Source of the DNA: Perkinsus chesapeaki
Lineage: Eukaryota; Perkinsozoa; Perkinsida; Perkinsidae
NCBI GenBank assembly: GCA_013115145.1
Contig: JAAPAO010000228.1
Coordinates: 1 to 39,972, forward strand
Direction: 5' to 3'
Length of the DNA stretch: 39,972 nucleotides
Shown here: piece after piece, positions 1-39,972 of the stretch
Layout of the letters: every line of letters starts with the position of its first letter
How positions within the stretch are numbered: position 1 is the stretch's first letter
Program-made: the position numbers and the translations under genes
The notes under the pieces: model-generated
Told to the model about the DNA's origin: nothing
Database searches by the model: none
What the model saw: only the letters and a program-made list of their open reading frames with translations

Positions 1-202
1 TATCGGCCACTTCAATATACCCTGGGAGGTGGTGGTGGTTTAGTATCGGCCACTTCAATATACCCTGGGAGGTGGTGGTGGTTTAGTATCGGCCACTTCA
101 ATATACCCTGGGAGGTGGTGGTGGTTTAGTATCGGCCACTTCAATATACCCTGGGAGGTGGTGGTGGTTTAGTATCGGCCACTTCAATATACCCTGGGAG
201 GT
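1..202. repeat. 43-bp tandem repeat at left edge
   Basis: A 43-base unit starts at 1, 44, 87, 130 and 173 and is virtually identical in every copy. The fifth copy breaks off near 202, after its GGGAGGT segment. The unit contains a GGT run followed by GGTTTAG. The array begins at the window edge, so its true length is unknown. It runs directly into the P450 remnant that follows. Confidence 0.97.
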
Positions 203-450
203 AAATTTCTAGGCCCGACGGATGGCTGATTACGGAAACCTCGAACATCGACCAAACTCGCTTTCTAGAGCATCTTACATTCGGAAGGGTTTGAAAAGGG
301 CAACTGCTACCATGCCACTTATTCTGTGGTACCTCGGTGAGATAAAGCTCCCTCCTTGTCCAGCCGAAAAAGTCAGAGCCTCTGACTCAGAGGCGAAGCC
401 TAATCCACGTGTGTACGATAGAATCTCGAGAGTAAGATAAAAGAGAGAAT
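203..450 (+). pseudogene. Eroded 3' end of a cytochrome P450 gene
   Basis: The DNA aligns by eye with the last exon of the P450 copy at 5180-5445: the TAGGCCCGA start, ATCGACCAAACTCG, GCAACTGCTACCATG and the GAGATAAAGCT segment all recur in order. The stretch that would encode the heme-binding FGGGPRQCPGQ loop is deleted, and the frame is not kept. Only about the last 80 codons are represented. It is a decayed duplicate, not a gene. The open frame at 222-440 is a by-product. Confidence 0.75.
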
Positions 451-3400
451 TTCTAAAGTTCTGATTGTTGTTGCCTCGTCGTATTTCATGGGACATGATT
501 CCTTGCAACGTAACTTGTGTTGTCATAGGAGAAGTCCAGTGTCTAGCTCAACCTTGCAGTAGCAATGAATTGCTGTATATATGTCTCGAATGATAGGATA
601 AAAAGGCACAAGCAATCAATTCGACTCAACAATAAGGAAGGTGAACACTCGATAACGATGATGGCATCTGTAGGTTCGTCTGTCCTCCGATAGAGCCGAT
701 GTTGCTCATGACCAAGGCAGTACTGTAGTACATTCAGTAGACGCAAAGCCATGAATGGCCTTGAGAAAGTGCTGTCTTCGCTGTCGCGACGTCATAAATG
801 ATGCATCTTCTCCAACCACTAAGCCTTACCTGCCTCAAATTATCATGCGGTAGAAAGTGAAATGAGCCTAAGCCGTTTCCGGGAAGCCAAGCGCGCCAGG
901 GCGCATTCGAAGCAGCTACTGCTGTATGGTTCGCGACCTTCGAAAACCGTCCTAGTCTCACTTCAGTTCCCCTCATTCCTGCTGCTTATCCCACGGTATC
1001 TCGACCACTTGTCCCATGCTGCAATCAGCTTAGTCGCTGTTGCTTTACATTGGCTCGGCTAAGCCAGGCTGGCATATAAAAACGTCAAAACCTGATACAA
1101 AAGTCTTGGCAGATGCAGCCACTTGATGTCTTTCCAATTAGTCCACTCGAGCGACCTCTTTGAATGGACTGCCTTTTGCCGGGTCCTTCTTCGCCACTCT
1201 TTCATGTTAGGCTGTGACATAAGGATACCAAAGAGGTATGACTTTCAAGTTATCACCCCACTCATTCTACGATGTTTTCATGCGTTAGAACTGCGACCTT
1301 GCCGAATGGGCGATGTCGTGGGGAAAGCCCAGACATATGGGCTGAAGAGCCCCAAAATAGAGATGAAGCGGAGCGCTACATAAGGGACATTCGATCGTTA
1401 TTCAACCATCGTGCTTCGTGGCTTCCAAACGTATAGAGCCTGATTTGCGTTACGAAAGTAAGAAGTCATCCTTTGAAGGATGCTATCAGGCACTCACTCG
1501 TGGCGAGAGGCAACCTCTCTCGACGCTGAATACAGGGTGTGAAGAACATAACTGACGTGGCCCTGTGTTTGAGAGGCATTTAGTTTATGCCACGATGAGT
1601 CAGAGTCGGCGAAGAAGGTGGAAGACATTGAAACACGAAGAAGATGACGTCAGGCAAGGAACACAAGTGAACGAGTTCTAGCACGTGGTAAGTCTTGACC
1701 ATATATCTAATTATAATCCTTGTCTTGACTTTATATGAGAATACCACAGCTAATGAACATGAAACCAGAGTATATTCAAGGACGAAAAGAATGGAGACTA
1801 GGCTAGGCACACAAGGGCTGCACAAAAACAGTCGAGATTCAGCATCGCACTTGGAAGGTTTCAGCACATAATGTCCGCGACGCGTTACCAGTGGCGTTTT
1901 CAGCTTTTTAAGGTTAACTTTCGACCCTTTGTTGTCTATTGACGCCACTTTGCACTCGCGCAGGAGTTCTTTGCGAGGAGCAGATCGATACTGCTATCTC
2001 ACGGCAGAGTTATCTTAACGACATGCATAGCCTCTTGAGCGCCTAAACGAACATCGGGGGATATAGTAGACATGCTGCTTATTCCGTCTGTCTCAGACGG
2101 CAGAGGCATGAGCTAGAGGATCGATCCTGCATTGGACACTCTTCGCCAAGTGTCTTGCTAGTAATGCCTTGGCCATGAATTTCGCTAATCATTCCCGAGT
2201 ACGGCGATGCTCTTGCACTTACCTTGGTAACTTGGTACCTTACCATAGTGCAGGCTGACTTTCTAGTCGTGAATCGGTAATGTCCACCTGCTCATCAGAC
2301 TTGCCATCTGGTGAAATTATCAGTACCAAGTAACTATCAAGTGCATGGCAACTGAAGCCAGACCCCATTACATGATGTAGTTTACATCTGGATTATCCAG
2401 AAGGATAACAATCCGGCTTCGGATTTCAGGTTACTCCTGCAAACCCCGTTTTCGATGGGATTTAACATGGAGCAATTACTCCTCTCTGTTGCACTTCACC
2501 CATGAAGGAGATATGATGTCTTAACTTGTCGAGATCATCAGGCAGCACTCATGCTCATACGTGAGTAATGAGTCCTTAGGAAACTTAACACCGCACTTCA
2601 GATCGCAATACATAGTCATCTACAAGCATCGGAACAGGTTGCATGCAGCGACACGAATGCCATCGTGGAGCCACCTATGTAAGGGGCTCCACTGTAACCC
2701 CAGCATCACGAATCGTCATTGGCGGTTTAGAACAAAATTATGCTGCAGGGGTATACAGTGGGTTGTGATGAGAGCTGTCGTAGCACGATCCCCGGCGTGC
2801 TCCCAGTTCATTGCTCCTTCTCCATTGCCTATCTTCAACTTGTATCGAGGCATTATCATGGTTACCATATAATAAGGTTACCATATCCTACTTAGAGTTT
2901 GATGCAACCAACCCTTGCTTTATTTCACGGCGCTACTCTCTCAGACCAATTCCTCCAACAGCAATATGCAACTCAGCGCGTTGCAGTACCGTCTCAGGAG
3001 AGTACTGAGTGGGATACTAGTAAAGTGGAGTTGTACGCGTGCCACTGAGTTGCCGCGTCACAGTTTCGCGAAGTTCGATCCATAACCCTCTTTTTTGTAG
3101 ACCTATTATGAGGGGCGTAACAATTCATTTTCAAGAGCTTCTGAATAGCTTCCGAATTGTAATTATGATTTGCCATATATTAGAGCACGTAGAGAACAAA
3201 GACAAATATCTGGTTTGGGTTTTCGCACCCTTGGTGTACCTCCGTCAGTAGAGCTCACCCGTTCCCCATCACTTAAGTCCAGCCCGGACTGTCAAGAGAC
3301 TCTCTGTAAGCTATGTGGAACTGGTCAAACCAGACCAGTTACGCTTAATAGTCAAGTCTAGTAGAGCTAGTCTTGGTAGAGGGCTTCACGATCATGAGGT

Positions 3401-3531
3401 TGACTTCTATCGAGGGGGCTTCATGAGCACACCACTCTACGAGCGATAGCGAACACGCTACCGCGTCATCCAGCTGTTCAAAGAGATCTAGTTAGTTATT
3501 ACTTCCAACAGCACCGTTATACACCCTGTCG
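451..3531. other. Gene-poor stretch
   Basis: No frame here shows convincing protein character; the short open frames look random. Positions 950-990 contain a piece (AACCGTCCTAG then CTCACTTCAG) that recurs at 9935-9965 beside a P450 scrap, so the stretch probably contains further relics of the P450 cluster. The open frame at 1580-1948 (-) was examined and not accepted. Confidence 0.5.
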
Positions 3532-5445
3532 ATGGGCATCATCCACCTTCCTGGGCTCGACTTCACTTGGAAGTATCGTTGGCTAATAAGTCCTCATGCT
3601 GCTCTGGCTCTAGCCACAGCAGCCGCTTTATTCACCATGAACAAGACGCTGAGGTCGTTGAGGAAGCAGGCATGCTTCAAAGCTCGCTTCGGTGGGCCGA
3701 GCGGCGTACGCTCCGTGATATTCAAAATCGAGATATCTGCTCCTAGTTCCTACCTTTGTTGGGATACTTTCCGCGGTCTGTGGACGACCTATTTCGAACA
3801 TTGGAAATGTATGCGGATAAATACGGCGATATCTACACAATAAGGTGACCCTCCAGATATTTTCTTACTGATTACAGCAAGGTGTTTCTCAGGTGTGTTG
3901 GGAAAGACATGGTTATTATTTCTAACGCGCAGTTGTTCAACCAAGTTCTCGAAGAGCGGCCCAAGACGTACATCAGATCAGTCAACAAGGACAAGCTAAT
4001 GTCCATTACCGGTATGTTCAGTACAGAGGGTGATGCATGGAAGCGAAATCGCCGATTGGGCTCTCCTGCATTCAACGACAAGAACACAGATGCGATGCTT
4101 CCGAGTATGGCAAGGGTCTCGATGAAATTGGTAGGCTCACTCACATCGAAACACGCTGCGATCTTTGGAGATTATCAAGGTACGTCAACTCCAGTCCTCA
4201 AGTGTTGATGGTCGCATAATATGGTCCCCAATATGGTCATAAACGGAATGGCTGCCCCTTTGCACCCTTGATGTGATCTGCGTCACTACTTTCTCCCACG
4301 ACTATGACTTTCTTAAGGCTGGTGCTGAGTCACTTATTAGTTACTTGGTAGACGGTCTTTCAGATATGAGCCTCGGCTACCGATCGCGAGATATCCAAGA
4401 GGCAATTATAAACACGCTCGACGGTTTAGGATATGCAAAGCTCCTCAGCGCTTTCCCCTGGATGACTCGCGATAGATTTCCATGGAACCTGAATCCTATG
4501 ATTAAAAATGTAAGTCACCATCAAGTCATTTCTTCCTCATCTTTCTGTTAGCTTTATGCCGGAGTAAGGTTTTTCAATACCGTATGCGATGAGATGATCA
4601 GTGAAAGGCGAAATGAACACAAGAGAGGAGAAAGGAATAGGCATGACCTGCTCGATAAACTACTGAGCCTCAAACACGAAGATCTCAGAGGAAACCTCAT
4701 CACGTGAGCCGTCGAGACTTTGATCCCCCTGTATCTACTTTTGGACTGCGTGGACCCTGTAGGTTCCTAATGGCTGGTAGCGAAACTACAGCTATGATTG
4801 TTGCTTGGTGTCTCTATTTCTTATCGATCAATCCAGATATTCAGTCCAAGGCTAGATCAGAGGTTGACGAGCTCGGTCATGATCCAGAAATCATATCGGA
4901 CATCGAAAATATGCCTTTTATCCAGGCATGCATACTAGAGACTTTAAGAGTGGGATGCCGCCGTGCCGTCTATTTCTCTAACAATCTTTTGACAGTTACG
5001 TCCTCCAGGTGTCTTACTCGTGCATGAATCCGCTTTAGAAACTTCCCTTGATGGGAAAACCATCCCGGCAGGCACGGTGGTTGCCGCTCTCCCCCGCAAG
5101 GCCATGACGAAGGGAGATCAAGGTGGCATGGTATTCAAGAAGGTGGTGACGAAGCGAGACAGTCCTTCTTAGAATGTTCCTAGGCCCGATCAATGGCTCG
5201 TTGAAGGAGCCTCAAATATCGACCAAGCTCGTGTTCGAGGTCATCTCGCATTCGGGGGAGGTCCACGACAATGCCCTGGGCAGAGTATGGCTTTGAAAGA
5301 GGCAACTGTTATCATGGCACTTATTCTACGATATTTCGATGAAATGAAGCTTCACCCCTGTGCGAACGGTGAGGTCAGAGGAGAAGCCCATTTCACATAT
5401 AAGCCGGCGAATCTCGAGATTGAAATGAAAGAGAGAAACTTTTGA
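3532..5445 (+). pseudogene. Cytochrome P450, probably inactivated copy
   Basis: A P450 monooxygenase would use heme and a reductase to hydroxylate small hydrophobic substrates, normally at the ER membrane. Parts visible in order: hydrophobic N-terminus (3532-3705), then FLPLLGYFPRS to KYGDIYTIR (3747-3844), the WKRNRRLGSPAF C-helix region (exon from 3893), the I-helix motif AGSETT near 4770, the K-helix ETLR near 4945, and the heme loop FGGGPRQCPGQ near 5250-5285. Introns of about 40-60 nt fall where the minus-strand copy at 10.8-12.8 kb has them. Two lesions stand out. An in-frame TAA at 4240-4242 lies beside a duplicated ATATGGTC. The donor before the RPDQW exon near 5135 reads TTCAAGAA where the other copy has TTCAGGTGAG. 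Either could still be bypassed by unusual splicing, but together they suggest a pseudogene. Confidence 0.75.
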
Positions 5446-6094
5446 TCTTTGTATTACTCTTCCGGGTGCTCTCTAAGGGCTCGTTTATGTGAGGTGGAGT
5501 TGTGTTGTTGGTAACAAAAGATTTTCTGCCATTCTATGGACTTGTTAAAGTCAAACAGAGTACTTTACTATCAACACACCATCGCTGTAGCGATTTTAAT
5601 GGTAGGCTTTACTGGCGTTGTGTTTGTGTTGAATGTAGCTCATATTCTTTTTCTAGCTTCCAGGAAAGAACCCTCAAAGCAGTCCTTGCCTGCACGCGCA
5701 GGCACGTAGACAGTTGCTTAAATTAAGTGCACATTCGTATAGAACAGCGGACAATGCTGATAAAGGAGATTAACTAATAATGGGCTCATGTTCTTTCAAT
5801 TAACTTCATTGCAAAGTCGACGCCGATTTCCTTTTAAGTAACGCTACTCGCAAACGTCATCCGGACTGAGATGAAAACTATTCAATAGCGACTCTTCAGT
5901 CTTAGAACCTTCCATACACACTTAATCCTCATCCATATAGCTCAAAGTATTGTGAATTAGGGCTACTGCTTCACGAAATAACGAGATCGGTATGATGGGC
6001 ATGAACAGATATGTGCTAGCGCTAACGTACAGCAAAAGAGAGCCTTTCTACACTGGAGTCTTTAGTATGCTGTGATCCACCACTTTCATAGGTC
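5446..6094. other. Intergenic, nothing recognised
   Basis: This stretch lies between the P450 copy and a convergent secreted-protein gene. An open frame at 5502-5726 has no recognisable features. No RNA gene or repeat was seen. Confidence 0.5.
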
Positions 6095-6553
6095 TCATGT
6101 CTCATCATCCGCGACTATAATAAGCTTAACTTTGGATCCTTCAATGTCAAACGTGACAGAAGAACAGCTTGGATTATCCGCGATGACCACGAATGCACAA
6201 GGCCAATACGACAAACCTATATGAGCGAGCAGATGTGGCATGCATCCGTCATTGTTGGGAAGATAAGATCGTATGGGCTCGTAGTAATGGAAGTCGCTTT
6301 TACAGGTATAAGGTCCAGCGTTGGTTGTGAAAGTGAAAGCCGCGGAGAAGGTGCGTTTTGACGCAGTGGTTACGCTGGCCTCATAACGAGTCCCCTTGAG
6401 CGTCCCCGCATACTCCCCAATCTCAACGGAATACTTTGGGTCACCACAGCCCTTCAGCCCAGTTATCATCAGGTAAGGAATGATAAGCAATACGTATCTC
6501 AACCAAAGGGAGTATGGTTTGTCGGCGGGTTTAGCCGTACGACGGCGAATCAT
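6095..6553 (-). CDS. Small secreted or membrane-anchored protein, unknown
   Basis: A single-exon frame of 152 residues that I do not recognise. A basic N-terminus (MIRRRTAKPADK) is followed by a hydrophobic stretch at about residues 18-34 (LWLRYVLLIIPYLMITGL), which looks like a signal peptide or signal anchor. The rest is soluble-looking, with five cysteines after the leader (CGDP, YTCK, GCMP, PCAF, SCSS), a pattern suited to disulfide bonding outside the cell. The neighbouring protein at 8330-8737 has the same build (leader, single exon, similar size, spaced cysteines) but no obvious sequence identity. Parasitic protists often carry such genes in families. Role unknown. Confidence 0.7.
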   Translation of the reverse strand: MIRRRTAKPADKPYSLWLRYVLLIIPYLMITGLKGCGDPKYSVEIGEYAGTLKGTRYEASVTTASKRTFSAAFTFTTNAGPYTCKSDFHYYEPIRSYLPNNDGCMPHLLAHIGLSYWPCAFVVIADNPSCSSVTFDIEGSKVKLIIVADDET

Positions 6554-8329
6554 ATCTTTGTACTATAAAGTTTAAAAGATCAAAGGCGCTGTGGAGGATT
6601 CCAATGAACAACACTATTGGGTCGACAGGGCCTAACCCAAGGAATTAACCCTACTTGCACGCGACTCGCGTGACGCTAGATTAATCAATGAAAGCTACAA
6701 AGCAATGGGATATTCGCAGCCAAGGTCATCATTGGACGCGATATTACGAGAGCTCTCCTTTGGTGAACGTGCTCCATATTTGATAAACGTAACTCAATTT
6801 TCTCGTTCACCTTTCGAGTCAGGAATTCATCCGCCCCCACCGTATCGAGCTGAACAGAGCTGAACCCTACGCGTCACAGCGGTTATCGCATAACCTACTA
6901 GGTTAAACCTAGTCTCGCCCAAGAAGGTTCCCACAGGTTTGCTTACTAGTATTGAATGAAAGGGGAGCATGACCGACGAAAGTGTGGGGAGTAACACTTC
7001 TGCCGGGAGTCTCCCAAACTTTGAGACCCAAAGTTTGCCAATGGGTTTCCACTGGTGGCTCATAACGTATGGATTCAGCTCACAGCTGTTAACCGCAGCT
7101 GTGCCGTATGTTATGGGTCCAGATTGATGACTATTAGAAAACAGATCCAACCTTGCTCGGGGTACCAAAGCAGCAACTTGCTGCCAGCAAGAATCAAAGT
7201 ATCCGTAGCAGTACCATTGATGAGAGAACATAGTCTGGGGGAGGAGGCTGGCCTACAAGTTTATCATGATGAAACCTCAGTTAGCGACGCTAACTTAGCG
7301 TTACTGCATACTACTACGGGCAAGTGCCTAACGAAAAGAATTGGCCTCGGAAATACGTATGCAGCGAGTTATGGTCGATGAGGTCGGCGTGCCGAAAATA
7401 CTTCATGTCCGGCGAGGCCAAAAGGGGGGTCAAATTCGCAGTGCTTGCTCGCTATATCAATGACATCATTGTACAAGTCGAGACGACTTCTGTTCACAAG
7501 AGCCAGCGTGTATGTTCAAAGGCCAGACTTCCGTAGTCGTTTCGCAGGGCCAACTGCTGTATGGGAATAAGAACTAGCTGATAACATTCAATAGAAAATA
7601 ATAGTTTGAGCTCCGCACCGATAATCCTCTACCTGGTTGAAGGAAATGATGGAATCGGCTCGGTGAGTTTTAAAATTCGGCGACTTCTTCAGACGGAGGA
7701 GATCGCTCACAGATTATATAGTGCCACTTGCACTGCGTGAGTCCTCATACATGTACAACCTACGACTCCACTTGGTGTAAATAAGAAGGGCTGCACGTCT
7801 TAGCAATGCCACGTTAAGTTAGCCTGTGTTATGCGCGTAATACAGTATACTAGCTTGGTACTACTGAGCTCAAGAATGCCCTTTTGTTGCGGACGCCATG
7901 ACATAGTCATGATGATGGCTAAGCGGCTGATGTTCTGATGTTGGATGATTCAGTTCGCTGAGTTTGAAGATTGGTTCCGGTAAGCGATTAGCTCAATCGG
8001 ATCGAGCCGCAAGCAAACAGCCGCATGGCTCGCCGTTAATAGGTTAACGCAAGATTGCAATTTCGGTTCGGAGTACTAAGTAGACGATAGTGGGTCTGAC
8101 TGGGCTACCCACCCGGGAGGTAATAGACCAATAGTCAATTGTAGCTTGCCAAGGACTAATCAAAGCTCAGCCTCGACAGAGAAATGACCATCATCAGAGT
8201 GGGTCTCTCATCATCGAGATGCATTAGTAGCAGTACTATCGATAGGGAAATACAGTACGGCAAGGAGAGGTTGGCATCTACAATTTACCATCAACAAACT
8301 CCAGCTAGGCTAGCTGAGCTAGCAACCTT
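6554..8329. other. Intergenic, nothing firm
   Basis: Overlapping open frames of 70-134 codons at 6827-7536 occur on both strands and show no domain, leader or splice pattern that would favour one of them. The rest is stop-rich. No RNA gene was seen. Confidence 0.45.
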
Positions 8330-8737
8330 TTAATAGCAGGTGCCTCGGGCCATCGAAACAAGACGGCCTTGAAAGGTTGTGTCCACAGAGTCTAGGGCTC
8401 TGGTGTAAGTGAAACTCCTCATGCACGGTGAGGACGGATAGGTCTTGAGTTCACATTGCTTGTGCGCTTTATCAATGAAGTCGTTGTATTTACCCAAACT
8501 GCTAGCAGCTACAGTGTATGATAGGGTACCAGGTCTATGCTCGACAGTAAGATGTGCCGAATATTTTTCATTATAGCAATAGATGATATCATCAACGAAT
8601 GTTTGTCCTTCGTGGCTTGTCCAGGTAGTCTGAATACACACATTATTGTTGATCTTGTTACTAAAATCCCCCTCAAGATAAGCCCTTGAGCACCAAATGC
8701 CCAAGAGTAGACCGAGCAAGAGGCGAATGGTTACCAT
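8330..8737 (-). CDS. Small secreted protein, unknown
   Basis: A single-exon frame of 135 residues. The N-terminus MVTIRLLLGLLLGIWCSRA is a textbook signal peptide with likely cleavage after SRA (about residue 19). The mature part has cysteines at NVCIQ, IYCYN, QCEL, SPCMR and the penultimate position (GTCY), so disulfide bonds are likely. No domain is recognised. The start was chosen because the leader begins exactly at this ATG and the frame upstream is closed. It probably acts outside the cell or at its surface; any link to host interaction is a guess from gene style. Confidence 0.8.
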   Translation of the reverse strand: MVTIRLLLGLLLGIWCSRAYLEGDFSNKINNNVCIQTTWTSHEGQTFVDDIIYCYNEKYSAHLTVEHRPGTLSYTVAASSLGKYNDFIDKAHKQCELKTYPSSPCMRSFTYTRALDSVDTTFQGRLVSMARGTCY

Positions 8738-9934
8738 ACTTACGATGAGAGATAATCAACGAAGCTGAAGATCTGTTGCAAAGAATTGCGTTCAAGACTT
8801 GAACGAGAAGGACGAGAAGGTATGGTAAAGTTGCAGATTTGACCTATAGGGGGTGAGGTGGTACACGTGAGGCACTTTAATTCTGAAATTGTGAGAATAT
8901 TGAAACTTTCAGCTTCCCTCGAAGATTCTCCAAAGAGAATTTGTACTAATAAGAATGGAGAGACTCCAAGGGCTAACCAGGATTGACCCCAAGTACTTCA
9001 CCAAGCCTGTTGACGTAGCATCCTATTTGGACCATTCAAACAAGCCTACATTTCGACCGCACACGCATGCACATCTTGGATCCATTGTCATGCTGTCCCG
9101 TGGATCCCTTCCCTTCTGAGGACGTTCCACTATTCACGCTACATTTGGGGCTCATCGAGGCTTTGCCGGTGGGATCTTCTGTTATTCGAGTCTTTGACTA
9201 GAAAGAAGGATCATTTCCACTTCCACGAACTATACGAATTCATCAAGACCACAGGAGATCACTCAACAGCACACGCCTCATCCTCATTACTACGTAGACC
9301 TCGAATGGCAGTGCCGTGGCGCCACCGTAACACCTTAGGTAGCACATAAAAAAGAACCCCAGTTAACTCTCATATTGTATGCGGGCAGAGAACACTGAGT
9401 GATCAGGCTAGGTCTGCTACGACGTCACCTTAATACTGAAGGTTTTAGTGGCTCCGTCTAAACCACCGACTTCAGTCTAAAACCGTGACGTGGAATAGTT
9501 CAGAAGTAAAACTACCGCTGGACTCGGGTAAAAGCCATGGGTGGATGGCAGCCATCGGTGAACGTGCTTCTCCACATTGACTAGTTTACACTCAATGTCA
9601 CGCACTGACAATCATCAAGTGTAACATTCTTGCATTGAAATACACTCAACCGTTAAAGCGTCATGACCATTGCCAACGACAAACAGAGCGCCCCTGAGCT
9701 TTGATGAATCCAGGGCAACAAAGTGGCTGTGAAGGACATGCGGCTCCACGAACAATGCAGTTGATAACTGCATTACTGCCACGTAGCTGTAGGCTCCTGG
9801 TACTACCGCACTTCGTGTGAATACTGAACCTGGAGGGCCTGAGAATTTTTCGAATGCTCCTTAAAGAGGTGGCGACGCGCCACTGGTGACACACAGTGGC
9901 GTCTACCTTTACAAGTACTTTGGGCTCCATTCGG
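8738..9934. other. Intergenic with GC-rich palindromic bits
   Basis: No credible gene. Short palindromic clusters built on GTGGCGCCAC occur near 9316 and around 9869-9905 (GGCGACGCGCCACTGG, then CAGTGGCGTC), and a related phrase GCGACGCGTTACCAGTGGCG lies near 1876. They look like scraps of a dispersed repeat. The open frame at 9661-9930 (-) overlaps these and is not accepted as coding. Confidence 0.4.
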
Positions 9935-10025
9935 GAACCGTCCTAGGCTCACTTCAATCCCATCCCTTACTGGGGTTTATTGGAGGTTCATGCCGACACA
10001 TACGGGAAGATGTACGCAATCCTTT
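9935..10025 (+). pseudogene. P450 N-terminal fragment
   Basis: The segment near 9985-10025 translates as EVHADTYGKMYAI, matching the FADTYGDIYQI and YADKYGDIYTI segments of the two longer P450 copies. The flanks do not continue the gene. An adjoining piece resembles 950-990, so the fragments share an origin. This is a broken relic. Confidence 0.6.
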
Positions 10026-10767
10026 GAGTCGTCATGCATTTGCGTTGACCTGACTTATTGATACGATAAGAGACGGTAGGAACGTTGACAATGAGTTATG
10101 CTTCCAGCTTCTCCTTGCCAAACCTTTTTCAAGATTCTACCGACGATGAACTGTAACCATTATAAGCGACACTCTAGGGTTAGCTCACGGAACCAGTTTC
10201 TCTCACTTTTAGTGGATAGGTCGAAGCTTGGTAGCTTCCTTCTAGCTCATCTATATGTTGTGTTCGGGTACAGATGTTATCATCAATCGCATCGAGCCGG
10301 TCACCCAAGCCGTAAGTATATGAATAACCGTCCGAGTTTGAGAGGATGCTAGAAGGTTCATAGATTTAGCATACTGTACTAGATTCGAGGGTACTTCGCG
10401 CATGTACTGATGTACTGGTCCTTGCCAGCAACCTTCCTCCCATATACACCTACTTAAGAAGTAGGATTAATCCGCGCAAGAGATTTTCGGTAAGAGATAT
10501 TGAAAGACTTCTACATCGAGATAGAATGGGTTGTAACTTCTTGAAGAGGATCTTGATTGCCGCTACAAGGGGCTACCTCTTGGACGGACTATACTGTATC
10601 CTCGATCTTTGCACTCTCAATAACTCAACACCAGAGTAGCTCATGAAACTAAATGTCTACAAACGATCTGGCGATCGTAATGGTGACCATGGAAGGTGGT
10701 AAAGTGGGTAGGGCAAGTTTGCCCGGGGGACAGTGAGCCTAGCATGATTTATACTCCAGCGCGAACA
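10026..10767. other. Intergenic, nothing recognised
   Basis: Downstream flank of the minus-strand P450. The small open frames at 10098-10352 and 10696-10890 show no protein features, and the latter overlaps the 3' end of the P450. Confidence 0.5.
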
Positions 10768-12800
10768 CTAACGACGACGCATCCTCAACTCGAGACTATT
10801 CGGCATGAGTGTGGCGCCAAGGCGGCCGTGCACTTCATTGATGTCTCCATTGGGTCTGATGTCATCGAAGTGGGACAAGAGCATCGCTAGCAGAATTGTG
10901 GATTCCTTAACACCCATCGCCTGGCCAGGGCACTGACGAGGGCCTCCTCCAAAAGCGTAGTGGTCACGAGAGAGTGCTCGGTCGACAGCAGTTCCATCGG
11001 CGATCAACCAGCGTTCGGGTCTGATGAAATATTCCACGAATAGCTGTGGTACTCCTGCTCACCTGAATGAGGTTCCCCCTTCCTTAACCATGGCTTTGTG
11101 AAACATAGTAGCAACGAAGGTTCCTCGAGGTATTGCGAAACCAGCCAGTGATGTGTCTTTAGTACACTCATGGAGAAGGAGCGGAACCGGAGGTTGTAAC
11201 TAACAAGGAGATACTAGACCAACAAGGCAGAAATACATTTACCCTCAAAGCCTCTAGCACACATGCTTCAACGTATGGCATTCTTTCTATGTCTGTCACA
11301 CTCTCTGGATCACGCCTGAGCTGATCTACTTGTTTCCTAGCTTTGGATTGAGCGTCGGGATACAAGCAAAAATAGAAGAGACACCACGAAGTCGTCGTAG
11401 CTGAAGTTTCACTACCAGCAAGGAGGAACCTACAAAACACCCAATTAGTTGGAATTGAGAGGGTCTAGAAGCTTACGTGATAAGGTTGCCTCGAAGATCT
11501 TCGTGATCCAGATGCAGAAGCTTGCCGACGAGGTCCCGTCTTTCTTCGACATCTCCTCGATTCTGTCCACTACGGCGATCGTTGATTATATCATCACAGA
11601 TACCATACAGAAATCTCGTGCTGCTGTGGAACTGAGAAAGCAATACAGGAACATTACAGAGCATAAATCATATACCTTCTTGATCACCGGGTTAAGGTTC
11701 CAAGGAAAGCGATCCCGCGTGGCCCACGGGACAGCACTGAGCTGCATAGCGTACCCAGCTCCATGCAGGAAGTCCATGAAGACCTCACGTACTTTATCCG
11801 ATCCTTGCCCAAGACTGGAACCTGAAAAGTAGAACCTGAGTATTCAAGTAGAGCCAACCCACATGAAAAGCGATACACGAGAACAATCGTTTCTCATACA
11901 ACCTGCCTGTAGCAGCCAGGTGGTGCTTATTGTATATTTGGAACTGCTCGCTTGCTATCTACATAGCGCAAGGACGACAAAACTCGCTGACACTACACTA
12001 AAGAAAGCCACACAGCTGACCCTGAGGGTTGATGAAGCCATAGTTAGTTCCAAGGACAGTGTTGCAGAAGATATCAAGGGTGCAGAGAGGAAGCCATTCT
12101 GTCGCACACCACGCGATACACCCATCATTAGTGCTTAGCGAATCCAACTGCTTCACCTGAGGCAAGATAACAGCTGATTCAAGGGGCATTGCCAAGACTC
12201 ACCAAGTCTTTCGATATTCTAGACATGTCGAGCACCATGGCGTCCGTGTTCTTCCCATTGAATGCTGGTGCACCTAGCCGCCTGTTACGCTTCCATACTT
12301 CTCCTTCTGTGTTGATCATTCCAGGAAACGGCATTATCTTGTGCTTGTTGAAGCTTCTCATGTATACGTCTGGCCGGGACTTCAGGACTTTATTGATCAG
12401 CTTCGGGCTGGACACCACGATGAGCTGCATTCCCGTAGTCCTGAAAGGAAAGAGAGTCATGTTTTATGAACAGGAATGGACAGTTACCGTATCTGGTAGA
12501 TATCACCGTAGGTGTCGGCAAAGATCTCGAGAGCATGATAGAGCTGAGTGAGAGTACTTGGTAAGAAGCCAACCACTGGCCAGAACTGACAAAAAACCGG
12601 TCCACCGAAAGTGTGCCAGCATTCACCTGAGTCGGCCCCTTCAAAGACGTGCTTTGGTCGGATCTTTGATGGGCGACGGAGCGCCAAAGTTTGAGAACAA
12701 TCACTGACGCTATAGCGGTTGCAAGGATAGGTGTACAGCGGGATAGCAATGTTGTGCGATACTTTGGCAGTAGGTTGCTGAGGACTTGTACTGACGACAT
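10768..12800 (-). CDS. Cytochrome P450, largely intact, multi-exon
   Basis: A heme monooxygenase, probably anchored in the ER by a hydrophobic N-terminus (LATAIASVIVLKLW, about residues 23-36 from the ATG at 12800). In order: LKGPTQ joined over a 43-nt intron to FWPVVGFLPS; TYGDIYQIR; WKRNRRLGAPAF; EWLPLCTLDIFCN; TRDRFPWNLNPVIKK; the I-helix AGSETSATTTSW near 11400; the K-helix EALR near 11245; PERWL; and the heme loop FGGGPRQCPGQ near 10955-10925 with its cysteine ligand. The protein ends LELRMRRR. Introns are mostly about 40-50 nt with GT-AG ends. The RPERW junction (TTCAG|GTGAGC...CATCAG|A) keeps the frame, unlike the copy at 3532-5445. The part at about 11840-12020 could not be joined with certainty, so an exon may be misread or damaged there. 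The substrate cannot be inferred. Confidence 0.8.
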
Positions 12801-13583
12801 GCAGATGGATGCGAACCTATCATGATGAACATAGAAACACTTCGCATCAGGACTAGAACAGACTAAGGATGGCCAGTGACTGTAGGCTGGGATATCGGCA
12901 GAGAAACGGGTGTCACACTGTGTAGGAATACCGCGAGACAAGAAACGCTCGGATTCCGGGATGGTTTCACTGGGATCAGGAGTCGCAAATGACCAATGAG
13001 TTGAATCGTTTCACCTGCTTATGTCAGACTTCGCTGTCCCTATCGGCAAGTACGAAGCTTTCGTGGAGAGGTTATCGTCAATGGAGGGATGTCACCTCGG
13101 CAATCATTCTGCTGCAAGGCCATCCGTGGACAACGACTATGCCCTATTTATGCGCTAATGGAGCTTATCGCTGTGATAGGTGCTTTAAAGAGGTACCGAA
13201 AAGACGATAGGTGCAAAGAGGAGCCTTAGTATTACTAAGTTAGTAGTGCCCAAGTATTTGTACTGCATTTATGAGTGTATGTTTTGGGCCCATATTCTCC
13301 TCATCGTTATGCAATAACGCTTATCGTGTTCGACTCTTTCAAGCCTTCGGTCGCTATTTTGTACTCGTGTGGATCGACAACTGCACCGGTCATGTTCAAA
13401 TGGATGTTGTCTGATCGCAAACAAGCCCGAGGAATTCGCTCAGTAACTCACGAGCGCCGTGGTTGCTGAGTGTCCGGGTAGAAACTATATGATGCGGCAC
13501 CGAGTTACACTCGACGATCGGTTCTCCAGTAAAGATTCTCCACCCTCACTAGCGTAACACAACGTGGTAAAAGCGGAAACGCA
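12801..13583. other. Intergenic between P450 and AFG1
   Basis: Upstream flank of the P450 and downstream flank of the AFG1 gene, both on the minus strand. The open frames at 12989-13210 and 13275-13469 (+) have no supporting features. Confidence 0.5.
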
Positions 13584-15535
13584 TCATCTATCAGAAACGT
13601 GAGTGATTTCGCAAAGTCTCGATATCGTCCGGCTAACAGCCATGCCACTTGCCTCCTGCAAGGCACCCCTCACCACAGGTGACATCTTATCATCGGCAAT
13701 CATCGCGTCCATAACATCTGTACAAAAACAGGACACATGAAACAAGTGCCAGACGTCTCACCGTTAGAGCCGGAAATAGGGCTAAAGATGGCCATGGGGG
13801 AATCAGCGGCGAGAATCCGAACGGCTACCGCCTTGTCGTATAGCAACTCTATCAGCTTTCCAAACCGTCTGCCGCTGCCGAGGCCATCAAGTTCGGCGAA
13901 AATCGGAACCTACACGACTGCTAGGAACTGGAGCAAAAGACTTAAACTGGCTACATTATTGATGAAGAGCGTGGTGTTAACCCTTTGGAGATGGTCCGCT
14001 AAGGCAGAGTAGTCGGTCTCGCCGAGCTCCTTCTCACAGAGCGCATCAAACTCACACCACACTGCAGCTACTTCACCATGCTCGACTTTGAAATAGCTCC
14101 CTTCGATCTTCCTGATAGCACGGGCAATAAAGGGAATGCAATAGTTGGCTCCCACCTAGTAGTAGAGTGCGGCAGAGTGAAGACCCACGGACCATCCACT
14201 AGCCGACCAGGTATCCCGGAAAAATCTGCTTGGAATTCAGCTGCTACCGAAGCGTCGGACGCGGGAAAGTAATATCGGCTCCCGGTCCACTTGCTCGCTG
14301 TGCCGCTGGTTTTTCGATAATCAGTCTGGAGAACTTCTGCAGATGCGAATCCTTCCTCCTTACCTGATGGTCAATTTTGTCCTCGTTAAGGTCGACGACT
14401 ACACAAGTCTGCTCTAGAATCTTCAGCAATGGGGGTATAAAAATATGCCGATTCAGACCTGGGCACAATTAGTCAGAAATCAAGAGGCATTCGCAGCACC
14501 TTTATTAAAAAGATCTCTAGGCTTCGAGTTGGATGTCATAACCATAACAACCCCACGAAGCGCCAAAACTTCAAGGACTTTCGGGAGAATGCAGGCGTCT
14601 TGAACATCAACCACTGAAACCTTGCGAAGCCGGCTGAGTTAGTTCGACCATCGACCGCCGCCTCACTTCATCCAGACAGATAAGGTCAGTTTCGTCTGCA
14701 ATTGTATTTGCCGCTATCTCCACGGGAGTCAAGTCCGGGGCCCTGAGATACCCTCGAACAAACCAACTCGGTAGGCTACGTACTTCTCTCTATCAGCTAC
14801 TCGCATTCGTTCGTGAACTTCTCGCATGAAATCGAAGAAATGCTTGCGTTTGTGTCGCAATTCCAGCTTAGTGTCCCCTACGATGCTTTCGTAGAAGGTA
14901 TCCATCAACATCGTTTTCCCGCGGCCAACAGAGCCGACAAGATATCTATTGGGCAAAGTCGGGTTTAGCTTATCACGCTTTTCTCACACTGAGCGCCTTC
15001 TCAGGTCCTTAGGTTGTTCACAAGTCTGAGTGGGTGCGTTCGTTGGACTCTGTAGCATTCGACCGGGTGACTGACTAGTCCACTCTGGCGCTACATCTTT
15101 GCCGTTCTTCTCTGCCTTGGTGAGATACATTTTAATCCCCTTCTCCCTCATTAGTCGACGATTCTCTATGGGAAGAGTTGACGATGATATGGTCCTGGAG
15201 TACGAACAGAGACCTACCAGCAGTGACCCTGTGAAGATACTCATCAACTTGAGAGGAGTTAAGTTCAGGTTGCTCAACTGTACGCACAGGTGTAACCGGA
15301 GGCCTTATCCACGGAGACTTATACTCCCTTTTAGCTGACTGAAGCCTCCTGTATACCTGACGCCCCTCATTCGGTGAATTAAGGCGCAGCTAACCTTCTC
15401 AAGACGTTTGACTGCTAGCTCTTGTCTGGAGTCCCTCAAGAGTTGGCCACAATTCACCTTATTGCCATACAGAGAAGCCACGCTTAGCGATCGATACTGG
15501 AGGGTTGTCAACGAGGTCATACATGCAAATAACAA
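13584..15535 (-). CDS. AFG1: AFG1/LACE1-family mitochondrial AAA-type ATPase
   Basis: Members of this family are P-loop ATPases of the mitochondrial inner membrane that help degrade or handle unassembled respiratory-chain subunits. The ATG at 15535 opens a likely mitochondrial leader (TTLQYRSLSVASLYG). Then, across about nine GT-AG introns of 37-51 nt: GQLLRDSRQELAVKRLEK|VYRRL (intron 15357-15394), SVYLVGSVGRGKTMLMDTFY with Walker A GSVGRGKT near 14925, HKRKHFFDFMREVH, Walker B LICLDEV, VVMVMTSNSKPRDLFNK (sensor 1), GLNRHIFIPPLLKILEQTC, FDALCEKELGETDYSAL, LFINNVPIFAELDG, GRRFGKLIELLYDKAVAV and the C-terminal EASGMAVSRTISRLCEI, with stop at 13584-13586. Every family block is present in order and every join keeps phase, so the gene looks functional. 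The apparent stop codons between the blocks are intronic. Confidence 0.92.
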
Positions 15536-15667
15536 ACATAAGCTTCATCGGGTACAGCGGAAGAGGGAAAGATACCGCGCCACGAAAGGGCGCCATAAAT
15601 AGCAGCGACATTACGTAGCCTATATGAAATCAATTACATTCTGACTGGAAGGGGATTCAAGTCAATA

Positions 15668-16098
15668 ATGCGAGTGAACATGGAAGTTGTACAGGTTGAG
15701 AACTTTACCCAGTTCTGCGTTGCAGACGACTTAAGGGAGCTGTCTCTTGAGCAAGGATATCCGAAGATGCAAAAGAGATCCCCAGCTAGATATAAGTGTA
15801 GCTAAGACCATGAGGTGCAAAGAAGATATGAGGGTTATACCGGACTCAAGGGCTCTCTATGAAGTGGTAAGCTGCTACAGTTACAGAAGATAGGATAGAA
15901 GTCAACATACACTGTTACCGCCTCAACCTTCGGGAGCAGAAGTCTAGTGTGGCCCCCAGAATCACCGCCCTCCTTGAAAAACGGAATTCCGACATAAAAA
16001 AATGGAATTGCTCAGAAGCCTATGTTGTTAATGCAACTTGCATGACAGCTGCAAGAAAGTTGCAAGACGAGCTTGGAATAATAAGTAGCGTAGAGTAG
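15668..16098 (+). pseudogene. Probable eroded or unresolved coding sequence
   Basis: Protein-like character appears in three successive frames: 15668-15805 (MRVNMEVVQVENFTQF...), about 15810-15895 (MRCKEDMRVIPDSRALYEV...) and about 15881-16098 (RIEVNIHCYRLNLREQKSS ... ARKLQDELGIISSVE, stop 16096-16098). The last part in particular has biased, non-random codons. I could not join them with plausible introns (the only AG-GT combinations give introns under 25 nt), so frameshift decay is more likely. The family is not recognised. It ends about 220 bases before the first GFAT gene and could be mistaken for its leader. Confidence 0.4.
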
Positions 16099-16316
16099 GA
16101 ATAATTTGCAACAGGCATTATACGAAGGAATAAAAACCAATGTGGCAGAACAGGAAAATCAAAGGCTTTCGAATGAGTGGTACATGACCTAGCATGGAAA
16201 AAGCGAGGTGAGAGATATGCAACGTTGAAATTGAAGGATGTGACGTTTTAACCCATTTACTTCCTGGGCGTTTATGCTGTGCCCTGCTATGTTATTTAGA
16301 TATAGAATTTGTAGTA

Positions 16317-18263
16317 ATGTGCGGCATCTTCGCCTACGTTGGAGACGGGCAAGCTCTTCCTTGCCTTATTAAGGCACTTAAGCGTTTAGAATATAGAGGT
16401 TATGATTCAGCAGGTATCGGTATCCACAATGGCAAGGAGTTGAAAATTGCCAAGAAGGTCGGTAAGGTTGCCAATCTTGAGGCCTATTGTGGTGGTGTTA
16501 ATAACCCCGAGTATGCTGGTACAATGGGTATTGCTCATACTCGTTGGGCTACTCATGGTGCTCCTACTGATGCTAATGCTCATCCTCATTTCACTGAAGA
16601 TCGTAAGATTGCTGTAGTTCATAATGGTATTATTGAGAACTACGCCAGTCTACGTGAGGAGCTTATCAACAAGGGTTATCACTTCACTTCCGAGACCGAT
16701 ACCGAGTTGCTGGCTCATTTGGTCGCTGATGTCCGTAAGCAGATGGGTCCCGAGCCCTCTTGGTCAGTTATCGTCTCTTGTGCTCTAAGCATTGTGACTG
16801 GCGCTTACGGTGTTGTCTTTATGTTTGAGGATGAGCCCGATCTCCTTATCGGTGCTCGTAAGGGTTCCCCTCTGATCTTGGGCGTTGGTGATGGTGAGTA
16901 CATGCTTGCTTCTGATGGGTCTGCCGTGGTCGAGTACACCAAGGACGTCGTCTTCATCCGCGATGGGGAGCTTGTTGAGGTTCGCCGATCTGGATATCGT
17001 CTAAGAACGATCGAAGGCATCAGCACTCGCCAGATGTCCATTGACGAGGAGGTCACGAACCCGTTAGTCCAGCTCGAGGTGTCCCTGGAGCAAATCGAGA
17101 AAGGTGGCTATCCCCACTTTATGATCAAGGAGATCATGGATCAGCCCAATTGCATTCGTAACACGTGTCGTGGGCGACTCTATCAACCTATCCAGGATCA
17201 TGAAACTGAGGTTCCCGCCAGGTGGGATATAAGATTAGGAGGTCTCAGCACGAAGGTGCAAGGTTCAGACAAGACTGCCTTAGAAGCGATCGCTGATGCC
17301 GATCGTATCATCATATGTGCTTGTGGTACGTCATGGCACTCTGGCCTTATTGGAGAGTACCTTATCGAACAACTTGCTCGTATTAACGTTGAGGTTGAAT
17401 ATGCCTCTGAATTCCGTTATCGTAATCCTCTACTAACTCCTAAGGACGTTGTTATTGTTATTTCACAGTCTGGTGAGACCGCCGATACCCTCGAGGCTAT
17501 ACGCATAGCCAAGACTAACGGGGCTCTTGCCATCGGTATCGTCAATTGCGTTGGCTCTACTATTGCTCGCGAGACTGATGCCGGTATCTACCTACACGCT
17601 GGTCCCGAAATCGGTGTGGCTTCCACGAAGGCCTTCACTTCACAAGTTATGGTATTGACGTTGATCGCATTGAACCTGGCTCGTAGTCGTGGTACGATCG
17701 ACCAGGAATACTTTTACACGCTTTGCGAGGAACTGCATAGCTTTCCCGAATACATATCCCAAGTGCTCAAGACCTCCAAACAGATTCAGACCATTTCAAA
17801 GTTCTTCAGGATGGCTCAGAACTTCCTCTTCCTCGGTCGTGGCATTCACTTTCCGGTTGCATTGGAAGGTGCTTTGAAGCTTAAGGAGATATCTTATATC
17901 CATGCTGAAGGTTATCCTGCTGCTGAGATGAAGCATGGTCCCATTGCTTTGATTGATCGTTTGATGCCTGTTGTCTGTATTGCCCCCAAGAGTGATCCTA
18001 CCTACGATAAGGTTAAGGCCAACATCGAAGAGGTTAAGGCTCGTAACGGTGAGCTCATCATCATCACCGAAGAGGGTAACCACGACTTGGACAGATTTGT
18101 GAGTGACCCCGAGTACATCATCAGGATCCCTGTTGTCGATGTGAACCTTCAACCAATCATCGCTGTTATTCCACTCCAACTGCTCTCCTACTGCATTGCC
18201 GATCTGCGAGGATGTTCTATCGACCAGCCTCGTAACTTGGCCAAGTCGGTGACTGTCGAATAG
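16317..18263 (+). CDS. GFAT: Glutamine:fructose-6-P aminotransferase, copy 1
   Basis: This enzyme converts fructose-6-phosphate and glutamine to glucosamine-6-phosphate and glutamate, the committed cytosolic step to UDP-GlcNAc (glycans, GPI anchors, chitin). 648 residues, full length, no intron. The N-terminal glutaminase domain starts with the nucleophile Cys2 (MCGIFAYVG), followed by RWATHG (76-81), HNGIIENY (102-109) and SETDTE. Two SIS domains bind the sugar phosphate: CGTSWHSG and SQSGETADTLEAIR in the first, EISYIHAEGYPAAEMKHGP in the second. The C-terminus DQPRNLAKSVTVE is the invariant family tail. Much of the gene is nearly identical in DNA to copies 2 and 3, but residues about 225-330 and 445-505 differ clearly. 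All catalytic motifs are intact. Confidence 0.98.
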   Translation: MCGIFAYVGDGQALPCLIKALKRLEYRGYDSAGIGIHNGKELKIAKKVGKVANLEAYCGGVNNPEYAGTMGIAHTRWATHGAPTDANAHPHFTEDRKIAVVHNGIIENYASLREELINKGYHFTSETDTELLAHLVADVRKQMGPEPSWSVIVSCALSIVTGAYGVVFMFEDEPDLLIGARKGSPLILGVGDGEYMLASDGSAVVEYTKDVVFIRDGELVEVRRSGYRLRTIEGISTRQMSIDEEVTNPLVQLEVSLEQIEKGGYPHFMIKEIMDQPNCIRNTCRGRLYQPIQDHETEVPARWDIRLGGLSTKVQGSDKTALEAIADADRIIICACGTSWHSGLIGEYLIEQLARINVEVEYASEFRYRNPLLTPKDVVIVISQSGETADTLEAIRIAKTNGALAIGIVNCVGSTIARETDAGIYLHAGPEIGVASTKAFTSQVMVLTLIALNLARSRGTIDQEYFYTLCEELHSFPEYISQVLKTSKQIQTISKFFRMAQNFLFLGRGIHFPVALEGALKLKEISYIHAEGYPAAEMKHGPIALIDRLMPVVCIAPKSDPTYDKVKANIEEVKARNGELIIITEEGNHDLDRFVSDPEYIIRIPVVDVNLQPIIAVIPLQLLSYCIADLRGCSIDQPRNLAKSVTVE

Positions 18264-18689
18264 TTCGTGCCATTATCGGTACCTTCAATGTTTGCGGATC
18301 TCACACGAATTTCAGCTTCAAGTGTGGCTGAAGGCGACGGCCTCAACGGTCGTTGCGTATTTGGCGAATCTGCATCAATCGGTAGAAGATATTTTTCATG
18401 TCAGAATGACAGCCTTGGCGTTGCAAAGACATTCGTTATCCTTGAGATTTTCGGGCCTCTTTTTGCACGGCCTATTTGCGCATGCGTGCAATCGATGATT
18501 AGCTACGTGAGACTGAGTTCTTCCTTTATCTAGCGTATCTGTATGTGTGTGTGGCTTGTCTATATAATTACGAGCTTCGCTCCGTCGATGCTTCTAGGCT
18601 AAGGCTAGTGGGATTACACAAGGAGGGGGACAGAGGCTGCTCTCTATTACTGTATTTTAATAGTTACTACCGTTCCTTGATCTTTTATC
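18264..18689. other. GFAT 1-2 intergenic spacer
   Basis: 426 bases separate the stop of copy 1 from the ATG of copy 2. It shares no visible similarity with the other spacers, so duplication or homogenisation did not include flanking DNA. It must hold the terminator region of copy 1 and the promoter or trans-splice acceptor of copy 2. A T- and TA-rich run (ATTACTGTATTTTAATAG) lies 20-45 bases before the ATG. Confidence 0.6.
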
Positions 18690-20651
18690 ATGTGCGGCAT
18701 CTTCGCCTACGTTGGAGACCGACAAGCTCTTCCTTGCCTTATTAAGGCACTTAAGCGTTTAGAATATAGAGGTTATGATTCAGCAGGTATCGGTATCCAC
18801 AACGGCAAGGAGTTGAAAATTGCCAAGAAGGTCGGTAAGGTTGCCAATCTTGAGGCCTATTGTGGTGGTGTTAATAACCCCGAGTATGCTGGTACAATGG
18901 GTATTGCTCATACTCGTTGGGCTACTCATGGTGCTCCTACTGATGCTAATGCTCATCCTCATTTCACTGAAGATCGTAAGATTGCTGTAGTTCATAATGG
19001 TATTATTGAGAACTACGCCAGTCTACGTGAGGAGCTAATCAATAAGGGTTATCACTTCACTTCCGAGACCGATACCGAGTTGCTGGCTCATTTGGTCGCT
19101 GATGTCCGTAAGCAGATGGGTCCCGAGCCCTCCTGGTCGGTTATCGTCTCTTGTGCTCTAAGCCTTGTGACTGGCGCCTACGGTGTTGTCTTTATGTTTG
19201 AGGATGAGCCCGATCTCCTTATCGGTGCTCGTAAGGGTTCCCCTCTGATCTTGGGTGTTGGTGATGGTGAGTACATGCTTGCTTCTGATGCCTCAGCTGT
19301 TGTCGAGTACACCAAGGACGTCGTCTACATCCGTGATGGCGAACTCGTTGAGGTCCGCAGGTCTGGCTATCGTCTGAGAAGCATCGACGCCATCAGCACT
19401 CGCCAGGCTTCGGTCGATGAGGACATCCATAACAACCCGTTGGTCCAGCTCGAGCTCAACCTGGAGCAGATCGAGAAAGGTGGTTATCGTCACTTTATGC
19501 TCAAGGAGATCATGGATCAGCCTCGCTGCCTCGAGAATTCCTGCCGTGGCCGCCTTTATAAGGTGACCGAGGATGACACCACTCATGGCCCCAACGCTAT
19601 TTCCTCTAAATGGGGTATTCGTTTGGGTGGTCTCGATACCACTGTACGTGGTACTGATCAGACAGCTTTAGATGCTATCTGTGCTGCCGATCGTATCATC
19701 ATATGTGCTTGTGGTACCTCATGGCACTCTGGCCTTATTGGAGAGTACCTTATCGAACAACTTGCTCGTATTAACGTTGAGGTTGAATATGCCTCTGAAT
19801 TCCGTTATCGTAATCCTCTATTAACTCCTAAGGACGTTGTTATTGTTATCTCGCAGTCTGGTGAGACCGCCGATACCCTCGAGGCCGTGCGTATCGCCAG
19901 GGAATACGGTGCATTGTCCATCGGTATTGTGAACACTGTTGGCTCTACCATTGCTCGTGACACTGATGCTGGTATCTACCTCCATGCTGGCCCCGAAATC
20001 GGCGTCGCCTCGACCAAGGCTTTCACTTCGCAGGTTATGGTATTGACGTTGCTCGCTTTACGTCTTGCTCTTGCTCGTGGTACTATCGCTACGGAGTATT
20101 TCGATACTCTTTGTGAGCAACTCTCTCTCTATCCCAAGACCATCGAACGTGTGCTCAAGCTCAATCCCCAGGTTAAGAATCTCTCTAGATACTTCAGATT
20201 GGCGACTAACTTCCTCTTCCTCGGTCGTGGTATTCACTACCCTGTTGCATTGGAAGGTGCTTTGAAGCTTAAGGAGATATCTTATATTCATGCTGAAGGT
20301 TATCCTGCTGCTGAGATGAAGCATGGTCCCATTGCTTTGATTGATCGTTTGATGCCTGTTGTCTGTATTGCCCCCAAGAGTGATCCTACCTACGATAAGG
20401 TTAAGGCTAACATCGAAGAGGTTAAGGCTCGTAACGGTGATCTTATCATCGTAACTGAGGAGGGCAATCATGACTTGGACAGGTTCGCCGGTGACAAGGA
20501 CTTCATTATCAGAGTTCCGACTGTCGACATTGTTCTTCAACCAATTGTTACTACTATTCCTCTTCAGATGTTGTCCTATTACATTGCCGATCTTCGTGGT
20601 TGCTCTATTGACCAACCTCGCAACTTGGCCAAGTCTGTCACTGTCGAGTAA
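18690..20651 (+). CDS. GFAT: Glutamine:fructose-6-P aminotransferase, copy 2
   Basis: 653 residues, intronless, same reaction as its neighbours. Cys2, RWATHG, HNGIIENY, CGTSWHSG, SQSGETADTLEAVR, HAEGYPAAEMKHGP and the tail DQPRNLAKSVTVE are all intact. The first about 165 codons are almost base-for-base identical to copy 1, including silent positions. The linker between the glutaminase and isomerase domains (about residues 225-335) differs and is five residues longer, with its own sequence around DEDIHNNPLVQLELNLEQIEKG and TTHGPNAISSKWGIR. Codon use is strongly biased (CGT, GGT, GCT, CTC), which fits high expression. Linker sequence in this family often carries regulation, so the copies may respond differently; that is inference. 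Confidence 0.98.
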   Translation: MCGIFAYVGDRQALPCLIKALKRLEYRGYDSAGIGIHNGKELKIAKKVGKVANLEAYCGGVNNPEYAGTMGIAHTRWATHGAPTDANAHPHFTEDRKIAVVHNGIIENYASLREELINKGYHFTSETDTELLAHLVADVRKQMGPEPSWSVIVSCALSLVTGAYGVVFMFEDEPDLLIGARKGSPLILGVGDGEYMLASDASAVVEYTKDVVYIRDGELVEVRRSGYRLRSIDAISTRQASVDEDIHNNPLVQLELNLEQIEKGGYRHFMLKEIMDQPRCLENSCRGRLYKVTEDDTTHGPNAISSKWGIRLGGLDTTVRGTDQTALDAICAADRIIICACGTSWHSGLIGEYLIEQLARINVEVEYASEFRYRNPLLTPKDVVIVISQSGETADTLEAVRIAREYGALSIGIVNTVGSTIARDTDAGIYLHAGPEIGVASTKAFTSQVMVLTLLALRLALARGTIATEYFDTLCEQLSLYPKTIERVLKLNPQVKNLSRYFRLATNFLFLGRGIHYPVALEGALKLKEISYIHAEGYPAAEMKHGPIALIDRLMPVVCIAPKSDPTYDKVKANIEEVKARNGDLIIVTEEGNHDLDRFAGDKDFIIRVPTVDIVLQPIVTTIPLQMLSYYIADLRGCSIDQPRNLAKSVTVE

Positions 20652-21735
20652 ACTAACGATCCTAGTGATGGCTGCTGCTGATGTTATTAAGTCCCCACTT
20701 GCATTCCTTTTTGTTTTATGTGTATAGCTTGTCCGTCTCCATCGCCTACGATGACGTGGCGAAGGTAGTTACTAGGTCGATATTCCTTGATGGAGGTCAT
20801 CTTGGAATCAATTTGCTATAGACGAGCCACAACTCGTTACCCTTGTAAATCATCATCACACTACGATACCTAAGTATAAGGTTTACTCCTTTTGTGTTTG
20901 TCAATTGCAGCGGTTCACCCCCGCTTGTAGTAGTGCCGAATAATGTTCGGTTTCCTTGGATACACTTCCTTGAGACGCCCTAGCGTCGAATCTGATGTGC
21001 AAATTCGCTACATTGAGGGTGTACCGTACTGGTTGTTAGAGGCACAGGAAATCATGAGGGTGTTTCATGCCGAGCGAAGCTCATCTCGGCAACAAGAAAG
21101 CTTGTTCAACGCTCAGCAGTGTCAGACATTGGGCCGACGGCCTAAAGCGAACAGTAGCTCGAGAACCGACTTAGCACGCACGCGCATGATTGAGGTTCAG
21201 GTAGCCGCGAAATTCCAAACGAAGAATCTGTTGTTTTGGCGCCGAATGATGGCGGATCCAACGAAGACGCAGGAAAGCGGATTGCACTTTACGAGCGACT
21301 TTCGTCAATTTCGCAAGATGAGTCATCTGAGATTTCGCGATTGTCTAAGTTGCTAGCACAAGCATGATTGTGCTTGTCGAGACCTGTTGAGTTTCGAAGT
21401 CGAAGGGAGGAATCAAACTCAAAAGGGACAGCTGCGACACAACGGACTGGATGAGTAAAGAGAACTCGTGACGCATGACGCCTATGACAAGAGCCATATG
21501 TACCCCATCAGACACTTCATCCTCGAATAGCGAACGACAATATCACATCTCCATTGGAGTAGCCCACTTGACCACGCGCTGAGCTATGCATTATTTCGAT
21601 GAAAGATTCCTACGGGTATCTAAGCTAAAATGATATTGCGCTTTGAACACAAAAAGGGACGATTGACGTCGCCTTGTCGAGCTCTAGCATTATAGCTGTC
21701 AGTAATCACCGTACTTCTTCAGTTAATTTGTAGTC
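20652..21735. other. GFAT 2-3 intergenic spacer
   Basis: 1,084 bases with no confident gene. An open frame at 20943-21356 (+, 137 codons, MFGFLGYTSLRRPS...) is rich in Arg and Ser and has no recognised domain, leader or neighbouring splice signals. It may be chance or a relic. The spacer is unlike the 18264-18689 spacer. Confidence 0.45.
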
Positions 21736-23694
21736 ATGTGCGGCATCTTCGCCTACGTTGGAGACCGACAAGCTCTTCCTTGCCTTATCAAGGCACTTAA
21801 GCGTTTAGAATATAGAGGTTATGATTCAGCAGGTATCGGTATCCACAATGGCAAGGAGTTGAAAATTGCCAAGAAGGTCGGTAAGGTTGCCAATCTTGAG
21901 GCCTATTGTGGTGGTGTTAATAACCCCGAGTATGCTGGTACAATGGGTATCGCTCACACTCGTTGGGCTACTCATGGTGCTCCTACTGATGCTAATGCTC
22001 ATCCTCATTTCACTGAAGATCGTAAGATTGCTGTAGTTCATAATGGTATTATTGAGAACTACGCCAGTCTACGTGAGGAGCTAATCAATAAGGGTTATCA
22101 CTTCACTTCCGAGACCGATACCGAGTTGCTGGCTCATTTGGTCGCTGATGTCCGTAAGCAGATGGGTCCCGAGCCCTCTTGGTCGGTCGTTGTTTCCTGC
22201 GCCTTGGCTAACGTCACTGGTACTTACGGTGTTGTCTTTATGTTTGAGGATGAGCCCGATCTCCTTATCGGTGCTCGTAAGGGTTCCCCTCTGATCTTGG
22301 GTGTTGGTGATGGTGAGTACATGCTTGCTTCTGATGCCTCTGCTGTTGTCGAGTACACCAAGGACGTCGTCTACATCCGTGACGGTGAGCTGGTTGAGAT
22401 CCGCAGGTCTGGCTATCGTATTAGAAACATGAGTGTGATCAGTGATCGTCGTATGTCCGTCGATGAGGATATCGATAACAACCCGTTGGTCGAGCTTGAG
22501 CTATCTTTGGAGCAGATCGAGAAAGGTGGTTACCCTCACTTCATGCTCAAGGAGATCATGGATCAGGCCCGCTGTCTCGAGAACTCCTGCCGTGGTCGGC
22601 TATACAGAATAACAGAGGAGACTGGTGTGCCCGAAGATGCCATCTCTAAAAAATGGGGTATACGTTTGGGTGGTCTGGATGTTACCATTGATGGAAAGGA
22701 TCGCACGGCCTTACAGACTATTGCTGATGCCGATCGTATCATTATATGTGCTTGTGGTACCTCATGGCACTCTGGCCTTATTGGAGAGTACCTTATCGAA
22801 CAACTTGCTCGTATTAACGTTGAGGTTGAATATGCCTCTGAATTCCGTTATCGTAATCCCCTATTAACTCCTAAGGACGTTGTTATTGTTATTTCACAGT
22901 CTGGTGAGACCGCCGATACCCTCGAGGCCGTGCGTATCGCCAGGGAGTACGGTGCGACTCCTATTGGTATTGTCAACACCGTTGGCTCTACTATTGCTCG
23001 CGAGACTGACGCCGGTATCTACCTTCACGCTGGTCCCGAAATCGGTGTGGCTTCCACCAAGGCCTTCACTTCAGAGGTTATGGTATTGACTCTCTTAGCC
23101 TTGAGATTGGGCATGTGCAGGAAGACTATTGCCCCCGAGTACTTCGATACTTTGTGCGATCAGCTATCGGAGTTCCCCAAGACTATTGAGAGGGTTCTCA
23201 AGCTCAGTGGCAAGGTCAAGGACCTCTCTAGATTCTTCCGCTTGGCTCAGAACTTCCTGTTCCTCGGTCGTGGTATTCACTACCCTGTTGCATTGGAAGG
23301 TGCTTTGAAGCTTAAGGAGATATCTTATATTCATGCTGAAGGCTATCCTGCTGCTGAGATGAAGCATGGTCCCATTGCTTTGATTGATCGTTTGATGCCT
23401 GTTGTCTGTATTGCCCCCAAGAGTGATCCTACCTACGATAAGGTTAAGGCTAATATCGAAGAGGTTAAGGCTCGTAACGGTGATCTTATCATCCTGACCG
23501 AGGAGGGAAATTACGACTTGGATAGGTTCGCCGGTGACAAGGATTTTGTCATTCGTGTGCCGACTGTCGATATTGTTTTACAGCCTATTGTGTTCACAAT
23601 ACCGCTGCAAATGCTTGCGTATTATATTGCCGACCTTCGTGGCTGCTCTATTGATCAGCCGAAGAATCTGGCCAAATCTGTAACTGTCGAGTAG
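21736..23694 (+). CDS. GFAT: Glutamine:fructose-6-P aminotransferase, copy 3
   Basis: 652 residues, intronless, all catalytic motifs as in copies 1 and 2. Differences: TSEVMVLTLL where the others have TSQVMVLTL, a Lys in the tail (DQPKNLAKSVTVE instead of DQPRNLAKSVTVE), and its own linker (RMSVDEDIDNNPLVELELSL, TEETGVPEDAISKKWGIR). The N-terminal 165 codons and the block around CGTSWHSG to SQSGETAD again match the other copies nearly base for base. The tail residue change is conservative and probably tolerated. The gene is followed by an inverted pair GCTTGCTCG / CGAGCAAG at about 23715-23735, a possible 3'-end hairpin. Confidence 0.98.
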   Translation: MCGIFAYVGDRQALPCLIKALKRLEYRGYDSAGIGIHNGKELKIAKKVGKVANLEAYCGGVNNPEYAGTMGIAHTRWATHGAPTDANAHPHFTEDRKIAVVHNGIIENYASLREELINKGYHFTSETDTELLAHLVADVRKQMGPEPSWSVVVSCALANVTGTYGVVFMFEDEPDLLIGARKGSPLILGVGDGEYMLASDASAVVEYTKDVVYIRDGELVEIRRSGYRIRNMSVISDRRMSVDEDIDNNPLVELELSLEQIEKGGYPHFMLKEIMDQARCLENSCRGRLYRITEETGVPEDAISKKWGIRLGGLDVTIDGKDRTALQTIADADRIIICACGTSWHSGLIGEYLIEQLARINVEVEYASEFRYRNPLLTPKDVVIVISQSGETADTLEAVRIAREYGATPIGIVNTVGSTIARETDAGIYLHAGPEIGVASTKAFTSEVMVLTLLALRLGMCRKTIAPEYFDTLCDQLSEFPKTIERVLKLSGKVKDLSRFFRLAQNFLFLGRGIHYPVALEGALKLKEISYIHAEGYPAAEMKHGPIALIDRLMPVVCIAPKSDPTYDKVKANIEEVKARNGDLIILTEEGNYDLDRFAGDKDFVIRVPTVDIVLQPIVFTIPLQMLAYYIADLRGCSIDQPKNLAKSVTVE

Positions 23695-24363
23695 GTTCGA
23701 GGAAAGCATCTCCGGCTTGCTCGTTTTCGAGCAAGGATGACCTACAACTTTCGATGACTGTGTCTCTAACTTGCGCACTTTTCTGTATGAAATATAAAGT
23801 GCATTCAATGCCTTCGCTACCGTTATTTACTCAGTATCATCACATTGTGACTCCAATACTATCTTAAACCTGATTCGTGTACATTCTCCTTTTTCTCATC
23901 AACCTATCTCACGAGTAGTGTTTTCATAGTTGTTAGAGGGATACACACTTGTAAATTCCACCAAACCGGCATACGGGAAATCTCTATCGCTGAGTAATTC
24001 GCTTGTGGAGTCTGGGTGGATTATGCTCGAATAAGGGTTCGGAAGATTCGTGCGGCTTTGTGGATATTCAAGCCACATAAGAGGCACGAAAATACGAATG
24101 AGAAAGCGTGTCAGATTTGCAGGTCGGTTCCCGCTCTGGACTGTCGTTTCGCGGCGCGCGGCTAAGTGCTGTTTTAGTTTACTCAATATATCGTTGTCAA
24201 GTGGTTACTCAATATAACTCAAAGCACTTGGCTGAATGTCAGCTTCTCTCATAACACAATAGAAAACAAGATTTAAAGGTGGCACGCAATCATCGAGTCA
24301 AGGTCACCTCGAATCACATCCACTGCCTGCCAGACTTCCAGTGTGGTAACTGCATAGAATGCG
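23695..24363. other. Convergent intergenic region
   Basis: This is the 3' flank of GFAT copy 3 and of the minus-strand gene at 24364-24838. The frame at 23899-24186 (-) has no supporting feature. Gene organisation changes here, from plus-strand intronless genes to minus-strand genes with long introns. Confidence 0.5.
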
Positions 24364-24838
24364 TTAAGAAAGAGTATCATAACGACCGATCTCACTCGCT
24401 TCTTTCAGCCACTCATCAACCTCGGTGCGCGTTTCTCCTGTTGTGTCCTTCAGATGGGCCACGGCGCCGACGAGGCTAACAATGACCTTCACTAGTTTGC
24501 CTGCTCAACGCATAACTTACTCTCCCCTATCCAGCGATCGCGCTGCCCGTGTTATACTGTTAAGGTTTTTAGATGTCGGATCGGTAAATGGCAGAAGGGA
24601 AGTGCGATAAACTGAAATATACAACTCAGGCAGGAATCAGGAATGATAACTCACATTCCTCCGGAGCACCGTCTGCTCCTTCTTTCTTCATCTCATCAGC
24701 ATCTCTTCTATCAAGTCTATACAGGGACGCAAAAACGCGAGCCAGCATCGTGCTCATCATGGTTGGCTTCTCGGGCATGAACGCCGAAGTTACAAGCCGA
24801 GGCAGCTGACGTTCAAAACGAACCTGACAAAATGCCAT
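24364..24838 (-). CDS. Small two-exon protein, unknown
   Basis: Exon 2 (24364-24491) reads KVIVSLVGAVAHLKDTTGET then RTEVDEWLKEASEIGRYDTL and ends in TAA. Exon 1 ends at 24655 with DEMKKEGADGAPEE. The 163-nt intron (24492-24654) has GTGAGT...ACTAG ends, and the join keeps phase (T|TG = Leu). The start is uncertain: ATG at 24838 (first in frame) or 24757 (MLARVFASLYRLDRRD). Charged and probably soluble, about 76-103 residues. No domain recognised. Confidence 0.6.
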
Positions 24839-24986
24839 CCGAAGAATACAGGCGGAAAATGTCCCACCTTGAGGGCTCCAGCGCTGTACACTGGTGGGAG
24901 AGGAGATGGTAAAGTGTCTAGAACAACAGCCTTGGTCTCATTACGGATGGAGGGAAGCTGAAAATATCATTAATAAAAGAGTCGGT

Positions 24987-25660
24987 TCATTCCACCGCAT
25001 GTGAAGAGTGAAGATGCAGCGGCGGTTGAAGCCATAAAGTAAAGTGGCCTTCTTTGGGTTGCAACGAAGTTATTCTTACATCTGCAAACTTCGCTATGGT
25101 ATCTCGAACGTCGCCTTTATCATGCATCAAATCCATTGATAACGACAAAGCTGATTGACTAGCAAAGGCCACTGAGGGAATGAAAGTCACTGCGCCACAA
25201 AACTCTGTAGTCCTACCGTCCATGGCAGCGTGCTTGTCTTCATCCAAAGAATTGAGGGCAACTTCGAGTGCGGCAACTTCGCCCTTCAAGCCAGCAACGT
25301 CACCCTGAAGCCATGCGTATGCGTGCAACAATTCATACCGCTCTTTCTTGGCAAATCTTACTGCGTGCTCGGACATAATCGAATCCAATCGCTCAGCGAA
25401 ATCCATTTTCATATCGGCCATCTCATCAGTCACCGTATTCAACTAAATAAAAATGCCTCTACCAGGGATCGAATCTATGCTTCACCACCCACCTCCTCCT
25501 CGTAATGGGCTCTGGCCTTCTCCGAAGCTTCCGCCGCTGCCACTGTGATCCTCTCAGCAGCATCAGTTGCATCATCGAACCTCCTCCCTGTTATCTCAAC
25601 AAGTCTATCGACCAACTCCTCAGTAGAAAGATCTGTAATGAGAAGAGATAATTCTGCCAT
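24987..25660 (-). CDS. Coiled-coil protein, unknown, two exons
   Basis: Exon 1 (25493-25660) begins MAELSLLITDLSTEELVDRL and continues as a helical, alanine- and glutamate-rich segment (DAAERITVAAAEASEKARAH). Exon 2 (24987-25442) continues LNTVTDEMADMKMDFAERLD and has heptad-like spacing through LQGDVAGLKGEVAALEVAL, so a coiled coil of roughly residues 25-125 is likely. The 50-nt intron (25443-25492) opens with GTGGGT and closes with a T-rich tract and TTTAG, and phase is kept. The ATG at 25660 may not be the true start: the acidic protein upstream on the same strand could be joined to it by unresolved exons. The C-terminal part after residue 130 lacks heptads. Confidence 0.6.
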
Positions 25661-25797
25661 CTACGAGATTGCTTCCAGATCTCAGCATTCACATCAAATT
25701 AGTTTTTCACTTCCGGCTCGCATTAATCCTACGTACTGAGCACCGGCCGATTCGACCTCTCATAAATGCATTTATAAAGCTGTTATCAATAGATCAA

Positions 25798-26738
25798 TTA
25801 GTGGCAAGTATGAACTGTCTCACAGTGGGACGATAATTTCCCAGCTTTGCCTCTGAAGCCATCCTTCTCACTTTGGCATTCACGTCTTTCTATTTCCATG
25901 GCGCCCTCCTTGGTAGTAGGATCGGGGGTATCTTCGGCAGTAGCAGAATCTTTATCGGGTTCGTAATCCTCGCTCAACCTCGGTTCGGATTCAGAAGCGG
26001 TCACCTGTGCGGTTATTCCGAACTCGCTTCGGCCGAAGATCCACACTTACCTCCGAAGCCTGGTCTTGTTCTCCCTCACTAGAAATCGTATCTTTCGCAC
26101 TCGGAAGATTCTCCTTCTGTTCCTGGTGGCCACCAAGCTGGATCTCTTCAATTGGTAACTTCTCCTCCCAACTTGATAGAGACATCTCCTCGCCCGGAAG
26201 AACTCCTTCATCCGATGAATTCTCCGCAGTGCGGAGCTTATCGGAGATCTTCACATCATTGGCAACATCTGCACTCTCTTCACCCGTACTTCCACTGCCC
26301 TCCTGCGCACTCGAAAGATTCTCCTCCTCCTTAGGCTGCGCACTCGAAAGATTCCCCTCCTCCACTGGTTGCGCACTCGAAAGATTCCCCTCCTCCTCTG
26401 GTTGCGCACTCGAAAGATTCTCCTCCTCTGGTTGCGAACTCGAAAGATTTTCCCCCTCCTTAGGTTGCGCACTCGATAGACTCTCACTAGATTTCCCAGC
26501 TTCAACCGGTACGACTTTAAGCGCTTCAGCAAGAGAAGGGTCCGAGCTCTTAGCACCAACAGACTCGGCCTCGCTCACAGCCTTCTCCACGGCGGTATTG
26601 GTATCGCCCTTCTCTATCCTAACAAGGCAAAGATGGAACAAACGTGATTTACATAGGATTTCGCTGTCTAACAGTTACCGTAAGATTCTCCCCTATATAC
26701 CCTCTCCTATTCAAAGATAATCTACCAACAACCATCAT
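25798..26738 (-). CDS. Acidic protein with NLSSAQ repeats, unknown
   Basis: Exon 1 (26701-26738) encodes MMVVGRLSLNRR; an 82-nt intron (26619-26700) has GTATAT...TTAG ends. Exon 2 (26051-26618) holds the repeats; a 46-nt intron (26005-26050) has GTAAGT...CACAG; exon 3 (from 26004) continues VTASESEPRLSEDYEPDKDS. All joins keep phase. Residues about 55-115 consist of degenerate units of 10-12 residues of the form ENLSSAQPEE. The protein is very acidic and Ser-rich with almost no hydrophobic core, so it is probably disordered. The 3' end is unresolved: the open frame stops at 25798, but a donor-like GTGAGA at 25823 suggests it may splice onward, perhaps into the coiled-coil gene downstream. The function cannot be read from the sequence. 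Confidence 0.55.
26290..26490 (-). repeat. In-frame minisatellite, 30-36 bp units
   Basis: The plus strand shows GCGCACTCGAAAGATTC repeating at about 30-36 base spacing with 6-7 imperfect units. All spacings are multiples of three, so the array can expand or contract without breaking the frame of the acidic protein. Confidence 0.9.
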
Positions 26739-27092
26739 CACGGAATCGAGATGAAATACGGAGCAATTACAATTATTATATTATATAAACGTTTACTATA
26801 TAATAATAAAGTTCTGCCAGGAATGTCGGTCCTAGACTGAAGTCAAGCAACATCGTTCAATCTTCCAGGGAACATTCTATCATTATCTACGACTCAAGTC
26901 TCTGCGATTTCGCACGCATGCACCTACCGCTCGCCCTCCGAACGACTCGTCCAACAAGCCAAATCAGAAATTGGAAATCCGTAGAAGATTCAACTGTTCT
27001 AAAGATCGGTAAGAGTATCTTGGCTTGATGCAAAACTTACGCCTAGTGTGTTGAAATCGATCGAGTAATCGATATTTAAATCCAACATAAAC

Positions 27093-27768
27093 TTACTTTC
27101 CTAGGAACCTCTTCATTTCCGGGAAGTCGTCGATATTATTATTAATATAAAAACCAGCTCCAACACCAGCGGCAGCAGATAAGGCCACAAACCGGGGACC
27201 CCAGCCTAATGGATAGTAATGTAGGCTACACACGGGACAACCCAGGTTCTATCCCCACCAACCGTAATTAAATCATAATTGTGATGCCATACTCTAGCCA
27301 ACAAAGCCAGGAGAACGATACAGAAAAACGGTTTTCCCCTTAGGTATAAGGGGAAAACCCGAAAACCGAAAACCCGATTCAAAAAGTCCAAAAATGGTCC
27401 CTTAAACACACCCATCAGACATTATTCCATCACACATCGTTTACTTCCCCAAGGCTCGGCTGCCGCGCCTCATGCATTGGACTTGAGGTGACATTTTACA
27501 CTTCAGGAGGCCCAACTCGAAATAGGCTTTTAAACTTGCTGCTGTAAACTGTTTTCTCTATAAACTTTTCCAACTGTAAAGCTGGGCCGAAATCATATCT
27601 CATCGATCAGTAGTAGGTCCCGGCTCATTTATTACGTGGTTTGCTGGCAGCCTGCCTCGCCGCTTCAACGCTTGCTGCTGCTCCCGCTGTCTTCTGAGCT
27701 GATGTTCTTGTCGCTTCTTCTAGAAGATACCGACTCAGACGAATAGCATTTGTTGATGATGATGTCAT
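27093..27768 (-). CDS. Small single-span membrane protein, two exons
   Basis: Exon 1 (27636-27768) encodes MTSSSTNAIRLSRYLLEEAT and a basic, Ala-rich segment ending AARQAASKP. Exon 2 (27093-27205) encodes WGPRFVALSAAAGVGAGFYI then NNNIDDFPEMKRFLGK and a TAA stop. The C|GC junction completes an Arg codon, giving 81 residues in all. The basic, Ser/Ala-rich start without acidic residues in the first 16, followed by one hydrophobic span, resembles small mitochondrial inner-membrane subunits; that is an inference. The 430-nt intron (27206-27635) begins GTAATAAATG and ends CATTAG, and is made largely of a tRNA-like repeat in antisense. Confidence 0.65.
27206..27635 (+). mobile_element. tRNA-like SINE candidate forming an intron
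   Basis: Read on the plus strand it starts CTAATGGATAGTAATGTAGG (A-box-like, cf. the CCTAATGGATAAGGC of tRNA-Arg genes), has a B-box GGTTCTATCCC at 27245-27255, and ends CCCGGCTCATTTATTAC at 27635. Its two ends coincide exactly with the intron borders of the minus-strand gene. A 13-bp hairpin lies inside (27330-27359). Confidence 0.6.
27330..27359. repeat. Perfect 13-bp inverted repeat, 4-nt loop
   Basis: GGTTTTCCCCTTA, loop GGTA, then TAAGGGGAAAACC. A third partial copy (AAAACCCGAAAACCGAAAACCC) follows at once. It lies in the middle of the 27206-27635 intron. Confidence 0.95.
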
Positions 27769-28306
27769 AGAAAATTTTACGCCAAATAAATGGAAAAAAT
27801 CAAACCTATTCGGAAATGGTAACATCATGTTACTAACCATGAACACCCTACGTGAACATAATGCACGCTTAGAGCTAAGATACTCAACTTATCACTTTTC
27901 CTAGTGTTCTTCTCCCGATACCGAATATGAAAATGAGAGAAGGATGGATTATTGCCACTATGAGCCTGAGTGTCGTGACGCTAAAAAGCGGCACTCCAGC
28001 GAATGTATATATCTTTGATACGATCGGTACCTCCCCATGATTCTAGATCGGGCAAAGCTCTTCTGCCGGCAGATGAAACTTTCGAATGAGTTGACGAAGC
28101 AGGTCCATGGTACCGTTACCAAATGGCGTTCTTAATTTCACTTTGAAATTGCAGTACCTAACGTTCTTGGAATTCACATTTCGCAGAAAAAGCGGAAATT
28201 TTCCAGAAGAAAACATAACAAAGCGACACAGAGCGAACTCAGCTTCCCCACCATAATATTTACTCTGCCTTTCCCAGTAACAATAAAGCTAGAGGTGTCA
28301 GAAACT

Positions 28307-28568
28307 TCACCGTTCCGTTCGCCAAGCGAATAAGCTCCTGATTTTATCCATGAATGTCATCTCTTCTATCTCCTCATCAATTTCCTCATCCTCCTCAGGA
28401 AGCTCTCCCTCCCATTCAGATTCTCTTATTTTCGCTATTCTCAATTTTTCATCCTTATTAGGCATCTCGAACGAATACAAAGGTTCATCATCGTCCCTAT
28501 ATTTACCCTCCAAAGGATGCCGTTCGACAATGGCTGGCCGAGGAGGAACAACAGGCGTCGGGTCCCAC
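28307..28568 (-). CDS. C-terminal exon of an acidic small protein
   Basis: The exon opens after CTGCTAG at 28568 and reads WDPTPVVPPRPAIVERHPLE, continues GKYRDDDEPLYSFEMPNKDE and an acidic stretch GELPEEDEEIDEEIEE, and ends FMDKIRSLFAWRTER with a TGA. The proline-rich start, acidic middle and basic-aromatic tail are clearly non-random. The 5' exon is not certain: a phase-compatible candidate (MNGFAFGELWIIWA, near 28825-28785) would need the weak donor GTCTTG and overlaps the stop of the gene upstream. No family recognised. Confidence 0.5.
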
Positions 28569-28829
28569 CTAGCAGCAATTCCGTGGCGCGTGACGAAAAT
28601 GATATCCGAATAGTGACTTTTTACTAAATAGTTGCCTGATAATCTCGAAAATTTCGCCTACACTCCTACAGCATCCTACACCAGACAAAACTCAATATTT
28701 TAAACCCGTCTGCCGTTACTAAACCCCCCTATGAAAGCTCGAGCTCACCTCTAATAAAGATTGAACGAGGTGAGGGAAATAATCAAGACGCCCAGATGAT
28801 CCAAAGCTCTCCAAAGGCAAATCCGTTCA

Positions 28830-29098
28830 TTACAGTTCTCTGATCTCCTCATGTATATAATCATATTCTCCATTTGGATTGGCAATAATTCTAAGGATGC
28901 CTCCAAAGGACATAGCTGCCAGAATGGCCTTGAATGGTATCAAGTTCAGGAACCGATCGCCTGATGGACTGGTTAAGCATCCAGACTAGTGATCGAAAGG
29001 TCCCGCGTTCGAAGATTGAAGCGCTGAAAGTTCTGTAAAGTTTAGCTTCGCTCCGCCCCTTCTCTATTACTCTCTCCTCCATGTACAGCATAGATTGT
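28830..29098 (-). CDS. 3' exons of a small membrane protein, unknown
   Basis: Exon 29071-29098 (TIYAVHGGE) joins over a 110-nt intron (28961-29070) to exon 28830-28960 (DRFLNLIPFKAILAAMSFGG then ILRIIANPNGEYDYIHEEIR and EL, stop TAA). The join A|GC gives Ser and keeps phase. IPFKAILAAMSFGGILRIIA is a likely membrane-spanning segment. The 5' exons could not be traced. No family recognised. Confidence 0.5.
28961..29070 (+). mobile_element. Compact tRNA-like SINE candidate forming an intron
   Basis: At 110 bases this is the shortest and clearest copy. It starts CTGATGGACTGGTTAAGCAT (A-box-like), has the B-box GCGTTCGAAG at 29005-29014, and ends CCGCCCCTTCTCTATTAC at 29070. Its ends coincide with the splice sites of the minus-strand gene: GTAATAGAG as donor and CCATCAG as acceptor. 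Confidence 0.6.
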
Positions 29099-30518
29099 CT
29101 GAGAAGGATGCCTCCTTTGACTTAGACGACACCCAACAGCTGCGGCTTGTCGAAACATTTATAAGAAAAATGTAAAGGGTCATAAGTAGAAGTAGGCTAG
29201 GTAACAGTGGCGTCCTCCCCGACACCGCCGTTTTGCCCATTTTGCCGAAAATGCCGGCTTATAATTGAACCTCTCCTCATAAAGTCAAGCCCCCTCCCAA
29301 TTTTGCAAGCCTAAAATGCTTTTAGTACTTCTGGTCCAGAAGTCACGAATTAGGACTCTCCAGAAATCCTAGTCGGAATCCACAGGTTCTAATGAGTCCT
29401 GACACATCAGGAATTCGAGACTTGTTGTACACAGGAAAGTTCGAAACACCGAGCGAACTGTCCTCTTTTTGAAGTCTGAGAGTCAGAATCGATTCATTTG
29501 TAAGAAGGAATCTGAGTAGTAAAATCAGCTAATTGCACGACCACAGTTCACATAGTGCCACCATTCGATCTACAACTAGAATGCCAGCTTAACCAAGCCA
29601 ACGAAGGGCGCAGAAGAGAAACGATACGACAAACTCTGAAGAGCTTATTCTTCCCAGTGTTGCTTTTTAATCCCGATAAAAATCTTAACCAGCTTGCAGC
29701 TGACATCCCCCTTTCCAAGCACCACACCAAATTCAACGAGTTAAAACTCTCATGACTATTACAGAAATAATGACCGCTGCGCCACAAAATTAATAACGAC
29801 CATTTGCATCTTCGAATCGAGACTCCTTTGGTGGGAACCTGTCACACGCACGGTCGAAGCTAGGATACGTTCCAGCATAACCACGAAACTAAACTGAGTT
29901 TTTTGAACTTGATTAACCAAGACGCCGCGGACACGCTCATCAGCCGCCTCAAAATAAGAATAAATACAAACCGTACGTGAATGCTCTTTCCACGAACTTT
30001 GAAACCGGTTGTGAGAATGGAGTGTGAAATTCCCGAACATATTACAAATTTTTCATCACTTTTCTGGTCATCGGCAACTCATCCGGGTTGAGAAGAACAA
30101 AGGCGATCATACCCACACTGGTCAGACCGATCATGCTACCATACACGGATAGTCTTTCACGATCTGAAAGGAAGCACGCTCCAACCTAAGATACTGTCGA
30201 GGTAACCAAGATACGATTGCGCGCTGCGAAGATTATAACTGGAGTCCAGAAAATATATTTCAAAAAGCTGTCTTGTAGTCCAAGGCAACCCTTCCATTAA
30301 TTCGTTGGTGACCAACGTAGTGCACTCCCCTTGCTAAATAAAACTTGACCAGCATGATAAATTATCATGGCTTGGACAAGTTAACTTACCAAGCGAATCT
30401 TAATGACTTCCAACACTAATGTTTTTTACCATCACAATCACTGAACCAAATAGTACGGGAGAGTTCACTCAAAACGACCACTAATGCTAATCGATCGGAT
30501 GATCGATCATAAGATCCC
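29099..30518. other. Unresolved stretch
   Basis: Apart from the possible exon at 29802-30040 there is no confident gene. A plus-strand frame at 29555-29755 (MPPFDLQLECQLNQ...) and a minus frame at 29548-29787 overlap, and neither is supported. The motif ATTTTGTGGCGCAG (complement of CTGCGCCACAAAAT at about 29768) is one of a dispersed set. Confidence 0.4.
29802..30040 (-). CDS. Possible exon, unknown
   Basis: An open stretch with protein-like composition (EAADERVRGVLVNQVQKTQF and FVVMLERILASTVRVTG). A possible donor GTCGTT follows CAAATG at 29801. No joined neighbour was established and the family is not recognised. Chance openness cannot be excluded. Confidence 0.3.
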
Positions 30519-30772
30519 TTACACAGCAAAAGTGCCGAAATTGTCTTCCCTCAATTCCACCACCCCTCCCATGCCTATTACAAGTGACTCTCCTTCCATC
30601 TCTAGTTGACAAAGTCGATCTTCTTGGATTTTCAAAGTAAGTCCAGTTCAGCCTTGCCGCTCGCCGCAGGAACATCTCAGAACACCAACAACCAACTTAT
30701 TAATAATTTCACACAAGTCGAAAATTTCATCTTCGCGACCCTCCCCGAACCCCGCATCACCGCGAAACTCCA
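30519..30772 (-). CDS. Possible two exons of an unknown protein
   Basis: EFRGDAGFGEGREDEIFDL (from 30772, after CCTCACAG) can be joined in phase over an intron starting GTGAAATT near 30714 to RLCQLEMEGESLVIGMGGVV then ELREDNFGTFAV and a TAA at 30519-30521. Without an intron the same frame is interrupted by one TGA. The segment GTAATAGGCATGGGAGG (complement of 30565-30581) inside this reading also matches the shared intron donor of this region, so the true 3' structure is uncertain. Confidence 0.35.
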
Positions 30773-30886
30773 CTGTGAGGATTCTGCAATGTTTCCAGAT
30801 TTTGCAAATATGCCTCTGTAACCCCCAAACACTACACAAAGACAATGCACTGAAACATTCAATCATTAAAAAACTTCGCTCCGCCA

Positions 30887-31436
30887 TTAATACCCTCTTC
30901 CCTCAATTATTGCTCTTTCCCTTCTAACTTTCCTACCACTCATATAACCTGTAAATAATATAATTCCAGCTCCGATGGGATAAACCCATCTCCAAGCTGC
31001 CGCTGAATTATCCTCAATGGTCGGTCCTCCTGTTGGATTTGCCCATGCTGAAAAAATGATGTCGCCCGGGATCGAACTTAGATCGATAATATAATAGAAT
31101 TCACACGAGCATTTCCGATTTCACCCGTGAGATGTTCTTAAGGCATTCTCAAAGAAATACAGTTGCGCTTGCCTTTGTAAGGAGTCGTCCGACCGGGCGT
31201 CCAGGAACCGGAAAATTTCAGTAGGTTCTCTGATTTGAACACCACCAGGATCATCTCTCACTTATAGGATTCCCAACATCTTTAGATGTATTCCCTTGTG
31301 CTCCTTCCCCCTTCTCCTTCCCTTCTTCCTTCCCATCCGAGCTTTTCCCCGTGCAAAATGCAGCCCTATTAACACCAATAAAACGACTCTGCCTTAACAG
31401 TGCCGTTCTTGAACCACGACGGAGAGGGGCCAACAT
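30887..31436 (-). CDS. Small mitochondrial-type membrane protein, two exons
   Basis: Exon 1 (31262-31436) starts MLAPLRRGSRTALLRQSRFI, an Arg-rich amphipathic leader typical of mitochondrial import, then a Lys/Glu/Gly linker. Exon 2 (30887-31047) reads WANPTGGPTIEDNSAAAWRW, a hydrophobic span VYPIGAGIILFTGYM, and a basic tail SGRKVRRERAIIEGRGY with TAA at 30887-30889. The 214-nt intron has GTGAGA...TTTTTTCAG ends, and the A|CA join gives Thr in frame: 111 residues in total. The build (leader, single span, basic tail) fits an accessory subunit of an inner-membrane complex, but no family is recognised. Confidence 0.75.
31048..31261 (-). mobile_element. Intron ending in tRNA-like 3' half plus T run
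   Basis: On the minus strand the intron ends with AAGTTCGATCCCGGGCGA, about a dozen further bases including a run of six T, and CAG. GTTCGATCCC is a perfect B-box, and the T run is what a Pol III terminator would look like; it also serves as the polypyrimidine tract. No clear A-box precedes it. Compare the 50-nt intron 25443-25492, which ends the same way (GATTCGATCCCTGG, then T runs and TTTAG). Confidence 0.4.
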
Positions 31437-32015
31437 TTATAAAGAGGAAAACTGCAGCAGCAGAGAAGGAAAGGAGTTTTGGCCAGCTATCCCAAAACCG
31501 AAGTCCATTCTCCCGCCTACCGGTATCAACATCACTCACAACCATAAAATTTACACTCGAAACTGAAAATCCGAAAATCGCATATTTTCACTGCGGCATT
31601 TTCTAACATACACGCCTCGAGTGATGCATGTGGTCGACTCTATGTTGCCGAGTAAAGAAAGATTATTCGAGATAGTTTCGCCGGTCGATTATTAGATCTT
31701 CCGCGAGACCCAACAAGCGCCTTCCTCTCTAGGGATTCGGTGAAAAGATTCTATCGCTCCATTGGAGGAAGCTGAGAAATATTACAGTACTGATTTTAAA
31801 AATAGTCCACCTTTAACACAACAATACATAATCCCGCGTCCATATGGCTTGTGCATGTTGATCCGCCACACTCCCCAAATGAAGCAGCTATGTGAACTTT
31901 CATACCGACTTTTCCCCAACTAATTAAAATTCCCACTCATACACAACACGTATCCCTCCAACAAGAACATCACTAAACATGGTCATACCTCATCATCCTC
32001 TAACCTAAAACTATT
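31437..32015. other. Intergenic or intronic, nothing seen
   Basis: Stop-rich on both strands and AT-rich. Plus-strand frames at 31351-31606 are shadows of the mitochondrial-type gene's first exon and flank. Confidence 0.5.
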
Positions 32016-33042
32016 TCACTCGCCACGAAATTCATACCTCTCCAACCTACTTGTATCGCTCCTAACCTTCAGCGCTGCCTTAATAGCATTCTCAATACTT
32101 TTCCGTCGAACCTCCTCCCCTCTTTCCGACACTCCTTTCTTATTACGAGCCACTTCCACCTTTTTCAATGGAGTAACTTTGGCACTTCCCGTTGCCGACG
32201 GAGTAACTAAATTACTCTTAATTTTCAACCTTTCACGACAATTCATGTCACTCGCAAAACCAGTGTATGATTCAGCACTTTTTTGGTAACATTATTGGTC
32301 CCAGAGCGATCCACACTATATAGAGCTCCCATCTACTTCTCTCAAACTTTCAAGGCTGGGATTTTCGACGTCAGAGTTCTCTATAAATGCTACAAGGACA
32401 CTCATCCACAGTAAACCCGAGAATCAGTACATTCCCTAACGTACACTAACTTTGTTAATAGCTAGCAGGAAGGCCTACTCATGACCTAGTACACTTGCCT
32501 GATTCCCCATGAGTTTTTCTACCACATTTCCTTCCTATCCGCCCCTTTATTACCTCCTCTCGGTGTACTATTATTCTTAACCGTTGTTTCAGTCAATGCC
32601 TTCAACTCATCAATTCCCATCTTTCTAGATTGAATATCCTTCTCTTTAGCTTCTAGTAACCTACCATCCATTCTTAAACCACTCACACTACGCTCCTCAA
32701 ATACTCAATACCACAGAGACATTCTATCACTTCCGCTGCCAACTACTACTCAAGCCAGGAGCAGCAAACCGGTGATACATTATCCCGGAAATAAGATACT
32801 ATATGATATACCGATTATATAGGGAATATATGAGCTTTGTACCATACTCTTAATAATTCTACCTCTCATATCTACCTATTGCACATAGCACCACTTTACA
32901 TTGCAGCCAGACAACGGGGCAATCGCACACTTCGATTTCCGGTCCTCTATTACTTAGCCTCATCATCATCTTTACAAAGGACATCATCCTCAACAGCTGC
33001 CGCATCAAATGATGGTTGCGCACCATCTTCACATTCAACCAC
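32016..33042 (-). CDS. Three exons of an unknown charged protein
   Basis: Exon 32954-33042 reads VVECEDGAQPSFDAAAVEDD then VLCKDDDEA. Exon 32554-32687 reads VSGLRMDGRLLEAKEKDIQS and RKMGIDELKALTETTVKNNS then TPRG. Exon 32038-32206 reads TPSATGSAKVTPLKKVEVAR, then basic, helical sequence to RRKSIENAIKAALKV. All joins keep phase: AA|T across the 266-nt intron 32688-32953 and G|TT across the 347-nt intron 32207-32553. Both introns start GTAATA. The frame can run to a TGA at 32016, or splice at GTATGAATTT (32037). The N-terminus is missing: the frame at 33292-33528 might contribute a leader but was not joined. Acidic first, basic last, no cysteine pairs or membrane span; family not recognised. 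Confidence 0.55.
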
Positions 33043-33758
33043 CTATGAAACATATATTATACCCAAGTTCTAACGTGACACACTTCACTCATTCCCACTG
33101 TTCACATTGGGGATATTATCAACTAGTAATATTTATCATTATGTAACATAGATATAGAGGACCGAAAATGCCCACGGGCCTCACGGCTGCGCCCAAGTTC
33201 AACGCTACTATATAATATATTTTCTTAACGCCCATTAAAGGATGATACTATTCCATCTTAAATAGAACTATATCTAAGGCTCATAATAGGCCTATAGACC
33301 TTCCCTTCTCAAAACCAGACCAGCTATATTGAGTTTTTTGAAGAAAACCGATGCCACAAAATTTTTCTCGCCCATGCCCCCTTGTACCCTAAAACCTTCC
33401 TTCCCTCCCCCACTCCCTATCATCTTCCCAAGACGCTCGTAGCATCCTCCTTCATATGAGATAAGGCCGCCCATACAGGAACAAAGAGAACAAAAAAAGG
33501 CAATACTGAAACAGCACGGAGCTCTCATAACGCGCTGTGAAGACTAGATTGATTGCAGGTCGCAACTGAAATGAAATAGATGCTCTCTCCAAGTACTAGC
33601 GAAAAATCTAGCTTCAAAATACTTGCATTTTCACGACACAATTCAGCATATATACCGAAATATGATCCCGTTTCTAGATCCATCTCAGCTCCTAAAAGCT
33701 GAACCGAGGAACCAAAGATATCTTTTCCAGTAGAAACGTGGTAAGATACGCTCGAGCT
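33043..33758. other. Unresolved upstream region
   Basis: It contains the minus frame 33292-33528 (MRAPCCFSIAFFCSLCSC...), whose hydrophobic start could be a signal peptide but which quickly becomes low-complexity Gly/Lys. It also contains ATTTTGTGGCATCGG (complement near 33344-33358), part of the dispersed motif set. No gene is claimed. Confidence 0.35.
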
Positions 33759-36700
33759 CTATCCAGACTCGGAAAGTGTGCTCGGCGGGATACTAGAAAC
33801 CTCATCAGATGACGTCGCTGGAGTGACCCCCGGCCAGCTCTGGTCGAACACTTCCGCTAGAGGCTCGCGATCAAGTAAAAGGATTGCTTCACAGTGATAG
33901 GTATGAGGGAACATGTCAACGGGGATCTGATGATTCAAGTAAAGAGCAGTATGAAGATGAGTAGAGCTTCGATTGAATACAAGTATGGACAAGCATATCC
34001 TACAATCTTCCAAAGAAAAAGAAAAGAGCGGTATGAGATTTTTATACGCTAATACAACACGTAGTAAACCTGCCAAAGTTGAAGGAGTGAAAATTCGGTG
34101 AAAAGTGAAGTTGCTAAAGATGTGTTGTGTAGCGCTTCAACAAAAGCCTCTTTTATCCTTTTGTCAAAAGGAGCGTAGGCGCATATATCCTCCAATCTTC
34201 AGAACATAATGGGAGGAGCGGTATGAATATTACAATAATCTTAGGCACCAATATCCCTCCTTCCTCCTTCATCTCCTTATGACTCTCTACCGTTGTATAG
34301 TCGTTCTCGGGCCTAAACAAAAGCCTATCATTCACCACAAACCGCCACCTCACAGTCACCGCAAGCCTCTCGACTATCAACCCTACAAAACATCTATTTC
34401 TTCCTAGAAAGGCAATCCTGTCTCTCAATGCCTTTCCCATTGTGTCGCCTGTCCCCCTATTACTTTGTTAGTTGTACAACATCCCTGCTAAGTGTATCAG
34501 GATTACAGGACACATATACTATCCTACTTATATAAGAGCATTGCCTTAGACACCTCAATACCTGAATACGATGACCAGGAGACTCGCCATAAAAGTTGAT
34601 ACGCGAGCACGTTACTAGAATTAGTAGTACTAATGTCAGTTACTACGAACTTATTCTACATATAAACCTTCAACACCCTGTAGGCTTATCACATGAGGTT
34701 AAGACAAGTAAATGAGAAGGAGCGTGCATTCTCAACTCTTCAACTTTTCTCAGTCGAATCACTCGATACTCTGCAAATTCGTGGCGAGTACATTGTCACA
34801 AAGCACCTTATTTCTACTCCGTAATCCCCCTCCCCCTATTACATTCGGATGCAGACCAGATCTCGGTGGGTCCACTATAACAGTTAACTTTTGATCTCCT
34901 TTAATATCAGAACATGCTTCCTTAATAACATCCTCTATAGTATCCTCTGCTCGACCTAACATAGCTAAAGGATAACCTACTCACTTCGCTACCCGAAATA
35001 TTAACCAAATATTTACCACATCATCGTACCTTCACGCGCCACGAAATTCTACGATTTTTCCACGTCCCTACAGTGCTCCCCATCTAGAACGGGTGCTTAT
35101 TAGAGTACGCAATAGGAGGCTTTTTGAAGGTAATCAACAACCTAGTCAACTGAAAACTGAAAGCAGTATTTAAAGAGTAAATCTCCAAGAAGTGCGCGTT
35201 TTCCAGTGCCTGATTCAAACCTATATTAATCCTTTATTACCAGCAATGAACTTAACAGCTCCCTCCAGTCCATTAGCCTTCGCAGATGCCTTAGCATCTT
35301 CAACAGCATCAGCAACCAGCTCTAATCCATACACTCGTGGCTTACCATCAGCCTTAGTCCCAAGGATACTAGCAAACACCTACAATCGCCAAGATACGTT
35401 CGACCTTCCAAACGAGCCCAAAGATACGCATTTTCATACTATACATAATTTCCACCCTCACATTACGACGATGCTCAACATTTTCTTCCCGAACCCTATT
35501 AGTTATTCGCACTATGAATATTCCTGTACATCTTATCTCCACCTTACCTGTGTTATAGTACCAACACCCGAGCACACATCCACCACTGCTGCTGGTAGAG
35601 TACTTTGATCTAAGTCCTCTAACTTAGGCATATCACCATCAGGGCTACCAGTGAGGGCCAGCCTTACCTAGACCGGATGACAAGAGTCTTACCCAGAGAT
35701 GCTGTTAGTAGCATAAAATCCTGCTTCAACCACAGCCGAATAGGAACACCAAAATTTTTTTCGCGCGAGGATAATCTTCCCCCCGTTGAAGAACACTACC
35801 GGTAAATAGTGAAGGGTTCGTGCCCATTGTCAATACTAAGATCCTCGGAATATTTCGTCACACAATTCGCTGTCCCCTATTACCGCTGCCGTATAAAGTT
35901 TCTTGCACATAACCACATTAGTCTGGAAAAATGATGCTGGTTGCAGTGGGAACTCCAGCCCTAACATATCCATGGTCACTTTAGTGTCGCCATATATCTG
36001 AACCGCACATGAAACGGTTAATCGATTTGCAAAGATTCTCAATCTTAACATCGCTATAAGCGAATAGGATAGCATTTATATCACGCCTCTCCGAATCGAA
36101 CAGGCCCAATTTCCCAGGCCAGAAGCCAGATACAGGTTTAACCTTCTTCTCCGGTATGCCCCATATGCTTATGTATGTCTATAAGGCCTCAAAGATTCAT
36201 TAGGCTGCCTCTGCAAGGAGGTCGACTCTACGACACGCAGCCCCGATCTATATGAGTCGTATTTTACCACTTAACTATTTCAACCAGAATGAGTCCGCCT
36301 TCCCTACATGATAGAGATCCTCCTTTTTCATATCACACGCATCACACACGCCATTGTTAGTCTGCATAAACACCGAGGATACCGGTACCTGTAATGAGAT
36401 CAAAAATCTTTACAGTGCGTAATAACCGTAAGATACCAAAATAAACAACAACACAGTGCCAGCCTCGCTGCTATACAAACCAGTGGTGAAGAATCGTATT
36501 TTTATGATTAGTCCAATCCGGATGTCGCGAATGGAGACCGCTCGTCATAATTTTTCTGCATAACTATGATGCGGCATTATTAGTTTATACTGTTATCGAG
36601 TATACTATACAGTTGGCCAAAAATTGATAAAATGATCAAGACGCTATGAGATATATTTATACCAAAATATGTATACCCGGAATTTTACCAGGGCTCAGGA

Positions 36701-39224
36701 GATTATGACAACTAACTGAACCCGCTACCACAGCGATACCTCTATACTGGCTATAATCACCAGCCTGGTCCGAGGGGACAGGCTGCACAAGATGAACTAG
36801 AAGATCAAGATATGTTATTAGGATTCTTAGCAGTAAGTTCCCTAGATAGATTAAAATATAATAAGATGACCAGATATTAGTAAATAAGATCAGCCTTCAT
36901 TATTACACTAAGATTCCTATTAGCATCACTTTCCGCCCATGCCCTTATTATACTAGTAGCCTTATCATACGGCTCACAACACATCACCACCATCAACATC
37001 TCTCTACGTGTTGGGGACCATCTAAGCATCACTTGACGCCACGTCCCCGTCTCTAAAACAAAAACAACAACTACGCTCTCCAATCTCATATCATTCGGTT
37101 TATCGATTTGGTGACATGAAAGCGGTCACACCCCTATATTAGCGACATTAAAAAACCGTCGATTTTTGTGAGCATCTTCACTGATACCGTAGAGCCCCCG
37201 CCCTAAATTAACCAACTCTTCACTCGTTACTAATATTCGGAGCCTTTTATCCTTCCCAGCCTTCCCATACTACTTTCATGTCTCGAGAATGGTTTAACTT
37301 GTTCATAGTTCTCCAACACTATCCTCCTCAGCTCTCCCTCTATCTCCTTCATACACGCTGGTATCTACATTATATCTATATTTACCGACCCGGCCCGAGA
37401 TATCCATAAGGGCAATTTAATTCAATTCAACAAATGGATATACGAGACTGATCTAGCGATGCTGACTATGTTGTTCTTCACAGATGTCTTATATGCCACA
37501 GGCCAGACTCCGCAGTGTGATTAATTTCAATCAATATTTCATACTATAAAAACACTTGGGCAGAAAGCTACACACAGAATACCTCTACAAGCGAGCAGAT
37601 GTTACCAATTATATACTGCACAGATCACGAATTTGTCACTAGTAAAATTAGCTCCCTCTCCACACTTCGAACGCCTTACTAATAAGTACGTACAATCCCA
37701 TTCCCTCAGCTGGCAAATAGTTGGAGAAAATTTGGTATAAAAACACTCCCGTTTTTACATGTGGCAAAGCTGCTCCTGACTCTATCAACAGCTCATGTCC
37801 CTCTACTTTCCTAACAAAACCCACCTCCGGCTGAGTACCTAAATGATCGACATTGAAACAGCCTATCAACTAACAAGCCTCAGTTCCCATACCTGCTAGT
37901 TCGATGACGATAACCATCTTTAGGGTGGGCAAGGTGGAAAGATCACCGGGCAGAATTTCAAATCGAAACTTGGATGAGTTGTTCCCCAAAGCGAGTGGCG
38001 TGTGAGCGATCGAGCTTCTGCGTGGCAGTACTCATCGCGCACAAAAATGTTTCTGCTTTCTCAAATGGGAGGAGCCCATTATCGGGAAATCGAGTACGGG
38101 AATTTCAACGGATAAGGAATCATACGAAAATTAGTTTTGCTTGTAGAAAAAGTTCTCCGCCAGTTTTCGCATTTGTAGACGACGCGCATCAAGAATTTGG
38201 CAGTACACCGAGATATTTTTGAACAACATCTAATATCAACGCTTACATCAATAATTGATTTCCCGTCAATTCCCTGCCCCATTTAGTACAATCATAATCC
38301 TTGTATCCGATAGTCAGCTCGCACTTGTTCCTATAACCTTCTAAATTGTCCTCGGGACTGCCCATTATCTCATGTACAATACATCCAGGCTTATTTTTAT
38401 GCACCTATTGAAAATTCCTTCACAAGATACCCCATAGTGAGAACATCACCAAGACGAATATAGTGAGAATTTTGCGAACGATACGGTATCCGTAATAAGA
38501 GACTGCGAGACTGCTCAGGGCGAGACGTACTGAGCCACGGCCAGTGCTACAGTGAGCAATCCTATAAACCATCCTTCTCGAAGAATCTACACCACTTCCC
38601 GGTCAAGTTAGACCTGTTCCAATCAGTTCGAAAGCCGCGGGAAAAACGGACTCGCTTTTAACCGTTTTTTTCAGTCACCGTAAATACTTTTGCTAAACTG
38701 ATAATCTCCTGTCGTGCAAATTCGGGTTTTAAAAATGTGAAGCTTGAACGTAAATATAGATTAAATGAATGTAGTTACGCACTTCCACTACACTCCTTAT
38801 ACAAGACTACAAACTCCTACGGAGAACAAATCAATAAACCGTTCCAACGGGATCTTCACTAATATACTAATATCGATACTACAACATATAAAACTGAGTG
38901 TTCATTCCCTCATCGGGAGATTCACCTTCACCAACAAATTACCAACACCCAGGAGAAGTCCCTTTATTACTCTCGCCCAGGTGGGGAAGCTATACTGTAG
39001 TTTATCACAATGGGCTTTAACCTGACTTATACAAAGATACCTCCAAGCCAGCAATCCAACAGATACCTCTCTCGTGAAGTTCCTAGCGGCATGCATTATA
39101 AACTGTTCTTTTAGTTTAAGCTGTTCAGTATAAGAATATGTATAAAGCGGGGCGCTCTTCTCCAGCAAAGTCTCTGAAGAAACGATGCTTAAGATCAGGA
39201 CTACCCTCACACGGATGTATTACT
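33759..39224 (-). CDS. TRMT2: tRNA (uracil-5-)-methyltransferase, TRMT2/TrmA family
   Basis: A SAM-dependent enzyme that makes m5U (normally U54) in tRNA. Exons resolved with phase: 38971-39173 (KSAPLYTYSYTEQLKLKEQF), 38290-38404 (MGSPEDNLEGYRNKCELTIG), 37759-37838 (QPEVGFVRKVEGHELLIESG), one from about 37704, one from 37052 (ETGTWRQVMLRWS), 35884-35997 (LEFPLQPASFFQTN, the family's FFQ-N motif), 35548-35667 (VVDVCSGVGTIT, SAM motif I), 35241-35379 (RVYGLELVADAVEDAK), 34843-34955 (VDPPRSGLHPN), 34464-34561 (RIVYVSCNPDTLSRDV, with the catalytic Cys in SCNP) and 33759-33926 (IPVDMFPHTYHCEAILLLDR to the stop). Two gaps (about 36.0-36.9 kb and 33927-34463) must hold at least one short exon. An upstream exon ends at 39224 and its start is unresolved. 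All catalytic motifs are present, so the enzyme is probably functional. Introns are 50-566 nt. Confidence 0.9.
34562..34842 (+). mobile_element. SINE-like intron in TRMT2
   Basis: The plus-strand end is C-rich then CTATTAC at 34842, giving the donor GTAATAGGGGG. The start CTGAATACGATGACCAGGAG resembles the head of the 35668 element (CTAGACCGGATGACAAGAG). The B-box is weak (AGTTGATACGC). The motif AAATTCGTGGCGAG lies inside. Confidence 0.45.
34956..35240 (+). mobile_element. SINE-like intron in TRMT2
   Basis: The plus-strand tail CCTTTATTAC (35231-35240) gives the donor GTAATAAAGG; the head CTAACATAGCTAAAGGATAA contains an A-box-like TAGCTAAAGG. Near the two borders an 8-base inverted pair TAAAGGAT / ATCCTTTA is present. 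No clear B-box. The motif GCGCCACGAAATT lies inside. Confidence 0.45.
35668..35883 (+). mobile_element. tRNA-like SINE candidate intron in TRMT2
   Basis: The head CTAGACCGGATGACAAGAG is A-box-like, GCTTCAACC at about 35723-35731 is B-box-like, and the tail TCCCCTATTAC ends at 35883. The host gene shows GGTAA on both sides of the intron, a possible 5-bp target duplication. Confidence 0.5.
37839..38289 (+). mobile_element. SINE-like intron in TRMT2 with 5-bp direct repeat
   Basis: The exon sequence GTACT occurs at both borders (donor GTACTAAATGGGGC, acceptor CATTTAG|GTACT), as expected of a target-site duplication. The heptamer CTAAATG at one border is inverted at the other (CATTTAG). A B-box-like GTTCGATGAC sits about 60 bases from the plus-strand start (37899-37908). 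Confidence 0.5.
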
Positions 39225-39520
39225 AATGCCGAGATAGGATGAAAATTTACGGTATAAAATTGGTCCCAAGCCCAAAAGGAAACAATTTATCCCTCTATGA
39301 CATCCTAGTTCGGAAAGTGATATAACAATGGAGAGTTCTTTCAGACTTGCCTCAAAAACGCACGTAGGAAGCCTCAAACTAATCTCCACTATCGCTTTCC
39401 GATCCGAACGATTAACGGGCGCAAAACTGCTCTTCGAGAGGCAAAAAGGATTCCTAGTCCAGGAGGAATTATTGGTAAGATAAAAAGCATCAACTAAGTC
39501 AACCATATATGTTAATATTA

Positions 39521-39972
39521 GATACGATATAGGGTCCTAGTATTCCCTATTAAAGCATCAAAATGGTCTATATAGGATACGATATAGGATCCTAGTATTC
39601 CCTATTAAAGCATCAAATTGGTCTATATAGGATACGATATAGGATCCTAGTATTCCCTATAAGAGCATCAAATTGGTCTATATAGGATACGATATAGGAT
39701 CCTAGTATTCCCTATAAAAGCATCAAATTGGTCTATATAGGATACGATATAGGATCCTAGTATTCCCTATAAAAGCATCAAATTGGTCTATATATGATAC
39801 GATATAGGATCCTAGTATTCCCTATAAAAGCATCAAATTGGTCTATATTAGATACGATATAGGGTCCTAGTATTCCCTATTAAAGCATCAAATTGGTCTC
39901 TATAGGATACGATATAGAATCCTAGTATTCCCTATTAAAGCATCAAATTGGTCTATATAGGATACGATATAG
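39521..39972. repeat. 55-bp satellite array at right edge
   Basis: GATACGATATAG recurs at 39521, 39576, 39631, 39686, 39741, 39796, 39851, 39906 and 39961, exactly 55 bases apart. The units differ by a few substitutions (for example AGGGTCCTAG against AGGATCCTAG). The array runs off the window. It is AT-rich with many TATA-type words and lies upstream of the TRMT2 gene. Confidence 0.97.

Follow-up and report, generated by a model that had tools for sequence, protein, structure and literature searches.

Transfer RNA genes nested within introns are a known arrangement, as are tRNA-derived SINEs, which are dispersed, tRNA-related sequences with box A and box B. The origin of spliceosomal introns itself is an old open question. 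In a survey of introners, most intron bursts were attributed to DNA-based elements, and the words SINE, tRNA and Perkinsus are absent from its main text (Gozashti et al., 2022; PMC9860276). Intron-forming repeats are also described from Amoebophrya, a relative of Perkinsus, where they carry both inverted and direct repeats and are spliced at non-canonical sites (PMC7789003). Introns with a tRNA-derived 3′ end of the kind reported here were not described in the literature that we searched.

The introns considered here are from Perkinsus chesapeaki, and the window is the whole stretch of DNA that was analysed (39,972 nt, contig JAAPAO010000228.1). Like the introners of the main text of PMC9860276, they are related sequences that occur as introns in many genes, and an element may carry one splice site and borrow the other from its surroundings; what the Perkinsus introns have in common is, however, a tRNA 3′ end, and individual copies have strongly diverged. 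In contrast to the Amoebophrya elements as described in PMC7789003, they are read as GT-AG introns and have a tRNA-like end. The dispersal and, in the longer copies, an apparent box A and box B may recall tRNA-derived SINEs, but the Perkinsus sequence stops at the tRNA and its T-run, with no tRNA-unrelated body or LINE-like 3′ tail seen: 68 of the 100 matches listed have their T-run exactly 11 nt beyond the B box, which leaves no room for a SINE body. An all-against-all blastn of noncoding segments (220 kb; 46 matching pairs) revealed no family of at least four members.

Given the anatomy of these introns, their excess over controls and the four homology-backed junctions documented below, we consider it probable that Perkinsus has a class of spliceosomal introns whose 3′ end comes, in sense orientation, from the 3′ portion of a tRNA gene. 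As read from sequence, the derived end would consist of the variable loop, the T-arm, the 3′ strand of the acceptor stem, the discriminator A73 and the T-run of the RNA polymerase III terminator, and this T-run would serve as the polypyrimidine tract, while the YAG that comes next would be the acceptor. An upstream GT, often partly tRNA sequence itself, would be the donor: GTAAG at anticodon-loop positions 35–39 or, alternatively, a GT ahead of the variable-region AAGGTC. Such introns may have originated as inserted tRNA genes or 5′-truncated tRNA copies that the spliceosome could remove, with intron length later held near a minimum of ∼40–50 nt. Antisense copies, such as 28961 and 27206, also occur, in which the complement of the A box would give the acceptor.

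Table 1. Introns and tRNA-like elements located in the window.
Feature	Positions	Strand	Sequence details	Basis or score
50-nt intron	25443..25492	-	GTGGGTGG...ATTTTTATTTAG	both borders called by the tRNA-blind gene finder
Sense tRNA-like 3′ end, last 33 nt of the 50-nt intron	25475-25443	-		matrix score 27.8
430-nt intron	27206..27635	-	donor GTAATAAATGAG, acceptor CCATTAG	borders read by eye
Antisense tRNA-like head with B box, 3′ end of the 430-nt intron	27206..27255	+		matrix score 17.8
110-nt intron	28961..29070	-	donor GTAATAGAGAAGGGG, acceptor CCATCAG	predicted exactly by the gene finder
tRNA-like element, antisense in the 3′ part of the 110-nt intron	28961..29013	+		likeness to L073
214-nt intron, 3′ end formed by a sense tRNA-like 3′ end	31048..31261	-	donor GTGAGAGATG, acceptor TTTTTTCAG	
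tRNA-like 3′ end	31048..31078	-	AGTTCGATCCC, 11 nt, T-run, CAG	matrix score 23.3

Two putative introns of the window have sense tRNA-like ends (Table 1), and in 220 kb of reversed sequence the tRNA-3′-end matrix used to score them gave nothing above 16. The reading frame is continuous over the junction of the 214-nt intron (...DVGNPI^TWANPTGGP...), and the homologue P0121 aligns gap-free through it, with 33 of 55 residues identical; the gene finder uses the donor at 31261, but extends the intron to 30575. The exon that follows the predicted 50-nt intron is the ORF 25442-24990. An earlier note on this DNA had proposed that tRNA-like sequence takes part in its introns, and this was borne out: such sequence is a recurrent intron part, able to supply a splice site.

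Genome-wide, a B box followed by 11 nt and TTT occurs 809 times, a total that includes true tRNA genes, versus 5 times for the reversed pattern. After the B box, the T-run leads into YAG at 196 sites (reversed control, 1) and into GA at 42 (reversed control, 3), and among the matches listed A occupies tRNA position 73 in 70 of 100. GTAAG lies 3–30 nt upstream at 98 sites, five of these being repeats of a single likely tRNA, identical in sequence, versus none in the reversed pattern; GATAG is found just upstream at 38, of which 18 are multi-copy tRNAs. When no AG was demanded after the T-run, YAG followed within 14 nt in 12 of 20 sequences, and YGA and YAC in 5 of 20 each. YTG, which is not a splice signal, also followed in 11 of 20, so that T-rich context accounts for part of the YAG count. 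Many of the T-run-YAG sites can be read as introns of ∼40–60 nt, composed of donor, variable loop, T-arm, acceptor 3′ strand, A73, T-run and YAG; most of the short introns are without the 5′ half of the tRNA and keep its T-arm side. The acceptor segments group into subfamilies, with a mean nearest-neighbour distance of 2.04 versus 2.58 in column shuffles (lowest of 100: 2.27). Alike intron sequences span many contigs and unrelated genes, as the T-run-YAG and GTAAG matches attest, and their likeness is confined to the tRNA part.

A gene finder seeded with flat GT/AG, and with no tRNA knowledge built in, chose precisely the T-run AG as its acceptor at 9 of 21 tRNA-like ends (two of the nine, L046 and L047, closing introns that begin at the edge of a stretch), compared with 31 of 153 TTTYAG sites elsewhere. 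Its donor coincided with GTAAG in 9 of 20 tRNA-like loci, compared with 52 of 313 GTAAG sites; an exact prediction was missing for the acceptor in 12 of 21 and for the donor in 11 of 20, and both borders were exact in 4 of 20. At L058, the predicted intron is longer than the one proposed here, with an identical acceptor. Protein homology supports four junctions: that of the 214-nt window intron and those of L058 (ORC1/CDC6, 1.3e-7, a PDB match for a peptide that falls under the Pfam cut-offs), L050 (response-regulator domain, 4.8e-6), and L065 (topoisomerase I, 2.7e-10, a Pfam match that stands while no PDB chain was found at 1e-3). Spliced peptides of L041, L043, L049, L053, L057, L068, L070, L074, and L076 gave nothing above a Pfam cut-off.

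These tRNA-tail introns point to an unusual way of making introns. It is possible, if doubtful, that in Perkinsus the 3′ half of a tRNA comes ready-made as an intron and that such halves are a standing source of new ones: the anticodon loop of an NGU-type tRNA, GUAAG, would be the 5′ splice site, the pol III trailer UUUU beside an AG would be the 3′ splice site, and a 3′ half that landed in a gene, being ∼40 nt long as short introns here usually are, could be spliced out immediately. If this is true, introns would have a different source, an RNA class that is present in every cell and bears near-perfect splice signals in its 3′ half, and the pol III terminator would be reused as a splicing signal. 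The signature can be searched for in any genome by a single pattern: B box, 11 nt, T-run, YAG.

The alternative that survives best, which we nevertheless judge rather unlikely, is that tRNA genes landed in older introns by the 3′ splice site and that, with the terminator turned into a polypyrimidine tract, upstream loss and decay of the 5′ side left the present ends, with no intron gain. Complete tRNA genes do lie in the probable introns at L049 [tRNA-Val(TAC), 73 nt of a 98-nt intron] and L060 [tRNA-Ser(TGA)], as in the known nested arrangement, each directly followed by a T-run and YAG, and longer introns with such ends occur, e.g., 31261-31048 in the window. However, the other 38 of the 40 fetched loci are without a clear complete tRNA (one more ARAGORN call, at L059, is doubtful and needs a 107-nt tRNA intron), and the donors fall at two preferred tRNA positions, with GTAAG-to-B box spacing peaking at 12 nt (21/93) and at 5–6 nt (22/93), which random shrinkage would not predict. 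Improbable is a second alternative, in which the T-arm or B box is selected for splicing or for pol III/TFIIIC binding and the resemblance to tRNA is no relic but maintained or convergent. An intact B box beside variable inner acceptor positions would fit this, but the pattern search itself required an intact B box; one of the three outer T-stem pairs tested covaries, but the other two do not; and the 11-nt spacing, A73 and the AGGTC variable loop (28/93) are tRNA features that are needless for such a function.

Compared with these, the origin proposed in the earlier note starts from the opposite orientation. About ten donors, with 36948 as a variant, had been read in the window as GTAATA followed by GGG, a match deemed too long for ordinary donors. 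Nine of the ten begin with GTAATA, while 36948 reads ATAAGGG, and only five (35883, 35240, 32953, 32553, and 29070) are used as donors by the gene finder. Among 286 predicted introns, GTAATA opens 14, a number exceeded by GTAAGT alone (20), in a count that leaves out seven introns at GTAATANNGGG hits whose regions were hand-picked. GGG lies within +7 to +15 of 2 of the 14 GTAATA donors (both in the window) versus 22 of 272 other donors, and GTAATANNGGG occurs 466 times genome-wide versus 310 for the reversed pattern. By this rank and these counts, GTAATA is an ordinary donor in the genome and the GGG extension is a weak excess. A search with an Rfam model and a loop pattern for a U1 snRNA, with an altered 5′ end that might pair with GTAATA-GGG, found none.

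Of the five heads with A box and B box that had been named, those at 27206 and 28961 are real. The 28961 element, with its B box decayed, has 26 of 30 bases in common with the sense tRNA-like element L073 on another contig (score 40, against at most 26 in 200 shuffles and 20 for the reversed sequence). At 27206, an exact CTAATGG head is accompanied by a B box with one mismatch, a level reached once in the window and never in the reversed window; the head and B-box pattern has 38 genome matches, 27206 and true tRNAs included, versus 3 in the control. The heads at 35668, 33927, and 37839 look like chance: they have 4, 1, and 2 head mismatches, respectively, their best B boxes have 2–3 mismatches, and they show no similarity to the tRNA-like set. 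With one head and two B-box mismatches allowed, the window and the reversed window give 8 matches each. The idea that the head complement forms the acceptor (CTRATGG to CCATYAG) fits the two real heads, and the gene finder agrees for the 110-nt intron but places other borders for the 430-nt intron, for which the frame read by eye is ...AASKPR^GWGPRFVALSAAAGVGAGFY. No homologue was found for the spliced peptide of the 110-nt intron. ARAGORN identifies seven of the 20 fetched head and B-box loci as complete tRNA genes, and an eighth (L038) is interrupted by a contig end. In the window's own locus (L030), TATTAC lies 374 nt past the B box and is its donor; of the 11 other non-tRNA loci, three carry TATTAC, at 190, 437, and 494 nt, and the remaining eight lack it over the first 500 nt.

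That one antisense SINE family supplies both splice sites, with the donor GTAATAGGGG coming from the complement of its tail and the acceptor from that of its head, is very improbable, and the mechanism so proposed is mostly wrong: the 110-nt intron does have a donor and an acceptor of this kind, and a real tRNA-like element occupies its 3′ half in antisense, but genome queries with 28950-29080 and 27190-27420 match only themselves among the best candidates scored, the tail is not nearby at the other head loci, three of the five heads are at chance level, none of the seven GTAATANNGGG introns predicted outside the window, a sample of seven only, has a tRNA-3′-end match above 8 bits where a tRNA-like far end had been expected, and the large genome-wide signal is in sense, with its T-run at the 3′ splice site.

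Further searches of the window gave no Rfam match at the Rfam cut-offs (at a permissive threshold, 26500-39972 has six weak, unrelated matches only), no tRNA by ARAGORN, and, by repeat search, tandem arrays, gene copies and short chance pairs with no SINE. Because the genome search with the Rfam tRNA model scored only 63 of 3361 candidates, it is no count of tRNA genes or relics. Branch-point k-mers in 120 introns showed nothing clear. That the short introns might be complete mini-tRNAs whose acceptor stem is paired was rejected, since no upstream acceptor-stem partner was found beyond shuffles (a helix of at least 6 in 5 of 92 sequences; shuffles, 5.8). Two of these 92 sequences have 7-bp acceptor-stem matches.

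Genome-wide counts given here refer to 35.4 Mb in 884 contigs, one of which is the window in its entirety, and we use the tRNA position numbering and the box A and box B consensus. A tRNA-like head followed by a B box occurs 38 times, against 3 for the same pattern in reversed form; ARAGORN identifies a complete tRNA gene at 7 of 20 such loci fetched, and one more (L038) is cut by a contig end. All five heads that the earlier note had listed in the window were set against controls, and two of them (27206 and 28961) proved real, while those at 35668, 33927, and 37839 are at chance level. Head 27206 is backed both by the pattern and by a scoring matrix for tRNA 3′ ends, and head 28961, with a decayed B box, matches 26 of 30 bases of an element on another contig (L073). 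Both lie antisense in minus-strand introns, with the acceptor AG formed by the complement of their A box, as had been proposed. The constant tail, which was thought to belong to the same element and to supply the donor, is not part of it: no TATTAC lies in the 500 nt beyond the B box at 8 of 11 non-tRNA loci (excluding the window's own locus, complete tRNA genes, and L038), and at the other three it lies 190, 437, and 494 nt away.

In the sense direction, several of the non-tRNA loci show a T-arm, an acceptor strand, a T-run, and then a nearby AG, and this order was tested genome-wide as a pattern. A B box followed after 6–22 nt by TTTYAG occurs 196 times (1 in reversed form), and 42 times (3 reversed) when GA replaces AG. 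Of the 100 matches listed, 68 have exactly 11 nt between the B box and the start of the T-run; A occupies position 73 in 70%, and mostly GGC or GGT is found at positions 70–72. The simpler arrangement of B box, 11 nt, and TTT gives 809 matches, including some true tRNA genes, against 5 reversed. In a 220 kb sample, the 3′-end matrix yields 14 matches above 16 bits (none in reversed sequence), of which 5 are complete tRNA genes and 9 are not, three of the latter lying in the window.

Splice borders were predicted with a gene finder trained from flat GT and AG signals, with GTAATA not seeded; it overpredicts, and its introns are predictions rather than proof. The first 20 loci, approximately every fifth match among those listed, contain 21 matches, and introns of 42–63 nt are directly readable at several of them. 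The predicted acceptor falls exactly at TTTYAG in 9 of the 21 (two of these closing introns that start at a stretch edge), compared with 31 of 153 TTTYAG sites in stretches L003–L020. Upstream of the B box, with no AG required downstream, GTAAG gives 98 matches and none reversed (5 of the 98 share one identical sequence, a likely tRNA); GATAG in its place gives 38, of which 18 were read as multi-copy tRNAs, one sequence occurring 13 times and another 5 times. GTAAG is a predicted donor in 9 of 20 such loci, compared with 52 of 313 GTAAG sites in L003–L020, and both borders are exactly predicted in 4 of the 20. Within 14 nt downstream, YAG is present in 12 of these 20 loci and YTG in 11; the figures for other triplets are 5 each for YGA, YAC, and GAY, 3 for RAG, and 1 for AGY. 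The tRNA-type 3′ ends with YAG past the T-run and GTAAG ahead of the T-arm are strongly over-represented.

In four cases, the tRNA-like segment is absent from the protein, although homology at these junctions reflects in-frame joining of the flanks and does not fix the borders to the base. A 42-nt tRNA-like intron in L058 divides an ORC1/CDC6 protein (NLVL / IVVIDELD); with the donor picked by eye, the spliced peptide matches 7jgr_G across the junction (1.3e-7), and the gene finder prefers a longer intron with an unchanged acceptor. In L065, a 42-nt intron interrupts a topoisomerase I N-domain, and the spliced peptide is matched over all of the peptide's length (2.7e-10, above the Pfam cut-off); the L050 peptide matches a response-regulator domain (4.8e-6; 27.2 bits, below the cut-off of 30.2). 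Across the window intron 31261–31048, the homologue P0121 is continuous, with no gap.

Spacing between GTAAG and the B box has two peaks, at 12 (21 of 93, one a true tRNA) and at 5–6 (22 of 93). At 12, GTAAG would occupy tRNA positions 35–39, consistent with the 3′ half of a threonine tRNA with an NGU anticodon; a multi-copy sequence among the GTAAG matches has exactly this form, and we infer that it is tRNA-Thr. At 5–6, the GT stands ahead of the variable region, AAGGTC or what is left of it. Among the 93 sequences, covariation is seen at one outer T-stem pair (51 paired, 39 in shuffles), and is absent at two others (68 vs. 69; 47 vs. 52). The acceptor segments group into subfamilies. The sequences lack the 5′ acceptor strand, helices being no longer than in shuffles. 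Such introns may have originated by insertion, with the T-run serving as a polypyrimidine tract, and would then have shrunk toward minimum length; reverse transcription from the 3′ end is a candidate process that would fit truncation on the 5′ side. Alternatively, and as the main rival, tRNA genes may have been nested within older introns. A complete tRNA-Val lies within a probable 98-nt intron in L049, with TTTTAG directly after the tRNA; this junction was placed by reading, the unspliced frame is likewise open, and Pfam gave no support for the spliced peptide.

The donors named previously do carry GTAATA, at 9 of 10 sites. GTAATA is the commonest predicted donor (21 of 293; GTAAGT 20), although 7 of the 21 sit at matches for which regions had been selected; without these it ranks second (14 of 286; GTAAGT 20), with 9 of 249 outside the window. 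The GGG claimed to extend it is weak, occurring at +7 to +15 in 2 of 14 GTAATA donors, both in the window, and in 22 of 272 others; genome-wide, the extended pattern occurs 466 times against 310 in the control. GTAAT donors tilt to long introns (26 of 188 above 85 nt vs. 4 of 90 at 36–70 nt, selected sites counted in). Neither a loop pattern nor the Rfam model, with which 41 of 492 candidates were scored, revealed a U1 snRNA, which may be diverged or absent from the assembly.

In one study (PMC3101222), 69.2% of 104 Perkinsus genes bore introns, mostly below 100 bp. Neither tRNA-derived introns nor Perkinsus introners were found among the titles and abstracts listed, from mostly open-access literature, and nothing on this subject was found in passages of a Perkinsozoa spliced-leader paper (PMC9399869). 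The words SINE, tRNA, and Perkinsus are absent from the main text of an introner survey (Gozashti et al., 2022; PMC9860276), and the Amoebophrya introner elements, as described in part of PMC7789003, are of another kind than the tRNA-like introns here.

A second repeated intron module, GCGGAGCGAAGC (at most 1 mismatch), occurs 15 times in 298 kb sampled (2 reversed) and may be another intron-forming family; several copies stand shortly past a donor-like GT and are followed by a T-run and AG, and it also comes after the donor of the window intron 28961–29070. The motif TTCGTGGCGCGTGAA (at most 2 mismatches) occurs 10 times in the same sample size (1 reversed). Three tandem glucosamine-6-phosphate synthase (GFAT) copies share 97–99% identity in their first part and 72–90% further on, and for the protein from 18690–20645 identity is 89% with a protein of Perkinsus olseni and 82% with one of P. 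marinus. The genome is therefore from a member of Perkinsus, probably distinct from both of these species, with P. chesapeaki as a candidate.

Features of the window and repeat copies in other stretches (L-numbers) of the same genome
Feature	Position	Strand	Remark
Second sense tRNA-like case	25492-25443	minus	both borders exactly predicted by gene finder
GCGGAGCGAAGC copy	29056	minus	window
GCGGAGCGAAGC copies	L008 7482-7521; L033 1704; L044 287; L040 2453
TTCGTGGCGCGTGAA copies	28580; 35045; 32029	+; -; -	window
TTCGTGGCGCGTGAA copies	L020 8314; L024 2776; L062 129
Three tandem GFAT ORFs	16212-18260; 18681-20648; 21727-23691	+	655-683 codons, no visible intron
Tandem arrays, both contig ends	1-215; 39449-39972		units 43 and 55 nt
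Tandem repeat	26304-26491		30-33 nt unit, within minus-strand ORF 25994-26674
Cytochrome P450-like gene pieces	3849-5442; 12463-10771	+; -	FGGGPRQCPGQ motif, by ORF reading
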